DNA of 64,000 bases, taken from assembly GCF_900110215.1 (NCBI RefSeq), contig NZ_FOCX01000006.1:62001-126000 (forward strand), given 5' to 3'. Each line of letters opens with the position of its first letter. Positions within the stretch are counted from its first letter, which is position 1. Below are positions 1 through 64,000 of the stretch, piece after piece. Under the pieces are notes generated by a model. That model did not search any database and was not told the DNA's origin. It saw only the letters and a program-made list of their open reading frames with translations. A program made the position numbers and the translations under genes. This DNA comes from Halorientalis persicus. Lineage in GTDB: Archaea > Halobacteriota > Halobacteria > Halobacteriales > Haloarculaceae.

Positions 1-21
1 CGCCGCCACGACAGCCGGCCG

Positions 22-210
22 ATGCAGTACCTCTCGATCGGCCTGTTCCTGCTGACGGCCGTCGCCTTCGGGCTCTCCTTCGTCGGCTCACTGCTGCTCC
101 AGATGCAGATCCTCCCGCCACAGACCTTCCAGCAACCGCTGACGCTCCTGACGCGGTTGCTCCAGTTCCTCGGCGTCTTCTTCATCGCCTACTCGTTGCA
201 CAAGCGCTAA
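22..210 (+). CDS. small two-helix membrane protein, possibly the C-terminal end of a longer gene
   Basis: A 62-residue reading frame encodes two hydrophobic segments (residues about 4-27 and 40-58) separated by a short Pro/Gln-rich loop, and ends with a basic HKR tail. It therefore looks like a small inner-membrane protein. The frame is open all the way to the left window edge and there is no clear ribosome binding site before the ATG at 22, so this may be the C-terminus of a longer gene that starts outside the window. No family is recognised. It ends about 25 bases before the convergent stop of the next gene. Confidence 0.5.
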   Translation: MQYLSIGLFLLTAVAFGLSFVGSLLLQMQILPPQTFQQPLTLLTRLLQFLGVFFIAYSLHKR

Positions 211-234
211 TCCGGCCGGGCGGACACGGGACAC

Positions 235-1458
235 TCACTCACAGCCGACCGACCTGGCGATCTCGATCAGCAGTTTCGGCGAGACGGCCTTGCCGGACAC
301 CTGATAATCGTAGCCACCACACGACCACGAGACGTAGGTGGTGTAGCCGACGCTCACGTTCGCCTGCTGGCCGGCGACCCGGGTCGACCGATCGGGTGTC
401 GGTGGGTAGAAGTACCCCTCGACCTTCGAGACGGAGATCTCCGTGCTGGCGTTGACGTACTTCTGGCCGACGCTCGTGATTCGTGGACTCTCGGTTTTCG
501 AGGCGAACTGGAGCTGGAACGACGGTGGGAGGTCCGGCGTCGGGACGGAGACGTTCGTCACCCGTCGCAGGGCCGCCGTCGAGGAGTAGAAATCCCGTCG
601 CGGCGTGTCCTCCAGCTTGACCGTGACGTTCGCCGAGGGATCGAACCGGAACACCGAGTCGTCGAGCCCCGGATTGAACGTGACGTTCTCGTAGACGACC
701 GTCTTCGCGTGCTGGACGCCGTTCGAGTGCCACTCCGAGTGGCGTTTGAGCGGGACGAACCACTCCGTGTCGACCCAGAGCGTCTGCCGGAAGTCACCCA
801 CCAGTGACCCGTTGCGAGGCGTGATCTTCAGGACGTAGACCGACCGACCGTCGATCGTTTCGGTCCCGTTGTAACTGACGGCGAAGGCCGCGTTCCCGAC
901 CCCGTTCGGTCGCTCGCCGGTCTGTCCCGCCGGGACATCTCCCGACTGCGGGACGGCCGGAAGCGGATTGATCCCCGGCGTCGGCGTCGCGGCGGTTCGG
1001 TCCGTACCATCGGTCACGTTGAGCCGATCGAACAACCGTTCGATCCGTTCTCCCTCCGTGCGCTGGACCGAGACGTCGGGGGTGCTCAGATCGAGGCGTT
1101 CGACCGCGCCCGACGTTCGGTTCTGCCACCACATCATCGATCCGTTGGAGACGGTCAGGTCGTGGCGGTGCTGTGGCCCGTACTGCAACCGCTCGCGGAA
1201 CTGGTCCGTCCCCGGCCGCATCGAGACGCGATGGATCGACCGGTTCACCTCGTCACCGTCCCGGTTGATGGTGGTCCGCGTGGCGTTGATACCGTCGACC
1301 GCGGCGTACCGGTCCGAGGCGTTCGCGCCGATCTGCCGTGGCTCCGGTCGGTCAGGACTGTCCGACGACAGAAACCCGACCGCGAGAACGCCCCCGACGA
1401 GTGCCAGTAGACAGATCCCCCCGAGGATCTGTTTCGCTGTGACGGTTCCGCGAGACAT
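235..1458 (-). CDS. membrane-anchored LolA-like protein (single domain)
   Basis: The 407-residue protein has one N-terminal membrane helix (about residues 9-31) without a lipobox cysteine, so it is probably a membrane anchor with an extracytoplasmic body. Residues about 45-290 resemble the archaeal LolA/outer-membrane-lipoprotein-sorting-like fold: ASDRYAAVDGINAT, then RVSMRPG, an LWVDTEWFVPLKR motif and a VTFNPGLDDSVFRF motif. Residues about 300-407 form a separate C-terminal domain with a VSWSCGG motif and a final LLIEIARSVGCE. It is the closest relative of the next gene, which carries two copies of the first domain. True lipoprotein transport is not expected in archaea, so the role is unknown; binding of a lipid or another hydrophobic ligand is an inference from the fold. 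Confidence 0.75.
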   Translation of the reverse strand: MSRGTVTAKQILGGICLLALVGGVLAVGFLSSDSPDRPEPRQIGANASDRYAAVDGINATRTTINRDGDEVNRSIHRVSMRPGTDQFRERLQYGPQHRHDLTVSNGSMMWWQNRTSGAVERLDLSTPDVSVQRTEGERIERLFDRLNVTDGTDRTAATPTPGINPLPAVPQSGDVPAGQTGERPNGVGNAAFAVSYNGTETIDGRSVYVLKITPRNGSLVGDFRQTLWVDTEWFVPLKRHSEWHSNGVQHAKTVVYENVTFNPGLDDSVFRFDPSANVTVKLEDTPRRDFYSSTAALRRVTNVSVPTPDLPPSFQLQFASKTESPRITSVGQKYVNASTEISVSKVEGYFYPPTPDRSTRVAGQQANVSVGYTTYVSWSCGGYDYQVSGKAVSPKLLIEIARSVGCE

Positions 1459-1513
1459 CTGATCGTTCGACTAGAGGTCGAGACGTGTTGATAGTCGTTT
1501 CGAGACGTGCGGT

Positions 1514-3511
1514 TCAGGGACACGGCATCGATTCGGCCACCTCGATCAGGAGCGGTTTCGAGACGAACGACCCACCGACACTGTACTCGACCTCGCCACA
1601 GCTCCACGAGACCGATTTCGACAGCCCTGCCGAGTACCGGACGGTCCGGTTCCCGACCTGTATCCGCTCGCCGTCACGGGCGTCGTCTCCGGTCCCGTTG
1701 GGCTCCGTTCCGTTGGCCGCCGTCAGGTTCTCCGGGAGCGCGGACTCGTTGGTCACGGACGCCGTGACGAACAGCCGCGAGGTTTCGTTCCGGTAGGACA
1801 GGATCAGCAACTCGGTGACCTCCGTTTCCGTCGTCTGACCGGACGTGAACTCGAAGCCAGGCGGGACCGTCGGTTCCGCGGCCGGGAACGAGGCATTCTC
1901 GACGGTCTCCTCGGGGCTGTCGTAGCTCTCACCGAGGGGGTTCGTCTCTGTGACGTTCGCGTCCGCCGGCGGCTCGAACGTGAACGTCCCCGGCTCGAAG
2001 CCGTCGGTGAACGAGAGATTCCGGTAGGTCACGGTAACCGAGAATCGGTCCTCGTCGGTCCCGAACGCGGTGTACTGCTTGACCGGGAAGAACGTCGCCG
2101 CGTCGATCCACAGCGTCTGGGTGTAGTTCTGGAGCCGTGACTGGTTGCCCTCCGACTCGGGCTCGATCTGCAGGACGTACGTCGTCCGACCGTCGACCTG
2201 TGCCGCTCGCTCCAGGGAGATGCCGAACTGCCCGGCCGGGAGCTGTGGCGTCGTCAGCCCGCTCCCGCCGATCGGACCCGTCCCGGGCATCGGGGACAGC
2301 CCGGGACTCGGCCCCGTCGTGTCACCGTCGTCGGACGTCGGCCGATCCCGGTTCAACCGGGCGAACAACTGCTCGATCCGCTCGTACTGCTGACCGGCGT
2401 TGGTCACACGCAGTCGCGTCACGTTGTTCGTCGCACGGTTGTACTGCCACGAGACCGATCCGTTGGTGACACGCAGGTCGGTGCTCTCGCTCTCGTTGGT
2501 GTACGATTCGAGGACCTGAACGCGTTGTTTGCCAGTCCCCGGCACCGCTTGCACCCGCTGGACGGTCTCGACTGGCTCGTCCGCAGTGCCGTTGCTAGCC
2601 AGGCTACCGACGCCCGTGATTCGCCGGTGTAACGTGGCGGTGAGTCCGTCGATCGATCGAATCCGATCGGCCGCGTTCACGCCGAGGTCGGGCGTGACGA
2701 CGGCGGCGGTCTCCGGTGGCTCGTACTCGAACCGCGCCTGGGAGAGTCCGGGCTCGAAGGTCACGTCCCGGTACTCGACGGTCGTGGTGACCGATTCCCC
2801 GTCGTCGACCCACTCGGTCCGGTACTTCAGCGGCGCGAACCACTCGGTGTCGATCCACAGCGTCTGTGTGACGTTCGTCTCCGCGCCCTCGCGCGGGCGG
2901 ACGTGCAGGACGTGCACCTCGCGCCCGGCCACTGTCCCGGTCCCGTCGTAGGTTACGGCGAACTGGCCGTCACTGCGGTTGGTCGCGGGTGCCTCGGGCG
3001 TGTCGGGGGCGTGCGGAACAGCCGGGAGCGGCGAGACGCCCGGCGTCCGATCGCTCGGTGACGAATCGGTCCCGTCGGACCCGACCGCCCGGTTGAACAG
3101 TCGCTCGATCCGCTCGCCGCGAGTCTGCAGCCGGTCGCTGAACGCGCCGGCGTCGGTTCGGCTCACCAGTCGCGTGTCGGGGTCGTAGGACCACTTCGTC
3201 GAGCCGTTCGCGACGACGACGGTGTCGTTTGTCGCCGCGTCTCCGGTCGGTTTCAGCCGGACCTGTCCCGCCGAGGGGCGCATCGCGACGTCCCGCACGG
3301 TCCGGTTGCTCTCCCCGCCGCGTTCGATCGTCGTTTCGACGGTCGCCGTCACTCCGTCGAGTTCGGCGTACCGTTCCGACGCGTTGTGTCCGACGGGCGG
3401 TGACGCCTCGCTGCCGGTGGTCAGTAGTCCGACGGCGCCGACGCCCGCGGCGACGGCGAGGACGCCGACGATTACGGCTACCGTCGTGGTGGAGGGCTTA
3501 TCGAACGGCAT
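1514..3511 (-). CDS. membrane-anchored protein with two tandem LolA-like domains
   Basis: The start is placed at the ATG at 3511 because the N-terminus (MPFDKPSTTT) then leads straight into a membrane helix (residues about 8-32); the frame extends 20 codons further up but without hydrophobic logic. The 665-residue protein has two LolA-like domains, about residues 40-275 and 280-530. Each contains an LWIDxxxFxP(L/V)K motif and a (V/L)xFxxGFEPG or xFEPGL motif. The C-terminal domain (about 540-665) has SVSWSCGEVEYSVGG and LLIEVAESMPCP, matching the end of its downstream neighbour at 235-1458. The two genes are on the same strand 55 bases apart and look like a duplicated pair. Function is unknown. 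Confidence 0.75.
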   Translation of the reverse strand: MPFDKPSTTTVAVIVGVLAVAAGVGAVGLLTTGSEASPPVGHNASERYAELDGVTATVETTIERGGESNRTVRDVAMRPSAGQVRLKPTGDAATNDTVVVANGSTKWSYDPDTRLVSRTDAGAFSDRLQTRGERIERLFNRAVGSDGTDSSPSDRTPGVSPLPAVPHAPDTPEAPATNRSDGQFAVTYDGTGTVAGREVHVLHVRPREGAETNVTQTLWIDTEWFAPLKYRTEWVDDGESVTTTVEYRDVTFEPGLSQARFEYEPPETAAVVTPDLGVNAADRIRSIDGLTATLHRRITGVGSLASNGTADEPVETVQRVQAVPGTGKQRVQVLESYTNESESTDLRVTNGSVSWQYNRATNNVTRLRVTNAGQQYERIEQLFARLNRDRPTSDDGDTTGPSPGLSPMPGTGPIGGSGLTTPQLPAGQFGISLERAAQVDGRTTYVLQIEPESEGNQSRLQNYTQTLWIDAATFFPVKQYTAFGTDEDRFSVTVTYRNLSFTDGFEPGTFTFEPPADANVTETNPLGESYDSPEETVENASFPAAEPTVPPGFEFTSGQTTETEVTELLILSYRNETSRLFVTASVTNESALPENLTAANGTEPNGTGDDARDGERIQVGNRTVRYSAGLSKSVSWSCGEVEYSVGGSFVSKPLLIEVAESMPCP

Positions 3512-3863
3512 TGGTACGCTTGAACGACACGACACGAGGCCGAAATAGCTTTCGTACGCCGTCAGTACCACGCGGTGTTCGCGATATCATTCGTGGAAAG
3601 ATTGGGGAAAGGGCGGTGGTCGCGGGCGAGAGGGGGCCGAAGCGTGGAGGGCCGAAGCATGGTCGCGGGAACCGCTGACAGGGGGCAACCATCACCGTCA
3701 GCGTGAGACCATGCACTGCTATCTATATCCCCCTGCACAAAAAAGGGGGAATCGACGTTTCCGACCCGGAAGTTCGGCCAAAAATTTAAATACGGGAAGC
3801 AAAACCCCGGCGGCTCGGGACGGAAAGACGGAGTTTATTCGACTGGCGGCCCTCGACTCGGGT
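3512..3863. other. divergent intergenic region, no gene recognised
   Basis: This 352-base region separates two divergent genes. It contains a short imperfect tandem repeat (GGGCCGAAGC-type, about 3637-3662), a C5/G5 inverted repeat with an A-rich loop (3729-3749) and two TATA-like boxes for the rightward gene. I see no convincing small gene or structured RNA in it. Confidence 0.6.
3785..3839 (+). promoter_or_regulatory. TATA-like boxes before the DR2241-family gene
   Basis: TTTAAATA at 3785-3792 sits in an A/T-rich stretch that stands out from the GC-rich surroundings. A second box (TTTATT, 3834-3839) lies about 27 bases before the ATG at 3864, the spacing of a leaderless archaeal transcript. 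Either could be the promoter. Confidence 0.5.
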
Positions 3864-4949
3864 ATGACCGAGACGGCGGTTCGCCGGTTGACGGAAGCCG
3901 CGAGCGAGGGCGGCGTCGACTGTGATAGCCTCCGGGCTGAAGCGACGGAGGCAGGCTATCGCTTCCGGACGCCCGACATCGACCGCGAGGGACTCTCCGA
4001 GGCGGAGTTCCGCGAAGTCGCCGCTGCGAACCCGGCCTACGTCACGAACTGGGACTTCTGGACCCGGGCGGCCCCCGACGCGCCCGCCGACCGGGCGTAC
4101 CTGCGCTGGCTCGAAGGTGCCGAGGAGACGGCGGTTCCCGGACGGTACGACAGGCTGGCAGACGGGATCGCCACGGAGTGGGGCCAGTTGCGTCTCACTG
4201 TCGAGTGTGACGAGGACGGCCTGCGTCGCTACGAGATCCGACACGTCGACGACGCCGACGCAGCGATCGAGGATTTGGAACGCCACGACGATCCCCTCGA
4301 CGCGCGAACGATTGCGAAACACGACGAGCGCGACCGCTACCGGCCGCTGAAGACCGCGCCGACGCTCCGGTCGGGCTGGGTGTTCCCGGATCTGGAGCCA
4401 AAAGAACTCGTCAGCGCGGTCGATTTCTTCTACCCGGCGACGGTCGTCAACTGGCACCGCGAGCGTGAGGGCGACCTGGACGTGGATCACTGGACGGAGA
4501 CCATGGGTCGCCAGTCGGGTATTTACGGCGTCATCGAGACCTGGGACCGCGGCGAGGGGCACGAACACGTCGACTGGGTGGCCGAGGCCTGCTGTGACGA
4601 CTCCCAGTGTCTCAAGCGCCGCGAGTGGGAGTACGACGACGAGACCGACCTCGACGTGGACGGCGGCGACGGGGAGTTCCCCTGCCGTGAGCCGTGTTCG
4701 CTCGTCGTCTCGGCCGCACGCCAGTGGACGAAACTGGAGGGCGAGCAGTCACGGACCTACGAGTTCGAGCTGACGCCGAGCGAGAAAGCACAGATCGAGG
4801 CGATCATCGACGCGGTCGCCGATGGGCGTAGCGACGAAATCCGCGAAGCCGACGTGTACGACGACGCGAACCGTTACCGCACGCGATACCTCCGGGCGAA
4901 ACTGTTCGACGACGACGGTAACCTCTGTGGCGTCGACACTGAGGACTAG
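3864..4949 (+). CDS. DR2241-family 4Fe-4S-binding protein
   Basis: The start is the ATG at 3864 (MTETAVRRL). The frame extends upstream, but that part is non-acidic and overlaps the promoter boxes. The 361-residue protein matches the DR2241 family: a middle region (about 60-230) of the stabilising-domain type and a C-terminal Fe-S part. The latter has FFYPATVVNWHRE, MGRQSGIYG, then EACCDDSQC and PCREPCSLVVSAA cysteine clusters (about residues 245-300), which could bind a 4Fe-4S cluster. In Deinococcus the family is fused to a CbiX-type chelatase domain, so a role in tetrapyrrole metabolism is possible, but no cbiX gene is seen nearby here. Its stop overlaps the convergent stop of the next gene by four bases. 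Confidence 0.75.
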   Translation: MTETAVRRLTEAASEGGVDCDSLRAEATEAGYRFRTPDIDREGLSEAEFREVAAANPAYVTNWDFWTRAAPDAPADRAYLRWLEGAEETAVPGRYDRLADGIATEWGQLRLTVECDEDGLRRYEIRHVDDADAAIEDLERHDDPLDARTIAKHDERDRYRPLKTAPTLRSGWVFPDLEPKELVSAVDFFYPATVVNWHREREGDLDVDHWTETMGRQSGIYGVIETWDRGEGHEHVDWVAEACCDDSQCLKRREWEYDDETDLDVDGGDGEFPCREPCSLVVSAARQWTKLEGEQSRTYEFELTPSEKAQIEAIIDAVADGRSDEIREADVYDDANRYRTRYLRAKLFDDDGNLCGVDTED

Positions 4950-5524
4950 CGGACGAGCAGATAGCCGGCCAGCAGGACGGCGACGAAGACCACGGCCGCG
5001 CCGGCGGCGACCACTCCGCTCTCGAAGACCGTCGCCGCGCCGATAGCGACGGCGACCGCCAGCGCGCCCAGCGCCAGTACCGGCAACGCCGGACGATCGG
5101 CCAGCATCGATCCGGACGCGGCCCCGTCGCTCTCTTCGTCCGTCGGCTCGCGCTCGCCGCCGCCGGGTTCCGCGAGGCTCTCGTCGACCTCGACGCTCCC
5201 GGTGTCGTCGGGTTCGGTCAGCTTCACGTCGACCCACCGCGTCGTCGCACCGTACCCTGCCGAGAGTTTGATCTTCCCGTGGACGACGCCGTGTTCGTGG
5301 ACGCTCACCGGGATGTCGCGTCTGCTGTTCGCCTCGACGTAGTGGTTGGTCTCGTCGAGTGAGGCGACCGCCGACAGGTTCTCGTCGAGGTGGACGTGGA
5401 CCCGGCTCGCGTTCCCGTGGTTCCGGACTCTGACGACGAACGAATCGTCGGTCTCGATGGACGCCGGGACGTTCAGGGAGTTTCGCTCCCGGCGGTTCAC
5501 GTCGACGGGTAACTCGTCGGGCAC
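4946..5524 (-). CDS. haloarchaeal hypothetical protein with extracytoplasmic domain and two C-terminal membrane helices
   Basis: The start is placed at a GTG at 5524, preceded by an AGGTGG ribosome binding site; a TTG 27 bases further up is the only in-frame alternative. The 192-residue product begins with an Ig-like or beta-sandwich region (about 5-110; SFVVRVRNHGN, VSVHEHGVVHG motifs), followed by an acidic linker and two adjacent hydrophobic helices (about 140-192). It resembles conserved haloarchaeal proteins of unknown function (DUF7524 type, by memory). It lies just downstream of the Trm112-like gene on the same strand, 38 bases apart, so the two may be co-transcribed. Confidence 0.65.
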   Translation of the reverse strand: MPDELPVDVNRRERNSLNVPASIETDDSFVVRVRNHGNASRVHVHLDENLSAVASLDETNHYVEANSRRDIPVSVHEHGVVHGKIKLSAGYGATTRWVDVKLTEPDDTGSVEVDESLAEPGGGEREPTDEESDGAASGSMLADRPALPVLALGALAVAVAIGAATVFESGVVAAGAAVVFVAVLLAGYLLVR

Positions 5525-5562
5525 ACCGCCACCTGCGCGTGGCGGGGGCAAAAAGGTTCAGT

Positions 5563-5757
5563 CTACGCCGGTGATTCTTCCCGCATATCCGGCGGCAGGA
5601 GGTTCGGAATCCCGTCTTCGATGGGATACTCCTCGCCACACTCCGTACAGACCAGTCGCCCTTCCATGATCTCGTCGTCGTCCCGACGGATGACCTCCAG
5701 ATCGAGTTCGTGTTTGTCGAGTGGACAGCAGATAATGTCCATCAGGTCCTCGCGCAT
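5563..5757 (-). CDS. Trm112-family zinc protein (methyltransferase activator)
   Basis: The 64-residue protein starts at the ATG at 5757 (MREDLMDIICCPLDKHEL). It has the Trm112 pattern: an N-terminal DIICCPxD cysteine pair, a central VCTECGEEYPIEDGIPNLLP knuckle and nothing else. Trm112 proteins bind and activate class I methyltransferases that modify tRNA, rRNA and release factor; in Haloferax a single Trm112 serves many methyltransferases (established knowledge). The frame extends 32 codons upstream, but that part covers the promoter TATA box and is unlikely to be translated. No methyltransferase gene lies next to it, as expected for a shared partner. Confidence 0.85.
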   Translation of the reverse strand: MREDLMDIICCPLDKHELDLEVIRRDDDEIMEGRLVCTECGEEYPIEDGIPNLLPPDMREESPA

Positions 5758-5823
5758 ACTGCTCTCTCCGGCCGGGCCGGGCAAAAACGTGCCGGACCGA
5801 CGCACGCACCGATCGAACACCAC

Positions 5824-5831
5824 GTATAAAT
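5824..5831 (-). promoter_or_regulatory. TATA-like box between the Trm112-like and hemoglobin genes
   Basis: GTATAAAT on the plus strand reads as ATTTATAC on the minus strand. The expected minus-strand start point is about 5802, 45 bases before the Trm112-like ATG. The box is nearly symmetric and could also serve the hemoglobin gene on the plus strand. Confidence 0.5.
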
Positions 5832-5916
5832 CCACTCCCGAACGTATTCGCAACGTACGCGCCTTCTACGGGCCGTTTACGGCACTCTTTTCACCAGCCC
5901 ACTGCCCTCCCCGGAC

Positions 5917-6279
5917 ATGGAGGCAACGACCCTCTACGATCGACTCGGTGGTGCCGACGGAATCGAGACCGTCGTCGACGAGTTCTACGACCGGATGCTC
6001 GACGACGAGCAGATGCAACCGTTCTTCGAGGACGTGGACATGGAGCGCCAGCGGCAACACCAGGCGCTGTTCATCAGCCAGGTCGCCGGCGGTCCCGCGG
6101 AGTACAGCGGCGAGAATATGCGCGCGGCCCACCGCGAGCTCGATCTCACGCAGGACGACTTCGAGACGGTCGTCTCACACCTCCGGGCGGCACTGGCGGC
6201 CTGTGGGGCCGACGAGGCCGACGCTGACGAGGTGATCGCGGCGGTACGGGGACTCGAAGACGACGTTCTCTGTCGCTAG
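5917..6279 (+). CDS. group 1 truncated hemoglobin
   Basis: The 120-residue protein is full length for a 2-on-2 truncated hemoglobin of the HbN group. It shows the N-terminal LYDRLGGADGIETVVDEFY helix with the B10 tyrosine in EFYDRM, a QHQALFISQVAGGP stretch of the E helix and the proximal histidine in MRAAHRELDLTQDDF. Such proteins bind heme and handle O2 or NO in the cytoplasm. The start ATG lies 160 bases from the divergent Trm112-like gene. It converges on purA with an 8-base gap. The main uncertainty is only the ligand and physiological role. Confidence 0.93.
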   Translation: MEATTLYDRLGGADGIETVVDEFYDRMLDDEQMQPFFEDVDMERQRQHQALFISQVAGGPAEYSGENMRAAHRELDLTQDDFETVVSHLRAALAACGADEADADEVIAAVRGLEDDVLCR

Positions 6280-6286
6280 AAGGGGG

Positions 6287-7663
6287 CTAGAACGGTCGTT
6301 CCCGGACGATAGTCTGGGAACGGCCCGGACCGACGCCGACCGCGTAGATCGGCGTGTCGAGTTCGTCGCCGACGTAGTCCAGATACGCCCGCGCGTTCTC
6401 GTGGAGCGCGTCGTACCCCTCGCTCGCGACTTCGGCCCAGTCCTGCTCGGGCCAGCCCTCGAAGGTCTTCAGGTTGACCTCGCAGTCGGCCCACTGCTCG
6501 GTGGTAGCCGGCATCGTCTCTAGTGTCTCGCCGTCCAGTTCGTAGGTGTGGCCGACCTGCAGTTCGTCGAGGCCGGCGAGGGTGTCGACGTGGTTGACCG
6601 CCAGGCCGGTGAACCCGCTGGCGCGGGTCGCGTGACGGAGCATCGGCATATCGAGCCAGCCGACCCGGCGCGGCCGGCCGGTGACGGTACCGTACTCGTC
6701 ACCCTCCTCACGGATGTAGGTGGCCAGTTCCTCGTTTTCGCCTTCCCCCTGTTCGTCGTAGCCCGGCGTGTCACCCGCGACGCCGCCGAGTTCGGTCGGC
6801 ATCGGGCCGCTCCCGACGCGGGTCAGGTAGGCCTTGACGATGCCGACGACCTCGCCGTCACCGACGACGCCCGGGGAGAGCCCGGTCCCGGTGCAGGCTC
6901 CGCCGGCGGTCGGGTTCGAGGAGGTGACGAAGGGGTAGTTGCCGTGGTCGATGTCGATGATCGTCCCCTGGGCACCTTCGAGGATGACGTTCTGTCCGTC
7001 GTCGATGGCGTCGGTGAGGAACTCGCCCGCGTTGACGGTCATGCCTTCACTCTCCAGTCGGCGACCGAACTCCCGGAACTCCTCGTACAGCGATTCGACG
7101 TCGAGTGCCTCGGGATCGTCGAGGTCGGCCACGTCGAGACCGTACACGTCCTCGACGATGGCCCGCTTCTGGGGCACGACGTACTCCAGTCGGTCACGGA
7201 GGACCTCGGCGTCGAGCAGATCGCCCACGCGGACGCCGCGGCGGCCGGCCTTGTCCTCGTAGGTGGGGCCGATGCCGCGACCGGTGGTGCCGACCTCGTC
7301 GTCGGTTTCGCTCTTTGCCTCCTCCTCGATACCGTCCAGAACCCTGTGGTAGGGGAGAATGACGTGTGCGCGGCGAGCGACCCGCACGTCGGGGTCGAGT
7401 CCGCGGTCCCGGAGCGCGTCGAGTTCCTCGAACAGCGTCCGCGGGTTGACGACACAGCCGTTGCCGAGGACGCCGACCTTGCCGCGGACGGCTCCGCTCG
7501 GGACGAGCGACAGCTTGTACTCCTCGTCCCCTTCGACGACGGTGTGACCGGCGTTGTCGCCACCCTGATAGCGGACGACCACGTCGGCGGCGTCGCCGTA
7601 CAGGTCGACGATACCGCCTTTGCCCTCGTCGCCCAGCTGGGACCCAACGATAGTTACGGTCAT
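6287..7663 (-). CDS. purA: adenylosuccinate synthase
   Basis: PurA joins IMP and aspartate with GTP hydrolysis, the first committed step to AMP. The 458-residue protein starts at the ATG at 7663 with MTVTIVGSQLGDEGKG, the canonical GDEGKGK-type phosphate loop motif, followed by RYQGGDNAGHTV. Later motifs include TTGRGIGPTYEDKAGRRGVR, LEGAQGTIIDIDHGNYPFVTSSN and TGRPRRVGWLDM. The 59 codons in frame upstream lack similarity to PurA and contain the promoter. The gene stands alone; purE and purK lie at 24.5-26.4 kb. Confidence 0.97.
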   Translation of the reverse strand: MTVTIVGSQLGDEGKGGIVDLYGDAADVVVRYQGGDNAGHTVVEGDEEYKLSLVPSGAVRGKVGVLGNGCVVNPRTLFEELDALRDRGLDPDVRVARRAHVILPYHRVLDGIEEEAKSETDDEVGTTGRGIGPTYEDKAGRRGVRVGDLLDAEVLRDRLEYVVPQKRAIVEDVYGLDVADLDDPEALDVESLYEEFREFGRRLESEGMTVNAGEFLTDAIDDGQNVILEGAQGTIIDIDHGNYPFVTSSNPTAGGACTGTGLSPGVVGDGEVVGIVKAYLTRVGSGPMPTELGGVAGDTPGYDEQGEGENEELATYIREEGDEYGTVTGRPRRVGWLDMPMLRHATRASGFTGLAVNHVDTLAGLDELQVGHTYELDGETLETMPATTEQWADCEVNLKTFEGWPEQDWAEVASEGYDALHENARAYLDYVGDELDTPIYAVGVGPGRSQTIVRERPF

Positions 7664-7776
7664 GACCGAGGTTTCTGCCGGTCCCGATAAACAGGTTACG
7701 GTCCCCTCGCAATCGTCCACTGCACGCGCACAGCGCCGCCCGCTCGGGTGGCCCGTGCCGTGGGGTATCAGACAAA

Positions 7777-7785
7777 GGTTTAAAA
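7777..7785. promoter_or_regulatory. symmetric TATA-like box between purA and the winged-helix gene
   Basis: GGTTTAAAAC-type sequence at 7777-7785 reads as a TATA box on either strand. On the minus strand it would give a purA leader of roughly 90 bases. On the plus strand it would give a leader of about 65 bases for the regulator gene. Confidence 0.45.
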
Positions 7786-7819
7786 CTGTACCCGCCGAAC
7801 ACGTAATTTGAGGCTGCTC

Positions 7820-7849
7820 TTTAAGTATACCGGACAGCAACCTTTAAAA
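7820..7849 (+). promoter_or_regulatory. two TATA-like boxes before the winged-helix regulator gene
   Basis: TTTAAGTATA at 7820-7829 and TTTAAAA at 7843-7849. The second lies about 30 bases before the ATG at 7876, which fits a leaderless start. The region is unusually A/T-rich compared with its surroundings. Confidence 0.55.
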
Positions 7850-7875
7850 CCTGCGAACACAAGTTAACAATTGCC

Positions 7876-8181
7876 ATGATAGACAGGCTTGAGAAGGAAG
7901 TAGATATGCTCGAGCGCCATCTGCAGGTTCTCCGGATGGTGATCGAGAACGAGCCGATCGGCATCGTCAAGATGTCGAACGAGACCGGCTACCCACACCA
8001 CAAGGTTCGGTACTCCCTGCGCGTCCTCGAGGAGGAGAACCTCATCGAGCCCTCCAGCCAGGGTGCCATCACGACCGAACAGACTTCCGAATTCGTCGAC
8101 GATCTGGACGAGAAGATCGACAGCATCATCGAGAAACTTGACGACATGAAGATCGAAGACGTCGCCGAAATCGAAAACTGA
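7876..8181 (+). CDS. small winged-helix transcriptional regulator
   Basis: The 101-residue protein opens with an amphipathic helix (MIDRLEKEVDMLERHLQVL). A winged-helix domain follows (about 18-65; IVKMSNETGYPHHKVRYSLRVLEEENLIEPS), where the recognition helix would be HHKVRYSLRVL. It ends in a C-terminal acidic coiled-coil-like helix (about 70-101), suggesting a dimer. It resembles small haloarchaeal predicted regulators of the COG3432 type. It is transcribed divergently from purA, so control of itself or of purA is a reasonable guess but nothing in the sequence proves it. Confidence 0.8.
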   Translation: MIDRLEKEVDMLERHLQVLRMVIENEPIGIVKMSNETGYPHHKVRYSLRVLEEENLIEPSSQGAITTEQTSEFVDDLDEKIDSIIEKLDDMKIEDVAEIEN

Positions 8182-8189
8182 CTGCTCTC

Positions 8190-10706
8190 TCAGATTTCGG
8201 GCACGGAGAGGTTAAAATTCTCCTCGCGCGCTTCCACCAGACAGAGGTGGAACCCGTCTTTTCGCGACAGTTTCACGAAGCTCTCGCGTTTGTCGCGACT
8301 GAGCAGGCCACTCCCCGTCGCGTCCGAGGCCGCTTCCATCGCTTCCGGCTCGAAGAAACTCGACGTGACGAGGAATGACCCGGCCAGTGACTCCTTGGAC
8401 TCGCCGACGCGCTGTGACGCCGAGATGAGTCCCTCCATCATGCTCTGGCTCGCGGGCTGACGGGACTCGTTCATGTTCGCCACGATCAGTGGGTTGCCCA
8501 TCCGGTCGCGCAACACCACGTCGAAACTTTCCTGACTGCGGTGTTCCTCGCCGTCTTCCTGGTACTGGACGGTGATCGCTCCGTTCAGCTCCGCCCGGTC
8601 GATCTTCGGGAGCGCGTCGTACAGTGGCCCCAGCGCCTCCTGGTGGCCCGTATCGCGGATCTCGTAGGGGAGGACCCGCACGAGCCACTCGACGAAACTG
8701 TGCTGGATCGTGTCCTGCAGGTAGGCCGCAAACGGCTCGCCGTTGACGGCCACGTCCTCGGCCTCGAACTGGGTGTGGTACTGGATCTGCATATTGTCGT
8801 TGACCGCACCCGCCTCGGCGTTCCCGGCGTGGGCCGCCTCCAGTGTCGCGTCGCCTTTCGATCGGTACCGGACGAAGAGGTTCGTCCCCTCGATGGCCTC
8901 GGCTGGGCTGAGGCGCTCGCGGTCCGCGACGGACTCCCCGCCCTCCTCCGTCCGGAGCTCGTCGATCCGACGTTCGAGCTGTTCGACCCGCTCTCGGAGT
9001 TCGTCGCGTTCGGCCGCCAACTCGTCGCGTTCGGCCTCCAGTTCGTCGCGCTCGTCCTCGGCCGTCTCCAGTTTCGCTTCGAGATCATCGATCTCGGCCT
9101 CCTTGTCATCGAGTTTCGCTTCCAGTTCCTCGATCTCGGCGGGGGTGGGACCCCCTTCGGGGTCCGGGTCCGGTTCCGGCTCGGTATCGGCCGGTTCCCG
9201 GCGGGGTTCGCCCTGCTGTCCCTCGGCCGGCGCTCGTTCGGGCTGTGCCCGCTCGGGCGTCCCCTGGCGCGGCGCGGGATCGGCCCCCTGACTCGCCGGT
9301 CCCGATCCGCGCCGTGGCTCGCCGCCGGGATTCCCGGCCGGCCCTGGCTCCGGTTCGGAACGCGCGCCCGATCCAGCGGCCGCCGGTCCCTGTTGCCCGT
9401 TTCCGTCGTCCGGCTCGCTCGTCCGGTCGGGATCCAGCGACGGGATCGACCTGGTCTCCAGTTCGCCGACCTTGCCGGTGCTTTTCTGCCCGCCCTGCTG
9501 GCGGCTTCGGCTGGAGTCGGGGGACTCCGACCGTGGCCCGCTCGCGCCCGCAGTCCCGCCGGTGGGGTCAGCGTTCCGTGGTCCGGTATCGCGCTGTGTG
9601 TCTCTCGCCGTCGGTTCCGACGTGCTCGGCTGCTGTTGTCCGGGCCGAGTCTCCCCGCCTCGTGACGACGCGCTCCGGTCGGCCTGCTCTCGCTGTCGGT
9701 CCGTGCCCGCAGACTCGGACCGTCGGCTGTCGCGCCGCGAGCCACTCGACTCCCGCTCCTCCGGTTCGGCCCGGGTCCGGTCGTCGCGAGTGTCCGTCCC
9801 GGTCGTCCCATTGGACGCACCGTCGTCCCCCCGGTCGGGCGTCTCGGTCGGTTCCGTCGCGGATTCTGCGCCGGATCGGTCCGCCGTGTTCGCCTCCGCG
9901 TTGGCCTCTGGTTCCGCTCGTCCGGCACCAGGCTCGTTCCCAGTGGGCTCACCAGAGTCCGTCGCTCCGGTGTCCACAGCCGTCTCTGGGACCTCCTCGT
10001 CCGTGTCGTCGGCGGCCGACGGCTCGGCTGTCGACTCCGCTTCGGACGGCTCGTCCTCGGCTGGCTCTGTACTGGTCGGTTCAGCTTCGGTGTCGGCCTC
10101 GGCCGTCGTCGCGGCCGCCGCGCCCGCGTCGGGAGCGGGCGCCGTCTCCTCGGTCGCGGGCTCGGTCGGCTCCGGAATCTCGACGACTTCGATGTCGACC
10201 GGTCGCACTTCGTAGATACCGACCTCGCCGTTGGCCTGATCGAAGGCCTCGTCGTCGATCAGGAGGTTTTCGCTCGCGCCGACCCAGGCGACGCTCATCG
10301 ACCGGCCCTGGTGATAGACCAGATAGTAGTCGCCGCTGAGGACGTTCTCGGACAGCTCGACGTACCCCGTGAAGTTCCCCTGTGTGAGCGTCCGGTCTAC
10401 TTCCTCGACGCTCGTCTCCTCGGTGTAGTACTGGGCGCGGACCTCGTCACTGCGCTCTTGCATGACCGAGAGCAGGGGGAGCGCCGGCGAGGGGGCCTCG
10501 TAGGCGGTCCCCTCGGCGTCCTCGAAGTCCTCGATGGTGCCGTCGAGGATGCCGATCACCCGGCCGGAGGTCATGCAGAGTCGCGTCGGTCCCGCCGCGA
10601 CGATACCGGAGAAGTCGTCGTCAGCCAGGTCGTGCAGGCCGCGGTACCCGCCCGAGAACGGCCGGGAGTCCCAGTCGTCGACCTGCTCGACCGCGCGTGT
10701 CGTCAT
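8190..10706 (-). CDS. haloarchaeal protein with N-terminal folded domain, long disordered linker, coiled coil and C-terminal folded domain
   Basis: The start is the ATG at 10706 (MTTRAVEQVDDW), four codons inside the longest frame. Four parts can be seen in the 838 residues: a folded N-terminal domain (about 1-180, with GLHDLADDDFSGIVAAG and DYYLVYHQGRSMSVAWVGA); a roughly 320-residue Ser/Thr/Glu/Arg/Gly/Pro-rich stretch of low complexity (about 185-515); a heptad coiled coil (about 522-590, repeats of ERDEL and EAKL); and a folded C-terminal domain (about 600-838). No membrane helix or enzyme motif is visible. I associate it with conserved haloarchaeal proteins of unknown function (DUF7527 type, by memory). 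A scaffold or polar-organiser role would suit the layout but is a guess. Confidence 0.75.
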   Translation of the reverse strand: MTTRAVEQVDDWDSRPFSGGYRGLHDLADDDFSGIVAAGPTRLCMTSGRVIGILDGTIEDFEDAEGTAYEAPSPALPLLSVMQERSDEVRAQYYTEETSVEEVDRTLTQGNFTGYVELSENVLSGDYYLVYHQGRSMSVAWVGASENLLIDDEAFDQANGEVGIYEVRPVDIEVVEIPEPTEPATEETAPAPDAGAAAATTAEADTEAEPTSTEPAEDEPSEAESTAEPSAADDTDEEVPETAVDTGATDSGEPTGNEPGAGRAEPEANAEANTADRSGAESATEPTETPDRGDDGASNGTTGTDTRDDRTRAEPEERESSGSRRDSRRSESAGTDRQREQADRSASSRGGETRPGQQQPSTSEPTARDTQRDTGPRNADPTGGTAGASGPRSESPDSSRSRQQGGQKSTGKVGELETRSIPSLDPDRTSEPDDGNGQQGPAAAGSGARSEPEPGPAGNPGGEPRRGSGPASQGADPAPRQGTPERAQPERAPAEGQQGEPRREPADTEPEPDPDPEGGPTPAEIEELEAKLDDKEAEIDDLEAKLETAEDERDELEAERDELAAERDELRERVEQLERRIDELRTEEGGESVADRERLSPAEAIEGTNLFVRYRSKGDATLEAAHAGNAEAGAVNDNMQIQYHTQFEAEDVAVNGEPFAAYLQDTIQHSFVEWLVRVLPYEIRDTGHQEALGPLYDALPKIDRAELNGAITVQYQEDGEEHRSQESFDVVLRDRMGNPLIVANMNESRQPASQSMMEGLISASQRVGESKESLAGSFLVTSSFFEPEAMEAASDATGSGLLSRDKRESFVKLSRKDGFHLCLVEAREENFNLSVPEI

Positions 10707-10873
10707 TGATAAGAACAAGTCCCATGCGGTCCTAATACTTTGCGGGGAAAACGCGGTCGGTCACCGATGACCCGGTGCCGAGGGGAACGGACCGGACGAG
10801 CGGGCCCCGAATAGGGGGCGATGTCGCTCCCGTGTTCGTAAGCTTCAATGCCGCCAAGTGTGGACGGGAGAGC

Positions 10874-11155
10874 ATGGAACTGCGGGTCATCGAGAAGACC
10901 GACACGGAACTCTCTATCGAGATCGCGGGCGAGGATCACACTTTCATGAACGTCCTGAAGGGCGCACTGCTGGAAGCCGAGGGCGTCGAGGCCGCGACCT
11001 ACGACGTGAACCCCGAACAGTCCGGTGGCCAGACTGAACCCATCCTGACGGTCAAGACGAAAGAAGACGTGGACGCCTTGGACGCACTGGAAGCCGGTGC
11101 CGAACGCGTCATGGAGAAAGCCGACGACTTCCGGTCCGCCTACGAGGCGGCCTAA
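10874..11155 (+). CDS. rpoL: DNA-directed RNA polymerase subunit L
   Basis: RpoL (Rpo11, homologue of eukaryotic RPB11) pairs with subunit D to nucleate polymerase assembly. The 93-residue protein starts at the ATG at 10874 behind a GGGAG ribosome binding site and contains the family signature [33 protein letters not shown] and a C-terminal helix. An upstream in-frame extension of 33 codons is basic and unlike the family. Its TAA stop overlaps the convergent stop codon of the next gene by four bases. Confidence 0.95.
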
Positions 11156-12030
11156 CAGACGATTTGGGTCACGTAGAGCACGCCGTCGGGCGCGACGTGG
11201 ACGTCGACGCCGGTCAATTTTCGCTCCGCTTCGACCAGTGGCTCTCGCGTGTTGGTTCCCGGTTCTGCCAGGAGCCGTGCGAGTTCCCGCTCGGTCTCGA
11301 ACTCCATCCCCTCTTCTCCGAGTTGCAGATCCGGCGGGAAGGTGACCAGAACCGGTGTCGCATCACCACACACGTCCCCGATTTCGCTCCGTGCTCGATC
11401 CTCGCTGGCGCTATCGATCTCTCCGTAGTCGCGGCGCACGCGTTGCTGGTTGTAGGCCGTCGCTGCCGCGTCCAGATTCTCGTCGAGGGTCAGATTCCCG
11501 TACCCTTGCTCGGACCGGCGCGCGTTCAACTCGTCGACGTAGGCCGACTCGACGTCCGCGAACACCAGCCCGTCCGCGGCCGTCGCGTTCCCGGGGACCG
11601 GCGGTGTCGGGGAGATCCCCGGAATCTGGACGATACCCAGGAATCCAAGCGCCAGGTAGGCCACCAGCGCGGCGACGCCCAGAAAGAGCAAGACGAGTTT
11701 GGCGTCGAGCACGTCGAGATAGCTCACGTCGGCGCTGGGGGTCCGCCCGGAGCTGTCTTCGAGCATCTCCTCGACGATCTCGTCTTCGTCGTAGCTCAAC
11801 TCCCGTCGTTCCAGTGTCGCGTTCCCACAGCGGTCACAGGGCGGCGTGTGCTTGGGGTGGTCGTTGCCACACTCCGTGCAGATCCAGGCGTATGTCGTGC
11901 TGGCGTCCTCGTCCTCGGCTTCGGGGGCCATCGGCACGACCGCTTTCTCGAACTCGCTGTGCCCGCAGTTGTCACACGGCGGATCGTTGCGCTCGTGTGG
12001 CTTCCCACAGTGCTCACACCGCCACTTCAT
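11152..12030 (-). CDS. double zinc-ribbon membrane protein with CAP-like extracellular domain
   Basis: The 292-residue protein starts with two zinc-ribbon-like units, CEHCG...CDNCG (about residues 4-22) and CTECG...CDRCG (about 51-69). These are followed by an acidic stretch and a membrane helix (about 108-134). The part beyond the helix (about 155-292) resembles a CAP/SCP domain: [24 protein letters not shown] at its start and [19 protein letters not shown] at its end. The usual CAP histidine-containing middle motifs are not visible, so the domain may be degenerate. The ribbons would lie in the cytoplasm and the CAP part outside. Function is unknown. It converges on rpoL with a four-base overlap. 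Confidence 0.75.
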
Positions 12031-12135
12031 CGGGCTGATAGAGGGACCCGTGTACGGAAAGGGTGTCGGTTAACAGAGACGACGGAGGGTGTCTCTCCGG
12101 ACAGGCGAGCGAGCGGGCCTCGCCCCCGAGCAGCG

Positions 12136-12226
12136 GGAAGCGTGACCACAGGGAACGCTTCCGGATGTGTGAACGGCGACTGGAAGGAGCCGTGAGCAGG
12201 GCGACGCGAACGGGGTGAGCGTCGCC
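12136..12226. terminator. two hairpins downstream of the nuo operon
   Basis: GGAAGCGT/ACGCTTCC (12136-12143 with 12155-12162) and GGCGACGC/GCGTCGCC (12200-12207 with 12219-12226) are perfect 8-base inverted repeats in the 227-base gap between nuoN and the zinc-ribbon gene. No T-run follows, so their role as terminators is only suggested by position. Confidence 0.35.
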
Positions 12227-12257
12227 GAACGAGCGAGCAAAAGACAGGCCCGTGGCC

Positions 12258-13778
12258 TCAGAACAGCGCGGCCGCGGCGTCGAAGGCGGTCCCGGAGACG
12301 ACGCCGAAGGCGGGCAACAGGAGGAAGGTCACGATGGCGGCACCGACGACGGCCGCGTAGAGGCCGGTCGGGTGTGACGAGACCTCGAAGTCACCCGCGG
12401 GCTCTTCGATCCACATCGCTTTGACGACCCGGGAGTAGTAGAACAGCGACAGCGCGCTGTTGACGATGAGGGCCGCGGCGAGCAGCCACGCGCTCAGCGT
12501 GGCGGCGCTGGCCGTCGCCGACAGGAGCGCCCACTTCGAGAGCGCCCCGCCGCCGATGGGCAGGCCCGCGAGGCTGAACAGGAAGATCGTCATCGCGAAA
12601 CAGGCGACGGGGGCCTGCTTCGCGAGCCCGTTGTAGTCCTCGAAGGTCCGGCCGACGCCCCAGTACTCGACCAGGGCGACGAACAGGAAGGCCCCGGTGT
12701 TCATGAACCCGTAGACGAACAGGTGGAGCATACTCGCTCCCAGCGCGTAGCCCTGATTGGCCGTCCCAGTCACGATGGCGATGCCGATCAGCGCGTAGCC
12801 GGCGTGTCCGATCGAGGAGTACGCCAGCATCCGCTTGACCTTGTCCTGGGTGGCCGCGGCGAAGTTGCCGAGCGTCATCGTCACCAGCGCCAGCACGGTG
12901 AAGGCCAGTGTCCAGTCGATGGTGCCCGCCACGACTTCGAGCGGGAACGCGGTGACGAACACCCGGAAGGCCAGCACGAACCCGGCGGCCTTCGACGCCG
13001 AGGACAGGAAGCCGGAGATCGGTGCGGGCGCGCCTTCGTAGGCCTCCGGGGCCCAGAAGTGGAAGGGCACGGAGGCGGTCTTGAACGCGAAGCCGCCCGC
13101 GACCATCAGGATGCCCACGCCGAGGACGCCGGTGTTCTGGATACCCATACTCAGCGCCTCCGCGACGGCGTCCAACTGCAACGCACCGGAGGACGCGTAG
13201 ACGAGGCTGATCCCGTACGCGAGCACCGCCGAGGACACTGCGCCGATCAGGAAGTACTTCAGCCCGGCCTCGACGCTCCCGCGGTCGTTCTTGAGATAGG
13301 CCACGAGCCCGTAGGACGGCAGGCTGGAGAGTTCCAGCGCGACGAAGGCCGTCGCGAGGCTGTTTGCCGAGGCCATCACCGACATCCCGGTGGCCGCGAG
13401 CAACACGAGCGCGTAGTACTCGGCCTGGTTGGGTCGGCCCGAGAGGTAATCGTAGCTGGCGACGGTGACGAGCGCGGTCACGCTCGTGAAGATGAACGTG
13501 AAAAACAGGCTCATCCCGTCGACGACCAGCTGCCCGCTGAACAACTCGATCGCGCCGCCGGTCCGGGGCATCCCGGTCCCGGCGACCAGATACCAGCCCG
13601 TGACGACCATCGCCAGGACCGATCCCAGCGTCGCGACGCCAGCGAGCAGGCTCGGCGATTCGTCGTTCGGGTCGATGCTGTCGATCAGGAACAGGGTCAG
13701 CGCAGTCAGCCCGAGCAGTATCGCCGGGGCCAGCGCCGCCCAGTCGGGCAACGTACTCTGTGTCTGGAGCGGAATCAT
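12258..13778 (-). CDS. nuoN: complex I subunit N (proton-pumping membrane subunit)
   Basis: NuoN is one of three antiporter-like membrane subunits of respiratory complex I. The 506-residue protein is hydrophobic throughout, with about 14 predicted helices, and carries the family motif region KTASVPFHFWAPEAYEGAPAPISGFLSSASKAAGF (cut here for position only, about residues 230-265), with the conserved lysine and the VPFHxWxPDxY-type signature. The start ATG overlaps the last base of nuoM's stop codon, showing translational coupling. It is the last gene of the nuo operon. Confidence 0.95.
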   Translation of the reverse strand: MIPLQTQSTLPDWAALAPAILLGLTALTLFLIDSIDPNDESPSLLAGVATLGSVLAMVVTGWYLVAGTGMPRTGGAIELFSGQLVVDGMSLFFTFIFTSVTALVTVASYDYLSGRPNQAEYYALVLLAATGMSVMASANSLATAFVALELSSLPSYGLVAYLKNDRGSVEAGLKYFLIGAVSSAVLAYGISLVYASSGALQLDAVAEALSMGIQNTGVLGVGILMVAGGFAFKTASVPFHFWAPEAYEGAPAPISGFLSSASKAAGFVLAFRVFVTAFPLEVVAGTIDWTLAFTVLALVTMTLGNFAAATQDKVKRMLAYSSIGHAGYALIGIAIVTGTANQGYALGASMLHLFVYGFMNTGAFLFVALVEYWGVGRTFEDYNGLAKQAPVACFAMTIFLFSLAGLPIGGGALSKWALLSATASAATLSAWLLAAALIVNSALSLFYYSRVVKAMWIEEPAGDFEVSSHPTGLYAAVVGAAIVTFLLLPAFGVVSGTAFDAAAALF

Positions 13779-15316
13779 CAGGCACCACCTCCCAGGCCCA
13801 GTGCCGTCACTTCGAACACTGCGTCCTGGATCATCCGATAGAACAGATCAGGCGCGACGCCCAGTGCGATGACCAGCGCCAGCAGGACGAACAGCGGCGC
13901 GACGTCCTGTAGCGGGGCACGCCCGATGTCGTAGTCGGTTTCGAGCCGGAAGGGCCCGAACAGCGTCTTCTGCATCGCACGCAGCAGGTAGCCCGCGACG
14001 ATCACGATGCCGAACATCGCGATCCCCGTAAAGAGCGGGGCCGCCGGAATCGTCGTCGACTCGAAGGCACCCATGAACACGAGCACCTCGGCCGCGAACC
14101 CGCTCATCAGCGGCAGGCCCATGTAGCCGAACGCGGCCGCGACGAATACGCCCGCGGTCACGGGCATCCGGTCGGCCATCCCGGACATATCGCCGATCAT
14201 CCGGGTGTGGGTCTCGTTGTAGATGACGCCGACTGCCATGAACATCAGCCCGGAGATCAGGCCGTGGCTGACCATCTGGAAGGTCGCGCCACCCACGCCG
14301 TGGGGCGTGAACGCGATCAGGCCGAGGATCACGTAGCCCATCGAGGAGATAGAGGAGTACGCGACGATCCGCTTGAGGTCCTGCTGGGCCAGCGCCAGCA
14401 GGGCCCCGTAGATCACCGAGACGACCGCGAAGATGGCGATGTAGGTGGCGTTAGCCCGCGCGATGTCCGCCAGCATCGTGAAGTTGAACCGGAGCAGTGC
14501 GTAGGTCCCCATCTTCAGCAGGACGCCCGCCAGAAGCACCGACACAGGGGTCGGTGCCTCGACGTGTGCGTCCGGCAGCCACGTGTGGAAGGGGACGACC
14601 GGCACCTTGACCGCGAAGCCGAAGAACAGCGCCACGAAGGCGGCCAGTTTGATCACGTCGGGACTGAAACCGGCGACGCTCCCGAGCTGGCCCGCGTTCA
14701 GCGCCTGGGCGATGGCCGGCAGGCCCAGCGTGCTGATGGAGTCGCCGAGTCCGAACACCAGCGTGAAGAAGCCGACGAACATCACGAGGCTCGCCACGTT
14801 GGTGTAGACGAAGAACTTGATCGCGGCGTACTTCCGGCGCGGCCCGCCCCAGACGCCGATGAGGAAGTACATCGGGACGAGGACGGCCTCCCAGAAGACG
14901 AACCACAGCAGGAAGTCGAGCGCCGAGAAGACACCGATCAGCGCGGCCTGCATGAACAGGACTAGCCCGTAGAACTGGGACTCCCGTTCGTCGATGGGCG
15001 TCCAGGCGCTGACGATCGCGAGCGTGGTCAGGATCGTCGTCAACACGATCAGCGGCATACTCACGCCGTCGAGACCGACGTGCCAGTTGATCGCGTACGG
15101 CCCGAGCGTGATCCAGCTCGCCATCGTCTCGAAGGCGGGCTGGCCACCAGAGAGCAGTGCGTTGCCCGTGCCGTCGAAGACGCTGTACATCCACAGGCTC
15201 ACGCCGACGGGCACGAGACTGAGGACGGCCGCGAACTGACCCGCGTACTCGTCGGGGGCGAGCAAGACCAGTCCCGCCGCCATCAGCGCGAAGACGATGA
15301 GCAGTTCGACCAGCAT
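13778..15316 (-). CDS. nuoM: complex I subunit M (proton-pumping membrane subunit)
   Basis: The 512-residue antiporter-like subunit has about 14 helices. Visible motifs are FLLWFVFWEAVLVPMYFLIG with the key glutamate of helix 5, VKVPVVPFHTWLPDAHVEAP and LLKMGTYALLRFN. Position between nuoL and nuoN and end-to-end overlap with nuoN are typical. It translocates protons across the cell membrane, driven by quinone reduction. Confidence 0.96.
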   Translation of the reverse strand: MLVELLIVFALMAAGLVLLAPDEYAGQFAAVLSLVPVGVSLWMYSVFDGTGNALLSGGQPAFETMASWITLGPYAINWHVGLDGVSMPLIVLTTILTTLAIVSAWTPIDERESQFYGLVLFMQAALIGVFSALDFLLWFVFWEAVLVPMYFLIGVWGGPRRKYAAIKFFVYTNVASLVMFVGFFTLVFGLGDSISTLGLPAIAQALNAGQLGSVAGFSPDVIKLAAFVALFFGFAVKVPVVPFHTWLPDAHVEAPTPVSVLLAGVLLKMGTYALLRFNFTMLADIARANATYIAIFAVVSVIYGALLALAQQDLKRIVAYSSISSMGYVILGLIAFTPHGVGGATFQMVSHGLISGLMFMAVGVIYNETHTRMIGDMSGMADRMPVTAGVFVAAAFGYMGLPLMSGFAAEVLVFMGAFESTTIPAAPLFTGIAMFGIVIVAGYLLRAMQKTLFGPFRLETDYDIGRAPLQDVAPLFVLLALVIALGVAPDLFYRMIQDAVFEVTALGLGGGA

Positions 15317-17374
15317 TCAGAACCACCCCCCGACGATGCCGAAGGCGATCAACAGGAGCGCGAGCCCGATGGTCAGCAGGGCCGCGTAGTTGGAGACGAC
15401 GCCGGTCTGGATCCGCCGAATGCGGTCGCCCGAGAACAGGCTCACGCTAGAGATTCCGTTGACGACGCCGTCGATGATTCCCTGATCGAATGTGTCGGCC
15501 ACGCGGGCCAGCGGCAGGGTCACGCCCTCCGCCAGCCACACCTGGTACTCGTCCTGATAGTAGTTGTGCATGAGCAGCGTCCGCAGTCCGCCGAGTTTCT
15601 TCGTGTGTTCGACCGGTTCCGGCACCGCGTACAGCCGGTAGGCCAGCCCGACGCCGGCCAGTGCGAGACCGAGCGACAGCGCTGCCGAAATCAGCAGCGT
15701 CGGAACCTCACCGCCAGCGATGTAGGCCGACTCGTACGGCAGCAGGTCCTCGTAGACGTGCAGGCCCGTCAGGAACTCCGCGTTGACGATTTCGGAGCCG
15801 ACCAGCCACTTGTGCAGGAAGTCGATGTGCGCGCCGGTCAGCTTCGCGACCGGGACCATGTTGATGAACCCGAGCGTCGCCGCGAGGACCCCGAGGACGC
15901 CGAGCGGCAGTTTGACGTTCCAGCGAACGCCGTGAGGGTCCTCCGCGTCGTCGGTCCGGGGCTCACCGTGGAAGGTCAGGAAGACCATCCGGAAGGTGTA
16001 GAAGCCGGTCAGGAAGACGGCGAGCAGGCCCATCGCCCATGCGACCAGGATGACGGGGTCGCCGAGGCCGTGAATCAGCGCCTCGTACAACACCTCGTCC
16101 TTGGACCAGAAGCCCGCGAACGGGAAGATCCCCGCTAGCGCGAGCGAGCCCGAGAGGAAGGTCCAGTAGGTCACGGGCATCTTCTCTTTGAGTCCGCCCA
16201 TGTCCCACATATTCTCGTTGTGGTGCATGGCGATGATGACCGACCCCGCGCCGAGGAACAGGAGCGCCTTGAACACGGCGTGGGTGGTCAGATGGAAGAC
16301 CGCGGCGACGTATCCGCCCGACCCCAGCGCGAGCATCATGTACCCGTACTGGGAGATGGTCGAGTACGCCAGCACCTGCTTGAGTTCCTGTTTGACGACG
16401 CCCATCGTCGCCGCGAACAGGGCCGTGAAGCCACCGATCAGGGCGATGATGCCCATCGTCGTCGGGGTCAGGAGGTAGAACCCGTACATACGTGCGACTA
16501 GATAGACACCGGCCGCGACCATCGTCGCCGCGTGGATCAGCGCGGAGACGGGCGTCGGGCCTTCCATCGCGTCGGGCAGCCACGTGTGCAGCGGGAACTG
16601 CGCCGACTTGCCGACCACGCCGCCGAGCACGAGCAGTCCCAGGATCGTGAACCACCCCTGGGCACCCATGCCGAGCGGTTCGAGGAAGTCGGCGACCGTG
16701 CCGGGCATCTCGCCGCTGATCGCCTGCTCGGCCATCGCGGGGAAGCCCGCCTCCGTGACGAACAGGCCCGTCCCGAATGTCGCGAAGATGCCGACGACGC
16801 CGATCAGGAAGAAGAAGTCACCGAAGCGGGTGACCAGGAACGCCTTCTTCGCGGCGCTGGGCGGCGCGTCCTCGCGGAACCAGAAGCCGATGAGCAGGAA
16901 CGAACACAGGCCCACCAGCTCGAAGAACATGAACGCCATCAGGATGTTGTCCGCGAAGACGAAGGCGAGCATGCTGAAGCTAAACAGCGAGAGCGAGGCG
17001 TAGTACCGGGGAAGCCCGGTCTCGTTCTCGTCGTTCATGTAGCCCAGCGAGAAGACGAACACGAGGAGCGAAATCAGCGAGACGATCAACAGCATCAGCG
17101 AGGAGAGCGGGTCGACGAAGACGCCCAGGTGGAGATCGAACGTGCCGATCCCCGTCGCGAACTGCCAGATCTCCTCGTGGTAGGCCGTCTCCGAGCCCAG
17201 GATGCCCGCGACCGTCAGCACGGTCCAGATCGAGAGCAACAGGGAGCCGGCCGTCGCGAAGATACCGGCCAGCGCACCTTTCTTGGGCATCCACTTGCCG
17301 AAGGCCAGCGCGACCACGAACGATACGAGTGGCAACACCGCGATCGCCGGAACGAACTCGAATGCACTCACCAT
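15317..17374 (-). CDS. nuoL: complex I subunit L (proton-pumping membrane subunit)
   Basis: The 685-residue protein is the largest membrane subunit. It has the core antiporter-like region (FMFFELVGLCSFLLIGFW, KSAQFPLHTWLPDAMEGPTPVSALIHAATMV, LKQVLAYSTISQYGYM) and a C-terminal extension (about 440-685) that would form the lateral helix along NuoM and NuoN. It abuts nuoM by one base. Length is normal for NuoL. Confidence 0.96.
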   Translation of the reverse strand: MVSAFEFVPAIAVLPLVSFVVALAFGKWMPKKGALAGIFATAGSLLLSIWTVLTVAGILGSETAYHEEIWQFATGIGTFDLHLGVFVDPLSSLMLLIVSLISLLVFVFSLGYMNDENETGLPRYYASLSLFSFSMLAFVFADNILMAFMFFELVGLCSFLLIGFWFREDAPPSAAKKAFLVTRFGDFFFLIGVVGIFATFGTGLFVTEAGFPAMAEQAISGEMPGTVADFLEPLGMGAQGWFTILGLLVLGGVVGKSAQFPLHTWLPDAMEGPTPVSALIHAATMVAAGVYLVARMYGFYLLTPTTMGIIALIGGFTALFAATMGVVKQELKQVLAYSTISQYGYMMLALGSGGYVAAVFHLTTHAVFKALLFLGAGSVIIAMHHNENMWDMGGLKEKMPVTYWTFLSGSLALAGIFPFAGFWSKDEVLYEALIHGLGDPVILVAWAMGLLAVFLTGFYTFRMVFLTFHGEPRTDDAEDPHGVRWNVKLPLGVLGVLAATLGFINMVPVAKLTGAHIDFLHKWLVGSEIVNAEFLTGLHVYEDLLPYESAYIAGGEVPTLLISAALSLGLALAGVGLAYRLYAVPEPVEHTKKLGGLRTLLMHNYYQDEYQVWLAEGVTLPLARVADTFDQGIIDGVVNGISSVSLFSGDRIRRIQTGVVSNYAALLTIGLALLLIAFGIVGGWF

Positions 17375-17375
17375 C

Positions 17376-17678
17376 TTACCACCTCATAGTCGTCGGTTTG
17401 GTCACGTCGATGTCCGCGAAGTTACGGTACAGCACCAGGATGATACCGATCCCGATGGCGACCTCGGCCGCGGCCAGCGCCATCAGGAACAGCGTGAATA
17501 CCTGCCCGGTCAGGTTCCCCCACTGGAGGGAGAACGCCACGAAGTTGATGCTGGCTGCGTTGAGCATCAGTTCGACGGACATCAGGAACAGCAGGGCGTT
17601 GCGACGGGTGAGGATCCCGAACAGCCCGATACAGAACATCGCGGCCGACAGGAGCAGGTAGTACTCGGCCGGGACCAT
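17376..17678 (-). CDS. nuoK: complex I subunit K
   Basis: The 100-residue protein has three membrane helices and the NuoK pattern AEYYLLLSAAMFCIGLFGIL, SVELMLNAASINF (with the conserved membrane glutamate) and AAAEVAIGIGIILVLYRN (second conserved glutamate). Its start overlaps the stop of the upstream J2 gene. It links the quinone module to the pumping subunits. Confidence 0.96.
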   Translation of the reverse strand: MVPAEYYLLLSAAMFCIGLFGILTRRNALLFLMSVELMLNAASINFVAFSLQWGNLTGQVFTLFLMALAAAEVAIGIGIILVLYRNFADIDVTKPTTMRW

Positions 17679-18016
17679 CAGTGGTCACCCCGTCCTGTCG
17701 AGCGCCCGCCGTCCGTGATCGCGCTCGCCGAGTCCTCGTCACGCGACGCGAGCATGAGCGCCACGTCGAGCGCCGCGTCCAGCGTGATCGCGATGACGAT
17801 GAACGACACCAGGAACTCCTCGCTCTCGATCACCGTCTGGCCGATGAGATCGAACATCGCGTACCCGATGCCCGCGGTGATCGACACGTCCGGGAACCCG
17901 GCCGCCGATCCGAACGAGGACCCGAGGAACACGATCGCCAGCACGGCGAACAGGCCGAGCGCGGCGATGCCGGCGACCCAGTTGGCGTCGTCAGCCAGTC
18001 GCGGTCGAGTCGTCAT
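17678..18016 (-). CDS. complex I subunit J, C-terminal half (J2)
   Basis: The 112-residue protein starts at the ATG at 18016, overlapping the stop of J1 by four bases (ATGA). It has a central helix pair (about 12-34 and 65-95) and an EEFLVSFIVIAITLDAALDVALMLASRDE segment matching the end of NuoJ. Haloarchaea carry NuoJ as two separate short genes, which together replace the single bacterial subunit. It sits between J1 and nuoK. Confidence 0.85.
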   Translation of the reverse strand: MTTRPRLADDANWVAGIAALGLFAVLAIVFLGSSFGSAAGFPDVSITAGIGYAMFDLIGQTVIESEEFLVSFIVIAITLDAALDVALMLASRDEDSASAITDGGRSTGRGDH

Positions 18017-18288
18017 GTCGTCACCTCCGCCGACTCTGCCGGCTCGTCCTTGCGGGTAAGCATCACGGCGAACGTAATCAGGATCAATACGCCGCCCACG
18101 TACACGAGTATCTGCATCGTCGCGACGAACTCCGCGCGCAACATCACGTAGTGGATCGCGACGCTGAGCAACGCGACACCCAACATCAGCGCTGAGTGCC
18201 ACATGTCCCGTAAGAGGACGACGCCGAGGCTGCTCGCGATCGTGACGAACGCGAACAACCCGAATGCTATAGTTTCTGGCAGTGCCAT
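18013..18288 (-). CDS. nuoJ: complex I subunit J, N-terminal half (J1)
   Basis: The 91-residue protein has three helices and the NuoJ signature SSLGVVLLRDMWHSALMLG, HYVMLRAEFVATMQILVYVGGVLILITFAVML (residues about 20-78). The YVGGVLILI segment is the pi-bulge-forming helix region of this subunit. It is the first gene after a 196-base gap in the nuo operon and has its own TATA-like box. Confidence 0.93.
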   Translation of the reverse strand: MALPETIAFGLFAFVTIASSLGVVLLRDMWHSALMLGVALLSVAIHYVMLRAEFVATMQILVYVGGVLILITFAVMLTRKDEPAESAEVTT

Positions 18289-18322
18289 CTTACTTCACTC
18301 TCCAATCGGCGGGCCTTTGAAG

Positions 18323-18333
18323 ATTTCTTTATC
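18323..18333 (-). promoter_or_regulatory. TATA-like box inside the nuo operon, before nuoJ
   Basis: On the minus strand this reads GGATAAAGAAA. It lies about 40 bases before the nuoJ ATG, so the expected transcript start would leave a leader of about 14 bases. It is in the only large gap (196 bases) of an otherwise tightly packed operon. Confidence 0.45.
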
Positions 18334-18484
18334 CGATTCACGCGCACGTCTCGGAGATCGGCCTCTCGACCGAAACGCGTCGGTTCTCCCGCCGTTGTGA
18401 TTGTCGTATGTCATGTGTGTCTGGTGTTACGTGTCGTTCAGACCGGTCGGGTAAAAAGCTGCACCCGGACGCGGCCGGCCGTGG

Positions 18485-18946
18485 CTACTGGTAGTCGAGT
18501 TCGCCTTCGCCTTCGCCGATCCACGCGCCCCGGTCCGGTTCGCGGGACTCCAGCGGATCGATGTCCTTGTACCAGGGAACGTTCTTGAGTTGTTCCTTGT
18601 TGTAGGCGAGTTCGTCTTTCGTGTCGGCGGTGAACTCGAAGTTCTGGGTCAGCAGGATGGCGTCGACGGGACAGACCTCCTCACAGAGCCGGCAGTAGAT
18701 ACACTGACCGATGTGGAGGTTGTACTCCTCGCCGTTGCGCTGGTCGTCGGTGACGATCTGAATCGTGTCGTTCGGGCAGACGTTCTCACACTGCCGACAC
18801 CAGATACACCGCTCCTGGCTGAACTTGTGGACCCCGCGGAAGCGCGGGCTCACTTCGGGTGCTTCTTCGGGGTACTCGACGGTGAACGTCTCCCCGTCGA
18901 GCGCGTGTTTCATCGTCGTCGCCATGGATTTGAGCAGTCCGATCAT
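18485..18946 (-). CDS. nuoI: complex I subunit I (two 4Fe-4S clusters)
   Basis: The 153-residue ferredoxin-like subunit contains two CxxCxxCxxxCP motifs, CIWCRQCENVCP and CIYCRLCEEVCP (about residues 47-58 and 83-94), which carry the N6a and N6b clusters passing electrons to NuoB. The C-terminus is acidic. It is followed by the 196-base gap before nuoJ. In archaea lacking NuoEFG the electron donor is not NADH directly; ferredoxin or another carrier is inferred from known archaeal complexes. Confidence 0.96.
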   Translation of the reverse strand: MIGLLKSMATTMKHALDGETFTVEYPEEAPEVSPRFRGVHKFSQERCIWCRQCENVCPNDTIQIVTDDQRNGEEYNLHIGQCIYCRLCEEVCPVDAILLTQNFEFTADTKDELAYNKEQLKNVPWYKDIDPLESREPDRGAWIGEGEGELDYQ

Positions 18947-18947
18947 G

Positions 18948-19991
18948 TTACACGACCACCCCGACGATGATAGCCGTCAGGATCAGGTTGGCGAAGGAGA
19001 GCACGAGCATCCCCTTCCAGCCGATTTCGATGAGCTGGTCGATACGAACCCGGGGCAGCGCCGACCGCGCCCACTGGGTGAACAGGAAGACGGCCCAGAT
19101 CTTGATCAGGAACCAGACGATCCCGGGCAGGACCGGGCCGGCCGGCCCGCCGAGGAAGATCGTCGCGATGATCGCCCCGCCAAGGAAGATGTGGATGAAC
19201 TCCCCGAGGTACATCAGGACGAAATAGACCGAGGAGTACTCGGTCTGGTAGCCGGCGACGATCTCGGTCGGGGCCTCCGGCGTGTCGAACGGGTTCCGGC
19301 CGACCTCCGCCAGGTTCGCGACCAGGAAGAGGACGAACGCGAACGGGTTCACGAACGCGTACCACGACGGGATCGGGATCCCGGCGATCGTCGCCAGCGT
19401 CCCGGTCTGTGCGGCGACGATCTCGCTCATCTGGAGCGTGCCGGCGAAGATGACGACCGACACGCCCGTCAGCACGAGCGGAATCTCGTAGGCCAGGTTC
19501 TGCGCGACCGCGCGCAGTCCGCCCAGCATCGAGTACTTGTTGTTCGAGGCGTAGCCCGCCATCACGAGGCCGAGCGACGCCAGCGACGCGACCGCGAACA
19601 CGTACGCCAACCCTGCCTCGGGGTCGGCGACCTGGATGCCGTTCCCCATCGGGATGACGGCGAACCCGAAGAGCGCCGAGCCCGCGATGACAAGCGGCGC
19701 GAGGTCCCACGCCGGGCGGTCGACTTCTTCGGGAACGATCAGTTCCTTCGAGAGTAGGCGCACCGCGTCGGCGACGATGACCATCAGGCCGAACGGGCCG
19801 ATCCGGTTGACCGCGATCCGGTCGGTGAACGCGGCCGTGATCTTCCGTTTCGCCCACGGGCCGGCGATCGCGACGTTGACGAGCATGAACGTGCCGACGA
19901 TGGCCGACGCGATGATCGCCGCGAGGAAAAACTGCAACGGGTCGTTCGCGTTCAACCCGAGCAATCCGGCGATGGTGTCCGAGAGCGTCAT
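18948..19991 (-). CDS. nuoH: complex I subunit H (quinone-site membrane subunit)
   Basis: The 347-residue protein has about eight helices and the NuoH motifs FTDRIAVNRIGPFGLMVIVADAVRLL and NPFDTPEAPTEIVAGYQTEYSSVYF (about residues 215-240), with the acidic loop that shapes the quinone entry channel. The start overlaps the last base of the nuoCD stop. Length is normal. Confidence 0.96.
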   Translation of the reverse strand: MTLSDTIAGLLGLNANDPLQFFLAAIIASAIVGTFMLVNVAIAGPWAKRKITAAFTDRIAVNRIGPFGLMVIVADAVRLLSKELIVPEEVDRPAWDLAPLVIAGSALFGFAVIPMGNGIQVADPEAGLAYVFAVASLASLGLVMAGYASNNKYSMLGGLRAVAQNLAYEIPLVLTGVSVVIFAGTLQMSEIVAAQTGTLATIAGIPIPSWYAFVNPFAFVLFLVANLAEVGRNPFDTPEAPTEIVAGYQTEYSSVYFVLMYLGEFIHIFLGGAIIATIFLGGPAGPVLPGIVWFLIKIWAVFLFTQWARSALPRVRIDQLIEIGWKGMLVLSFANLILTAIIVGVVV

Positions 19992-21667
19992 TACCGATCC
20001 ACCTCGCCCATGATGGTGTCCAGGCTACCGAGCGACGCGATCAGGTCCGCGATGTACTCGCCCTCGGCCATCTCCGGCAGCGTCTGCAGGTTGGAGAACG
20101 ATCCGCCCCGGATCTTGAACCGCGCGGGCGAGTCCGTGCCGTCCGAGCGGATGTAGATCCCGAGTTCACCCTTCGCGGCCTCGACGGACTTGTAGACCTC
20201 CGTGTCGGGTTCGGGCTTGATCGTCCGGGGAACGTTGGCCTGAATCGTGCGGTCCTCCTCGGGCCAGTCCTCAAGCAGGTCGACACACTGGTTGATGATC
20301 TTGGCCGACTCCTCGACCTCTTGGAGCCGCACCAGCAGGCGCGCGTAGTTGTCGCCGCCGTCTTCGGTGACCACGTCCCAGTCGAGCTTGTCGTAGTAGC
20401 CGTAGGGATCGTCCCGGCGAACGTCGTAGTCGATGCCGGAGCCACGCGCGACCGGTCCCGTCGCGCCGTAGTTTTTGGCGACCTCGGGGTCGAGATACCC
20501 CGTGTCGACGGTCCGGACCTGCATGATCTCGTTGCTGGTCAGCAGGTTGTGGTACTCCTCCAGTTTCTCGGGCAGGTCGTCGATGAACGCCCGGATCTTC
20601 TCGAAGAACTCCTCGCGGGGCTCGGGTAGGTCCCACGCGACCCCGCCCAGCCGGAAGTAGTTGAACATCAGCCGCTGACCGGTGAGGTCCTCGAGGATGT
20701 TCTGAACCACTTCCCGGTCCTGCATCCCGTACATGAACGTCGCGGTGAAGTCGCCGATCGTGTCCAGCGCGTACGCGGCCACCGCGAGCATGTGTGAGAG
20801 GATCCGCGAGAGTTCGGCAGACATCGTCCGGACGACCTGTGCGTACTCGGGCACGTCGATGTCGGCCAGTTCCTCGGCGGTCCGGGCGTACGCCCACTCG
20901 TTCAGCAGGCCCGCGCCGCCCCAGTCCCAGCGGTCGGGGTAGGGCATGATCTGGTGGCGGTAGGTCCCCTGCTGACACATCTGCTCTTCACAGCGGTGGA
21001 TGTACCCGATATCGGGCTCGACGTCGGCGACCTGCTCCCCGTCCAGCGTGGCTTCCACGTGGAGGACGCCGTGGGTCGCCGGGTGGTGGGGCCCGATGTT
21101 GAGCAACATCGTGTCGCTGTCGTCGTTGAGCCGCTGGTCCTCCTGAAGTGGGTTCTTGTTCTCCCGAAGGGTGACGATCTGGGGCTTGGTCTGGTCGTAG
21201 TCCATCGAGAGCGGATGGCCCTGCCAGGTCTCGGGCAGGAGGATCCGGCGGAGGTCCGGGTGATCCGCGTACTCGATACCCACCAGGTCGTAGGCCTCCC
21301 GCTCGTGCCAGTCGGCGGTCCGGAAGACCGGTTCGGCCGACTCCGAGACGGGATCGTCCTTGCTGGTGGGGACGACGACGCCGACCTCCTGGGTCCGGTC
21401 GTCGTACTTGGTCATGTGATAGATCGTCTCGTACCGATCCTGGTACTCCTGTGCGGTGACGCAGTTCAGGAAGTCGAAGCCGGCTTCCTCCTTCAGCGTC
21501 GAGAGGGTGTCCTGCACGGCGTCGGGCCGGATGACGAACGCCTCGGCGTTGAGGTGCGTCTCCCGACCCAGCACGGCGTCGCCCAGCAGGGCTTCGAGTT
21601 CGTCGTAGTTGACTTCGCCCGCTTTCGTGAGGCCCACGTCGCGTGTCCCCGGTTCTTCCAAACTCAT
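19991..21667 (-). CDS. nuoCD: complex I fused subunits C and D
   Basis: The 558-residue protein is a fusion of the 30-kDa subunit (about residues 25-170; FLNCVTAQEYQDRYETIYHM, EREAYDLVGIEYADHPDLRRILLP) and the 49-kDa subunit (about 190-558; LNIGPHHPATHGVLH, YIHRCEEQM, LGGVAWDLP, GSLDTIMGEVDR at the C-terminus). The HPATHG motif belongs to the quinone-binding site. Fusion of C and D is common in haloarchaea and some bacteria. The start overlaps the nuoB stop by four bases. Confidence 0.96.
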   Translation of the reverse strand: MSLEEPGTRDVGLTKAGEVNYDELEALLGDAVLGRETHLNAEAFVIRPDAVQDTLSTLKEEAGFDFLNCVTAQEYQDRYETIYHMTKYDDRTQEVGVVVPTSKDDPVSESAEPVFRTADWHEREAYDLVGIEYADHPDLRRILLPETWQGHPLSMDYDQTKPQIVTLRENKNPLQEDQRLNDDSDTMLLNIGPHHPATHGVLHVEATLDGEQVADVEPDIGYIHRCEEQMCQQGTYRHQIMPYPDRWDWGGAGLLNEWAYARTAEELADIDVPEYAQVVRTMSAELSRILSHMLAVAAYALDTIGDFTATFMYGMQDREVVQNILEDLTGQRLMFNYFRLGGVAWDLPEPREEFFEKIRAFIDDLPEKLEEYHNLLTSNEIMQVRTVDTGYLDPEVAKNYGATGPVARGSGIDYDVRRDDPYGYYDKLDWDVVTEDGGDNYARLLVRLQEVEESAKIINQCVDLLEDWPEEDRTIQANVPRTIKPEPDTEVYKSVEAAKGELGIYIRSDGTDSPARFKIRGGSFSNLQTLPEMAEGEYIADLIASLGSLDTIMGEVDR

Positions 21668-22365
21668 GGCGAATCAACCCAGTTGTACCGCATGACGAGA
21701 TCGTCGTGGTCGATCTGATCGGCGAGCTTTTCGACGAGTTCGTCCCGTTCGAGGTCGCCGAACTCCTCAAGCTCGTACGGTTTGACCGTCACGGGCGCGG
21801 ACTCGCCGTTCGCGACCCGTTCCTGCAGTTTGGCGATCCCGTAGACCAGCGCCTCGGGGCGGGGCGGACACCCGGGGATGTGGATGTCGACCGGGATGAC
21901 CTCCTCCGCGCCCTTGATGACGTTGTACCCCTCCTGGAACGGCCCGCCGGAGATGGTACACGAGCCCATGCCGACGACGAACTTGGGCTCGGGCATCTGG
22001 TCGTACACTCGCTTCATGCGCGGGGCGAACTTCGAGACGATGGTTCCCGGGACGATGATCACGTCAGCCTGTCGCGGCGAGGCCCGCGGGACGCCGGCCC
22101 CGAACCGGTCGAGGTCGTGTTTGACCGAGTACGTGTGCATCATCTCGATGCTGCAGCAGGCGATCCCGAACTGCAGCATGAACATCGACGAGCCCCGCAC
22201 CCAGTTCATGAACTTGTCGAACTTCGTGAGGATGAACGGGGACGAGCCCAGCGCCTTCCGGAGCGGGGAGTTGAACCGGTTGTCTGCACCCTCGCCCATC
22301 CGGGCGTCCTGTGTCGACTGGGTGTCGGCACCGACCGTGTCCGTTAGCTTGTCTTGACTACTCAT
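21664..22365 (-). CDS. nuoB: complex I subunit B (cluster N2)
   Basis: The 233-residue protein has the N2 ligands in GIACCSIEMM (tandem cysteines), VGMGSCTISGG and IHIPGCPPRPEALVYGI. An acidic extension of about 40 residues precedes the core. This subunit donates electrons to the quinone. It lies three bases after nuoA and overlaps nuoCD by an ATGA. Confidence 0.97.
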   Translation of the reverse strand: MSSQDKLTDTVGADTQSTQDARMGEGADNRFNSPLRKALGSSPFILTKFDKFMNWVRGSSMFMLQFGIACCSIEMMHTYSVKHDLDRFGAGVPRASPRQADVIIVPGTIVSKFAPRMKRVYDQMPEPKFVVGMGSCTISGGPFQEGYNVIKGAEEVIPVDIHIPGCPPRPEALVYGIAKLQERVANGESAPVTVKPYELEEFGDLERDELVEKLADQIDHDDLVMRYNWVDSP

Positions 22366-22368
22366 GTG

Positions 22369-22779
22369 TTATCTGGCATCTTTGCGTTTCTCGGCCCGCG
22401 GCGAGCGGACCCACTTGACCGCGCCGTTGCGCCACGCCCACCCGAGACCGACGACGAGGATTCCGATGAACACCAGCATGGGGCCGAGGATTCGCGTCAG
22501 CCCGACGCCGTTCTCCAGTGCGCTGCGGTAGATGACCGTCCACGGGAAGATCAGGACGGTCTCGATGTCGAAAATCAGGAACAGCAGCGCGACCATGTAA
22601 TACTGGATGTTGAACCGAATCCGGGTGTCCCCGGTCGGAATCTCACCGCTCTCGTAGGTGGAACGTTTTCCCTGCTCGGGAACGCTCGGCCGGAGAAGCT
22701 TCGATATCGCCATCATCCCGACTGGGATGAGAAGACCGACCAGCGCCAGCGCCCCGATGGCTATCCATGGATTGCCCAT
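22369..22779 (-). CDS. nuoA: complex I subunit A, first gene of the nuo operon
   Basis: The 136-residue protein has three helices and the NuoA motifs TYESGEIPTGDTRIRFNIQYYMVALLFLIFDIETVLIFPW (about residues 41-81; ESGE and FDIE are the family hallmarks). The ATG is preceded by a TATA-like box at 22819-22824 at leader-short spacing, so it starts the operon. The genes for the NADH-oxidising module (E, F, G) are absent here, as is usual in archaea. Confidence 0.95.
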   Translation of the reverse strand: MGNPWIAIGALALVGLLIPVGMMAISKLLRPSVPEQGKRSTYESGEIPTGDTRIRFNIQYYMVALLFLIFDIETVLIFPWTVIYRSALENGVGLTRILGPMLVFIGILVVGLGWAWRNGAVKWVRSPRAEKRKDAR

Positions 22780-22818
22780 CCGTGTACACCTATCGTTCTA
22801 CGGGTAAGGAACGGTGCC

Positions 22819-22824
22819 ATATAA
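22819..22824 (-). promoter_or_regulatory. nuo operon promoter (TATA-like box)
   Basis: The plus-strand ATATAA reads TTATAT on the minus strand. The expected transcript start is about 22796, 17 bases before the nuoA ATG. It is the clearest A/T-rich spot in the 122-base gap. Confidence 0.65.
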
Positions 22825-22901
22825 GGGTTCATAGATTCCACGCGCCGGAAAACCACGGTTTCGACCGTTGACAGGTGTCCGATGGTTCCCCCACCGGCCC
22901 G

Positions 22902-23639
22902 TCAGGGTCGCTCGAACTCGGCCAGCTGGAAGTCCCTGTCCGGCGTGTCGACCGCCAGCGCGAACGGCCAGTCGTGCTTGATGCAACTGCGCGGCCCGGT
23001 CGCGTTCCCGTCGGTCCGGACCGCCAGCTCGTAACAGGTCTCCCCGGCGACGGTCGCCTGCCCGGTGATCTCCACCGTCGCTTCCGACCAGCCGACACTG
23101 AAATCGTCACCGACCGTCACGTTCTCGCCACGGACCGTCCACTCGTTGCCCACGCGCAGGTCGTGGCCCGCGGCGAGAACCACCGGCGTCCGCACGTAGT
23201 AGAACGGCCCGCCGACGGACCCGTCGCTGATCACCGCCTCGAAGATGCCCCCCTGCACCGTGGTCACGTTCGTCCCGAACCGGCCGAAGCCGACGTCGAC
23301 CGTCACGTCCGTGTACGGCCGCGGATCCCCGTCGTCCGTCGACGTGACGACCCACGACATCTTGGTCGTCCCGTTTGGCAGGTCGGCGAGGTAGCCGTAC
23401 CCCTCGCTGTCGTTGAACAGGTACTGCAGGTCCACCGGCCCCGTGCCGGCTCCGCCGTCGTCGGTCCCGTCCTCGGCCGCCGTCGCCGTCGCCATCGGCG
23501 TCCCTGTCGTGTTCCCCTCGGTCGTCGTGGCGGTCACCCCTGGCGTCTGCTCGGCACCGCCACCGCTACAGCCAGCGAGAACGAGCAACAGCGCCAGTAG
23601 TACTGTACCCCCGACCGTCCGCGTCCGCAACGTCCCCAT
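22902..23639 (-). CDS. predicted lipoprotein, paralogue of the next gene
   Basis: The 245-residue protein has a signal helix followed by a lipobox, LVLAGC (cysteine at about residue 24), then a Gly/Thr/Ala-rich linker and an extracytoplasmic beta-rich domain (about 75-245). It would be anchored outside the cell by a lipid. Shared motifs with the neighbour at 23717-24472 are a C-terminal (I/V)KxxWPFAL and a cysteine just before it, plus YxYxxx followed by SWxVT/SWTVS. No known family is recognised. The two genes are 77 bases apart on the same strand. Confidence 0.7.
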   Translation of the reverse strand: MGTLRTRTVGGTVLLALLLVLAGCSGGGAEQTPGVTATTTEGNTTGTPMATATAAEDGTDDGGAGTGPVDLQYLFNDSEGYGYLADLPNGTTKMSWVVTSTDDGDPRPYTDVTVDVGFGRFGTNVTTVQGGIFEAVISDGSVGGPFYYVRTPVVLAAGHDLRVGNEWTVRGENVTVGDDFSVGWSEATVEITGQATVAGETCYELAVRTDGNATGPRSCIKHDWPFALAVDTPDRDFQLAEFERP

Positions 23640-23716
23640 AGAATACCCTACTGCAGTCCGGTGTTTAGTTTTACTGCATAGTCACAGCCGGTGAAAAAAC
23701 ACGGCAGGAAACGTTC

Positions 23717-24472
23717 CTACGGCCGGTTGTAATCGACCAGCACGTACGAACTCGTCTGTGTCTCGCCACCGGTCGTCGTCTGGGTCTGGAGCTCGAACGT
23801 GGCCGACAGCGCGAACGGCCACCCCTCTTTCACACACCCACTGATCGTCTGGTTCCCGCCAGTCGCTTCGACGTTGTAACACTGGGTCCCGGCGACCTGC
23901 GAGGTACCGGTCACGCTCACGTCGATATCCCGGGGTTGCGATTGCCCCTGGAGTCCGCTCGACTCGAACTCACTGCTCGACACCGTCCAGGTGTTCCCCG
24001 GCGAGAGTTCCTGGCCCTGCACGACCAGTTGGGGGATCTGCATCAGTACGAACGTAAACGCCTGGAGGTTATCGCTGGAGCCGCTGAAGACGTCTCCCTG
24101 TGGTCCCGTGAGCGTCGACGTCTGGGTCTGGCTACCGAAACCGCTCGACAGTTCGGCCGTCACCTGCCCGTCGCTCACGTCCGAGACCGTCCAGGAGTAC
24201 TCGCTGGTGCTTCCCTGGGAGGCCTCGCTCTCGTAGGTGTAGGACTCCCCCTCCTGCCACTGGTAGTCAACCGCCGGGATATCCCCCTCGGCACTCGTCT
24301 CACCCTCGACGCTCGCGGTCATCTCGCCACCTGTCGTCGTGTTCGCGTCTGTCGATTCGTCGTCCGGCGCCTCCGTCGTCGCCGGACCGCCACCACCCGA
24401 ACACCCTGCCAGGACCATCGTCGCGGCCAACAGTATCGCGACGATGACCTGTCGGTTGCCAATACTAGGCAT
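23717..24472 (-). CDS. predicted lipoprotein, paralogue of the previous gene
   Basis: The 251-residue protein begins with a signal helix and the lipobox MVLAGC, then an acidic Thr-rich linker and a beta-rich domain (about 68-251). The C-terminal half has GCVKEGWPFALSATFEL, parallel to CIKHDWPFALAV of the neighbour, and EYSWTVSDVSDG, parallel to MSWVVTSTDDG. The pair arose by duplication. No function can be assigned. A short A/T-rich TTTTCAACTATT stretch about 20-30 bases upstream could be its promoter. Confidence 0.7.
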   Translation of the reverse strand: MPSIGNRQVIVAILLAATMVLAGCSGGGGPATTEAPDDESTDANTTTGGEMTASVEGETSAEGDIPAVDYQWQEGESYTYESEASQGSTSEYSWTVSDVSDGQVTAELSSGFGSQTQTSTLTGPQGDVFSGSSDNLQAFTFVLMQIPQLVVQGQELSPGNTWTVSSSEFESSGLQGQSQPRDIDVSVTGTSQVAGTQCYNVEATGGNQTISGCVKEGWPFALSATFELQTQTTTGGETQTSSYVLVDYNRP

Positions 24473-24560
24473 ACCCGGGCTTTGTCGGAATAGTTGAAAA
24501 GCCTATGGGATCAGTCAGTTCTCACCCGGGCCGGATCCGGATCGACCATCCGCCGGCGAT

Positions 24561-25202
24561 TCACTCGTCCCGTTGCTTGAACGCCGGCGTCCCGAGTTCG
24601 TGGAGGTCCCGTGAAACCTCGCCCACGCCGTCCTGCAGTCCCTCGTGGTACTCGACCAGTCGATCGCGCAGTTCATCGTGCTGGCGGGCCAGATACTGGA
24701 CCGCCGATAGCGCGGCGTTGAACGACTTCCCCGCGTCGACGGCGGTCAACGGTGCGCCCTGTGGCATCCCGATCACCGAGTCGACCGACTTCTCCTGGAC
24801 CGGGACGCCGATCACCGGCAGCGGATAGGCGATCGAGGCGGTCATGTTCGGGAGGTCCGCCGACTTGCCGCCCGCGCCGGCGATGATCACGTCCAGCCCG
24901 CGCTGTTCGGCCGTCTCCGCGTACGCGTACATCAGTTCGGGCGTCCGGTGGGCCGAGACGACGAACGTCTCGAACGTGAACCGCGCCTCGGGCGGGTCCT
25001 CGTAGCTCGTCTGTTCCGCGAAGCCCAGTTTCTCGGTCAGGGCGTCGTAGGCCCCGGGGCGGCCCGACTCGGAGCCCGCCATCACGTCCAGGTCCGAGTC
25101 CGAGCCCATGACGATCCCGATCTCTGGCGTGTCTTCGGTCGGTCTGTCGCGTTCTGCTTCCTCGCGTAGCTCCTCGATCAGTGTGTCGACGTTGTCGCTC
25201 AT
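24561..25202 (-). CDS. purE: 5-(carboxyamino)imidazole ribonucleotide mutase
   Basis: PurE converts N5-CAIR to CAIR in purine synthesis. The 213-residue protein has IGIVMGSDSDLDVM (substrate phosphate loop), TFETFVVSAHRTPELMYAYAETAEQRG and VIIAGAGGKSADLPNMTASIAYPLPVIGVPV. An unusual stretch between SDLDVM and the SAHR motif (about 30 residues longer than in bacterial PurE) is typical of haloarchaeal forms. Its ATG overlaps the purK stop by four bases, so the pair is coupled. Confidence 0.96.
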   Translation of the reverse strand: MSDNVDTLIEELREEAERDRPTEDTPEIGIVMGSDSDLDVMAGSESGRPGAYDALTEKLGFAEQTSYEDPPEARFTFETFVVSAHRTPELMYAYAETAEQRGLDVIIAGAGGKSADLPNMTASIAYPLPVIGVPVQEKSVDSVIGMPQGAPLTAVDAGKSFNAALSAVQYLARQHDELRDRLVEYHEGLQDGVGEVSRDLHELGTPAFKQRDE

Positions 25203-26350
25203 GGTTCGAAGGTCAGTCCGTCGCGCAGGTCGCGTGCCGATGCCAGTAGCTCGTCGGTGTCCTCGCTGTCGCCCGTCAGCGTGACGTGGCCCGTCTTCCG
25301 GAGCGGGTACACCTCGCGTTTGCCGTACCAGTGGAGGTGCGCCCGGTCGTGCTCGAAGACCGCTTCCTCGCCGGTGAGCCGGGCTTCCCGCCGCTCGTCG
25401 CCGTCGCCCAGGATGTTGACCGAGACCGTCGGCGCTCGCCGTGTGGTCGAACCCAGCGGCCGGCCGGTGACGGCCCGGACGTGTTGCTCGAACTGGGAGA
25501 CGTGACAGCCCTCGATGGTCCAGTGGCCGGAGTTGTGGGGCCGCGGCGCGATCTCGTTCAGCAGGATCTCCTCGCCCGTGTCGAACAGCTCGATGCCGTA
25601 GACGCCCCGCCCCTCCATCTCGGCTAGCACGTCGCGAGCGACCTCGCGGGCGGCGTCGATCCGCTCGTCGGCTGCCCGGGCGGGCGAGACCGACTCCCGC
25701 AGAATCTCTTCCTCGTGGATCGTCTCGGTGACGGGGAAGGTGTCGGTCCCGTCGGTCCCCTTACAGCCCATCACCGCCAGTTCGCGCTCGAAGGGGACGA
25801 ACGCCTCGACCATCGCCGGCCCGGCGATCTCGGCCATCGCCGCTTCGGCGTCCGCGCGGGTCTCGACGAGGACGTTCCCGCGCCCGTCGTAGCCGCCCTG
25901 TCGCGCCTTGAGCATCGCAGGCGTCCCGAGGTCGTCCAGTGCCGACTGCAGGTCCGCGACCGAGTCGACCTGTCGAAACTCGGGCACCGGAATCCCCGCC
26001 TCTCGGAGGCGTTCTTTCTGGACGAGTTTGTCCTGAATCAGCCGCAGGGTTTCCGGCGCGGGGTGGACCGGGACGCCGGTCTCCTCGCTGACTGCTTCGA
26101 GCAGGTCGGGATCGGCCAACTCGATCTCGAATGTGAGGTAGTCGGACCGTTCGGCGAGCGCGCGCAACGTCTCGGGATCGTCGAAGTCGCCGACGATCTG
26201 ATCGCGGACGACCGGCGCGGCGGGCGCGTCCGGCGTCGGGTCCGACACCACGAGTTCCACCCCGAGCGGTGCCGCGGCTTCGCCGAGCATCCGGCCGAGC
26301 TGGCCACCCCCGACGACGCCGAGGGTCGGCCCTGGCGACGTGAGTGTCAT
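25199..26350 (-). CDS. purK: 5-(carboxyamino)imidazole ribonucleotide synthase
   Basis: PurK is an ATP-grasp enzyme that carboxylates AIR to N5-CAIR. The 383-residue protein opens with LGVVGGGQLGRMLGEAA, and has LKARQGGYDGRGNV (ATP-grasp), GIELFDTGEEILLNEIAPRPHNSGHWTIEGC and LHWYGKREVYPLRKTGHVTL. It is the first gene of the purKE pair and is followed by purE with ATGA overlap. Confidence 0.96.
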   Translation of the reverse strand: MTLTSPGPTLGVVGGGQLGRMLGEAAAPLGVELVVSDPTPDAPAAPVVRDQIVGDFDDPETLRALAERSDYLTFEIELADPDLLEAVSEETGVPVHPAPETLRLIQDKLVQKERLREAGIPVPEFRQVDSVADLQSALDDLGTPAMLKARQGGYDGRGNVLVETRADAEAAMAEIAGPAMVEAFVPFERELAVMGCKGTDGTDTFPVTETIHEEEILRESVSPARAADERIDAAREVARDVLAEMEGRGVYGIELFDTGEEILLNEIAPRPHNSGHWTIEGCHVSQFEQHVRAVTGRPLGSTTRRAPTVSVNILGDGDERREARLTGEEAVFEHDRAHLHWYGKREVYPLRKTGHVTLTGDSEDTDELLASARDLRDGLTFEP

Positions 26351-26423
26351 CGACCGGCGCTTTCCCGGGCACGCGCTTAAGCATTGTCAACCCGGGAGGC
26401 GACCGGCACGGTCGCCCCGCCGA

Positions 26424-28298
26424 TCACTCGGGTGGCGTCGCCGACGCGTTCACTTCGCCGACGTAGTCAGGGTGGATCAGGAAGACGGTCTCCGTTCCGT
26501 AGGTCCGGAGTTCGTAGGTCGCGCTCCAGTACTCGGGGAACTGCTCGCGTGCCTGTGCCTCCTCGTTTTCCTGGTTGTCCTCGTCGTCCTCGTCGTGCGC
26601 GCCGACGATGACGATCGGCGGTTCCGACTCGGCCGCGTCCTCGAGTTCCATGGTGCCGTCGGCACAGCTCACGTCCGCCCCGCTCGTGTTGAAGTACCAC
26701 GGAAGCGGCAGGGAATTGAACCAGTCCGCGCACGCGGGGGCGAGAGTGATTCCACGTTCTTCGTTCGGGACCAACTGGGAGTCCCGCGGGTAGCCGTCGT
26801 AGACGAAGTCGGTCGTGGCGTTGGTCCCGCGGTCGACGAAGAAGTCGCCGTACAGCAACACGTCGGTCCCCTCGTTGGCGGCGGCGGCCATCGCCATGCT
26901 GTCCAGCGCTGGCCGTACGTCGTCGCCCGGCTGTGCGTACTGAACCATGGCGTTCTCGCCCTCCTGAGCCTGCGGGGCGAGGTACACCCCGTACACGCCC
27001 ATGCCGACGACGAAACTGACCGCGACGATCACGACGACCGCGGCCGCCCCCATCCCGACGGGATCGTCGTCGGCGAGCGCGTCCCGCCCCCACCGGAGAA
27101 CGAGTCCCAGCCCGACCGCCGCAGGGATCGCCAGCGGCACCACCGCGTGAAGCGCCGCCCACGGGGCCTGAATGTCGGTGACGATGGGGTAGCCCAGGAC
27201 GGAGACGAATCCACAGTAAAAGGAGAACGCCACGAGATCTCGCGGTCGCTCCCCGGCGTAGCGGTCGACGACGAATCCAATCACCGCGAAGACGACGAGC
27301 GCGAGCGCGCCGTACCCGAGCGTTTCGGCGAGGTCCCCGAGGTAGGGGATGTACGCGTGGTCGCTCATCCCGCCGTCGACCCACAGGCCGTAGAACTCCT
27401 TCCACGCGCCGACGGTCGCTCGGTCGACGACGGTGACGAACATCCCGAGGTCTGCCTGGCCGATGGCGTTGTACAGCCCCACGTCGCCAGGGTCGCCGTC
27501 CCGTGGCCCGTAGAAGAAGACCACGATCGCGAAGAACTCGACGACCGCCAGCAGGATCCAGTGGAGCCAGTGCCAGACGCCGTAGATGAACCCGACCAGG
27601 CGGTCCTTGAGGATAGCTGTCCACGCGCGCTCACCCTCGCGTGCGAGGAACAGTCGGTGATCCAGCAGGAGGACGACGGCCCCGATCCAGGTGACCGGGT
27701 AGATAATCGCGTTCTCCTTGGCGGTGAGCGCGAGCGCGACGCCCGCGACGCCCAGGAACAGGTACCGCGCCTGCCGGAAATCGAGCAGGCGGACGAAGGC
27801 GACGACTGCCCCGAACATGAAGAAGGCGACGATGGGGTCGCCTCGCATGAACCGCGAGTAGTACAGCAAGAGCGGGTTGGCGGTCAGAAAGAGCGCGAGC
27901 AGGGCGACCTCGATGTCGCGCAGGCGGTGCCGGAGGCCGAGCGCGGCAAGCGGTGTCAGCCCGCCGAGTAGCGCCACGACTGCCCGCATCCAGAAGTCAC
28001 TGGCTCCGAACAGGCTAAACAGGAGGCCGTTGACGTGGTGGTAGAAGGGGCCGTGGATGATCGCCCGATACGCGTAGTCGCCGGTGTGGACGTACTGGAG
28101 GATCCACCAGCCAACGCGCCCCTCGTCCCAGTGGGCGATGCGCTCGCCGAGGAACAGGAAGCGAGCGAACAGCGCGAACGCGGTGATCCCGGCGACGACC
28201 AGCACGAGGCGGTCGACACCGAACCGCGTGGGGAGGGCGGACTCGGACCCCTGGGCGGCGGATTCCGTCGTGGAATCGTCGTCCTCGACCGTTGCCAT
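26424..28298 (-). CDS. TIGR03663/Agl23-type multi-pass membrane protein
   Basis: The start is the ATG at 28298, about 27 bases from a TATA-like box; an in-frame ATG 15 codons up lies over that box. The 624-residue protein has roughly a dozen helices, with the GT39/ArnT-like early loop (HWDEGRVGWWILQYVHTGDYAYRAIIHGPFYHHVNGLL, residues about 60-100, holding the Asp/Glu pair) and a soluble C-terminal part (about 480-624). It matches the haloarchaeal family called flippase-activity-associated Agl23. A role in transferring or flipping lipid-linked sugars is known only by family association. It stands alone beside purine and riboflavin genes, not in a glycosylation cluster. Confidence 0.8.
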   Translation of the reverse strand: MATVEDDDSTTESAAQGSESALPTRFGVDRLVLVVAGITAFALFARFLFLGERIAHWDEGRVGWWILQYVHTGDYAYRAIIHGPFYHHVNGLLFSLFGASDFWMRAVVALLGGLTPLAALGLRHRLRDIEVALLALFLTANPLLLYYSRFMRGDPIVAFFMFGAVVAFVRLLDFRQARYLFLGVAGVALALTAKENAIIYPVTWIGAVVLLLDHRLFLAREGERAWTAILKDRLVGFIYGVWHWLHWILLAVVEFFAIVVFFYGPRDGDPGDVGLYNAIGQADLGMFVTVVDRATVGAWKEFYGLWVDGGMSDHAYIPYLGDLAETLGYGALALVVFAVIGFVVDRYAGERPRDLVAFSFYCGFVSVLGYPIVTDIQAPWAALHAVVPLAIPAAVGLGLVLRWGRDALADDDPVGMGAAAVVVIVAVSFVVGMGVYGVYLAPQAQEGENAMVQYAQPGDDVRPALDSMAMAAAANEGTDVLLYGDFFVDRGTNATTDFVYDGYPRDSQLVPNEERGITLAPACADWFNSLPLPWYFNTSGADVSCADGTMELEDAAESEPPIVIVGAHDEDDEDNQENEEAQAREQFPEYWSATYELRTYGTETVFLIHPDYVGEVNASATPPE

Positions 28299-28320
28299 TG
28301 TCGATGCAGTCTGTCCGGGG

Positions 28321-28328
28321 ATTAAGAA
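28321..28328 (-). promoter_or_regulatory. TATA-like box for the Agl23-type gene
   Basis: ATTAAGAA on the plus strand reads TTCTTAAT on the minus strand, centred about 27 bases before the ATG at 28298. This fits a leaderless transcript. Confidence 0.55.
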
Positions 28329-28389
28329 CCCTTCTGGTTGCAAACGAGCGGTCCTCGAACTGGAGAGCGGGCCGGCGACCGCCGAACGG

Positions 28390-28399
28390 TATTTCTTTA
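28390..28399 (+). promoter_or_regulatory. TATA-like box for ribH
   Basis: TATTTCTTTA is centred about 29 bases before the ribH ATG at 28424, the spacing expected for a leaderless archaeal gene. Confidence 0.6.
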
Positions 28400-28423
28400 G
28401 GTCGGCGTTGCTATCGCCACCAC

Positions 28424-28825
28424 ATGGTACGGCTCGGACTGGTGGTCGCGGAGTTCAACCGCGACGTCACCGAGGAGATGGAGGCGGCGGCGAAGGCGCG
28501 CGCCGACGAGCTGGACGTGGAGATCGTCGAGACCGTTCACGTCCCCGGCGCGTACGACTCGCCGCTGGCCGCCGACCGGCTGGCACGCCGGGACGACGTG
28601 GACGCCGTGGCGGTCGTCGGCGCGATCAAGTCCGGCGACACCGACCACGATCAGGTGATCGGCAACGCCATGGCCCAGGGGCTGACCGACGTGAGCCTCG
28701 ACCGGGACACGCCCGTGACGCTCGGCGTCACCGGCCCCGGCATGAGCATGGACGAAGCCCGCGCCCGTACCGACTACGGCGCTGCCGCACTGGACGGAGC
28801 CGTCGACCTCGTGGAGGAACTATGA
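28424..28825 (+). CDS. ribH: 6,7-dimethyl-8-ribityllumazine synthase
   Basis: RibH condenses the ribityl-uracil with dihydroxybutanone phosphate to give the riboflavin precursor. The 133-residue archaeal-size protein starts at the ATG at 28424 (MVRLGLVVAEFNRDVTEEM). It has TVHVPGAYDSPLAADRLARR, VGAIKSGDTDHDQVIGNAMAQGL (with the catalytic histidine region) and LGVTGPGMSMDEARARTDYG. The stop overlaps the aminotransferase ATG (ATGA), so the two are one transcript. Confidence 0.95.
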   Translation: MVRLGLVVAEFNRDVTEEMEAAAKARADELDVEIVETVHVPGAYDSPLAADRLARRDDVDAVAVVGAIKSGDTDHDQVIGNAMAQGLTDVSLDRDTPVTLGVTGPGMSMDEARARTDYGAAALDGAVDLVEEL

Positions 28826-29970
28826 CTATGGACTTTGCATCCCGCGTACAACGAGTGGAACCGTCCGCGACCCTCGCGATCAGCAACCTCGCCGCCGAAC
28901 TCGAAGCCGACGGCGTCGACGTCGTCGACCTCTCGGTCGGCGAACCCGACTTCGACACCCCACAGAACGTCAAAGACGCCGGCGAGGACGCACTGGAGGC
29001 CGGCCACACCGGCTACACGTCCTCGAACGGCATCCCCGAACTCAAAGAAGCCATCGCCGCGAAACTCGACGACGACGGCCTCGACCACGACCCCGAGAAC
29101 GTCATCGTCACCCCCGGCGGCAAGCAGGCCCTGTTCGAGATCTTCATGTCCCTGATCGACGACGGGGACGAGGTCTGCCTGCTCGACCCCGCGTGGGTCT
29201 CCTACGAGGCGATGGTCAAGATGGCCGGCGGGACGCTCAGCCGCGTCGACCTCTCGCCCCACGACTTCCAGCTCGAACCTGCCCTCTCCGACCTGGAAGC
29301 GGCCGTCTCGGACGACACCGAACTGCTCGTCGTCAACTCCCCGTCGAACCCGACCGGTGCCGTCTACTCCGACGCCGCCCTCGAAGGGGTCCGCGATCTG
29401 GCCGTCGAACACAACATCACCGTGATCTCCGACGAGATCTACAAGGAGATCACCTACGGCGTCGAGCCCACGAGTCTCGGTACCCTCGACGGCATGGCCG
29501 ACCGGACGATCACGGTCAACGGCTTCTCGAAGGCCTACGCGATGACTGGCTGGCGGCTGGGCTACTTCGCCGGTCCCGAGGAACTGATCGATCAGGCCGG
29601 CAAGCTCCACAGCCACTCCGTGTCCTGTGCCGTGAACTTCGTCCAGCACGCGGGCGTCGAGGCCCTGGAGAACACCGACGAAGCCGTCGTGGAGATGCGC
29701 GACGCCTTCGAGGAACGCCGCGATATGCTCGCGGACCTGTTCGCCGACCACGGCGTGGACGTGCCCGTCGGCGACGGTGCGTTCTACATGATGCTCCCGG
29801 TCGACGACGACGATCAGGCCTGGTGTGAGGGTGCCATCGAGGACGCCCACGTCGCGACGGTGCCCGGGAGCGCGTTCGGCACGCCCGGTTACGCGCGGCT
29901 GTCCTACGCCGCGAGCAAGGAGCGCCTGCGCGAAGGCGTCGAGCGACTGGCAGAGCACGGCTACATCTAA
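28822..29970 (+). CDS. PLP-dependent class I aminotransferase (aspartate-type)
   Basis: The 382-residue protein has the fold-type I aminotransferase layout: VVDLSVGEPDFDTP near the N-terminus, NPSNPTGAVYSDAAL, ISDEIYKEITYG with the PLP-contacting aspartate and tyrosine, and NGFSKAYAMTGWRLGYFAG with the Schiff-base lysine (about residue 237). It would transfer amino groups between aspartate or another amino acid and 2-oxoglutarate. The substrate cannot be told from sequence. The start is the ATG at 28822 overlapping the ribH stop; a second ATG two codons later is an alternative. Confidence 0.92.
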   Translation: MTMDFASRVQRVEPSATLAISNLAAELEADGVDVVDLSVGEPDFDTPQNVKDAGEDALEAGHTGYTSSNGIPELKEAIAAKLDDDGLDHDPENVIVTPGGKQALFEIFMSLIDDGDEVCLLDPAWVSYEAMVKMAGGTLSRVDLSPHDFQLEPALSDLEAAVSDDTELLVVNSPSNPTGAVYSDAALEGVRDLAVEHNITVISDEIYKEITYGVEPTSLGTLDGMADRTITVNGFSKAYAMTGWRLGYFAGPEELIDQAGKLHSHSVSCAVNFVQHAGVEALENTDEAVVEMRDAFEERRDMLADLFADHGVDVPVGDGAFYMMLPVDDDDQAWCEGAIEDAHVATVPGSAFGTPGYARLSYAASKERLREGVERLAEHGYI

Positions 29971-30019
29971 AGAGCAGACCGACCGCCGTTTTCCTGCCGC
30001 AATCGCCCGTCACTGGCGA

Positions 30020-30046
30020 GTGTCTCTCACCTCGTGACGGAGACAC
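30020..30046. terminator. hairpin between convergent genes
   Basis: GTGTCTC (30020-30026) and GAGACAC (30040-30046) form a 7-base stem in the short gap between the aminotransferase and the convergent small membrane protein gene. It may end either transcript. No T-run follows. Confidence 0.35.
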
Positions 30047-30072
30047 GGCAACACATCGGCTACGGTGCTACC

Positions 30073-30462
30073 CTACGTTGCCTCGAGAATCCGAGGCGAG
30101 ATCTCGTAGACCCACAGAAACCCGAAGGCGATCCCGACCGGGAGGAGAGAACTCTGAGCCAGTCCGAGGGTTCCGGCATCCGGTGGTGCGACGAACTGCC
30201 CGAGTATCACCGCAGTCAGACTCCCGACGGCGATCGCACCTGCGACGTTTTCGGTAGTACTGGGACTCTCTGTTCGTGGCCCGATTCGGTCCCGATAGTA
30301 CAGGTACACCAGAACCGCCGGGACGAACACCGTGACGATAGCTGCGATGGTCTCTGCATACACCGCATTCCGATTCGACGCGTCGTAGTGCGTCCAGACT
30401 CCGGTCGACACGCCCGCCAGGAGGAGGGGGAGTACAAATGCGACGGAGCTCAGGGAGATCAT
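30073..30462 (-). CDS. small four-helix membrane protein
   Basis: The 129-residue protein starts at the ATG at 30462 (MISLSSVAFVLPLLLAG); the frame above it is basic and not membrane-like. Hydrophobic segments are at about 3-20, 37-55, 68-88 and 98-120, with a positive YYRDRIGPRTES loop. No family is recognised. The divergent neighbour is a PPOX-type flavoprotein, and the transcript converges on the aminotransferase gene. Confidence 0.65.
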   Translation of the reverse strand: MISLSSVAFVLPLLLAGVSTGVWTHYDASNRNAVYAETIAAIVTVFVPAVLVYLYYRDRIGPRTESPSTTENVAGAIAVGSLTAVILGQFVAPPDAGTLGLAQSSLLPVGIAFGFLWVYEISPRILEAT

Positions 30463-30596
30463 CAATCGACGTTCCTTCCGATGCCGTATCAGTCTTGGTG
30501 GACATTTCGCGAAGCGGAACACGTTTGTTATCGCGATACTCGCTGTGCGTCCCGGATCGGAACCAGATTCAGGTGGCTGCACGTCGAACCGGACGT

Positions 30597-30980
30597 ATGG
30601 CCACCGTCTCCGACGAGGCCGAAGCCCTGCTCACCAGCGAACCGCTCGTCGCCCACCTCGCGACCTGCCGGGACAGCCGGCCCCACGCCGCGCCGATCTG
30701 GTACGTCTACCGCGACGGCCTGATCGAGATCGCGACGACCGGGACGAAACTCGAAAACATCCGCCACAACCCTGCCGTCGCGCTCTCGATTCAGAAGGAC
30801 GAGGACGGTGACCCCAGGTGGGGCATGACCGTCCGCGGGACGGCGGATGTCGTCAAATCAGAGAGCGAGCGCATCAACCGCCGCCTCAACGAGAAGTACG
30901 GCGCTGACGAGGATGCCTGGGATGAGAACACCGGGGTCCGAATCGAAGTGGGGTCGGTCGACTACTGGATCTACGACTGA
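30597..30980 (+). CDS. pyridoxamine-5'-phosphate-oxidase-like flavin-binding protein
   Basis: The start is the ATG at 30597 (MATVSDEAEALL). The 127-residue protein has the split-barrel pattern EPLVAHLATCRDSRPHAAPIWYVYRDGLIEIAT, then TGTKLENIRHNPAVALSIQ and GMTVRGTADVV (about 15-95), and ends in VDYWIYD. Such small proteins bind FMN or F420 (or heme in some families); the true substrate is unknown. The last 50 residues are acidic and short. It ends before a stem-loop at 30999-31015. Confidence 0.85.
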   Translation: MATVSDEAEALLTSEPLVAHLATCRDSRPHAAPIWYVYRDGLIEIATTGTKLENIRHNPAVALSIQKDEDGDPRWGMTVRGTADVVKSESERINRRLNEKYGADEDAWDENTGVRIEVGSVDYWIYD

Positions 30981-30998
30981 AAATGCGTTGTACGCGCA

Positions 30999-31015
30999 GC
31001 GCGGCTTCGCCGCGC
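30999..31015 (+). terminator. strong hairpin after the PPOX-like gene
   Basis: GCGCGGC TTC GCCGCGC forms a 7-base GC-only stem with a 3-base loop, 18 bases after the stop codon. Confidence 0.5.
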
Positions 31016-31044
31016 GAGCGCACGCCGACGAGCGACCAGCGGGA

Positions 31045-31120
31045 GCGAGGAGCGTTTTGTACTAAATTTTGCCCGAGCGAGCGAAGCGAGCGAGGTGTAA
31101 AATTTAGCAGCGCTCCTCGC
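31045..31120. repeat. long interrupted inverted repeat spanning the end of ribL
   Basis: Two nested arm pairs are perfect: GCGAGGAGCG (31045-31054) with CGCTCCTCGC (31111-31120), and CTAAATTTT (31062-31070) with AAAATTTAG (31099-31107). The centre is a GAGCGAGCGAAG-type low-complexity run. The ribL stop codon (31104-31106) lies inside the right arm. Placed between convergent genes, it is probably a two-way terminator or RNA-end structure. Confidence 0.7.
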
Positions 31121-31532
31121 AGATCCGGTCGATGATCTTGCCCGTCGACAGCAGTTCGTCCTCGCGGACTTCCTCGCGACCCGACGCGCGTTCGACCCGG
31201 CAGTCGAGGCCAGCCTCCGCGAGCGCGGCCGCGAGTTCCTCCTCGTCGTGGTGCTGGTCGTAGCCCAGCGCGATTACGTCGGGGTCGATCTCGCGGATCG
31301 GGACGAAGAAATCCTCGGGGTGGCCCACGCGGGCCTCGTCCACGGCGTCCAGCGCGGCCACCATGTCCCGGCGCTGGCGGTTCGAGAGGATCGGTTGCTC
31401 CTTGTGAGTGACGTTCTCCCGGCGGGCGACGATGACGTGGAGTTCGTCCCCCATCCCGGCGGCCGCTTCGAGATAGTGGACGTGACCGGGATGGAGGATG
31501 TCGAAGGTGCCCTGGGCGACGACGGTCGTCAT
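31104..31532 (-). CDS. ribL: FAD synthase (archaeal cytidylyltransferase type)
   Basis: RibL transfers AMP from ATP to FMN to give FAD in archaea. The 142-residue protein has the nucleotidyltransferase motif [18 protein letters not shown] (GTFDxxHxGH), [15 protein letters not shown] and a C-terminal STGKIIDRI in place of the ISSTxI motif. The start overlaps the upstream JAMM gene by ATGA. ribH at 28.4 kb covers an earlier step of the same pathway but is a separate transcript. Confidence 0.93.
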
Positions 31533-32035
31533 CTGAAGCCCCCGTCGAACTCCTCGTCGCGCAACTCGGCGTCGATGTCCGCCTGGGTGAAATCGAAGAA
31601 CTCCTCCTCGGGGAGGTCGATGTCCAGCACGTCCAGTTTCCGTGGCTCGCCTTCCTGATCGAAGGCCTTCCAGTCGGTCTTGCCGTAGGGCGCGCCGACG
31701 ATGATGTGGACCTTGCCCTTGTTGAACGTCTGGAGGTCGGCGTCGCTCGGGCGGAGGACGCCGTTGGGGTGGGAGTGGACCGAACCGGCCGCGCGCATAT
31801 CGTTCGGAACCATGTTCGTCTTGACGGTGGCGCTGACGGGGTTGGACTCGGTGCCGGGGATGACGAGCACGTCGGTGATGACGGTGCCGTCGCGTTCGAG
31901 GCCGACGTTGCGGGCGCTTTCACCCCGGAGCAGTCCCATGTACTCGTTGGGGTGTGCGTCCTCGGAGGCTTCGAGTGCGAATTCCAGGGCTTGCTCGGCG
32001 ATCCCGAGGATCTCGCCCGACCGGAACAGCCGCAT
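31529..32035 (-). CDS. JAMM/MPN+ metalloprotease (desampylase-like)
   Basis: The 168-residue protein has the full JAMM zinc-binding pattern: a glutamate in [11 protein letters not shown] (about residue 29), then [17 protein letters not shown], which fits HxHx7Sx2D (about 86-100). Archaeal JAMM proteases remove small ubiquitin-like SAMP modifiers from proteins. Haloferax has two, and this one resembles the JAMM2 type by its length and its position next to ribL (from memory). The gene is first of a two-gene transcript and overlaps ribL. Confidence 0.9.
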
Positions 32036-32104
32036 GGCTCATTCTCGGGCCGGTTGCCTTCTAAGCGTTCCGGATGCGCGGGCCGACTCGTCAGCGTTTC
32101 CAAA

Positions 32105-32112
32105 GGTTAAAA
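32105..32112 (+). promoter_or_regulatory. TATA-like box before the S1/DHH gene
   Basis: GGTTAAAA is centred about 29 bases before the ATG at 32138, typical for a leaderless haloarchaeal transcript. Confidence 0.55.
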
Positions 32113-32137
32113 CGCGCGAGCGCCGAATCGCAGTCAA

Positions 32138-34042
32138 ATGTCTCCACAAACTCCCGATGACGGGGCGGAGGTCTCCGCCGACGGGGTTCCTACGGTTTAC
32201 GACCTCGCTGACGGCTGTTCGCTGGACGACGTCGAATCCGGCGAGTACTACCACGCGTCGGTCAACGGCGTCGTGGCCTACGGCGTGTTCGTGGACCTCA
32301 CCGACGGCCTCTCCGGCCTCGTGCACGAGTCGAACCTGCTGGGCGACTACGACGTTGGCGACGAGTTGCTCGTCGAACTCTCGGAAGTCCGCGAGGACGG
32401 CGACGTGAGTTTCGAGGAAGTCGAACTGGCCGACTACGAGACCGACCGCGTCGACGCCGGCGAGTCGGTCGCCGTCGCCGACCTCGAAGACGCCGTCGGT
32501 TCGACGGTCACGCTGGATGGGGAAGTCGTCCAGATCAAACAGACCGGTGGTCCCACCATCTTCCACGTCCGCGACGAGTCCGGCGTGGTCCCCTGTGCGG
32601 CCTTCGAGGAAGCCGGCGTCAGGGCCTACCCCGAGATCGAACTCGACGACGTGGTCCGGCTCACTGGCCGGGTCGAGATGCGCGAAGCCGCCGTCCAGAT
32701 CGAGGTCGACAGTCTGGAGCGCTACGAGGGTGAGGCCGCCGACGAGGCACGCGAACGACTCGACGACGCGCTCGACGAGTACGCCGAACCCAACGCCGTC
32801 GAGCCCATGGTCGAGTGGGACGCCTTCGAGAAACTCCGACCCGACCTCGAACGGGTCGCCCGTCGGCTCCGCGAGGCAGTGCTCGAAGGCCGGCCGATCC
32901 GGATGCGCCACCACGCCGACGGCGACGGCCTCTGTGCGTCGGTGCCCCTCCAGCTCGCGCTGGAACGGTTCATCAGCGAGCACCACCACGACCCCGACGC
33001 GCCCCGGCACCTGCTCAAGCGGCTCCCGAGCAAGGCTCCCTTCTACGAGATGGAGGACGTGACCCGTGACCTCAACTTCGCGCTGGAGAATCGCAAGCGT
33101 CACGGGCAGAAGCTCCCGCTCCTGTTGATGCTGGACAACGGGTCGACCGAGGAGGACACGCCGGCGTACCGGAACCTCGCCCACTACGACGTGCCGATCG
33201 TCGTCGTCGACCACCACCACCCGGACCCCGACGCTGTTTCCCCGCTGGTGGACGAACACGTCAACCCCTACCTCCACGACGAGGACTACCGGATCACGAC
33301 GGGCATGATGTCGGTCGAACTCGCGCGGATGATCGACCCGTCGCTCACCGACGAACTCGGCCACGTGCCGGCCGTCGCCGGCCTCGCAGACCGCTCGCAG
33401 GCGGAGGTGATGGACGAGTTCGTCGAACTCGCCGCCGAGAAGGGCTACTCCGAGGCCGACCTCCGGGACGTGGGTGAAGCCCTGGACTACGCCACCCACT
33501 GGCTGAAGTACAACGACGGGCGCGAACTCATCAACGACGCACTGAACGTCGCCTGTGACGATCGGGAGCGTCACGAGGAACTCGTCGACTTCCTGGCCTC
33601 CCGGGCCGAACGCGACGTGGACAAACAGCTCGACGCCGCGATGAGTCACGTCGAACACGAGCGACTGGACAACGACGCCCACCTCTACCGGATCGACGTG
33701 GAGAACTACGCCCATCGCTTCACCTACCCCGCGCCGGGGAAGACGACGGGCGAGATTCACGACCGGAAAGTCGAGGAGACGGGCGATCCCGTCATCACTA
33801 TCGGCTACGGTCCGGACTTCGCCGTCCTCCGATCCGACGGCGTCCGGCTGGACATCCCGGAGATGGTCGAGGAACTCGTCGACGAGATCGACGGCGGCGG
33901 CGTCTCCGGCGGCGGCCACCTCGTCGTCGGCTCGATCAAGTTCGTCGAGGGGATGCGCGAGGACGTCATCTCGGCGCTGGTCGAAAAGATGGCCGACGCG
34001 GAACTCGACGAGGACCTCGCCGCGACGCTGCCCGACGAGTAA
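32138..34042 (+). CDS. DHH-family phosphoesterase (RecJ-like) with S1 and OB domains
   Basis: The 634-residue protein starts with an S1-like RNA-binding domain (about 30-95; NGVVAYGVFVDLTDGLSGLVHESNL). An OB-fold follows (about 115-205; TVTLDGEVVQIKQTGGPTIFHVRD), then a DHH phosphoesterase domain. Catalytic motifs are intact: RHHADGDGLCAS (about 265), LLMLDNGS (about 330), VVVDHHHPDPD (about 357) and GLADRSQ. The C-terminal DHHA1-like part ends in VSGGGHLVVG (about 588). It should hydrolyse single-stranded nucleic acid or oligonucleotides. It corresponds to one of several RecJ-like proteins of haloarchaea. A second, degenerate relative lies at 48368-49531. Confidence 0.9.
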   Translation: MSPQTPDDGAEVSADGVPTVYDLADGCSLDDVESGEYYHASVNGVVAYGVFVDLTDGLSGLVHESNLLGDYDVGDELLVELSEVREDGDVSFEEVELADYETDRVDAGESVAVADLEDAVGSTVTLDGEVVQIKQTGGPTIFHVRDESGVVPCAAFEEAGVRAYPEIELDDVVRLTGRVEMREAAVQIEVDSLERYEGEAADEARERLDDALDEYAEPNAVEPMVEWDAFEKLRPDLERVARRLREAVLEGRPIRMRHHADGDGLCASVPLQLALERFISEHHHDPDAPRHLLKRLPSKAPFYEMEDVTRDLNFALENRKRHGQKLPLLLMLDNGSTEEDTPAYRNLAHYDVPIVVVDHHHPDPDAVSPLVDEHVNPYLHDEDYRITTGMMSVELARMIDPSLTDELGHVPAVAGLADRSQAEVMDEFVELAAEKGYSEADLRDVGEALDYATHWLKYNDGRELINDALNVACDDRERHEELVDFLASRAERDVDKQLDAAMSHVEHERLDNDAHLYRIDVENYAHRFTYPAPGKTTGEIHDRKVEETGDPVITIGYGPDFAVLRSDGVRLDIPEMVEELVDEIDGGGVSGGGHLVVGSIKFVEGMREDVISALVEKMADAELDEDLAATLPDE

Positions 34043-34196
34043 CCGCCGCTCGCGATCCCCGAACACGTGATTGGGGCCGGCGTACTCTGTTTCGCTGTCG
34101 ACCGCTACCTGTCATCCAGTGGTTACTGGTGATTTGGACCGGCTTATCCTGGCTACGCGACCCATAACGAAGCGTGGCCGGACGGAACCGCTGACC

Positions 34197-35057
34197 ATGA
34201 CCGACAGCGAGGCCGTCACCGGGACGGACTTATCGAAAAAAGAGCGACTGATCAACGCCTGGATCGCCGTCGGACCGGAGGGGAAGACGACTGATGTGAG
34301 CGACCTCACGGGGTCGTCGCGGGGGTACGCCTCCGATATCAGACGCTCGATGGCGGGCGAGGACGATGACGACGACCTCTCGTTCGAGGAGATCGCTGCC
34401 GCACACGAACCGGAACTGGTCGAGCAGTATCGGTCGGACCTCGCCGCCGACGAGATCGATGGCCGGTGGGTCTTCGCCGACCGCCTCGAACCGGCCGAAT
34501 CCGGTCGGCCTGCGGACGACCCGGAGCCCCCTGAGCCAGCGACTGGCAGTCCAGTCTCTCGGTCCCGGGCTGATCCGACACAGCCCTCAGCGCAGCCACA
34601 GTCGACCGGGAGCCAGCCACCGACGGCCGGCCGAACCGGAGCGTCCCAGCCACCGCAGCAGTCACCCCGACAGCCACCGGCGTCGGATGTACAACCGTCT
34701 CAGCCGAGCGACCAGTCCCAACCCGGCGGGCAGGGAGGGGGTCTACCGTCACAACCGACTGCAGCAGGTCACCCACGGCCACCGGCAGGTCGCGGGCGAA
34801 CCGCGCCCCCGGAGACTCGACGGACGAGCCACCAGCCGGCCGCGGGTCGCCCGAAGCAGCCGGAACCGCCCGGATTGCACGACCAACTCGCAGAACTCGA
34901 CCGCCAACTGTTGGCCCACCAACAGCAGGCGACCGCCGAGTTGAACTCCGTTCCGCAGGGCTCGCAGGCCCAGACCATCGCGATCTCCAAGTACAACCTC
35001 GTCGTCGACCTGCGCGAGTCACTCCGGCAACTGGCGGCTGTCGCACCCGGCCCCTGA
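34197..35057 (+). CDS. haloarchaeal protein with N-terminal helix-turn-helix-like region and Pro/Gln-rich linker
   Basis: The start is the ATG at 34197 (MTDSEAVTGTDLSKKERL). The 286-residue protein has an N-terminal helical region (about 12-95) with a possible winged-helix pattern (KTTDVSDLTGSSRGYASDIRRSM). A low-complexity stretch rich in Pro, Gln, Ser and Gly covers about 100-220, and a C-terminal helical hairpin about 222-283 (LHDQLAELDRQLLAHQQQ, LVVDLRESLRQLAA). No known family is recognised. A TATA-like GGCTTATCC at 34141-34149 would give a short leader. The next gene converges on it. Confidence 0.65.
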   Translation: MTDSEAVTGTDLSKKERLINAWIAVGPEGKTTDVSDLTGSSRGYASDIRRSMAGEDDDDDLSFEEIAAAHEPELVEQYRSDLAADEIDGRWVFADRLEPAESGRPADDPEPPEPATGSPVSRSRADPTQPSAQPQSTGSQPPTAGRTGASQPPQQSPRQPPASDVQPSQPSDQSQPGGQGGGLPSQPTAAGHPRPPAGRGRTAPPETRRTSHQPAAGRPKQPEPPGLHDQLAELDRQLLAHQQQATAELNSVPQGSQAQTIAISKYNLVVDLRESLRQLAAVAPGP

Positions 35058-35091
35058 TTTCCTATCGCGGATATCGGTTTACGCACACCCT

Positions 35092-36768
35092 TCACGTCGC
35101 CCGGTGATCCTCGAACTCGAACCGGCGAGCGACCAGTACGGCGGTCAGTGCGGCCAGAACCACGGCGAGCACTACACCGGCCGGGAGCCGCCAGTCGCCA
35201 CCCTGCCAGTCCGCCCGAAAGACGCCGACGAAGTAGCCGGTGACACCCTCCCCCTCGACCAGAATCGCGACCTCGCGGTTGTCGCGCGCGGAGTTGTTGT
35301 TCCAGTTGAGTGATCCGACCAGTACCTGATCGTCGTCGACGATCACGCCCTTGGCGTGAATCTTCTCGAACCGGCCGTTCGGATCGGCGAGCCTGGCCGA
35401 CAGCGGCAGGTCCTCGCGGGTCGCCCGTTCGTTCAGCCACTCGACCAGCGCGCGGTTCTCCTCCTCGACGTACCAGGCCCTGCTGAGCAGGATCCGTACG
35501 TCGACGCCTCGCCGTGCGGCCGCGAGGGTCGCACGCAGGAACGGCTGGCGACGGCTCCCGATGGAGACCTGTTCGATGCGGATAGTCTCGTCCGCGTTCC
35601 GGAGCAGACGGCGGACGCGACGCTCGGCGTTGTCGGGCGCTCGCAGTAACTCGACTCGCTCGGGCTGGAACCGTCGTGGGTCGACCCGTCGCGGAAAGGT
35701 CCCGTTCGCTGGGGGACCGTCCGCCGGCTCGAAGCGCTTCCCCGTCCGATACCGACGCCAGGAGTCCGCTTCCAGCCCGTTCGCGTCCGCCCGGAACGTG
35801 ACTGCCAGCGCGGAGACGATTCGATCCGCTTGTACGACGACGCCCCAACCGCGGCTGGCGTGGCCGCCGGTACCGGCCGGTTTCCAGTTCTCCGTGGTGA
35901 CCAGGGCGCGCCCGTCGACCACGGCGTACTTGGCGTGGTGGAAGGCGTACCGTGCGGGCTCGCCGGGGAGGACGGTGACGTCGACTCCGCGTTCGGCGAG
36001 GGTATCGAGCGTCCGTGCCGACCGTCGGGACAGGCCACCGACCGGACTGCCGTCGACGAGAATCCGGACCGCGACGCCGCGACGACTCGCGGCGATCAGT
36101 TCCCGCTCTACCCGCGGCGAGGTGAGGGTATAGCCGGCCAGCAGGATTCGCTCGTCAGCGTCGGCGAGCGTCTCGGCCGGGACCGACGCGCCATCGGGGA
36201 GAACGAACGCCCGGGTCGACTCGCCCGGTGCGGTCACGACCGGAAAGTCCGTCGCCCCGACCGGCCGCCAGGTGACGCCGTCGACCCCGGGAGTAGCGAC
36301 CTCTCCCTCCGGCGCGTCAGTGTACCGGAGTGTGTCGACTGGCTCGTCGTCGCGCGCGAGCGTGACGTGATCGCCGTCGTTCGCGAGCGCCAACCCCTGG
36401 TCGAGCGCCAGAATACTGGCGTCCGTCCGGGTTCGCGTCAGATTCGGGGCGGTCGTGAGCGCGACTCGATCTTCGATTGTGCGGTTCGGAAGTCTGATAC
36501 GGTCCTCTCCGTCCGTCAGTGTGTAGTCCGCCAGCGGTGTCGGTGCGGTGACGTTCAGTATCACGAACTCGCCGGCGTCGCCGTCGGGGACGGGGTTCGG
36601 ATAGACGCCGATCAGTTCGACGGGTCCCGTCTCGTTGATCGGCGCTGTCGGAGCGACGCCGGCTACCGGTTTCGGCCCGTCGGCCAATCCGGCGGCCGGC
36701 GCTACGGTGAGGGCGATCCCGGCCGCTAGAAGCGCGAACGCGGCAACCAGGGCTCTGCATCGGGGCAC
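35092..36768 (-). CDS. secreted, membrane-anchored phospholipase-D-like protein
   Basis: The start is a GTG at 36768; the first 28 residues form a signal peptide (LVAAFALLAAGIALTVAPAAG). Then come a lamin-tail-like domain (about 50-115; VELIGVYPNPVPDGDAGEFV) and two PLD domains with complete HKD motifs: HHAKYAVVDG with TENW (about 270) and HAKGVIVDDDQVLVGSLNWNN (about 470). A single C-terminal helix (about 530-550) anchors the protein with its body outside. It may cleave phosphodiester bonds in lipid or DNA in the surroundings; the substrate is unknown. Its transcript is divergent from the histidine kinase gene. Confidence 0.88.
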   Translation of the reverse strand: MPRCRALVAAFALLAAGIALTVAPAAGLADGPKPVAGVAPTAPINETGPVELIGVYPNPVPDGDAGEFVILNVTAPTPLADYTLTDGEDRIRLPNRTIEDRVALTTAPNLTRTRTDASILALDQGLALANDGDHVTLARDDEPVDTLRYTDAPEGEVATPGVDGVTWRPVGATDFPVVTAPGESTRAFVLPDGASVPAETLADADERILLAGYTLTSPRVERELIAASRRGVAVRILVDGSPVGGLSRRSARTLDTLAERGVDVTVLPGEPARYAFHHAKYAVVDGRALVTTENWKPAGTGGHASRGWGVVVQADRIVSALAVTFRADANGLEADSWRRYRTGKRFEPADGPPANGTFPRRVDPRRFQPERVELLRAPDNAERRVRRLLRNADETIRIEQVSIGSRRQPFLRATLAAARRGVDVRILLSRAWYVEEENRALVEWLNERATREDLPLSARLADPNGRFEKIHAKGVIVDDDQVLVGSLNWNNNSARDNREVAILVEGEGVTGYFVGVFRADWQGGDWRLPAGVVLAVVLAALTAVLVARRFEFEDHRAT

Positions 36769-36933
36769 GCTCGTGGGTGGTCCCGGTCTGAGTGATAAAC
36801 CCTCGGCCGCGATATCGATTCGGCCACGTGCCGCGAGACGCCTGCCCGGTCGTCAGCCGAGTGACCCTCGGGTTATCATACTGTAGAACGGGGAGAACGA
36901 TTCATCTATCTGCGGTTGCTAACTTGCGTAACC

Positions 36934-39900
36934 GTGTCGACGCCAAGCGACGAATCTGATGCGCCTATACGTGTTCTCTACGTGAACGACGACGAGGCGT
37001 TCGCCGACCTCGTACGAACGAAACTCGAACTGGTCGCCCCCAGTGTGGAACTCACTGTCGAGAACGGCCTGGAGCCAGCGCTGGATCGGCTGGGGGAGGG
37101 GACCGTCGACTGTGTCGTCACCGCGTATTCGGTGGCCGACGGAAGTGGGATCGACCTCATCGAGCGAGTGCAGGAGCGTGACGACGACGTTCCGACCATT
37201 CTGTTTACCGGCCGTGGGAGCGAGCGGATCGCGAGTCAGGCGACTCAGGCGGGAGTTTCGGACTACATTCCGATCCAGTCCGAACAGGACGACTTCGAGA
37301 TTCTCGCGGCGCGCATCGAGACGCTGGTCGACGCGGCCCGACAACGACAGCGGGCCGATGCCCTGTCCAACCGGTTCCGTCGGACGATCGAACGGACGAC
37401 GGACGCGATCTACGCCGTCGACTCCGACTGGCGCATCGAGTACATGAACGAACGGATGGCGACGCGTGTCGACTGTGACCCCGAGGCCGCCGTCGGAACC
37501 GTCCTCTGGGAGCAGTTTCCGACCGTCGTCGGGACGGACCTCGAAGCGAACTACCGGGCGGCGATGGCCTCGGGCGACCCGGTCTCGTTCGAGCAGTATA
37601 TCGACGAGCCCTACGACTACTGGGTCGAGGTGCGTGCGTTCCCGGACGAGGACGGACTGACGGTGTTTTCCCGCGAGATAACGGGTCGACGTGAACGCCA
37701 GCTGGAGTTGCAACGCCAGGAGCGGGTCCTGCAGAACGTCCACGACGTGGTCTTCGCCGTCGATGCGGACCTCGACGTCCACTTCGCCAACTCGGCGGCC
37801 GCTCGGCTGCTGGGGCAGGACAGTCCCGCCGACATCGAGGGGCGATCGCTGGCGACGCTCGTCGGCGGCATGGCGACCCCCGAGGCAGTCGAGGAGTTTC
37901 GGACGGCAGTGAGCCGGACCCTCTCGGGGACTGATGCCGAATCCGACGGCGGCCTCACGGGACTGTACGACTTCGACCTCCGAATCGGCCTGGAGACGCG
38001 GGCCGGAAACCGGACCTTCGACGTGCGGCTCACGCCGTTCGAGGCGGCCGACGTTCGGCAGGTGCTCGTGGTGGCGCGCGACGTCACCGACCAGAGCGAG
38101 GCTCGAACCCAACTCGAACGCGAGCGCGACGCGCTCGGCGAGATCCAGCGCGTGATGGCCGACCGCGATCTGACGACGGACGCCCGCCTGCAACAAGTGC
38201 TGTCGAGCGCCCGTGATGTCCTCGAGCTCGACATTGGAATCCTCGCCAGGATCGAGGATCGCGACTACGAGATCACCGCCGTCTCGGCACCGGAGAGTCC
38301 GCTCAGCGCCGGTGACCGGTTCGATCTCGGCGAGACGTTCTGCGATCTGGTCGTCGACCGGGGCGAACCGGTGAGTTTCCGGAGCGCCAGCCAGGGCGAC
38401 GTGGAGACACACCCCGCCTACGAGAAACAGGGGCTGGAGTCGTACCTCGGTGCGCCGGTCACCGTCGACGGCGCTCACTACGGTACCCTGAACTTCTCGA
38501 GTCCGGACGGCCGTGATCGACCGTTCAGCGCCTTCGAGACGACACTCGTTCGCCTGCTCGCCCAGTGGGTCGGCACGGAGTTGAGCCGTCGCCGGAGCAA
38601 AGAACGGGCCGAAGCGAGCCGCGATCGGTTGCGCCAGATAATCGACACGCTTCCGCAACTCGTGTTCGTCAAGGACGCCGACGGCGAGTACCTGCTCGCC
38701 AACGAACCGCTGGCGGAGGCGTACGGGACCGCCGTCGACGAACTCGAAGGGGCCACGGACGCTGCCTTCGCCGCCTCCCCCGACGAGGTCGAGCGGTTCC
38801 AGACCGACGACCTGGAGGTCATCGAGTCCGGCGAGCCCAAACACATCCCCGAAGAACCACTCACGACCGCTGACGGCGAGCGCCGCGTCGTCGAGACGAC
38901 GAAGATCCCGTACGAACCCATCGACGCCGATGCCGACGCCGTCCTCGGGGTCGCGACGGACATCACCGAACGCAAACGCCGTGAGCGGGAACTCGCGCGG
39001 TACGAGGCCCTCGTCGAGAGTATGGACACCGGTGCGGTGGTCGTCGACAGCGATCGGCGGATCGAATACGTCAACGAACAGATCGTCGCCATGTCCGAGT
39101 CTACGCGGGAGGAACTGGTTGGTCGCTCCGTCATGCCACTCGCACGCGAGGTCACCGACGACACTGCGGCCCGCGACCGTCTGGCGGACGCACTCGAGGC
39201 CGCACTCGCGGGTGACGAGATCCCCCACGACCGCGTGGAACTCGATATCGACTCCCCGGCTGGGGCCCGGACCGTCGAGTATATGTTCTCGTCGTTCCGG
39301 CACGAAGACGAGGTGAAAGCGGCTATCATCGCCCGCGATATCACGGCCCGGACGGAACGCGAACGTGAACTCAACGCCGTCAAAGAGCGGCTCGACCTGG
39401 CAGTCACCGGTGCGAACCTCGGCGTCTGGGACTGGAACCTCGAGACGGACGAGGTGGTCTTCAACGACCAGTGGGCCGAGATGCTCGGCTACGCACCCGA
39501 CGAAATCGGGTCGCACATAGACGAGTGGGAGAAACGGGCCCACCCGGAGGACCTGCCGGAGACCGAAGCGAAACTGCAGGCCCACCTCGACGGCGAGACC
39601 GACTACTACGACGCCGAACACCGGATGCGGACGAAAGACGGCGACTGGCTGTGGATCCGGGACGTCGGAAAGGTGTTCGAGCGCGCCGACGACGGGACCC
39701 CGAAACGGGCCGTCGGTATCCACATCGACATCGACGAGCGGAAAGCGTCCGAGGCCTCGCTGGAGGAGGAGCGGGATATGTTCGCCGAGGGACCGGCGGT
39801 CGTGTTCAAGTGGGGTAACGATGACGGCTGGCCAGTGGAGTACGTCTCGGACAACGTCACCGAGACGTTCGGGTACACGCCCGAACAGCTCCAGTCCGGT

Positions 39901-41229
39901 GCCGTTCCGTACGGTGATCTGGTTCACGACGACGACCTCGGTCGTGTCGTCGAAGAGGTCGAGGCCAACAGCGACGACACGACCGAGCGGTTCAGTCACG
40001 ACCCCTACCGCATGGTGACGGCCGACGGTGCGGTGAAGTGGGTCACGGACAACACGAAGATCGTCCGTGAGGACGGCGAGATTACCCACTACCTCGGGTA
40101 CCTGATCGACATCACCGAGCGAAAGCGGCTCGAACGCAATCTCCGTGCCCTCCAGCGGGTCGCCAGCGACCTGGCGACCGCCCGCTCCACCGACGAGATC
40201 GGGGAGATGGCCGTGAACGCGGCCACCGACATCCTCGGTCTCGATCTCACGGGCATCTGGGCCTACGACGAACAGGCCGACGCACTCGAACCGGTCGCCG
40301 AGACCGAGAGCGCACGGGCGGTGATCGGTGACTCGCCCCGGTTCACGCCCGACGACAGCCTCGCCTGGGCGGCCTTCGAAGCGGGCGAACTCCGGACGTA
40401 CGACGACGTATCCGACGTCGAGGGGCGACACAACGCCGAGACGCCGATCCAGAGCGAGATCCTCCTCCCGCTCGGCGACCAGGGACTCATGTCTACGGGT
40501 GCGACGGAACCACGCGAGTTCACCGAGATGGACGTCGATCTGTTCCGGGTACTCGGTGCGGCGGTCGAGGCGGCGATGGTTCGGGCCGAGCGTGAACACG
40601 AGTTGCGGCGGCAGAACGAGCGCCTCGACCGGTTCGCGAGCGTCGTGGCCCACGACCTCCGGAACCCGCTCTCCGTCGCGAAGGGGTTCCGGGAAGTCGC
40701 CGAGGAGACCGGTGAGCTGAGTCATCTGGAGCGCGTCGCGTCGGCCCACGACCGGATCGAACATCTGATCGACGACCTCCTGACGCTGGCCAAAGGCGAG
40801 TCGACGGTCGAGGATCCAGAACGGATCGCTCTCGACGCTGCGGCCACGGAGGCGTGGGGATACGTCGACACCGACCAGGCGTCCCTGACCGTCACGGACG
40901 CGGTGCCCACGATTCACGGCGATCCGGGCCGCGTGACCCAGCTCTTCGAGAACCTGTTCCGAAATAGCGTGGAACATGGCGGCAACGACGTAACCATAAC
41001 TGTCGGTGCACTCCCCGACAGGGATGGCTTCTACGTCGAGGACGACGGTGTGGGGGTCCCGCCGGACCGTCGCGACGAAGTCCTCGAACACGGCGTCAGT
41101 TACGGGGAGGGCGGCACGGGCTTTGGACTCTCGATCGTCGCCGACATCGCGAGCGCCCATCGGTGGAGCGTGTCGCTCACTGAAGGGTCGGACGGCGGTG
41201 CCCGGTTCGAGTTCGAGACGACTGCGTGA
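36934..41229 (+). CDS. large multi-PAS/GAF histidine kinase with degenerate receiver domain
   Basis: The start is put at a GTG at 36934 (MSTPSDESDAPIRVLYV). The 1431 residues hold a receiver-like domain (1-130), PAS (about 146-255), PAS (265-390), GAF (395-555), PAS (560-680), PAS (686-805), PAS with a PAC repeat (812-940), PAS (945-1065), GAF (1066-1215), a HisKA dimer helix with the phosphorylation histidine in VVAHDLRNPLS (residue 1240), and an ATPase domain with FENLFRNSVEHG, DDGVGVPP and GTGFGLSIV. There are no membrane helices, so it is a cytoplasmic sensor. The receiver lacks its phospho-aspartate (VVTAYSV, Ala64). No partner regulator is next to it. Confidence 0.95.
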   Translation: MSTPSDESDAPIRVLYVNDDEAFADLVRTKLELVAPSVELTVENGLEPALDRLGEGTVDCVVTAYSVADGSGIDLIERVQERDDDVPTILFTGRGSERIASQATQAGVSDYIPIQSEQDDFEILAARIETLVDAARQRQRADALSNRFRRTIERTTDAIYAVDSDWRIEYMNERMATRVDCDPEAAVGTVLWEQFPTVVGTDLEANYRAAMASGDPVSFEQYIDEPYDYWVEVRAFPDEDGLTVFSREITGRRERQLELQRQERVLQNVHDVVFAVDADLDVHFANSAAARLLGQDSPADIEGRSLATLVGGMATPEAVEEFRTAVSRTLSGTDAESDGGLTGLYDFDLRIGLETRAGNRTFDVRLTPFEAADVRQVLVVARDVTDQSEARTQLERERDALGEIQRVMADRDLTTDARLQQVLSSARDVLELDIGILARIEDRDYEITAVSAPESPLSAGDRFDLGETFCDLVVDRGEPVSFRSASQGDVETHPAYEKQGLESYLGAPVTVDGAHYGTLNFSSPDGRDRPFSAFETTLVRLLAQWVGTELSRRRSKERAEASRDRLRQIIDTLPQLVFVKDADGEYLLANEPLAEAYGTAVDELEGATDAAFAASPDEVERFQTDDLEVIESGEPKHIPEEPLTTADGERRVVETTKIPYEPIDADADAVLGVATDITERKRRERELARYEALVESMDTGAVVVDSDRRIEYVNEQIVAMSESTREELVGRSVMPLAREVTDDTAARDRLADALEAALAGDEIPHDRVELDIDSPAGARTVEYMFSSFRHEDEVKAAIIARDITARTERERELNAVKERLDLAVTGANLGVWDWNLETDEVVFNDQWAEMLGYAPDEIGSHIDEWEKRAHPEDLPETEAKLQAHLDGETDYYDAEHRMRTKDGDWLWIRDVGKVFERADDGTPKRAVGIHIDIDERKASEASLEEERDMFAEGPAVVFKWGNDDGWPVEYVSDNVTETFGYTPEQLQSGAVPYGDLVHDDDLGRVVEEVEANSDDTTERFSHDPYRMVTADGAVKWVTDNTKIVREDGEITHYLGYLIDITERKRLERNLRALQRVASDLATARSTDEIGEMAVNAATDILGLDLTGIWAYDEQADALEPVAETESARAVIGDSPRFTPDDSLAWAAFEAGELRTYDDVSDVEGRHNAETPIQSEILLPLGDQGLMSTGATEPREFTEMDVDLFRVLGAAVEAAMVRAEREHELRRQNERLDRFASVVAHDLRNPLSVAKGFREVAEETGELSHLERVASAHDRIEHLIDDLLTLAKGESTVEDPERIALDAAATEAWGYVDTDQASLTVTDAVPTIHGDPGRVTQLFENLFRNSVEHGGNDVTITVGALPDRDGFYVEDDGVGVPPDRRDEVLEHGVSYGEGGTGFGLSIVADIASAHRWSVSLTEGSDGGARFEFETTA

Positions 41230-41238
41230 CCGGCGCTC

Positions 41239-44200
41239 TCACTCCGCCAGCGCGTCGGCGACCGTCTCGATGGGGTGGGGTGGCTCCCCGTCCGCGTCGG
41301 GGCGGTCACCCAGTTGCGTCCGGCAGGACGCGCCCGGGGCGACGACCCGTTCGCCGTCGCTGTCTGTGACTTGTTCGAACAGGATGTCGCCGATGGCACG
41401 GCTCATCGAGTAGTGTTCGGCCTCGTAGCCGAAGGAACCGGCCATCCCACAACAGCCCGAGTCGAGCGGATCGACCCGGTAGCCGGCCCGCCGGAGGACG
41501 CCGACGGCGTGGTGGTCCTTGGCCGTCGCTTTCTGATGACAGTGGCCGTGGTAGGTCAGGTGGTCGTCGCGAGCCGCGAAGTCTATGGCCTCGTCCAGTC
41601 GGTGCACGTCGAGGTACTCCAGCACACCGTATGCGTTCTCGGCGACGGTTTCGGCGGCCGCCGCGTCCTCTGTGTCGCCCAGCAGGTCCAGGTAATCCGA
41701 CTGGTACATCACTGCGTCGGAGGGCTCGACGACGACCACGTCCCAGCCCTCGGCGACCCGCGGTGCCAGATCGGCGACGTTCGCCCGAGCCGTCTCGCGC
41801 GCTTTACCGAGAAATCCCTTCGAGAACGCCGCTCGCCCGCTGTCGGTCAGACCCGGGGGCACCTCGACGTGGACGCCCGCCGCTTCCAGCACCTCGACGG
41901 CCGCTTTCCCCGCCTCGGGGCGGCTGTAGTTGGTGTAGGTATCCGGCAGGAGGAGCACCCGGCGGTCGCCCTCGTCGGCCGGAACGTGACTCCCGCGCTT
42001 GCGGAACCACTTCGCGAACGTCCCTCGACGGAAGGTCGGAAGCGACCGCTCGCGGGCGATACCGACGGTCTTCTCGATGGCCGTCCGCGCCCCCGGGACC
42101 TTCGTCGCGAGGTTCGAGATCGGGGCCAGCGCGCTCCCGACCGCCGACAACGTGTCCACGTTGGCGAACAGTCGGTCGCGTAGACTCGTCCCCTCGCGCT
42201 GGTGGTGTTCGTGCGTGAGTTCGGCCTTCAGTTTCGCCATGTCCACCTCGCTCGGGCAGTCGTGAGCACAGCCCTTACAGCCGATACAGAGGTCCAGCAC
42301 TTCCGTGACGAACTCCTCTGAGAACTGTTCGTCTTCGGGGAGCTCGCCCGACATCGCCCGCCGGAGGCTGTTCGCGCGCCCCCGCGTCGACAGCGACTCC
42401 TCCTCGGCGGCCCGGAAGGTCGGGCACATCACGCCGCCGGTCGTGTCCTGATGGCCCCGACAGCCGCCACAGCCGTGGCAGAGTTCGGCCATCCCCTGGA
42501 GCCCGTTCTCGTCGTCCCACTGGAGTTCGGGCTCGAACCCTGCATCGAACTCGTAGTCGGGGTCGAATCGGAGGTGTTCGGTCACGTCCGTCGGCTCGTC
42601 GGGCCGGGCGACGACCTGTCCCGGATTCAGGAGCCAGTCGGGGTCGAACGCGGATTTGAGGTCCCGGAAGGTCTCCCAGACCGCTTCGCCGTACAGCTTG
42701 CGGTTCCACTGGGTGCGCGCGCGGCCGTCACCGTGTTCGCCCGAGACCGACCCGCCGTACTCGACGACGAGGTCGGTCACGTCGTCGGCGATGGACTCCA
42801 TCTGCGCGACGCCGGCCTCGGTCTTGGTGTTCACCAGCGGCCGGATGTGGAGGACGCCCGGGCCCGCGTGCGCGTAGAAACTCGCGTACGTGTCGTGGTC
42901 CTCCAGAACGGCCCGGAAGTCCGCGACGAATTCGGGGAGGTTCGCCGGCGGGACGGCAGTGTCCTCGACGAACGCGACGTGTTTCGCGTCGCTGGTCCGA
43001 CCCAGCAAGATTGGGAGGCCCGACTTTCGGAGCTTCCAGAACTGCTCGCGCTTGCTCTCGTCGTGGGCTTCGTCGGCCGACGCGGCCCGGACCGTGGCGT
43101 CCGTCTCGACGCCCTCGCCCGTGGGATCGGCCAGCGTCTCGGTGCCCGGGACCCGATCCGCGAGCAGGTCCGCCACTCGTTCTCGGCCCTCGGCGTCGTC
43201 GTCCGCGTAGAACTCCACGAGCAGGACTGCGCCGGTCCCCGCGGGGACCATCTCGTCGACGAGCGCCCCGAACTCGGCAGTGTCGCGGGCCAAATCGAGC
43301 AGTACGTCGTCCAGCACTTCGACCGCGGCGGGGTCGTGGTCGAGGATCGGCTCCACGTCCTCCATCGCCTCGAGCAGATCGTCGTACCGCAGGAGTGCCA
43401 GTGCCTTCGTCTCGGGCACCGGTTCCAGCGAGACCTCGGCCTCGGTCACGACCGCCAGGGTCCCTTCGCTGCCCGCGAGCAGACCCGGCATATCGACGAC
43501 GCCGTCCTCGCGGGCGCGCTCGATGACGTAATCGAGGTTGTAGCCCGAGACGTTGCGCTTGAGATCGGGATAGGCGTCGGCGATGTCTTCGTCGTCCAGC
43601 AGGTCCCCGACTGCGGCGTAGATCCGGCCTTCGAGGTCGCCGTCGGGATCGGCCCGCTCGTCCAGTTCCGCAACGGGAACCGGCTCGAACGTGGTCACGG
43701 AGCCGTCGGCCAGTACCACCTCGCAGGCCTCGACGTAGGCGTCGGTCTTGCCGTACTGCAGGGAGTGAGCGCCGGTGGAGTTGTTGCCGATGGCCCCGCC
43801 AAGCACCGACTTGTCGCCCCAGGCGGGGTCGGGCGCGAACTTCAGGTCCGCGTCGGCCAGCGCGGCGTTCAGGTGGCCGAGCGTGATTCCCGGTTGCGCG
43901 CGGGCCCGTCGTGCGTCCGCGTCGATGTCGCGGAGGGCGTCCATGTGCTTCGAGAAATCGAGGACGACCGCGCGGTTGACGGTCTGGCCGGCGAGGCTCG
44001 TCCCCGCGCCCCGCGGGAGGACGGGAATCCCGCGGTCGGCGCAGTACTCGACGACGGCGGCCACGTCGGCCGTCGAGGTCGGAAAGACGACGCCGACGGG
44101 CGTTATCGCGTAGATGGAGGCGTCGGTCGCGTACTGCTCCCGGGAGTACTCGTCGAAGCGGACCTCACCGTCGATCAAAGACTGGAGGTCGGCGACCAGC

Positions 44201-44301
44201 CCCGGCCGCGCCACGTCGCCGCCCTGGTAGTCGTAGGCCGCACGGTCGTCGGTGCTGGGGTCGCCCGACGACGTACCGCTGGCTCCCGACTCGGAACTCA
44301 T
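41239..44301 (-). CDS. FAD-linked oxidase fused to Fe-S CCG reductase (D-lactate/glycolate dehydrogenase type)
   Basis: The 1020-residue protein combines an FAD-binding PCMH domain (about 62-260; PRGAGTSLAGQTVN, GGAIGNNSTGAHSLQYG), an FAD-oxidase C domain (about 270-560; HAGPGVLHIRPLVN, GGSVSGEHGDGRARTQW) and a C-terminal Fe-S part. The latter has CHGCGGCR..., CIGCKGCAHDCPSE (4Fe-4S) and two CCG units (YHGHCHQKATA, LDSGCCGMAGSFGYE). Such proteins oxidise D-lactate, glycolate or a similar 2-hydroxyacid and pass electrons to the membrane chain. The substrate is not decided by sequence. It ends 9 bases from the convergent histidine kinase stop. Confidence 0.93.
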   Translation of the reverse strand: MSSESGASGTSSGDPSTDDRAAYDYQGGDVARPGLVADLQSLIDGEVRFDEYSREQYATDASIYAITPVGVVFPTSTADVAAVVEYCADRGIPVLPRGAGTSLAGQTVNRAVVLDFSKHMDALRDIDADARRARAQPGITLGHLNAALADADLKFAPDPAWGDKSVLGGAIGNNSTGAHSLQYGKTDAYVEACEVVLADGSVTTFEPVPVAELDERADPDGDLEGRIYAAVGDLLDDEDIADAYPDLKRNVSGYNLDYVIERAREDGVVDMPGLLAGSEGTLAVVTEAEVSLEPVPETKALALLRYDDLLEAMEDVEPILDHDPAAVEVLDDVLLDLARDTAEFGALVDEMVPAGTGAVLLVEFYADDDAEGRERVADLLADRVPGTETLADPTGEGVETDATVRAASADEAHDESKREQFWKLRKSGLPILLGRTSDAKHVAFVEDTAVPPANLPEFVADFRAVLEDHDTYASFYAHAGPGVLHIRPLVNTKTEAGVAQMESIADDVTDLVVEYGGSVSGEHGDGRARTQWNRKLYGEAVWETFRDLKSAFDPDWLLNPGQVVARPDEPTDVTEHLRFDPDYEFDAGFEPELQWDDENGLQGMAELCHGCGGCRGHQDTTGGVMCPTFRAAEEESLSTRGRANSLRRAMSGELPEDEQFSEEFVTEVLDLCIGCKGCAHDCPSEVDMAKLKAELTHEHHQREGTSLRDRLFANVDTLSAVGSALAPISNLATKVPGARTAIEKTVGIARERSLPTFRRGTFAKWFRKRGSHVPADEGDRRVLLLPDTYTNYSRPEAGKAAVEVLEAAGVHVEVPPGLTDSGRAAFSKGFLGKARETARANVADLAPRVAEGWDVVVVEPSDAVMYQSDYLDLLGDTEDAAAAETVAENAYGVLEYLDVHRLDEAIDFAARDDHLTYHGHCHQKATAKDHHAVGVLRRAGYRVDPLDSGCCGMAGSFGYEAEHYSMSRAIGDILFEQVTDSDGERVVAPGASCRTQLGDRPDADGEPPHPIETVADALAE

Positions 44302-44383
44302 AGACGGTGATAGCGACCGGAGCAGGGAAACAGTTGGCGTTGCGGAACGGAATGGCGGTTCGCAGAGCGAGTCCGACGCCGGA

Positions 44384-45691
44384 TCAGGCCGAGGTCGATT
44401 CGGCGGCCTTCTCGGCCTCGACCTGCACGAGGTAGGCCCGGTCGTCGGCGTAGTCGGCGGCGGCCTCGCGGGCGCGCTCGGTGCCGATCCGGTTCAGCGC
44501 CCACGCGGCACTGGCCCGCACCTCGTCGGCGTCGTCCTCGGCCAGCACGTCGGCCAGCGGGTCGATGGCGCGAGTATCACCGAGCAGGCCCAGTGCGCGG
44601 GCCGCCGTCGACCGGACTTCCGCGTCGTCGTCGACCAACTGGTCGGCCACGACCTGCGTCGAGCGCTCGGCGCCGATGGCACCGATGGCGCGCAGGGTCA
44701 CCTTTCGGAGCGCCACGTCGCCGCCCTCGACGTACTCCTCGATGGTGTCCAGGGCGTCCTCGGCCCCGATCCGGCCGAGGATACGGATGGCCTGCTTGTT
44801 GCGTTTCTCGGCCATCGCCAGCAGGTCCTCGGTGGCCTCGGGCGGGGCGATCCGCTCTAGCGAGTCGAGGACGTTCTCCTCCATGAAGTCCGACTCGAAC
44901 GTCTCCAGTCCGAGCAGGATCATCTCCACGGCCTCCTCGTCGCCGTCCTTGTAGGCCTTCTCGTGGAGTTTGACGGCGTTCCACTCGGCCGGGAAGTCCT
45001 TGCGATTCTCGGGGTCGAGCGGGTCGTAAAAGCCCTGTGCGTCGAGCTGTTCCCGGACGAGCAGGTCGTCCCACTCTTCGGCGTCGTCGAGATCGGCTTC
45101 GAGGCCCTCGGCGGCCTCGAGCAGGGTCTCGATGGTCTCGGCGTCGTCGTCCGCGTCGAGGTTCGTGTCGTCGACGATCTCGCTCACCGTGCGGAGTTCC
45201 GCCGCGAGGTCGGCCATCTCGTCGCTGTCGGGCTCGAACGTCTCGACGAGTTGACTGCCGGCGCTGTCGAGGAACTCCTCGACGGCCGGGATGACCTCGA
45301 GTTCGCCGTCCTCGGTCCACTCGGTGGTCTCGACGGTGTCGGCCGCGGCGTCGATCGTCTCGGTCACGTCCTCGGCGTAGGGGCCGCGCTGACTCTCCAC
45401 GTCCTCACGGAGCGAGTCGAGGCGGTCGCGCAGCTCCGCGGCCTCCTCGTTCTCTTCGTCCTCGTCGTCGGGTTCCAGTGCCTCGACGGCCTCCTCGATG
45501 GCGTCGAGGTCAGCGTCGATTGCGTCGAGGTCGGCCTCGGTCTCGGCGTCCTCGAGTGCGTCCTCGACCGAGTCGAGCCGGTTCCCGACGGCCGCCGCGT
45601 CGGCCGCGGGTACGTCGGCCCCGCCCTCGGGTGCAGTCTCGGCGTCGGTGTCGGCCTCGTTCGCGCCGTCCCCGTCGTCGCCGTTGCTCAT
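44384..45691 (-). CDS. acidic HEAT-repeat protein
   Basis: The start is the ATG at 45691 (MSNGDDGDGANEADTD); a much longer open frame above overlaps pssA in another frame and is not real. The 435-residue protein begins with a very acidic coiled-coil-like region (about 25-215) and continues as HEAT/PBS-lyase-type repeats (about 260-415; AIRILGRIGAEDALDTIEEY, TLRAIGAIGAE, ARALGLLGDTRAIDPL, AWALNRIGTERAREAA). HEAT repeats bind other proteins. The partner is not indicated. The gene follows pssA by 35 bases on the same strand. Confidence 0.85.
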   Translation of the reverse strand: MSNGDDGDGANEADTDAETAPEGGADVPAADAAAVGNRLDSVEDALEDAETEADLDAIDADLDAIEEAVEALEPDDEDEENEEAAELRDRLDSLREDVESQRGPYAEDVTETIDAAADTVETTEWTEDGELEVIPAVEEFLDSAGSQLVETFEPDSDEMADLAAELRTVSEIVDDTNLDADDDAETIETLLEAAEGLEADLDDAEEWDDLLVREQLDAQGFYDPLDPENRKDFPAEWNAVKLHEKAYKDGDEEAVEMILLGLETFESDFMEENVLDSLERIAPPEATEDLLAMAEKRNKQAIRILGRIGAEDALDTIEEYVEGGDVALRKVTLRAIGAIGAERSTQVVADQLVDDDAEVRSTAARALGLLGDTRAIDPLADVLAEDDADEVRASAAWALNRIGTERAREAAADYADDRAYLVQVEAEKAAESTSA

Positions 45692-45726
45692 ACCCGAACA
45701 CTCGACTGTCCGCACAAAAGGCGTTT

Positions 45727-46491
45727 CTATTCGGTATCCGCGCCTGGGGTCGGATCGCGACTCTCCTCGGCCCCCTCCTCGGGCGCGTCGACGAGGTACC
45801 GCCGGTAGAACCACGGGCCGATGAGGTAGAGGACCGCGCCCACCAGCAGGGCCCGGGGAAATAGCCGACCGAAGGCGGTCGGTGCGACGATGGCCCCCGC
45901 CTGGACCGTGCCCATCCCCAGCGCGTGGGACGCGCGCAGTTCCGGGTAGGTTATCGTCGTGATCATCAGGTACGTGAACACGGCCGTCATCGCGAGCAAC
46001 GCCGTCGCGCCGCGAGCGCCGGGGACCCCCGCCAGATAGACGACGGCCAGGATCGTGGCCGCCAGCGTCGTCTGGACCCCTTCGGTCTCGTCGCTGCCGA
46101 TGTCGTAAGCGGTGTACATCCCGAGTCGGACGACGCCCGACCCGACGAACAGCGCGGGGACGACGAGGGCGGTGGCCAGCAGTGCCGGCGGATCGGACCC
46201 TGAGAGGGTCAGGCCCCACTCCGCGCTGGCGACGCTGAAGACGAAGATTGCGGGCGCGACACAGAAGGAAGCCACGTCGGCCAGCGAGTCGATGAACTCC
46301 CCGACCGGCGTACTTCCGACTTTCCGGGCGAGGACGCCGTCGAGTCCGTCGGCGACGGCCGCCAGCAGGATCAGGCGCGCGCCCAGGGCCGGACTGGCAG
46401 TGGCGGCGACCGCGGCCGCGAAGCCCAGCCCTGCGTTTGCCACCGTCACCAGGTCGGCGAGTCCCAGCCGGCCGACGAACCGCGGCTGCAT
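45727..46491 (-). CDS. pssA: archaetidylserine synthase (CDP-alcohol phosphatidyltransferase)
   Basis: The 254-residue membrane protein has the CDP-alcohol phosphatidyltransferase signature DGLDGVLARKVGSTPVGEFIDSLADV (about residues 45-70), DG..AR...G...D...D, and about seven helices. It matches PssA of haloarchaea, which makes archaetidylserine for archaetidylethanolamine. Together with PssD and archaeosortase ArtA it takes part in lipid attachment to the C-terminus of surface proteins (established for Haloferax). Neither pssD nor artA is seen in this window. It is followed by the HEAT-repeat gene. Confidence 0.92.
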   Translation of the reverse strand: MQPRFVGRLGLADLVTVANAGLGFAAAVAATASPALGARLILLAAVADGLDGVLARKVGSTPVGEFIDSLADVASFCVAPAIFVFSVASAEWGLTLSGSDPPALLATALVVPALFVGSGVVRLGMYTAYDIGSDETEGVQTTLAATILAVVYLAGVPGARGATALLAMTAVFTYLMITTITYPELRASHALGMGTVQAGAIVAPTAFGRLFPRALLVGAVLYLIGPWFYRRYLVDAPEEGAEESRDPTPGADTE

Positions 46492-46539
46492 ACCTCCCGG
46501 TCGGAGGACCGCCGCCTTAGTCCGTTCGATACGACCCCG

Positions 46540-46809
46540 TCACTCGATGGCGTGCATCAGCCCCGTCACGAGCAACCCGAAGGCCGCGACCGTCCCGAAC
46601 ACGACGAGGACGCCCGCGATCCGGTTGTCTCCGTCGGGGTCGAACCCGTAGCCGAGGACGCTCGCCAGGCCGACAAGCGCCACGACCGCGCCCGCGCCCA
46701 CGCCGACGCCGGTCAGTCGCGGAATCTTCGTGCCGAACTCCACTGCGGCGGCCGCGACCGTCGCGAGCCCGACGAGGAGCAGGCCCGCCCCGAACTGCGT
46801 CCGTTCCAT
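46540..46809 (-). CDS. small three-helix membrane protein
   Basis: The 89-residue protein starts at the ATG at 46809 (MERTQFGAGLLLVGLA) and has three hydrophobic segments (about 7-22, 30-50 and 63-84). The region above the ATG in the same frame is the antisense strand of the halocyanin-like gene and is not coding. It sits 48 bases before pssA on the same strand and may be co-transcribed with it. No family is recognised. Confidence 0.7.
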   Translation of the reverse strand: MERTQFGAGLLLVGLATVAAAAVEFGTKIPRLTGVGVGAGAVVALVGLASVLGYGFDPDGDNRIAGVLVVFGTVAAFGLLVTGLMHAIE

Positions 46810-46917
46810 ACCGCTTCGTCCGAGCGCCGGGTAGAAAAGTCCGCGCACTCGGCTTCCTGCCGCTGGCGACCGTCCGGAACCGCGCGACATATCACGCTCC
46901 GGTCCTGACCCCAGAGT

Positions 46918-47415
46918 ATGCGCAGACGGGCCTTCCTCGCGAGCGTCGGTGGTACGGCCGTCACAGTTTCGGTCGCCGGCTGTCTCGGCTCGGGCGGCGC
47001 CGGAACGGCAGACGACGAGTACGACATCGGTATGTCGACCTCCGCGTTCCGCCCGGCGGAGTTCGCGGTTGCCCCCGGTACCACCGTAGTCTGGAAGAAC
47101 ACCAGCAAGAGTACCCACACCGTCACCGCCTACGAGAGCGGTATTCCGGACGAGGCGGACTTCTTCGCCTCCGGCGGGTTCGAGAGCACGCAGGCCGCCC
47201 GCGACGGCTGGCTGAAAAACAGCGGCGGCGGGTTCTCCAGCAACGAGACCTACGAACACACCTTCACCGTCCCCGGCACCTACGAGTACTTCTGCATCCC
47301 CCACGAGAAGACCGGGATGGTCGGCACCATCGAGGTCACCGAGAACGCGACCCGCACACCGAAGACGCCGGTGACCACCACGCACGGGACGGCAGCCGGG
47401 ACCGACGCCGAGTGA
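46918..47415 (+). CDS. halocyanin-like blue copper protein, Tat-exported lipoprotein
   Basis: The 165-residue protein has a twin-arginine signal (MRRRAFLASVGG) with a lipobox cysteine (VAGC, about residue 21), so it is folded before export and lipid-anchored outside. The cupredoxin domain (about 33-140) has the copper ligands: histidine in STHTVTAY, then cysteine, histidine and methionine in YFCIPHEKTGMVG. A Thr/Pro-rich tail follows (about 143-165). Halocyanins are membrane-bound electron carriers like plastocyanin. A partner oxidase is not in the window. Confidence 0.93.
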   Translation: MRRRAFLASVGGTAVTVSVAGCLGSGGAGTADDEYDIGMSTSAFRPAEFAVAPGTTVVWKNTSKSTHTVTAYESGIPDEADFFASGGFESTQAARDGWLKNSGGGFSSNETYEHTFTVPGTYEYFCIPHEKTGMVGTIEVTENATRTPKTPVTTTHGTAAGTDAE

Positions 47416-47464
47416 CGCGCGCGGACGGACAGGCCTCGACCGGCGTCGTCACTCTCGGCGCGTG

Positions 47465-47477
47465 AAAAAATCGAAAA
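47465..47477 (-). terminator. T-rich terminator after rps3ae
   Basis: On the minus strand the stop codon of rps3ae is followed within 25 bases by T4 and T6 runs (CGATTTTCGATTTTTTCACG). T-rich tracts are the usual archaeal termination signal. Confidence 0.6.
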
Positions 47478-47487
47478 TCGGGTCGGA

Positions 47488-48153
47488 TTACGCCTCGTCG
47501 TCCACGTCTTCGTCGGCCGCCACGTCGGTGTCGTCCTCGTCCACGTCGACGCTGGCCTCCTCTTCGGCGGCGACTTCCTCGGGGCGGGCCTCGAGGGTCG
47601 TCTTCTGGATCTCGACGCGGCGCACCGGGTAGATGAGCTTCGCGTCGTTGTAGATGGCCGAGGAGAGGCGACCTTCGACGACGCTGTCGACGAGGTCTTT
47701 GAAGGTGCGGTCGCTCGCGGCCTCCTCGACGAGGTCGATCATCGTCCGGCGGATGGCCTTCTCCTGGCTGTGGTCCGCCGATTTGGTCGTGTACGCGACG
47801 GGCTGGATCTGCAGCCGGTAGTCGTCGGTCGTCAGCACGGTGACGAAGGCCTCGATCTTCGAGGAGCCCCGGCGGACGAGGCTGCGCTTGTAGTCGCGTG
47901 TCAGCTCGAAGGTGTCGAACTGGGTGTAGGCCGAGTCACCGGCCACCTCGTCGACCTGGAAGGTGAGCTTCTTGTTGTTCTCGCTGGCGTCCGATTTCAG
48001 ATCGCCCAGCGTGGTTTCGATGGTCCGTCCGAGGACCTGTTCCGATTCTTCTGCGGGCGTGTCACCGAGTTCCTCGCGCTCGAACTGCTCGGGCGCGAAC
48101 ACGGTGTACCACTGCTTGCCCTGCTTCTGTCGTGAAACTGATCGTTCGCTCAT
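47488..48153 (-). CDS. rps3ae: 30S ribosomal protein S3Ae (eS1)
   Basis: The 221-residue protein starts at the ATG at 48153 (MSERSVSRQKQGKQWYTVFAPEQF). It has the family stretches VLGRTIETTLGDL, DTFELTRDYKRSLVRRGSSKIEAFVTVLTTDDY and YPVRRVEIQKTTLEA, with an acidic C-terminal tail (about 190-221) typical of halophiles. It is the last gene of the four-gene operon from rps15, overlapping pcc1 by ATGA. Confidence 0.96.
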   Translation of the reverse strand: MSERSVSRQKQGKQWYTVFAPEQFEREELGDTPAEESEQVLGRTIETTLGDLKSDASENNKKLTFQVDEVAGDSAYTQFDTFELTRDYKRSLVRRGSSKIEAFVTVLTTDDYRLQIQPVAYTTKSADHSQEKAIRRTMIDLVEEAASDRTFKDLVDSVVEGRLSSAIYNDAKLIYPVRRVEIQKTTLEARPEEVAAEEEASVDVDEDDTDVAADEDVDDEA

Positions 48154-48371
48154 GATTGTGTCTGGGTTAGTTCGTCCGCAACTGTGCAGTTGACCACGTA
48201 ATCGTCGACCGTCGCGTGCAACCCGCCGGTCGACTCCCGTTCGATGACCGTCCTGACCGTCTCGCCGTCGACCGTCGTCTCCATCTCGTCGGTGTTGTCC
48301 GGCCCGAGCGCGGCCGCGACCATCGCGGCCCGCTCGGCATCGTCGTGGGTCGTCTCGATGACGGCTCTCAT
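48150..48371 (-). CDS. pcc1: KEOPS complex subunit Pcc1
   Basis: The 73-residue protein starts at the ATG at 48371 (MRAVIETTHDDAERAAMVAAALGPDNTDEM) and continues with a VRTVIERESTGGLHATVDDYVVNCTVADEL pattern typical of Pcc1. Pcc1 is the dimerisation subunit of KEOPS, which makes the t6A modification of tRNA together with Kae1, Bud32 and Cgi121. It overlaps the RecJ-like gene and rps3ae by four bases at each side, so the four genes are translated together. Confidence 0.9.
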   Translation of the reverse strand: MRAVIETTHDDAERAAMVAAALGPDNTDEMETTVDGETVRTVIERESTGGLHATVDDYVVNCTVADELTQTQS

Positions 48372-49531
48372 AGTGCCTCCCTGAACGCCTCGATGAACGA
48401 GGCGGTGTCGGTCTCGAAGCCGGCCTGTGCGTGCCGGCTCGTCCCGGTCGCACGGCCGCCGACGCGCTCGACTGCCGCGTCCATCGTCGCGCCGAGCTGG
48501 CGGTCCTCGACCGCCGCTGCGGCGGCCTGCCCGTCGGTGACGAACAGCGCCACCGGCTCCGGCGACCGGAAGTCCCGGCACAGGCGCGCGGCTGTCCCGA
48601 CCGGAATCGACGCCGAATCGGGGAGGTCGAGGTCGTCCGCGCCAGCGCGAGCGACGAACAGGCCGTCGTACCGACCCGTCGTCGCGTTCGCGAGCGCCTG
48701 GTGGGCGCGCTCGCCGTGGGTCTGCCAGGCGTCGAGGGCCGCATCGCGCGCGTCGTGACCGAGCGCCAGCGCGACGCCGGTGCCGGGCGCTTCCCGGGCG
48801 ACGGCGTCCAGCACGTCACCGTACCCCTCGACGGTCCCGAAGGGACCGCCTGCGTGGGGAAAGAGTGCGTCCTCGACGCACTCGGCGGCGCGCTGGGTCG
48901 CGTCGTCGGCTCCGACGGTGCGGAGTGCGATCATCGACGCGAGCCGTCTGCGCTCGTCCTCGTCCATGCTGTCGGCGTCCTCGGCCGCGAGCATGAGGTT
49001 GCAGTCGGCCAGCGCGGTCCGAACGTCGTCCGGGTCGCCCGAGAACGGTGCGTGCAGGCGGGTGCCGTAGGCCAGTCCCTCGATGAGGTCCGTCCTCGGC
49101 GTCGCGACGCCCGGACGGCGTTCGACGCCCGCGGCCTCGCGCAGGTGGCCACTCGGTGTGGCGGCGGCCACGGTCGCACCGGCCAGCGCGAGGACGGCGT
49201 CGGCGCTACCGAGTTCCTCGGCGGCCCGAAACGCGACCTCGCTGATCGGCTGCGAGCCGGACGGAATCGCGGCGTCCACGGTGGCGTCGTCGCGGCCGAG
49301 CGTAATCGTCGCGTCGGCCTCGGTGGCCCGCTCGGCGGTCGCGGTCGGGGCGACGACGCTGGCCTGGAAGGGCCGGTCGGTCGCCGCGAGCGCCCGCGCG
49401 AGAACGCCGGTCGCCGCCAGGGCGTCGCCGTCGGCGGTCGCGACGAGCCGAACGAACTCGGCGTCGCGGCAGACGGCGGCCACGTCGCTCGCGGCCGAGG
49501 CTGACTCGGCTGGACGGTCGGCGGTGGACAT
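48368..49531 (-). CDS. RecJ/Cdc45-like DHH-superfamily protein, DHH motif lost
   Basis: The 387-residue protein has the size and layout of the archaeal RecJ-like proteins found in the rps15-pcc1-rps3ae operon. The N-terminal part resembles motif I of DHH proteins (VATADGDALAATGVL), but the histidine is missing. Where DHH is expected there is TITLGRDDATVDA. Near its end SRHAQAGFETDTASF replaces the usual GGGH motif, with VGGRATGTSRHA before it. It may therefore be inactive as a nuclease and act like Cdc45 as a partner of the replicative helicase or GINS. Its end overlaps pcc1 and its start abuts rps15. Confidence 0.75.
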   Translation of the reverse strand: MSTADRPAESASAASDVAAVCRDAEFVRLVATADGDALAATGVLARALAATDRPFQASVVAPTATAERATEADATITLGRDDATVDAAIPSGSQPISEVAFRAAEELGSADAVLALAGATVAAATPSGHLREAAGVERRPGVATPRTDLIEGLAYGTRLHAPFSGDPDDVRTALADCNLMLAAEDADSMDEDERRRLASMIALRTVGADDATQRAAECVEDALFPHAGGPFGTVEGYGDVLDAVAREAPGTGVALALGHDARDAALDAWQTHGERAHQALANATTGRYDGLFVARAGADDLDLPDSASIPVGTAARLCRDFRSPEPVALFVTDGQAAAAAVEDRQLGATMDAAVERVGGRATGTSRHAQAGFETDTASFIEAFREAL

Positions 49532-49993
49532 CTACAGGAGTTCCTTGGCTTTGTCGTAGGAGTACGTGAAGTCGGCGTCGAGCTCGTCGCCGCGGTAGTA
49601 ATCGACCAGGCGGCGGATCTTCGACTGGGTGTTCTGGAGCGCGCGCTTGTTCTGATGGTCGTTGGGGTTCTCGTCCATGTGATCGCGCAGACGGACGGCC
49701 CGCTTCATCAGGTTGCGCAGGTCCTCGGGGAACTCGGGCTCGGCGTCGTGCTCCTCGAGGATCTCGGTAATCTTCTTGTCCGTGGCGAGGGCCACGTCTG
49801 GGACCGGCGTCCCCTGGACGCCCTCGTCACGGAGCTTCAGCCCGATCTCGCTGGGACTGTGCCCCTGCTCTGCCAGTTCGACGACGCGTTCTTCGACGGC
49901 GTCGGCGTCGACGTCGCTCCACTCCGGCGGTTCGTCTGCCACGGGCTTGTCCGAGTCGGACGAGCCGCGGCGGCGTGTGTGCATTCGTGCCAT
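49532..49993 (-). CDS. rps15: 30S ribosomal protein S15
   Basis: The 153-residue protein starts at the ATG at 49993 (MARMHTRRRGSSDSDKP). It has the archaeal S15 N-terminal extension (EWSDVDADAVEERVVELAEQGHSPSEIGLKLRD) and the S15 core (LRNLMKRAVRLRDHMDENPNDHQNKRALQNTQSKIRRLVDYYR). It is the first gene of the operon rps15-recJ-like-pcc1-rps3ae; the next start codon follows directly after its stop. Confidence 0.97.
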   Translation of the reverse strand: MARMHTRRRGSSDSDKPVADEPPEWSDVDADAVEERVVELAEQGHSPSEIGLKLRDEGVQGTPVPDVALATDKKITEILEEHDAEPEFPEDLRNLMKRAVRLRDHMDENPNDHQNKRALQNTQSKIRRLVDYYRGDELDADFTYSYDKAKELL

Positions 49994-50327
49994 TGTTGAG
50001 TGATTGGAACCGCATCGACCGCTGTCCGGCGTGCCGGCAGGCGGTGCTGGCCTCGGTGGCCGACACCGCGGGCCGGCGGACTGCCGAAACACTACCGCAA
50101 TCCCAAGCCGCGAAAGTGAACGTAGCGGCGCGTCGGATTTGCGGTCGTGCTGTTCCCACCCCAACCTTCCCGCTCTCACACTTTACGGTTTCTACTCGCG
50201 GTTCCGGACGCCCCCTACGTATCGGCGTCACTCTCGAACTCGAATCCGGCGTGTCTGGGTTTCTTTCGCCCAGTTCTGAGAATACGGCCAGAGCGCTTTT
50301 GCTCCTCGGTACGCAACCTGTGGCAAT
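49994..50327. other. divergent intergenic region, no gene recognised
   Basis: This 334-base gap lies between rps15 and the divergent 520-residue pilin-like gene and must contain both promoters. The A/T content is somewhat raised toward 50280-50327, but I see no strong TATA box. No small gene or structured RNA is evident. Confidence 0.5.
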
Positions 50328-51890
50328 ATGGTAGCAGGGACGCGGCGGCCGGGAACGCGCGCACAATCCGGGCCGATCGGCTACGTCCTCGTGTTCGCCA
50401 TCGTCATGGCCGGGATGGCGATCATCGTGCTCATCGGCGTCGGTGGACTCTCGGAGACCCAATCCCAGTCCGAAATCCAGCGCGCCGAACACTCGATGAC
50501 GCTTTTCGACTCCCGGGCAGCGATGGTCGCGCTGGGCGATTCCAACGGACAGACGATCTCGTTCGGGCAGGGCGGCGGTACGTTCTCGGTCCAGGACGAG
50601 TCCGGGTGGATGCGTATCGTCCACAACAACTACTCCGAAGACGACGACGACGAGCGCGAGGTGATCTACAACAAGTCGCTGGGTGCGTTGCTCTACGAGA
50701 ACGGCGACCAGTCGCTGGCATACCAGGGGGGCGGCGTCTGGCGGCACGCCCCCGACGGCGAGGCCCGCATGATCTCCCCACCGGAGTTTCACTACCGGGG
50801 CGCGACGCTGACGCTTCCGATCATCCGTACGCTCGGCGGCGGCAACGCCAAGGGGAGCGTCGACGTCTCGATCCAGCCACAGACGCAGGCCGATCTGGTC
50901 TTCCCCGCCAGGTCGCCGCCGACCGTCGGCGACGAGATCGGCGTCCCCTACAACGGCACCGAGCGCAACTACACGAACCCGATCCGCAACGGGACGGTCA
51001 ACGTCTCCGTTCGGAGCGACTACTACGAGGCCTGGGCGACGTACTTCCGGGAGCGAACGACCGGCGAAGTCACCGTGTGGGACAGCAACCGAACCGTCCG
51101 CCTCCAGTTGAAGTCCATCGGCGGCCCGCCCGGGTCCTTCACCATCCCCGAAGAGGGTGAGAGCGTCCCGGCGGACGGGATCGCCGAGGGGCACCCGCTC
51201 AAAACGTTCGAGTTCGACATCGTCTACACCAACGGAAACAACGACCACTTCTCGCTGTACGACGAGCAGAACAATCAGGAGTACGAGTTACACGTCCTCC
51301 CGACGGGGAACAACTACCACAGTAGCTGTCCGGGCTCACCGCCGGACTCGGACGTGTACGTCGGGATGTACTACTACTCCGGTGACGGCTCCGGCGAGTA
51401 CGAGTACTGGGAGGCCGAGATCGACCCCTCGAACAGCGCGATCAGCTGGAGCTGTACCAGCGACGGCCCGCAACTGTCGATCGATATGCTCTCCGATTCT
51501 GTCGACATGGACTACGACCAGGACGCGCCCGGGATCAGTTGCGGGAACGGCGGCAACAAGTGGCGCTTCGGTGAGAACATCAAGTGTGACTACTCCCACG
51601 GCGACGCGACGCTCGACCAGCACGCTGGGGCCGGCGTCGGCTGGGAGCCGACCGTTCAGTACTCCGCGGGAGACACCGCGACCGGGCGCACGCTCGACGA
51701 AATCGTCAACCACTACACCTCGGTGATGGGCCCCGACATCGACATGACCTCACAGATGGGGCCGGGGAACAGTCGTGCCATCGTGCAGGACGCCTCCTCG
51801 GGGACGCTCACCTACGAGACCGCGAGCGGCGCGGAGTACATCACGTACCTCCACGTGACGGAAAACGAGATCGCGGTCGACTTCGACTAG
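50328..51890 (+). CDS. pilin-like protein with long extracellular tail (module 1, long gene)
   Basis: The 520-residue protein begins RRPGTRAQSGPIGYVLVFA, an archaeal pilin-type leader (cleavage would fall before Q or S) followed by one hydrophobic helix (about 16-40). It shares two motifs with three other proteins of the locus: GGVWR followed by SPPEFHYR (about 138-158), and EAWATYF (about 233). After the second motif comes a tail of about 275 residues (Cys, Tyr, Asp and Gly-rich: GNNYHSSCPGSPPDSDVYVG, SWSCTSDG), ending with DEIVNHYTSVMGPDIDM. It resembles haloarchaeal DUF7289-type proteins (by memory). The tail may be an adhesin or tip domain. It converges on the five-gene minus-strand operon with a four-base overlap. 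Confidence 0.8.
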   Translation: MVAGTRRPGTRAQSGPIGYVLVFAIVMAGMAIIVLIGVGGLSETQSQSEIQRAEHSMTLFDSRAAMVALGDSNGQTISFGQGGGTFSVQDESGWMRIVHNNYSEDDDDEREVIYNKSLGALLYENGDQSLAYQGGGVWRHAPDGEARMISPPEFHYRGATLTLPIIRTLGGGNAKGSVDVSIQPQTQADLVFPARSPPTVGDEIGVPYNGTERNYTNPIRNGTVNVSVRSDYYEAWATYFRERTTGEVTVWDSNRTVRLQLKSIGGPPGSFTIPEEGESVPADGIAEGHPLKTFEFDIVYTNGNNDHFSLYDEQNNQEYELHVLPTGNNYHSSCPGSPPDSDVYVGMYYYSGDGSGEYEYWEAEIDPSNSAISWSCTSDGPQLSIDMLSDSVDMDYDQDAPGISCGNGGNKWRFGENIKCDYSHGDATLDQHAGAGVGWEPTVQYSAGDTATGRTLDEIVNHYTSVMGPDIDMTSQMGPGNSRAIVQDASSGTLTYETASGAEYITYLHVTENEIAVDFD

Positions 51891-52639
51891 GTCTCGAACT
51901 CGAAGTTGATCAGGGTCCGCGTGACCGACAGCCGCTTCGGATCGTCGATCCGACACTGGACCGTCTCCGGGCGGGTTATCTTGCAGGTGGCGTCGGCGTC
52001 GTCTTCGAGGTAGCGCCGCCAGAGCCGGTACCGCGGCGAGGTAACGTTGACGATCAGGGCGTCGTAGTCGGCCTGCCGCTGGACGAATTCGGGCAACGGT
52101 TCCCGGACCGCCCGTTCGGCCCGGACTCGGACCGTACCGCCGCTGACGCTCGTGGCGTTGCCCATCTGCTTGGTCTGGATGATCGGGATGATCACTTCGC
52201 CGTCCGTGAACCGGAACGGTGGCTCCTGGCTGACGACGCCGCCCTGTGGCGAGTCACGGAAGACGGCACCGCCCTCGTAGACGATGGCCGTATCGCTGCG
52301 CCCCTCGTACATGATCGGCGTCGCCGAGTAGGAGACGTTCGGATTCTCTCCGCCCGGATCGACGCCGGTGACGTTGATTCTGATAGGTGACCGAACCTCC
52401 AGCCGTGCGTTGTCGAGTTTGATCTCGGTCGAACGGCTCGGCGCACCCTCCTGGTGGATGTCGGTCATGTTGTCCGCGAGCACGTCGAAGGCTCGCTCGG
52501 CGTTGTTCACCTGCTCGGCGTCGCGCGCGTCCTGTAAGATGCTGATGCCGCTGACCGAGACGATACCCACGGTCGCCGCGACCAGCGAGAACACGATCAC
52601 GAATCCGATCACGTCGCTCACTGCACGGTTTCGGCTCAT
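51887..52639 (-). CDS. pilin-like protein, last gene of module 1 operon
   Basis: The 250-residue protein has a pilin-like start, RNRAVSDVIGFVIVFSLVA, with a single helix (about 7-32) after a short basic leader. The body carries the shared motifs GGAVFRDSPQG with PPFRF (about 126-145) and RLWRRYL (about 206). It lacks a long tail. Its ATG overlaps the upstream gene's stop. Counterpart in module 2: 61181-61993. A structural minor pilin is likely but unproven. Confidence 0.8.
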   Translation of the reverse strand: MSRNRAVSDVIGFVIVFSLVAATVGIVSVSGISILQDARDAEQVNNAERAFDVLADNMTDIHQEGAPSRSTEIKLDNARLEVRSPIRINVTGVDPGGENPNVSYSATPIMYEGRSDTAIVYEGGAVFRDSPQGGVVSQEPPFRFTDGEVIIPIIQTKQMGNATSVSGGTVRVRAERAVREPLPEFVQRQADYDALIVNVTSPRYRLWRRYLEDDADATCKITRPETVQCRIDDPKRLSVTRTLINFEFET

Positions 52640-53112
52640 GTCGATTCGTCCTCCAGTGCGAGTTCGTCGCTCGCGGTGTAGTTGACCGCGATGGTTCCGC
52701 CGGACACCGACGACGACTCGATCGGCGTCGACGTTTTCACGGGGACCCTGACGGCGATCTCGGGATCGGTCGTCCGAACCACGACCTGCGGGTCGGTCCC
52801 GCCGTCGAACCTGACCTCGTAGGTGCTTCCGGCCACGCGTGCCGGAAGGTCGCGACCGACCTGCACCGACTCGTTGTCGCTCGTCGTCTCCACCAGCCGG
52901 TCGGCCATCTCCACGTCGGAACTCACCTGTTCGGCCAGCACTTCCAGTTCCGTCTCGATGCTCTGATCGCGCTGGTTCTCGACGAACGTCCCGCCCGCCA
53001 ACAGCAGACCCGTGACTAGGATGAGCGCGATGGCCAGCCCGAGCACGTAGTTCAGCGTCGTCGAGACGCCGCGGTCGTCACGCGTCGCCGTCCGCTTCGC
53101 TCCCTCAGTCAT
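52636..53112 (-). CDS. pilin-like protein, fourth gene of module 1 operon
   Basis: The start is the ATG at 53112 (MTEGAKRTATRDDRGVSTTLNYVLGLAIAL); a GTG nine bases up is possible. The 158-residue product has a basic leader ending in DRG, then a hydrophobic helix (about 17-38) and a beta-rich, acidic outer part. It looks like DUF7266-type haloarchaeal proteins (by memory). Its counterpart in module 2 is 61995-62453: both have DVNEV/ELEVL-type helices after the membrane segment and RDLPARVAGSTYEVRF or VSLPSRVGGGGYNIEL, clearly the same fold. It overlaps the previous gene by 8 bases. Confidence 0.82.
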   Translation of the reverse strand: MTEGAKRTATRDDRGVSTTLNYVLGLAIALILVTGLLLAGGTFVENQRDQSIETELEVLAEQVSSDVEMADRLVETTSDNESVQVGRDLPARVAGSTYEVRFDGGTDPQVVVRTTDPEIAVRVPVKTSTPIESSSVSGGTIAVNYTASDELALEDEST

Positions 53113-54061
53113 CGCTCTCACCCGGGTGTATCCGCGTATCGGTCGCGTACGACAGCGACGTGGACTGGTACTCGACGTGGACCGTCGCCGCGTAGACCGC
53201 CGGCAGTGCGAACGGCACGTCGGGCGCTGTCCCGTAGTTGTCGTGCTCGATGTCCGTACTGTCGATCACTTCGTCCACCACCAGCGAGTAGGTGCCCTGG
53301 AACTGTCGACCGTTCTCGACGGCGATGGTGTAGGGCGTCGAGATACCCTCACCGTACTCCAGCGCCGGACAGTCCGTTCCATTGATTGTCCCCGCCGTCA
53401 GTCCGATGGTGGGGTCGGACCCAGCCGAACAGACGCGCGACGGCCCCGAAGGCGGGTCGGCCCTGATCGCGGTCGTCGTGCCGGCGCTGTTGTTCTTGAA
53501 CAGCGTGAGCGTCCAGGGCGTGCCGTCGGTAACCTGCACCTCCAGGGGGTCGTTGGACGACAGGGCCAGTTCCGAGGAGTCGGTCACGTTGATCCGTGCC
53601 GAGCGCGTTCCCTCGACGCCCGTGGCGATCGTCCAGTCGCTGGCCACGTCGGCGCTGGCCGGCACGGTCGAGTTCGTGAAGTTCCCCGTCGTCCGATTCT
53701 GGCCGATACGGGTCCCCCACTCGACCGAGACCAGCGTCGCGTTGGCACTGATCCCGCGCAACACCTGAAACTGTGCGGCCCGACGACTCGTCGAGACGAC
53801 CGCCCGCGAGAGTTTGTCCCGAAGCACCGGCTGTGTCGAGCCGTTCCGATTGACCGACTCGACCATCGACTCCAGCCCGTCGGCCACGTCGTTGCGGTAG
53901 CTGATCGCGTCCCCGCCGCCGGCGTCGTCCCCGCGGGTGGCGAGGTTTTCAGTGTAGATGACGGAGTTCAAGACCAGCGTCAGCGCGACGAACGACGCCG
54001 CGAGGACGAACCCCGCGACCAGCAGGACCTGCGCACGGTCGTCGCTTCTCAGATCCGCCAC
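53105..54061 (-). CDS. pilin-like protein, third gene of module 1 operon
   Basis: It starts with a GTG at 54061 (MADLRSDDRAQVLLVAGFVLAA). The 318-residue protein has a pilin-type helix (about 10-33), then a helical neck (NDVADGLESMVESV) and a beta-rich outer domain with Asn-X-Ser/Thr sequons (NATLV, NRTTGNFTNST). It ends with YAATVHVEYQSTSLSYATDT. It resembles DUF7261-type proteins (by memory); the counterpart is 62450-63421, whose N-terminus (DDERGQLLLVGAATIALVIVG) is alike. It overlaps the second gene by 13 bases. Confidence 0.82.
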   Translation of the reverse strand: MADLRSDDRAQVLLVAGFVLAASFVALTLVLNSVIYTENLATRGDDAGGGDAISYRNDVADGLESMVESVNRNGSTQPVLRDKLSRAVVSTSRRAAQFQVLRGISANATLVSVEWGTRIGQNRTTGNFTNSTVPASADVASDWTIATGVEGTRSARINVTDSSELALSSNDPLEVQVTDGTPWTLTLFKNNSAGTTTAIRADPPSGPSRVCSAGSDPTIGLTAGTINGTDCPALEYGEGISTPYTIAVENGRQFQGTYSLVVDEVIDSTDIEHDNYGTAPDVPFALPAVYAATVHVEYQSTSLSYATDTRIHPGESDD

Positions 54062-54630
54062 ACGACCACCTCCACGCGGACCACGTCGAAGACTGGTCCC
54101 TCGCCGTTCTTGTCGGCGTAGAAGTTCGAGTTGTTCACTCGCGGCCCGCGAGTCATGTTCTCGTGCAACAGCCGAGTCTCGTTCGCGATGACCACGGTCT
54201 TGCCCGCCGACACCGCGTTGTCGGTCGGTTCCCCTCGGTAGAGGATCGGCTTGCGCTGGGGCCGCCCGGATTTGTAGTAGGTCACGTAGACGTTGTACGC
54301 GATGCCGCGGTCCCCGAACGTCTGCTGGAGCCTCCGGCCAAGCTCCGTCGGCAGCTTTCTGGTGTAGAACCCGTTGACGGTCGCACCGTGGAACCGACTC
54401 TCCGTGCTGTTCCAGTACAGCACCGTCTCGCGCAACGAATCGTTCCGGGCCGCCGTCGCCAGCACGCCCGCGGCGCTGGCTTCTTGCTGGTTCTCGATGT
54501 GCTGGCTCGACGTACTCGCCGACAGCGGCGTCACCGCCGTCATCTGGAGCGCGAAGACGATGCTCGACATCAGCAACAGCCCCGCGACGATGGCCTCCAG
54601 CGTGTGGACCTGCCCGCGCTCGCTCACCAT
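54049..54630 (-). CDS. pilin-like protein, second gene of module 1 operon
   Basis: The 193-residue protein starts MVSERGQVHTLEAIVAGLLLMSS, with the leader ending in ERG and the helix at about 7-30. The C-terminus is VVRVEVVVWRI, matching NIVEVRIVAW of the module 2 counterpart (63415-64000). Both also share a QTF/NVYF(V/R)Y and RKPILYRGEPTDNAVSAGKTVVIA or EAVSQETGDPQSLIAPSDTAVVAS middle region. It looks like DUF7288-type proteins (by memory). It overlaps the first gene by 7 bases. Confidence 0.82.
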   Translation of the reverse strand: MVSERGQVHTLEAIVAGLLLMSSIVFALQMTAVTPLSASTSSQHIENQQEASAAGVLATAARNDSLRETVLYWNSTESRFHGATVNGFYTRKLPTELGRRLQQTFGDRGIAYNVYVTYYKSGRPQRKPILYRGEPTDNAVSAGKTVVIANETRLLHENMTRGPRVNNSNFYADKNGEGPVFDVVRVEVVVWRI

Positions 54631-55247
54631 AGTTTCACCACCAGCGAGACGCTGGTCCCGTTGATCGACACCGAGCGCCGTGCGGTCACCGACGACTGGG
54701 CCCCCGATGCGGCATCGTCGCCGACCGCGAGCGTCTCCACGTCGGTCCCGGTGCAGTCCGTCGTACCCTGTTCGACCAGCTTCCCGGCTGTCTCGTCCCA
54801 GCAGAGCAACTCGTTGGGCGAGCTCGATCCGCTCACGTTCCCGCGAAGCGTGACGTTGAGGAACGCACTGTCGGTCACGCCGACCTGTTCTCTGAGGGGC
54901 GGGCTCCCGAACCGACAGTCCGGGGGTGGGCTCCCGCCCTCGAAAAACGCGACCGTACAGTCCGCGTCCAGGATGTAGGGCGTGTCCGGATCGCCGAGCG
55001 TGTCTTTTGCCAGCCCGTCGGCGACTCTGTTGACCGCCACGATGTCCTCCTGATCACCGGCGGTGAACGGCTGAATCGTTCCCGCCACGAACGCGAAAAT
55101 CGCGACCAGGACGAACACGAACAGCACGACACCAGTCGTGAAATCGAGCGTGGTCTGTGCGCGGTTCCGGTTCCCGCTCGTCATTTCGACCGACGGTCGG
55201 TCCGAGCCCGACTCGCGGCTATCGGCTGTGCCGTCCCGATCGGACAT
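54624..55247 (-). CDS. pilin-like protein, first gene of module 1 operon
   Basis: The start is uncertain. An ATG at 55247 (MSDRDGTADSRES) is used, and an ATG at 55184 (MTSGNRNRAQTTLDF) would give a more pilin-like N-terminus. The membrane helix is TTGVVLFVFVLVAIFAFVAG (about 36-56 from the first start), followed by IVAVNRVADGLAKD and a beta-rich outer part with four cysteines. It ends with SVSINGTSVSLVVKLW. It resembles DUF7287-type proteins (by memory). The module 2 counterpart would lie beyond the right edge of the window. A TATA-like box is at 55391-55399. Confidence 0.78.
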   Translation of the reverse strand: MSDRDGTADSRESGSDRPSVEMTSGNRNRAQTTLDFTTGVVLFVFVLVAIFAFVAGTIQPFTAGDQEDIVAVNRVADGLAKDTLGDPDTPYILDADCTVAFFEGGSPPPDCRFGSPPLREQVGVTDSAFLNVTLRGNVSGSSSPNELLCWDETAGKLVEQGTTDCTGTDVETLAVGDDAASGAQSSVTARRSVSINGTSVSLVVKLW

Positions 55248-55390
55248 ACTCCAGCGTTTCATATGAATCTCGTCCGAATTCGGCCACACGATCGTCCGTT
55301 CGTGCTCACTTCTCGTCCCGCCGCCGACTGGGACTTTCGACTATCGTCACTCACGGAACTGGCGTAATAGGGGTTTTGGCCGTCGTTATT

Positions 55391-55399
55391 GGCATATAA
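55391..55399 (-). promoter_or_regulatory. TATA-like box before module 1 operon
   Basis: The plus-strand sequence GGCATATAACC reads GGTTATATGCC on the minus strand. The predicted transcript start would be near 55370, giving a leader of about 120 bases to the ATG at 55247. The box is near-symmetric. Confidence 0.45.
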
Positions 55400-55460
55400 C
55401 CGTTTTGGCCGACCCAACGTGTTGTGAGTTGTCTCCCCGTGGAGCAACTCCTTCGATGGG

Positions 55461-55467
55461 TTTAAGA
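55461..55467 (+). promoter_or_regulatory. TATA-like box of the tRNA-Ala gene
   Basis: TTTAAGA lies 28-34 bases before the first base of the tRNA, the usual place for an archaeal tRNA promoter. Confidence 0.65.
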
Positions 55468-55494
55468 AAACTCGACGGGTAGCGATGAGTGCGC

Positions 55495-55566
55495 GGGCTC
55501 GTAGATCAGCGGTAGATCATCCCCCTGGCACGGGGAAGGCCCGGGGTTCAAATCCCCGCGAGTCCA
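55495..55566 (+). tRNA. tRNA-Ala (anticodon GGC)
   Basis: A complete cloverleaf can be drawn by eye. The acceptor stem is GGGCTCG/CGAGTCC, with a G3-U70 wobble pair, the known alanine identity element. The D-stem is GATC/GATC, and the anticodon stem is TCCCC/GGGGA around a CTGGCAC loop, so the anticodon is GGC, reading GCC. The T-stem is CGGGG/CCCCG with TTCAAAT. The discriminator base is A (55566). There is no intron and no encoded CCA. Confidence 0.97.
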
Positions 55567-55655
55567 CTTCCGTTCCTTCCGTCGCTTCACTCGGTCAGTC
55601 ACTCGTTCCCTCGCGTGGTCCCACTCGCCCCGCTCGCGGGACCCCCGCGAGTCCA
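55554..55655 (+). repeat. 100-base repeat starting at the tRNA 3' end, copy 1
   Basis: The unit begins and ends with CCCCGCGAGTCCA, the last 13 bases of the tRNA gene. Inside is an 8-base stem CTCGCGGG/CCCGCGAG with a 3-base loop (55633-55651). Copy 2 at 55773-55872 is nearly identical, with roughly ten differences and a two-base gap. A third copy is cut off after about 20 bases (55867-55886). Confidence 0.85.
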
Positions 55656-55660
55656 TTATT

Positions 55661-55690
55661 CTGCGCCGCTCATCGTTCTGAGCGGCGCAG
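55661..55690. repeat. perfect 12-base inverted repeat (hairpin)
   Basis: CTGCGCCGCTCA (55661-55672) and TGAGCGGCGCAG (55679-55690) enclose a 6-base loop. The hairpin lies directly after repeat copy 1. It may be a terminator, or a relic of an element's end. Confidence 0.7.
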
Positions 55691-55702
55691 ATTGTCGTCG
55701 AT

Positions 55703-55718
55703 GCGGGGATTTGAACCC
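55703..55718 (-). pseudogene. inverted fragment of the tRNA T-arm
   Basis: GCGGGGATTTGAACCC is the reverse complement of the T-arm of tRNA-Ala, GGGTTCAAATCCCCGC. A plus-strand T-arm copy with one extra A (GGTTCAAAATCCCCGC) follows at 55763-55779, so the two face each other across about 45 bases. It is too short to be a tRNA. Confidence 0.7.
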
Positions 55719-55772
55719 TGGAAGTCGCAGCACCGAGCAGCGCGAGGTGACCGTCTTCCTCTGGTTCAAAAT

Positions 55773-55872
55773 CCCCGCGAGTCCACTCACTCCTTCCGTC
55801 GCTTCGCTCCGTCAGTCGTTCGTTCCCTCGCGTGGTCCCACTCGCTCGGCTCGCGGGACCCCCGCGAGTCCA
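55773..55872 (+). repeat. 100-base repeat starting with a tRNA 3'-end copy, copy 2
   Basis: Begins and ends with CCCCGCGAGTCCA like copy 1, contains the same CTCGCGGG/CCCGCGAG stem and is preceded by a displaced T-arm (55763-55772). Translations over both copies are low-complexity and are not treated as genes. Confidence 0.85.
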
Positions 55873-55992
55873 CTTCCGTTCCTTCGGCGTGTCCGACGCC
55901 AGTCGGGCGGCGCTTTCCACGCGTGGTCGAGGGACACCGATACCAGTGGTCGACCGGAATACACAACACGCCGTCGTCCGTTGGCACGTGGC

Positions 55993-56529
55993 ATGGGTGT
56001 GCTGAAAGACGTGGGACCGGCGGGACTGGTACCAGCGGCCTGGATCTTCGCCGCCGCGGCGGTTCTCGGGGTGGTCACGGCCCGGACCGTCCTGATCGCT
56101 ATGACAGTGATGAGCGTGTTACTCGTGATTTTCTTCGTGACGACGCTGTCGGAGATGACCGGTCCGGTCCTGAGCGCGTGGCAGCGTGTCCTGGCGGTCG
56201 GGGGCGTCGTCACCATCCTCGGGACGGTCGATCTGGTCGTCACGCCGGGGAGTGATCCGCTGGCCGCGCTGGCGCTGTACGCCTGGATCGTCCTCCCGGC
56301 GGCTGCTTACATCAGGACGTGGACAGCGATGTCGGGGCCCGCCTACCGACACGTCTATCTGGTGGGTGCGGCGCTGTCGCTCCTCGGACTCGGGCTGTTC
56401 GCGGCTGGTGGGGCCGCACTGCTGGGCGACGCGACGGTTGCGGTCGCGGGGCTGGCGGTCGTCGGACTCGGACAGACGGCTGGCATCGTGACGGCGGCAC
56501 TCCAGAACGGCGGACGGTTGGGGGCCTGA
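55993..56529 (+). CDS. multi-pass membrane protein between the two pilin-like modules
   Basis: The 178-residue protein starts at the ATG at 55993 (MGVLKDVGPAGLVPAAWIFAAA); longer frames run back over the tRNA-derived repeats and are not credible. About six hydrophobic segments can be seen (about 11-30, 34-54, 62-85, 88-105, 115-140 and 143-168). No family is recognised. It is the only gene between the tRNA repeat region and the 1311-residue pilin-like gene, and there is no match to it in the first module. Confidence 0.65.
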   Translation: MGVLKDVGPAGLVPAAWIFAAAAVLGVVTARTVLIAMTVMSVLLVIFFVTTLSEMTGPVLSAWQRVLAVGGVVTILGTVDLVVTPGSDPLAALALYAWIVLPAAAYIRTWTAMSGPAYRHVYLVGAALSLLGLGLFAAGGAALLGDATVAVAGLAVVGLGQTAGIVTAALQNGGRLGA

Positions 56530-56888
56530 TGTGGCGGCCACGACACTGCCGAGTCGCGTTTTGCCGTGTGTCCGGTACCGGCCCATGGAACCGACCAGAT
56601 GAGCCGAATCGTCGGACTTCCGGTCTCGGTCTGGCTGTACGATCGGCTTGCCGGCCGTGGTCTCGTTCCGCCGGCTTGAGAGGCCGGTGTCGAGGTGGGG
56701 TTCCCGTTCCGGGCCCGACACCCTGACTCCGGGTACTGCAACTCTCCACTTCGAAATCTGAGACTCCAACGGTCGGTTCCTTATCAGAAACCGAAATCGA
56801 GTAACTGGCTGTTTTTTAGATCCATACTGGGCACAGCGATCATAACTGTCGATGGGTTTTTATTCAACTACCGGGAATTAAAGGTGAT
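56530..56888. other. intergenic region with promoter of the 1311-residue gene
   Basis: The left 200 bases are GC-rich and without a convincing gene. The right part is clearly A/T-rich, unlike most of the window, and carries two TATA-like boxes (GTTTTTTAGA at 56811-56820 and GTTTTTATTC at 56856-56865). AAGGTGAT directly before the ATG is a ribosome binding site. The first box fits best, because it would leave a leader that contains that site. Confidence 0.6.
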
Positions 56889-59800
56889 ATGACAGCCCCA
56901 GGGGAAGGGATGCCAACGGGTGACAGAGCCGTCTCGCCAGTCGTTGGACTGGCGTTGCTCGTCGGCATCGTCGCGCTTGGTGCCCTCGTCGTCGTGGTTC
57001 TCGGTGGTAGTATCGTTCAGGATGTGAACAACCAGAACCAGGTCGAGGTCGCCGAACAGTCGATGCGCGAGATTTCGTCTCGCATCGACGATCTCGAGAA
57101 CAACAACCGGATGGCCTTCGAGTTCCCGTCGAATCTCGGCGGGGACGTTCGGACGATCGAACGGACGACGATCAATCTCTCCGTCGGTGAGAACGCAGAT
57201 GTCGCGAGTGGGGGGAACGTCTGTTACACCGGGCCAATCTCTATCGGCACACTACTCGCGGAGACGGAAGAAGGCGATATAATCGGCTACGAGGCCGGTG
57301 GGGTCTGGCGCAAATCTTCACGTGGCAGCAGTTCTGTCGTGTCGCCGCCGGCGCTCAACTACCGTGAGGGCCAGATCGGCATCAAACTCGCGGACTTCGA
57401 CGGCCACATGAGTGATTCCGATCGACTCGTCGCGACCGTCAACGAGTCGGGCTCACAGCTGAAAAACGAGTACCTGCAGAAGGCACTGCTGACCGACAAG
57501 AACTTCGAGGAAATCGAGGCCAACCCGGGTGTGACGCCGTCCGACATCACCTGTGATCCGCGGGTGTTGTCCAACATGACGGTCTCGATCCAGAACAGTC
57601 CGTTCGCGACGGCCTGGCACACGTACGCCAAGCGGAACTTCTCACCGGATCGGACGACCATCGAGACACCCGATTCGACCGTCGACGCTGGCGAGAACGT
57701 CTCGATCACCTTCACAATCGGCGAACGGGTTGAACCTACCTACGTCGTCGAAGACCCGCCGGCACTCGTGGCCTACCAGACGAACACGGACTCGGAGGAT
57801 TTCTGGGTCAACGCGACGGTGAACAACACCGGTCGACTGACCGGCGCACAGAACGTGACGCTCGACTGGTACAGCAAGGGCGGCGGCTCGTGGACCCTCG
57901 AAGCGTCGAACGTGACCGGATACAGGAACCTCTCGCTGCTGAACAACCAGAACGTCACCCTCCCGTTCCGGGTCGAGCACGACAACCTCACCAGCGGGAA
58001 CACCTACAGATACAGTCTCGACACCGGTGATCAGGTCCGGAACGGGACGGTGCAGATCGTCCCGTCGACCGGCGATCTCACGATGTTCGAGACCACGATC
58101 ACGGACGCACCCGCGAGTATGCAGGCGTCCGACAGCGAGACTATCACGGCCGAGATCACGAACACGGGGACAGTCGAGGCGACCAAGACCGTCGAGTTCA
58201 CCTTCCCCGACGCCGATGGTTCGGATCGGACGGTTCTCGAATCGCGGGAACTCACTCTCTCGGCAGGTGGGACCCGCACTCTCACCTACGACATTCCGAC
58301 CTACCTGCAGGGGAACCTGAACGCGACGTTCGCGGTCGACAACCGTCGCAGTCCGGCCGAAATCGACTCGACCGATATTCTGATCGGAGACAACGAGTAC
58401 TTCGGCATTCAGGGGACGACACCGCCGAGCGGCAAGGCGGTGGTCGTCGGCGACGACTTCGACATCAGTACGACCGTGAAAAACGAAGGGAGCTCCGGTG
58501 GGAAACAGGATATCGAGCTCTACGTCCGCAACGAGAGCGGGGTCGTGGTCACGACCGAGACCAAGACGAAAACGATCCCCAGCGGTAGCACACAGACGAT
58601 CTCCTTCGACGACCTCGAAGTCGACGAGGGCGGTGTGCACACGTACGAGGTCGTCACCAAAAACGAGTCTGCCACCGGGAGTTTCACTGCCGGTGACAGC
58701 GAGGCGGCGTACTTCCTCGTTCAGGAGGCCGGTGCGGTACCGGACCCGGTCGAACCGGAGGAGTCGCTGAACGTCTCTGCGCTGATCGTCAACACGGGCG
58801 TGGCCAACGGGTCGATGTCGTACTCGATCGCGTTCGACGGGACGACGATCAGTTCGGGGACGGAGTGGCTCGACGTCGACAACGAAACCGTCGTCGAGGG
58901 GTCCTACGAGATTCCGTCGGGGACCAGTAACGGGACGTATCCGGTCACAGTCTCGACAGACAACATGACGCTGACTCAGGATGTCTACGTGACTGAGAAT
59001 GTCCCCGACAGTCCGGGAATCGGTGACGACAACGGCACGTCGATCGGCATCACGCGGAACATGACGATCAGCCTGACGGTCGAAGGGACTGCGCTGACGG
59101 GTCTCTCCGATAACACGCAGGCCGGGTACGACGGGAGCTACGACATCTTCCGTAGCCCTATCGAGATGTACGTCGCGCTCCAGAACGACTCGAACCCGGA
59201 CGGGATCGACAGACCGTGGGGGACCCAGGACATGAATACGCCGACGAAGCGCGTCCTCCAGATGCAAGACGATCCGTCGCTCAACTACACTACGACGGTC
59301 GGTGCCGGAACGAACGTCTCCGTGTTCGCGAAATCCTATACGTGTGGTGGCGGAGAGTTCATCCGACCCGGCAACTACGAGGACGTCGACATTCCCGAGA
59401 ACGGAGATGGATACAGGTGGATCCCGAATCCGGATCGAGGGGAGTGGGGAGAGCCGAACTGGGTCACCGCCGACCGCCTCGTCTGTACCGACTGGGTGAA
59501 CCCGTGGATCGGGATCAGCCAGAGCCAGAACCCCTCGAATCTGGTGATCAAGAAAGACGGTGAGCGGGTCCCCGGCTTCGAGGCCGCCAGCGAGGACCAG
59601 CGGAGCGTCGCCGAGATCATCGAGAACCACACGACGCCCAACGGGCGGTTCGACCTGCGGGAGAACGAGCGCGTGCTGATGTACGAACTCTCCGAGGCGG
59701 ACGCCGATCCGGACAACGCGTACTACGCTGGCGACCCGGACTTCAACGACGCCGTCGTGCTCTTCCGGGCGCTGAACACGTCGACTGACCCGTCGGCACC

Positions 59801-60824
59801 CGGCGATCCGGTGCTCCAGATCAACGACACCGACGCGCCCGCGAAAGTCGCGCCGACCGACACGCCCGAGGTGAACGTCACCGTCGGCAACATCGGAACG
59901 GCCCCCGACACGACAAACGTGACGCTTGCCGTCGACGGGACCGTCGAGGCGACCGAGAGTAGCGTCAACGTCTCTGAGGGCGAGACCAAGACCGTCTCGC
60001 TCGAAGCGCCGACGATGGCACCCGGGGCCCACACGCTGACGATCAATCTGAGCGCGAACAACGAGAGCGTCACCCGGAGCATCTACGTCGGGACCTCTTC
60101 GTACGACGCCTTCGTCGTCAACGTCGACTCCTCGGCGACCGACACGGTCGTCGAGCAGACCGACACCTTCACCATCGCCGCCGAGGTGACCAACGTCGGG
60201 TCGATCTCCGGGACACAGGACATCGACTTCACTGCGACGCCGGAATCCGGGACCGTCGCAGTCGGTGACTCCACCCAGACCAGAAGCGGTCTCACGCTCT
60301 CGCCCGGGCAGACGAAGACGGTCCAGATGACGTTCGATCCCGACGACAACACACGCGGGCGGTTCGAAGTCGCGGTGTCATCGGCCAACACCACTTCGAC
60401 AGTGGATGTCAACGTCGAGGAGCCGCGACTGCGGATCGACGGGGCCTACGTCGGCGTGACCAAACTCGAACCCGGGGCCCGGACGGATCTGGACGTGGCA
60501 CCGCAACGCCTCGACATCGTGGTGAACAATCCGGAACTGATCGCCGAGTCTGGTTCGCTCTCGGTGAAACTCTGGGAGGGGACTAGCCCGAGCGGAGCAC
60601 CCGATATCGACAAGAGCAACTCCGTTCAGGTTCGGGCCGGTGCGGACATCTCCACCGTCGACCTCGACACGACGCTTGATCCGGGCGTGTACGCTTACGA
60701 GATCTCGACGAGCGACGATACCGAGTCGGGGACGCTCTTCGTCCCCGACAACGCCCGGTCCCAGGCGTCGTTCGACACCGACCTGATCTCCATCGACGCG
60801 AACGTCATCGCGCTCGGCGGGTAA
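56889..60824 (+). CDS. giant pilin-like protein with CARDB-like repeats (module 2, long gene)
   Basis: The ATG at 56889 has a strong ribosome binding site. The 1311-residue protein begins with a pilin-type leader and helix (GDRAVSPVVGLALLVGIVAL, about 11-40). The family motifs follow: GGVWRKSSRG with SPPALNYR (about 137-160) and TAWHTYA (about 238). The rest is outside the cell: CARDB/Ig-like units near 290-395, 398-500, 504-605, 607-715, then a Trp/Cys-containing insert (718-970; TCGGGEF, WIGISQSQNP, VAEIIENHTT), and units near 975-1070, 1071-1178 and 1181-1300. Many Asn-X-Ser/Thr sites suggest N-glycosylation. No second membrane anchor is visible. It could be a stalk-like adhesin carried on a pilus; this is inference. 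Confidence 0.85.
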   Translation: MTAPGEGMPTGDRAVSPVVGLALLVGIVALGALVVVVLGGSIVQDVNNQNQVEVAEQSMREISSRIDDLENNNRMAFEFPSNLGGDVRTIERTTINLSVGENADVASGGNVCYTGPISIGTLLAETEEGDIIGYEAGGVWRKSSRGSSSVVSPPALNYREGQIGIKLADFDGHMSDSDRLVATVNESGSQLKNEYLQKALLTDKNFEEIEANPGVTPSDITCDPRVLSNMTVSIQNSPFATAWHTYAKRNFSPDRTTIETPDSTVDAGENVSITFTIGERVEPTYVVEDPPALVAYQTNTDSEDFWVNATVNNTGRLTGAQNVTLDWYSKGGGSWTLEASNVTGYRNLSLLNNQNVTLPFRVEHDNLTSGNTYRYSLDTGDQVRNGTVQIVPSTGDLTMFETTITDAPASMQASDSETITAEITNTGTVEATKTVEFTFPDADGSDRTVLESRELTLSAGGTRTLTYDIPTYLQGNLNATFAVDNRRSPAEIDSTDILIGDNEYFGIQGTTPPSGKAVVVGDDFDISTTVKNEGSSGGKQDIELYVRNESGVVVTTETKTKTIPSGSTQTISFDDLEVDEGGVHTYEVVTKNESATGSFTAGDSEAAYFLVQEAGAVPDPVEPEESLNVSALIVNTGVANGSMSYSIAFDGTTISSGTEWLDVDNETVVEGSYEIPSGTSNGTYPVTVSTDNMTLTQDVYVTENVPDSPGIGDDNGTSIGITRNMTISLTVEGTALTGLSDNTQAGYDGSYDIFRSPIEMYVALQNDSNPDGIDRPWGTQDMNTPTKRVLQMQDDPSLNYTTTVGAGTNVSVFAKSYTCGGGEFIRPGNYEDVDIPENGDGYRWIPNPDRGEWGEPNWVTADRLVCTDWVNPWIGISQSQNPSNLVIKKDGERVPGFEAASEDQRSVAEIIENHTTPNGRFDLRENERVLMYELSEADADPDNAYYAGDPDFNDAVVLFRALNTSTDPSAPGDPVLQINDTDAPAKVAPTDTPEVNVTVGNIGTAPDTTNVTLAVDGTVEATESSVNVSEGETKTVSLEAPTMAPGAHTLTINLSANNESVTRSIYVGTSSYDAFVVNVDSSATDTVVEQTDTFTIAAEVTNVGSISGTQDIDFTATPESGTVAVGDSTQTRSGLTLSPGQTKTVQMTFDPDDNTRGRFEVAVSSANTTSTVDVNVEEPRLRIDGAYVGVTKLEPGARTDLDVAPQRLDIVVNNPELIAESGSLSVKLWEGTSPSGAPDIDKSNSVQVRAGADISTVDLDTTLDPGVYAYEISTSDDTESGTLFVPDNARSQASFDTDLISIDANVIALGG

Positions 60825-61180
60825 CGTTCGCTGGCTATCCTCCGGTCGGAGATGTCCGCCATCCTCGCTGGCCGCGTCGGCGCTGGAATCCATCCCTCTT
60901 CTCGCTGTGATTCGTCCCGTCACTGGAACGGCTATACTTCCCGGCAGTGTGGACTGTCGTCGAGCGGGTTCGGTATCGTGGATCGGCGGTGGATCCCGGA
61001 CGGCCCATGGCTCCGAAGTGCAACGATTTCGGATGTCACGCTGGCCGTGACACAGTGTCCGATATGCCGGCCAACTGGTGCCTGATCCGAGCCTATCAGG
61101 TCTGGGGCACCTCGGCGTGCACCGAGAGAGCGCTGAGACGTGACACGGCAAAACCAGCGGAAACAACGGACCGTCAGGCG
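60825..61180. other. convergent gap, no gene recognised
   Basis: This 356-base gap separates two convergent genes. I see no strong hairpin or T-run and no frame with protein-like composition. In module 1 the corresponding genes overlap by four bases instead, so this stretch was inserted here or lost there. Confidence 0.5.
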
Positions 61181-61993
61181 TCAGTAGATCGTCGACAGTT
61201 CGATGACCGTCCGCCGGAGGAAGACGGTCCCACCGTGGTCCCCGCCTTCGTCCACCTTGCAGTAGAACTCCCCATCACGGGCGCTCTCTTCCCACCCACT
61301 ACGACTGAAGTACTGGTCCCAGGCGTCGGACGCGGCCATCTCCGACACGTTGATCGAGACGTTCCCCGCGTCTGTGGGCTGGAAGTACTGGTTGCCGTTC
61401 GGGTCCGGCCCCGGGAACAGCTTCGCCGAGCCCTCGTCGACGTGTTGCCCGACCAGCACGACTGAGGTCTGACCACCGAGGCTGATGTTCCCGCGGAGTG
61501 AGATCAGCGACAGCGTCGCCCGTTTCTCCGGTCGACACTCGAAGGTCGGTCGATGACGGACGAGTTGCCCCTGCCGGCCGAGCCGGAACAACCCGCCAAT
61601 CTCGTAGACGAACCGCGTCGGGACGTCTTTCGAATCCAGCACGAGTGCCCTGGGGTCGAGCGTCCGCTCGATGATCGGCGTTTCCGGGTCGGTCGTCGTG
61701 TTGTTGATCCGTACGAACAGTCTCGACTCGGTCGTCCGGAGCGAACTCCCGCCGAGTTCGACTTCGAGCGCCCGCCCGGGAATGTCCTCCTCGTGAATCT
61801 CCTCGTAGGTCTGGGCGACCCCCTGCATCGTCCGGTCGGCGCTGTTGGCCCTCTCGCCGGCCTGGAGGTCGTTGAGCGCGTCGAACCCGCTGATGTAGAC
61901 GAACCCGATCCCGCTGACGATGATCGCGAACGTGAGCGTGAACGCGACCAGATCCGACACCGCCCGTTGCCGCCGTGTGTCCCCGTCGAACAT
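61181..61993 (-). CDS. pilin-like protein, last gene of module 2 operon
   Basis: The start is the ATG at 61993 (MFDGDTRRQRAVSDLVAFTLTFAIIV). The 270-residue protein has the leader RQRAVSD as in its module 1 counterpart (RNRAVSD), a helix (about 10-34), the shared motifs IGGLFRLGRQG with RPTFECR (about 131-152) and DAWDQYF (about 224). It ends with FLRRTVIELSTIY, parallel to SVTRTLINFEFET. It follows the fourth gene by one base. Confidence 0.82.
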   Translation of the reverse strand: MFDGDTRRQRAVSDLVAFTLTFAIIVSGIGFVYISGFDALNDLQAGERANSADRTMQGVAQTYEEIHEEDIPGRALEVELGGSSLRTTESRLFVRINNTTTDPETPIIERTLDPRALVLDSKDVPTRFVYEIGGLFRLGRQGQLVRHRPTFECRPEKRATLSLISLRGNISLGGQTSVVLVGQHVDEGSAKLFPGPDPNGNQYFQPTDAGNVSINVSEMAASDAWDQYFSRSGWEESARDGEFYCKVDEGGDHGGTVFLRRTVIELSTIY

Positions 61994-61994
61994 A

Positions 61995-62453
61995 CTATCG
62001 CACCCCCGATTCGATCGTGATGCAGTCCTCGCCCGAATCGTACTTGACGCTCGTCGGGCCGCCCGAGAGTGCCCGCTCACAGACCGCCGTCTCGTTGCTG
62101 ATCTTGACCGGAACGGTGTACGTCGTCGTGTTCGTCCAGAGGACGACGTCGTTCTTGCCGTTGACGGCCAACTCGATGTTGTACCCACCGCCGCCGACCC
62201 GGGACGGGAGCGAGACGCTCGATCGGACATTGTACGGGTCCCCGGTGGTCGCGAGGTGGTCGACTTGGTGGATCTCGCTGATCAGTACCTCGTTCACGTC
62301 GGTGAGGCCCCGCTCGCTGACGCGTTCTTCCTGCCGGGTCACGAGCTGGCCGGCTCCGATGATCAGCCCCGAGATCAAGATCGCCGTGATCCCCAGCGTG
62401 AGTGCGTGGTTGAGGGCGATCGAGGCCGCGCGGGTGTCGCCCCGGAAGCTCAT
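61995..62453 (-). CDS. pilin-like protein, fourth gene of module 2 operon
   Basis: The 152-residue protein begins MSFRGDTRAASIALNHALTLG, with a helix at about 14-36 and then TRQEERVSERGLTDVNEVL, a helical neck, and a beta-rich outer part (SLPSRVGGGGYNIELAVNG) with two cysteines near the end. It is the counterpart of 52636-53112. Its start overlaps the third gene's stop by ATGA. Confidence 0.82.
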   Translation of the reverse strand: MSFRGDTRAASIALNHALTLGITAILISGLIIGAGQLVTRQEERVSERGLTDVNEVLISEIHQVDHLATTGDPYNVRSSVSLPSRVGGGGYNIELAVNGKNDVVLWTNTTTYTVPVKISNETAVCERALSGGPTSVKYDSGEDCITIESGVR

Positions 62454-63421
62454 GCGCCTCCCTCCTCGATCAGCGTCGTGTTGTACGTGATCCCCGGTCG
62501 CTCGTAGACGAAGGTGAACGCTGGGCGGTACACCGAAATCCGCTCCTTATCTGGGTTGTTCACCGCCGAGTATTCGCTGTCACTCCCGAACATATACGAT
62601 CCCTCCAGTGCCTGTCCGCGTGGGCCGTCGTATTTTGCGGAAATGTCGTAGGGACCGTCGACAGCCGACTCGAATTTCAGCTCATCCCACTGATTCCCGT
62701 TGACCGTTCCACTCCGGATGTCGATATCGACATTGTTCGTCGTGGTGAAGTCACTTCCCCCCTCCAGTCGAAGTATCGGTGGACCGGACGGGCTTTCCCT
62801 TACCTGAATCAGTTCGGTGTCGGAAGTCGTCTGACACGTAATCTGCATCGACCAGTAATCTGTCCCCGTCTTGTGATCCACCACGGTTACTCGGACGCCG
62901 GCACTGGTCCCACTACAGGAAAAGTCCTTGATCGTCAGATTAGCCGGACTGACCACGGACGCGTTCTCCGCAACGGGGTATGGGTCGTTGAAATCCGACG
63001 CTCCGAACGGGTGAGTAAAGCGGGTCGCAGGATTGGTTTCTTTGACAAGAACTCCCGATCCATCCATCTCAGACCTCTTTTTGTTCAAACTGACGTTCAC
63101 GTACGTCGCACTGTCGGCGAACGTCATGTTCGACAATCGGTTGCTGTAGATCGAGATGTTTTGCCGGATGGCCGTCTCGAAATTGACCAGCCCGGTGTCA
63201 TTGCGTACACGGTCGGCCATCTTCGACAGATCGCCCCGGACCATCTCCGCGGTGCGCTGGGCCTCGTCCGTGGCGTCGAAGTTCCCTTCGGTCCCGACCG
63301 TATCGGTGAACTTCAGTCCGTTGAGCAGGATGACGGAGCCGACGATGACCAGGGCGATTGTTGCCGCGCCGACGAGCAACAACTGCCCGCGTTCGTCGTC
63401 GGGGAGGCTCAAACTCACCAT
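62450..63421 (-). CDS. pilin-like protein, third gene of module 2 operon
   Basis: The start is the ATG at 63421 (MVSLSLPDDERGQLLLVGAATIALV); the frame upstream overlaps the second gene. The 323-residue protein has a helix at about 13-33, a neck (FDATDEAQRTAEMVRGDL) and a beta-rich outer domain with sequons (NISIY, NMTFA, NLTIK). It ends with RPGITYNTTLIEEGGA. It matches 53105-54061 in position, length and layout. It overlaps the second gene by 7 bases. Confidence 0.82.
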   Translation of the reverse strand: MVSLSLPDDERGQLLLVGAATIALVIVGSVILLNGLKFTDTVGTEGNFDATDEAQRTAEMVRGDLSKMADRVRNDTGLVNFETAIRQNISIYSNRLSNMTFADSATYVNVSLNKKRSEMDGSGVLVKETNPATRFTHPFGASDFNDPYPVAENASVVSPANLTIKDFSCSGTSAGVRVTVVDHKTGTDYWSMQITCQTTSDTELIQVRESPSGPPILRLEGGSDFTTTNNVDIDIRSGTVNGNQWDELKFESAVDGPYDISAKYDGPRGQALEGSYMFGSDSEYSAVNNPDKERISVYRPAFTFVYERPGITYNTTLIEEGGA

Positions 63422-64000
63422 GCGACGATTCGCACCTCCACGATGTTGTACAGGTCGGAGTTCGGCGCCACGTCGGGCATGAAGTACGGTCGCTGCTCCG
63501 ACCACTGCTCGACGGTTCTGGGCGCGTTACTGAACGTGTCACCGCAGGCCGTCCCGCTCGCGCCACTGATCCTGACCGGTTCGTCGTCGTAGATCGCCAC
63601 CGTCCGACTCGCGACGACGGCCGTGTCGGAGGGTGCGATGAGGCTCTGTGGATCGCCCGTCTCCTGTGACACTGCTTCGGACTCGATCTCGCCGTCTTCG
63701 GTCTGGTATCGGAAGTACACGTTGAAGCTGACGCTCTGATTGCTCAGCGACTGGTTTAACAGTCGCTCGAACTGGGTCGCGTCGTCGTCGAGTGTCGCGC
63801 CCTGGAAGCTCTGGGCACCGACCTGATAGCAGCGGACGATCTTGCTCAGGTTCCCGTCGTTGGCCGTCAGGGCCAGCACGTCCTCGGCTCTGGTCTCCAG
63901 GGCGCTGGTCTGCTCGCTCGTGTCGCTGGCCCACGGCCCGATATCGACGATCTGGAGGCCAAATACCAGCGACGTGAGGACGATGATCGCGGCGAAGACA
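63415..64000 (-). CDS. pilin-like protein, second gene of module 2 operon (5' end outside window)
   Basis: The reading frame is open from the stop at 63415 to the right window edge, so the start lies beyond it. The edge part encodes FAAIIVLTSLVFGLQIVDIG, a membrane helix like LLLMSSIVFALQMTAVT of the module 1 counterpart (54049-54630). The C-terminus NIVEVRIVAW is also the same type. The first gene of this operon is expected outside the window. Confidence 0.82.
   Translation of the reverse strand, partial: VFAAIIVLTSLVFGLQIVDIGPWASDTSEQTSALETRAEDVLALTANDGNLSKIVRCYQVGAQSFQGATLDDDATQFERLLNQSLSNQSVSFNVYFRYQTEDGEIESEAVSQETGDPQSLIAPSDTAVVASRTVAIYDDEPVRISGASGTACGDTFSNAPRTVEQWSEQRPYFMPDVAPNSDLYNIVEVRIVAW

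Follow-up and report, generated by a model that had tools for sequence, protein, structure and literature searches.

Comparative evidence for the replacement of whole pilin sets beside a conserved type IV pilus motor in Halorientalis persicus and its relatives

In bacterial type IV pili the pilins vary beside conserved assembly genes, and large domains are added to the pilin stem. Typically one or a few bacterial pilin genes change, whereas at the haloarchaeal locus described here all six genes of a set appear to change together. For archaea, free combination of motors with pilin sets has been proposed by Makarova et al., who in 2016 modelled loci of similar composition to the present one as haloarchaeal type IV pilus (T4P) systems (PMC4858521). 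The closest of these appears to be the clade 2 euryarchaeal system of the Haloferax PilB4 type (PMC4858521, Fig. 4B), PilB4-PilC4 being a named pair in Haloferax (PMC12542753). In common with the Halorientalis locus, it encodes a TadC-like protein and a PilB-type ATPase that carries additional parts at both the N- and the C-terminus, and it has several pilins of its own. A further shared feature is a pilin prone to duplication and variable in length, built of one helix plus beta strands. The Halorientalis locus differs in having a second complete set without motor alongside. The PilB4-type pilins are arCOG02911 and arCOG03926, and the family DUF7289 agrees only by resemblance with what has been published on arCOG02911.

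Pilin families are common to the clade 2 system and the clade 4C haloarchaeal T4P (Haloferax PilB1; Halobacterium). A likely clade 4C example in the same genome (at C96; PilB, PilC, DUF7289, DUF7266 and DUF7261) differs from the present locus in that its ATPase lineage lies far outside the module 2 PilB group in the tree, and in being without a DUF7288 gene. Haloferax PilA pili, assembled via PilB3-PilC3 in trans (PMC4858521), also have motor and pilins at separate sites and several pilins per motor, but the PilA pilins are single scattered genes, whereas here an entire six-gene set is detached.

The window, i.e. the whole stretch of 64,000 nucleotides that was analysed, contains module 1 and most of module 2, which continues beyond its right end (Table 1). 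Two modules with matched gene order, as claimed in the preliminary description, are indeed present, each with five minus-strand genes and a long plus-strand gene, and the coordinates given there were right except for minor start-site details. In both modules the order on the minus strand is DUF7287 (F), DUF7288 (E), DUF7261 (D), DUF7266 (C) and DUF7289 (B), facing the long DUF7289 gene (A), with one Pfam family per pair. Every neighbouring pair in module 1 overlaps by 4-13 nt, the stop codons of the convergent A1 and B1 included, and B2 and C2 are separated by a 1-nt gap with no overlap.

Table 1. Genes of the two modules and neighbouring features (window numbering; positions above 64000 lie beyond the window)
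Feature	Position	Strand	Product	Profile match or method
A1	50328..51890	+	520 aa, long convergent gene of module 1	Pfam DUF7308 2e-48, DUF7289 3e-26
B1	51887..52639	-	Pilin-like, 250 aa	Pfam DUF7289 3e-66
C1	52636..53112	-	Pilin-like, 158 aa	Pfam DUF7266 3e-29
D1	53105..54061	-	Pilin-like, 318 aa	Pfam DUF7261 3.5e-8
E1	54049..54630	-	Pilin-like, 193 aa	Pfam DUF7288 6e-61
F1	54624..55247	-	Pilin-like, 207 aa; module 1 gene no. 1	Pfam DUF7287 7e-36
tRNA-Ala (GGC)	55495..55567	+	Between module 1 and module 2	ARAGORN
A2	56889..60824	+	1311 aa, long convergent gene of module 2	Pfam DUF7289 3.5e-16, CARDB 1e-13
B2	61181..61993	-	Pilin-like, 270 aa	Pfam DUF7289 7e-34
C2	61995..62453	-	Pilin-like, 152 aa	Pfam DUF7266 2e-19
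D2	62450..63421	-	Pilin-like, 323 aa	Pfam DUF7261 2e-7
E2	63415..64047 (crosses window end 64000)	-	Pilin-like, 210 aa	Pfam DUF7288 6e-48
F2	64052-64669 (beyond window)			DUF7287 4e-33
PilC/TadC	64701-66737 (beyond window)		678 aa	Two T2SSF stretches, 4.8e-28
PilB	66739-69282 (beyond window)		847 aa	T2SSE 2.6e-31

The partners correspond gene by gene, as had been proposed. In an all-against-all BLASTP comparison all five minus-strand genes of module 1 had their positional partners as best matches in module 2 (E-values: B 1e-22, E 3e-18, C 3e-16, D 5e-9, F 2e-5), and the sequence comparison thus gave no sign of unrelated pairs. A recent duplication of the whole module is rejected, since partners are only 22-34% identical, and chance does not account for the correspondence, because the identical gene order is found across the class Halobacteria. 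A1 and A2 are also related (6e-6), and since the A genes match both each other and the B genes, A and B form a single family of paralogues. The likeness of A1 and A2 is confined to the N-terminal part, the remainder being DUF7308 in A1 and three CARDB stretches in A2.

The fifth minus-strand gene of module 2 (F2), and the PilB-type ATPase and TadC-like genes that had been expected near such sets, were found directly right of the window. The motor genes adjoin module 2 only, and no such ATPase lies beside module 1. With F2, PilC and PilB in these positions module 2 is an ordinary haloarchaeal T4P operon, and the suggestion of an undescribed surface structure is not supported, as loci of like composition have already been modelled (PMC4858521) and the families are in Pfam as DUFs. 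The operon type itself is thus already known; what is new here is the evolution of the sets, namely their exchange beside one motor. PilB scored above the cut-off for PilB3_C (33.1 vs 27) and just below it for PilB3_N (25.5 vs 27). The possibility that module 1 has a motor concealed by an assembly gap was rejected, since the module sits within a contig of 220 kb and the genome has a single PilB of the matching type. Module 2 was likewise rejected as a foreign island by composition (GC 0.57-0.65 vs 0.61-0.62 for PilB-PilC).

Sets of this kind are widespread. Counted by DUF7288 as a proxy for whole sets, they occur in 138 of 145 Halobacteria genomes, with at least two in 19 of 28 Haloarculaceae. 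DUF7287 profile matches in frames overlapping pilC were disregarded. Outside this family 22 of the 23 sets examined are linked to PilB-PilC. Module 1 is a set of the ancestral, class-wide kind, complete but separated from the motor. All 28 Haloarculaceae genomes have exactly one ATPase of module 2's PilB type. One motor is not universal, since in Halomicroarcula and Haloarcula pellucida a second, more distant PilB adjoins the second set. The tRNA-Ala gene has the same position next to the detached set in most of the family genomes that were checked, and forms the slot border in relatives. The slot after pilC is filled by module 2 here, and in relatives it is empty or holds an X-type or a Y-type set; the synteny is common to ancestral, empty-slot and filled-slot loci.

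These data bear on whether the two sets have a motor in common. Outside Haloarculaceae the ancestral-type sets are linked nearly everywhere to module 2's PilB type, and Haloarcula rara has one such motor beside its single set, both of which argue against the assembly of module 1 by another PilB-PilC pair, e.g. a PilB3-like pair in trans, to give two independent pili. Several other PilB-PilC loci or PilB-like ATPases in the genome could serve module 1, and there is a precedent in Haloferax, where PilB3-C3 works on pilins whose genes lie elsewhere and is able to substitute for PilB1-C1 (PMC4858521, PMC6491452), but we consider two independent pili unlikely. The conserved motor beside the exchanged sets is probably common to both.

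Comparison with a congener (G058) points to exchange. PilB and PilC are 94% identical between the two species, the detached pilins 65-85%, and the motor-linked pilins 32-45%, and the DNA identity drops sharply at the pilC stop. The synonymous divergence (dS; frames taken stop to stop) was 0.39-0.40 for pilB/pilC and 0.9-1.25, i.e. 2-3 times higher, for the linked pilins, values of about 1 being near saturation. The PilB and pilin trees are in strong conflict (AU p 3e-47 and 3e-108), and in genome G110 a Y-type set lies behind the same motor lineage. The assumption that only the motor-linked set varies proved wrong, as in G106, a mirror case, the detached set was replaced instead. In comparison between species, whole pilin sets are thus seen to have been replaced as units, with the adjacent pilB-pilC conserved. 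An ancient tandem duplication followed by rapid divergence in place, in which no sets were exchanged and only the motor-linked copy underwent fast adaptive change, would agree with the X-type sets being a family-level group and with the window, G058 and G086 still grouping together (100/99) in the concatenated tree, but it is hard to reconcile with the excess synonymous divergence, the sharp break at the pilC stop, the Y-type set, the rejected motor branching order and the mirror case, and we regard it as improbable. That module 1, having no motor of its own, is a decaying relic left after module 2 took over the motor is very improbable, given six intact frames with dN/dS of about 0.2-0.6 (by which module 1 is under purifying selection), the fact that it is more conserved than module 2 when the window is compared with its nearest congeners, and the retention of the detached set in most two-set Haloarculaceae genomes.

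We therefore favour, as the likely reading, that module 2 provides the pilins of a T4P operon and module 1 is a detached second set, that one motor serves both, and that sets are replaced as units. The earlier notion of two variants, alternative or combined, is retained and sharpened accordingly. The module 2 operon has the order PilB-PilC-F-E-D-C-B and converges on A. PibD would cut the pilin leaders, and the single PilB-PilC motor would polymerise either set into a filament on which the long A protein is displayed in an adhesin-like role. Six-gene sets are swapped as units between species while pilB-pilC stays, the likely outcome being a fibre whose surface is changeable in a single step, one set being conserved and its neighbour replaceable; selection for change by viruses or adhesion targets is a guess. 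More tentatively, and with somewhat less than even confidence, this may be a general archaeal scheme of surface variation, in which one motor is combined with a resident conserved six-gene set and a slot exchanging co-adapted sets (X, Y, none) between species, the complete fibre being replaced in one step.

The natural series at the locus (ancestral single set, empty slot, X, Y and detached set) reveals the unit of exchange, namely all six genes, with borders at the pilC stop and at the tRNA-Ala or RecJ side. It suggests that the six functionally uncharacterised proteins make up a single co-adapted complex, and how cells may change their surface fibres by set swapping. The variable display part, on this evidence, would be the large adhesin-like A proteins. 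With this locus, both the sharing of a motor and the compatibility of sets can be tested directly.

The classification of the products as archaeal type IV pilin-like was supported. No papers turned up in a literature search for the five DUF names, and Pfam Pilin_N matches were below the cut-off. A Foldseek search of solved structures with the models of E1 (helices and sheet) and A1 (one 52-residue helix, then beta strands) gave no solved pilin and no other credible match, and a weak profile match between the C-terminal region of A1 and a leukocidin/hemolysin-family chain was taken as chance (E 0.024, poor alignment). The A sequence profile matched Natrinema PilA2 weakly (E 0.16), and A2 is a probable adhesin-like pilin. 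The set may contain its own major pilin, so that the label "minor-pilin set" used in the preliminary description is unproven. The short leader and single N-terminal hydrophobic helix described there were present in all 12 products, the leader being charged, with no further transmembrane-like segment. The R-A/G cleavage motif was plain in most of them in a crude scan, which missed the conserved R[GA]Q motif as cleavage site in E1 and E2 and gave an unconvincing site in C2. The genome holds one match to the prepilin peptidase family PF06847 (34.3 bits vs a cut-off of 29.9).

The preliminary description had held that a pilin-like gene module occurs twice in the window with matched gene order, and this proved to be real, since each pair of genes falls within one Pfam family (A and B, DUF7289; C, DUF7266; D, DUF7261; E, DUF7288; F, DUF7287). 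The five minus-strand genes pair by position between the modules at 22-34% identity (BLASTP), which rules out a recent duplication of the whole module and makes the two modules old paralogues or xenologues. A1 and A2 have only the pilin-like N-terminal module in common, to which A1 adds DUF7308 and A2 (1311 aa) three CARDB stretches. Judged by the E1 protein, Halorientalis pallida is the nearest named relative (94%).

All 12 products carry a charged leader and one N-terminal helix with no further membrane segment, and a prepilin peptidase is encoded in the 4.87 Mb genome. The structure model of A1 shows one 52-residue helix and then mostly beta strands; that of E1 shows N-terminal helices plus a sheet. 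Fold comparison of these two models with solved pilins gave no match for either, and pilin identity is therefore based on leader, helix, gene context and Pfam rather than on fold. The genes of both modules belong to a known class of system.

Right of 64000, where the preliminary description had proposed to look for the fifth gene and a motor, all were present: E2 runs on past this position and is followed by F2, a TadC/PilC protein carrying two T2SSF stretches, and an 847-aa PilB ATPase. Module 2 thus supplies the pilins of a complete type IV pilus operon. No motor was found beside module 1. The genome encodes eight T2SSE-type ATPases in all, among them one PilB of the module 2 locus type, and only two DUF7288 (E) genes.

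Coordinates of the features discussed (positions in the window unless a locus or contig is named)
Feature	Location	Strand
Module 1, A1	50328-51890	+
Module 1, B1-F1	51887-55247	-
Array with tRNA-Ala 3' end repeats	55550-55885	
Exact repeat of tRNA-Ala 3' end	55769-55787	
Small multi-helix membrane protein	~55992-56529	+
Module 2, A2	56889-60824	+
Module 2, B2-F2	from 61181, past 64000	-
Similar repeat array, H. pallida locus	L081:7686-8052	
Haloarcula rara locus (L099), pilC frame end	8011	
Haloarcula rara locus (L099), tRNA	8193-8264	
Haloarcula rara locus (L099), F frame	from 8373	
pilB stretch with TGA, Halomicroarcula sp. SYNS111	G146:C1:956690-959149	
pilB stretch with TGA, Halorarius litoreus	G156:C1:3793898-3796060	
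Giant DUF7289-type frame and partial set, relative G050	L033:1900-8800	
Further PilB-PilC locus, own genome (L017)	C96:16000-34000	

With DUF7288 as proxy, 138 of the 145 Halobacteria genomes carry a set, normally as one copy; at least two copies occur in 19 of 28 Haloarculaceae genomes as against 4 of the 117 others. Of the 23 sets examined outside Haloarculaceae, 22 are attached to PilB-PilC, and the ancestral neighbourhood (Halorarius, Halomarina) reads Lrp - aminotransferase - PilB - PilC - F E D C B, converging on A, then tRNA-Ala(GGC) - RecJ - S3Ae. The Haloarculaceae order is aminotransferase - PilB - PilC - [slot] - tRNA-Ala - ancestral-type set - S15 - RecJ - S3Ae. This slot is empty in Haloarcula rara and holds other sequence without a pilin set in some Halosimplex and Halomicroarcula; the window, H. 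pallida, H. marina and others carry a second pilin set there. Where the sets lie far apart, the detached one usually keeps tRNA-Ala and RecJ-S3Ae and the one linked to the motor usually keeps the aminotransferase, consistent with later splitting of a tandem locus by rearrangement. Since the tRNA flanks the opposite side of the ancestral-type set in Haloarculaceae compared with the outgroups, the change would have begun either with the set being duplicated across the tRNA or with a local rearrangement.

In the DUF7288 tree 19 detached Haloarculaceae sets group together (85/90) within the ancestral type. The linked sets are of type X in the window, two congeners, Haloarcula and Halomicrobium, and of type Y in the congener G110 and others; the congener G086 has a third, unlinked set of Y-type. 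The PilB tree tracks kinship, joining the window to the congener G058 (98/94), then to G086 (100/100) and G110 (100/100). For the concatenated linked pilins, window plus G058 was rejected by the AU test (p 3e-47), as was the genus group of four (p 3e-108).

Between the window and G058, PilB and PilC are 94% identical, detached pilins 65-85% and linked pilins 32-45%, and DNA identity of 88.7% across 9.2 kb ends at the end of pilC. With frames taken stop to stop, so that gene overlaps blur some values, dS is 0.39-0.40 for pilB/pilC, 0.31-0.82 for module 1 and 0.9-1.25 for module 2; this synonymous jump means different DNA and not merely faster protein change. Module 2 of H. pallida is nearly the same as that of the window (81-85% DNA identity). 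Another relative, G106, is the mirror case, with the detached set changed and not the linked one: compared with its genus, PilB is 97-98% and linked pilins 82-86% identical, while the detached set reaches only ~52% (other pairs ~90%), with an intact tRNA-Ala (98.9%) on one flank of the foreign stretch and the RecJ side (90.6%) on the other. In these comparisons, all genes of a set change jointly. The module 1 genes have dN/dS < 1, and the module is thus kept for a function.

At the tRNA-Ala border, the tRNA-Ala(GGC) 3' end (AAATCCCCGCGAGTCCACT) is repeated once exactly and in two further degenerate copies, all lying inside a direct repeat of 82 nt. A similar array occurs in H. pallida; none was found at this tRNA in Haloarcula rara, with its empty slot, or in H. 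marina. The repeats look like scars of integration at the tRNA, on its exchangeable-set side. The small membrane protein between tRNA-Ala and A2 has the same place in H. pallida.

Counted at E <= 1e-150, exactly one PilB of the module 2 locus type was present in each of the 28 Haloarculaceae genomes of the class sample, whether these had one, two or three sets. Haloarcula rara has one set and one motor side by side, and in the relative G002 the only set found lies ~1.4 Mb from the only motor of this type. In three named genomes (two Halomicroarcula and Haloarcula pellucida) the second set is accompanied by an additional PilB that is more distant (66-67%). The economical reading is that the window's single motor would serve both sets. 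Module 1 may instead be assembled by another PilB of the cell, because motors acting in trans and cross-complementing are documented in Haloferax (PMC4858521, PMC6491452). As a separate observation, the matched pilB stretch beside the ancestral-type set contains one TGA in both Halomicroarcula sp. SYNS111 and Halorarius litoreus; both genomes also encode an intact second PilB of this type, next to another set.

The suggestion of an undescribed surface structure or secretion system was not supported, as the system belongs with the euryarchaeal type IV pilus systems modelled by Makarova et al. (PMC4858521). It is most likely of the PilB4 type, which likewise has an ATPase with extensions and its own pilin set; DUF7289 fits, by published description, the duplication-prone arCOG02911. 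In Haloferax gibbonsii PilB4-PilC4 is expressed, and lowered in virus infection (PMC12542753). Makarova et al. described loci in which the motor is duplicated and the pilin set single, and proposed modular evolution (PMC4858521); the window locus is the reverse, and the unit of exchange is visible here. The novelty lies in the arrangement: a single conserved motor is combined with two sets, one conserved and detached, the other exchangeable, and whole sets are swapped as cassettes. No prior description of it was found in the literature searched, which is no proof of absence.

A further PilB-PilC locus of the window's own genome, with DUF7289, DUF7266 and DUF7261 and without DUF7288, is probably of the PilB1 (clade 4C) type. 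In seven Haloarcula loci (L040, L042, L044, L046, L050, L058, L059) the detached set has two tandem long A genes of ~600 aa each. A genes can grow to giant proteins, as in G050, where a DUF7289-type frame of 2296 aa adjoins an inverted, diverged partial pilin set.

Follow-up and report, generated by a model that had tools for sequence, protein, structure and literature searches.

A tail-bearing DUF7289 protein of Halorientalis persicus as a candidate modular subunit of an archaeal type IV pilus

RESULTS

In the 64,000-nucleotide stretch of H. persicus DNA analysed here (the window), one intact and uninterrupted reading frame encodes a 1311-residue protein in which a class III leader and hydrophobic helix are followed by a DUF7289 head, four CARDB/Ig-like units, a central module and three further CARDB units. 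Judged from sequence and gene context, this protein probably serves an archaeal type IV pilus as a minor subunit, working like a bacterial modular pilin and most likely located at the tip, where it would display a ligand-binding module, a reading to which we assign a probability of roughly 0.6. The features that bear on it are the following.

56889-60824 (+), tail-bearing DUF7289 protein, modular and pilin-like, 1311 aa (ORF, Pfam, CARDB profile)
56889-56930 (+), short prepilin leader, residues 1-14, DRA then VSPVVG, class III signal type (sequence)
56931-57077 (+), N-terminal hydrophobic helix, residues 15-63 (hydropathy; helix 17-63 in a low-confidence model)
56925-57725 (+), DUF7289 pilin-like head, residues 13-279 (Pfam; ortholog alignment)
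57777-58055 (+), CARDB-like unit 1, residues 297-389 (grown CARDB profile)
58086-58364 (+), CARDB-like unit 2, residues 400-492 (grown CARDB profile)
58401-58688 (+), CARDB-like unit 3, residues 505-600 (grown CARDB profile)
58713-58991 (+), CARDB-like unit 4, residues 609-701 (grown CARDB profile)
59028-59777 (+), central module ('payload'), residues 714-963, with Cys819/Cys866 and a Trp-rich variable loop, 821-865 (profile, alignment)
59595-59768 (+), module core, residues 903-960, with Q904, E933 and GDPDFND at 948-954 (alignment conservation)
59817-60089 (+), CARDB-like unit 5, residues 977-1067 (grown CARDB profile)
60120-60416 (+), CARDB-like unit 6, residues 1078-1176 (grown CARDB profile)
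60507-60743 (+), CARDB-like unit 7, residues 1207-1285 (grown CARDB profile)

Architecture of the 1311-residue protein

A first-pass annotation of this DNA described the start of the protein as pilin-like and matching its family, and this is confirmed by the leader, the helix and the head. The leader is short and carries R-[G/A] ahead of the hydrophobic helix, as in class III signals, with cleavage predicted after A14, between GDRA and VSPVVGLALLVGIV; one Peptidase_A24 (PibD-type prepilin peptidase) match above cut-off is found in the genome. Residues 13-279 match Pfam DUF7289 (PF23960) with 59.9 bits, against a cut-off of 27, and Pilin_N stays under its own cut-off (22.2 versus 25.2 bits). 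When the head profile was compared with the PDB, only two matches were obtained, both weak: the archaeal type IV pilin 9myg (E 0.14) and the flagellin 8fk7 (E 0.38). A profile of the full protein reaches 9myg with an E value of 0.005. The predicted model of the head has a long helix with strands after it, at low confidence (mean pLDDT 47, pTM 0.48), and a Foldseek search of the PDB with this model gave no match under E 0.37. The single-sequence prediction for residues 608-967, which cover the module, was unusable (mean pLDDT 31). Given such low confidence, the models add nothing to the sequence evidence.

The tail was likewise correctly recognized as built from CARDB/Ig-like repeats. Searching with a CARDB profile grown from the repeats, we located seven units; residues 297-701 hold four of them and residues 977-1285 the other three, and a central region of ~250 residues lies between. 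Pfam CARDB (PF07705) matches three stretches of the tail with 51.5 bits (cut-off 22.7), and independent confirmation comes from the whole-protein profile, which matches the solved PF1109-type chains 3idu and 2kl6 with E values of about 1e-5. Two more properties noted in the first pass are borne out. N-x-S/T sequons number 35, compared to 16.6 ± 3.5 in 2000 shuffled sequences, none of which reached 35; they are divided among the CARDB stretches (23), the central module (7) and the head (5). The STT3 oligosaccharyltransferase family is present in the genome. Past residue 60 no second membrane segment is seen, the best 19-residue hydropathy mean there being 1.0, compared to 3.0 in the N-terminal helix.

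The region between the two sets of repeats had been called a central Trp/Cys insert. As to composition this is accurate, since residues 709-965 contain 6 of the 13 Trp and 2 of the 4 Cys residues of the protein, but the region is no decoration of the stalk; it contains the most conserved part of the whole chain. Mean pairwise identity reaches 0.53 in the module core (903-960), compared to 0.42–0.45 in the head and 0.32–0.38 in the CARDB units. All 19 orthologs compared have Cys112, Cys222 and Cys866, and 18 of them also have Cys819.

Conserved and variable parts among relatives

Full-length orthologs, with frames of about 1240–1380 aa, were found in about 33 genomes when 146 Haloarculaceae genomes were searched, and the Halorientalis pallida protein shows 79% identity across residues 1-1310. 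The motif R-[GA]-[VIA]-S is retained across orthologs, and every locus of this type examined in full shows a DUF7289 head, four CARDB units, the central module and three CARDB units. The possibility, raised with the original annotation, of a merger annotated only here is excluded by these orthologs, as is a frameshift artefact. The length of the protein had been considered unusual; this is true with respect to pilins generally but not with respect to the tail-bearing branch of DUF7289, whose members range from about 440 to 1380 aa.

Of 116 genomes of the class, 113 carry DUF7289. A maximum-likelihood tree of 73 heads separates the small forms encoded in pilin operons from the tail-bearing forms by a branch with support of 100/100. 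The same head was found with other tails, as the first-pass annotation had proposed looking for: a paralog in the window joins it to DUF7308, and elsewhere it carries the module either directly or after two to six CARDB units. In proteins of 500–529 aa at six loci (L112–L116 and L119), the module lies directly behind the head, and four of these stalkless proteins (L112, L115, L116 and L119) occupy the same position beside the same operon. At L117, L120–L123, L126 and L127 the module is C-terminal, behind two to six CARDB units, and at L131 it lies between CARDB pairs. In several families, at L117, L120–L123 and L126–L128, the module gene is found away from any ATPase operon, which counts against the pilus reading. 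Of 292 genomes of the class searched with the module profile, 90 have the module; viral contigs, searched with three alignments, yielded zero relatives.

Mapping the presence of the stalk on the head tree requires at least three changes, so stalk length is labile. Because other haloarchaeal proteins have the module without a stalk (at the same genomic position) or after two to six CARDB units, the CARDB chain is, on this comparative evidence, a variable spacer, and the head and module are the conserved parts. That the stalk is the functional part was rejected as the simplest reading, since the number of its units ranges from none to seven and the module persists throughout. Nor is the earlier idea of the stalk as an adhesin or ligand-binding arm supported in that form: the stalk is not what defines the protein, and relatives at the same position carry the module stalkless. 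For that reason the module appears to be the better candidate for ligand binding, albeit a putative one.

Resemblance of the module to DUF4114

The PDB search with module profiles returned nothing meaningful. The end of the module has a DUF4114-like motif, Glu...Asp-x-Asp-Tyr/Phe-Asn-Asp. Among 26 diverse modules, a Gln, the Glu and the Asn-Asp of [DN]-[YF]-N-D are invariant. DUF4114 itself has a conserved Glu-Asp and D-x-D-Y-N-D.

We compared the modules with an archaeal DUF4114 alignment using hhalign, which gave a probability of 76.6% (P 2e-5), confined to the last 22 columns, and 37.9% with a narrower alignment. Control alignments of the head and of CARDB gave 0.1% and 0.8%, respectively. 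Pfam DUF4114 (PF13448) has no match in the module of the 1311-residue protein, weakly matches 2 of 26 module members below its cut-off (best E 0.068) and finds nothing above cut-off across Haloarculaceae. Of 37 module proteins, 28 contain a motif expression derived from the modules, whereas it is found neither in the 635 remaining ORFs of these loci nor in any shuffled sequence; such counts show specificity only, because the expression was written from the modules. These data are suggestive of kinship with DUF4114, by a weak link. Such kinship would matter because DUF4114 is the domain with which the pilus tip protein PilY1.1 is presumed to bind sugar in a Ca-dependent way (PMC9109919; PMC13190605), and an Acanthamoeba adhesin binds mannose through it (PMC11934332).

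Pairing with pilin operons

The genomic part of the pilus association suggested at first is well founded: a type IV pilus ATPase/TadC operon converges on the long gene. This operon lies downstream on the opposite strand and includes five small pilin-like genes (DUF7287, DUF7288, DUF7261, DUF7266 and DUF7289). Its ATPase, of 847 aa, has T2SSE at residues 422-642 and PilB3_N/PilB3_C matches, and its TadC has two T2SSF stretches. A second operon in the window is similarly placed with respect to a paralog.

61181-61993 (-), pilin-like protein of the small DUF7289 form, encoded by the final gene of the ATPase operon and tail-to-tail with the long gene (Pfam)
61995-62453 (-), DUF7266 pilin-like protein (Pfam)
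62450-63430 (-), DUF7261 pilin-like protein (Pfam)
63415-64000 (-), DUF7288 pilin-like protein, running beyond the window (Pfam)
G000:C45:126052-131282, DUF7287, TadC and the 847-aa T2SSE ATPase, following DUF7288
50328-51890 (+), paralogous tail-bearing protein, DUF7289 head plus DUF7308, 520 aa
51887-55289 (-), second five-gene pilin operon (DUF7287, DUF7288, DUF7261, DUF7266, DUF7289), without ATPase, tail-to-tail with 50328-51890

Across the fetched loci, 26 of 27 small DUF7289 genes at an operon end face a tail-bearing DUF7289 gene at most 0.5 kb away, in convergent orientation every time, and the head of the 27th partner is cut off by a contig end. As these loci were mostly picked via the module, we then tested 20 operons picked via DUF7288 alone, with tails disregarded. 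A tail-bearing DUF7289 gene lies alongside in 12 of the 20, a per-locus count that, like the others, is not independent of phylogeny; 7 are convergent pairs, 4 are swapped (the tail-bearing gene lies inside the operon) and 1 is inverted within the operon. The remaining 8 operons lack such a neighbour, and hence not every pilus operon of the type requires a subunit of this kind nearby. Convergent pairing is therefore common but not universal, and a universal rule is rejected.

DISCUSSION

We propose that the protein functions in four steps. A PibD-type peptidase would remove the prepilin leader and leave the hydrophobic helix; leader and helix are seen in the sequence, and cleavage is predicted. 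Through this helix the protein would then be built by the adjoining ATPase and TadC, together with the five small pilin-like proteins, into a filament or into a complex at the pilus tip. The gene pairing is directly seen in the loci, and incorporation into a filament is what we infer. The four CARDB/Ig-like units would hold the module off the pilin head, with three more behind it; the order of the domains is observed, and the geometry is predicted. Finally, the module would bind a ligand, most likely a surface glycan, at the Glu / Asp-x-Asp-Tyr-Asn-Asp site, probably with Ca2+. The motif itself is present in the sequence, and binding is its putative function. Copies differ in tail and module, so that one pilus platform can take different tips.

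A location at the tip is favoured on two grounds. A pilin with 1050 extra residues would pack most easily at an end, an argument made for large subunits in modular pilins (PMC8179133), and the stalkless relatives at the same locus would need a fibre to carry the module far from the membrane. The second ground also bears on the main alternative, a doubtful one, in which the protein is a membrane-anchored surface protein outside any filament and the pilin-type helix is a mere anchor. PibD would cleave the leader, the helix would stay in the membrane, and the four CARDB units would lift the module past the S-layer. A sequon-rich tail of 1050 residues with no second anchor is indeed typical of cell-surface proteins, and a subunit so large could hinder packing anywhere but at the tip. 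However, the stalkless relatives of ~500 aa beside the same ATPase operon would, if merely anchored, keep the module near the membrane, and the recurrent tail-to-tail pairing with a pilin operon also argues for a pilus subunit.

Very improbable, in our estimation, is a GspK-like role in a short pseudopilus or secretion-type complex of the ATPase, with the large domain capping the fibre or aiding export and taking no part in adhesion. A set of one large and five small pilin-like proteins does recall the type II secretion tip complex, in which GspK is cited as a large tip pilin (PMC8179133). Yet no exported substrate gene is recognized near the locus, and presentation at the surface is where a variable Ig stalk is more typically met with. 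To our knowledge, haloarchaea have neither an outer membrane nor a secretin, which also speaks against this role. Doubt can also be directed at the module. Were it an enzyme or a purely structural calcium-stabilised domain, the CARDB stalk would be the binding surface. The Pfam note on DUF4114 suggests possible enzymatic residues, and CARDB/Ig domains may themselves bind ligands; nevertheless this division of roles is unlikely, given that conservation is lowest in the stalk, which many relatives that keep the module lack.

Returning to the modular tip subunit, we only tentatively go on to a joint reading, in which haloarchaea could have lectin-tipped type IV pili with a Ca-dependent, DUF4114-like sugar-binding module fused directly to a pilin. 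Reach would be tuned by gain and loss of Ig-like units, and many pilin operons would have their own exchangeable tip gene, tail-to-tail. Tip adhesins are known in bacteria; in the papers searched we found no report of a pilin-borne tip adhesin in archaea, and DUF7289 is not mentioned in the literature searched. At this locus a single gene next to an operon can be named as the candidate, with E933 and D949-D954 as its possible site, and stalked and stalkless forms occur naturally, which makes the idea of exchangeable archaeal pilus tips directly testable. The question bears on how archaeal type IV pili recognize surfaces, partners or viruses. Other genomes can, in addition, be searched easily for genes of this sort, at present catalogued as families of unknown function, by looking for the convergent pairing.

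Among known systems, the modular pilins of bacteria, such as PilB and PilC of Streptococcus sanguinis and CofB, with their grafted adhesive modules (PMC8179133), are similarly organized: a small N-terminal pilin module is followed by a larger non-pilin display module, and variable modules share one carrier. Here the carrier is archaeal DUF7289 instead of the bacterial IPR012902 motif, for which the 1311-residue protein has no Pfam match at E values up to 1, and for this reason we describe the protein as working like a modular pilin and do not file it as a member. It is also longer than the most extreme case in PMC8179133 (860 residues), it interposes a seven-unit CARDB chain, and its display role is a putative one.

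On the archaeal side, arCOG02911 comprises the minor pilins of euryarchaeal clade 2 type IV pili, of about 250–550 aa (Makarova et al. 2016, PMC4858521). In the parts of that paper available to us, these are FlaFind-type pilins, all-beta and duplication-prone, beside a PilB3/PilB4-type ATPase and TadC, a setting that the locus here resembles; PilB4-type ATPases are described there as having extra N- and C-terminal regions, with which the length of the 847-aa ATPase and the position of its T2SSE stretch would be compatible. Equated by description alone, arCOG02911 and DUF7289 are likely the same family, although the same parts of the source describe no CARDB stalk or central module. PilY1.1 of Myxococcus xanthus is comparable in that a presumed sugar-binding module with a putative Ca-site Asp motif is presented by type IV pili (PMC9109919, PMC13190605). 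PilY1, however, is a non-pilin with a C-terminal beta-propeller, for which our protein has no Pfam match, whereas the carrier here is a pilin-type head, and the resemblance to DUF4114 is limited to the C-terminal motif. CARDB surface proteins (PF07705), including PF1109 (2kl6/3idu) and VARTIG of Thermococcales (PMC8416519), share the repeated Ig-like unit but are not described as borne on a pilin head beside a pilus operon (PMC8416519), the arrangement seen in H. persicus.

Two pilin sets and the region between them

Besides the pilin-like genes of the ATPase/TadC operon convergent with the long gene, the window holds a second pilin set; a series of tRNA-derived repeats lies between the two.

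50328-55289: second set, five pilin-like genes and a paired DUF7289+DUF7308 gene
55495-55567: tRNA-Ala(GGC) gene
55550-55885: copies of the tRNA-Ala(GGC) 3' end, after the tRNA gene

The second set has neither an ATPase nor a TadC of its own, and the DUF7289+DUF7308 gene lies tail-to-tail with it (4-bp overlap), which suggests that one assembly motor is common to both sets. A swapped arrangement is seen in four loci (L137, L138, L150 and L151), where the ATPase operon ends with a DUF7289+DUF7308 gene; its convergent partner is a small DUF7289 gene in three of the four.

The repeated tRNA 3' end, AAATCCCCGCGAGTCCACT, occurs at 55550 and 55769, with near-copies at 55639 and 55856 and an inverted copy of the T-arm at 55703-55721. 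The same region contains an 82-nt direct repeat (93%), and the whole tract resembles the scar of an old integration or duplication between the two pilin operons.

The central module and DUF4114 in other proteins

In locus L124, the module occupies residues 443-665 of a 2106-aa protein (8562-14882) in which a DUF7289 head was not detected; carriers other than the pilin type may also bear it. Locus L125 (9194-13912) encodes a 664-aa DUF7289 protein with four CARDB domains and a separate 362-aa module protein, on the same strand and 1.6 kb apart, a layout that resembles a stalk-module protein split in two. Elsewhere in the phylum, proteins of loci L061, L062 and L063 carry one to three C-terminal DUF4114 domains behind an N-terminal part that, judged by eye, is papain-like.
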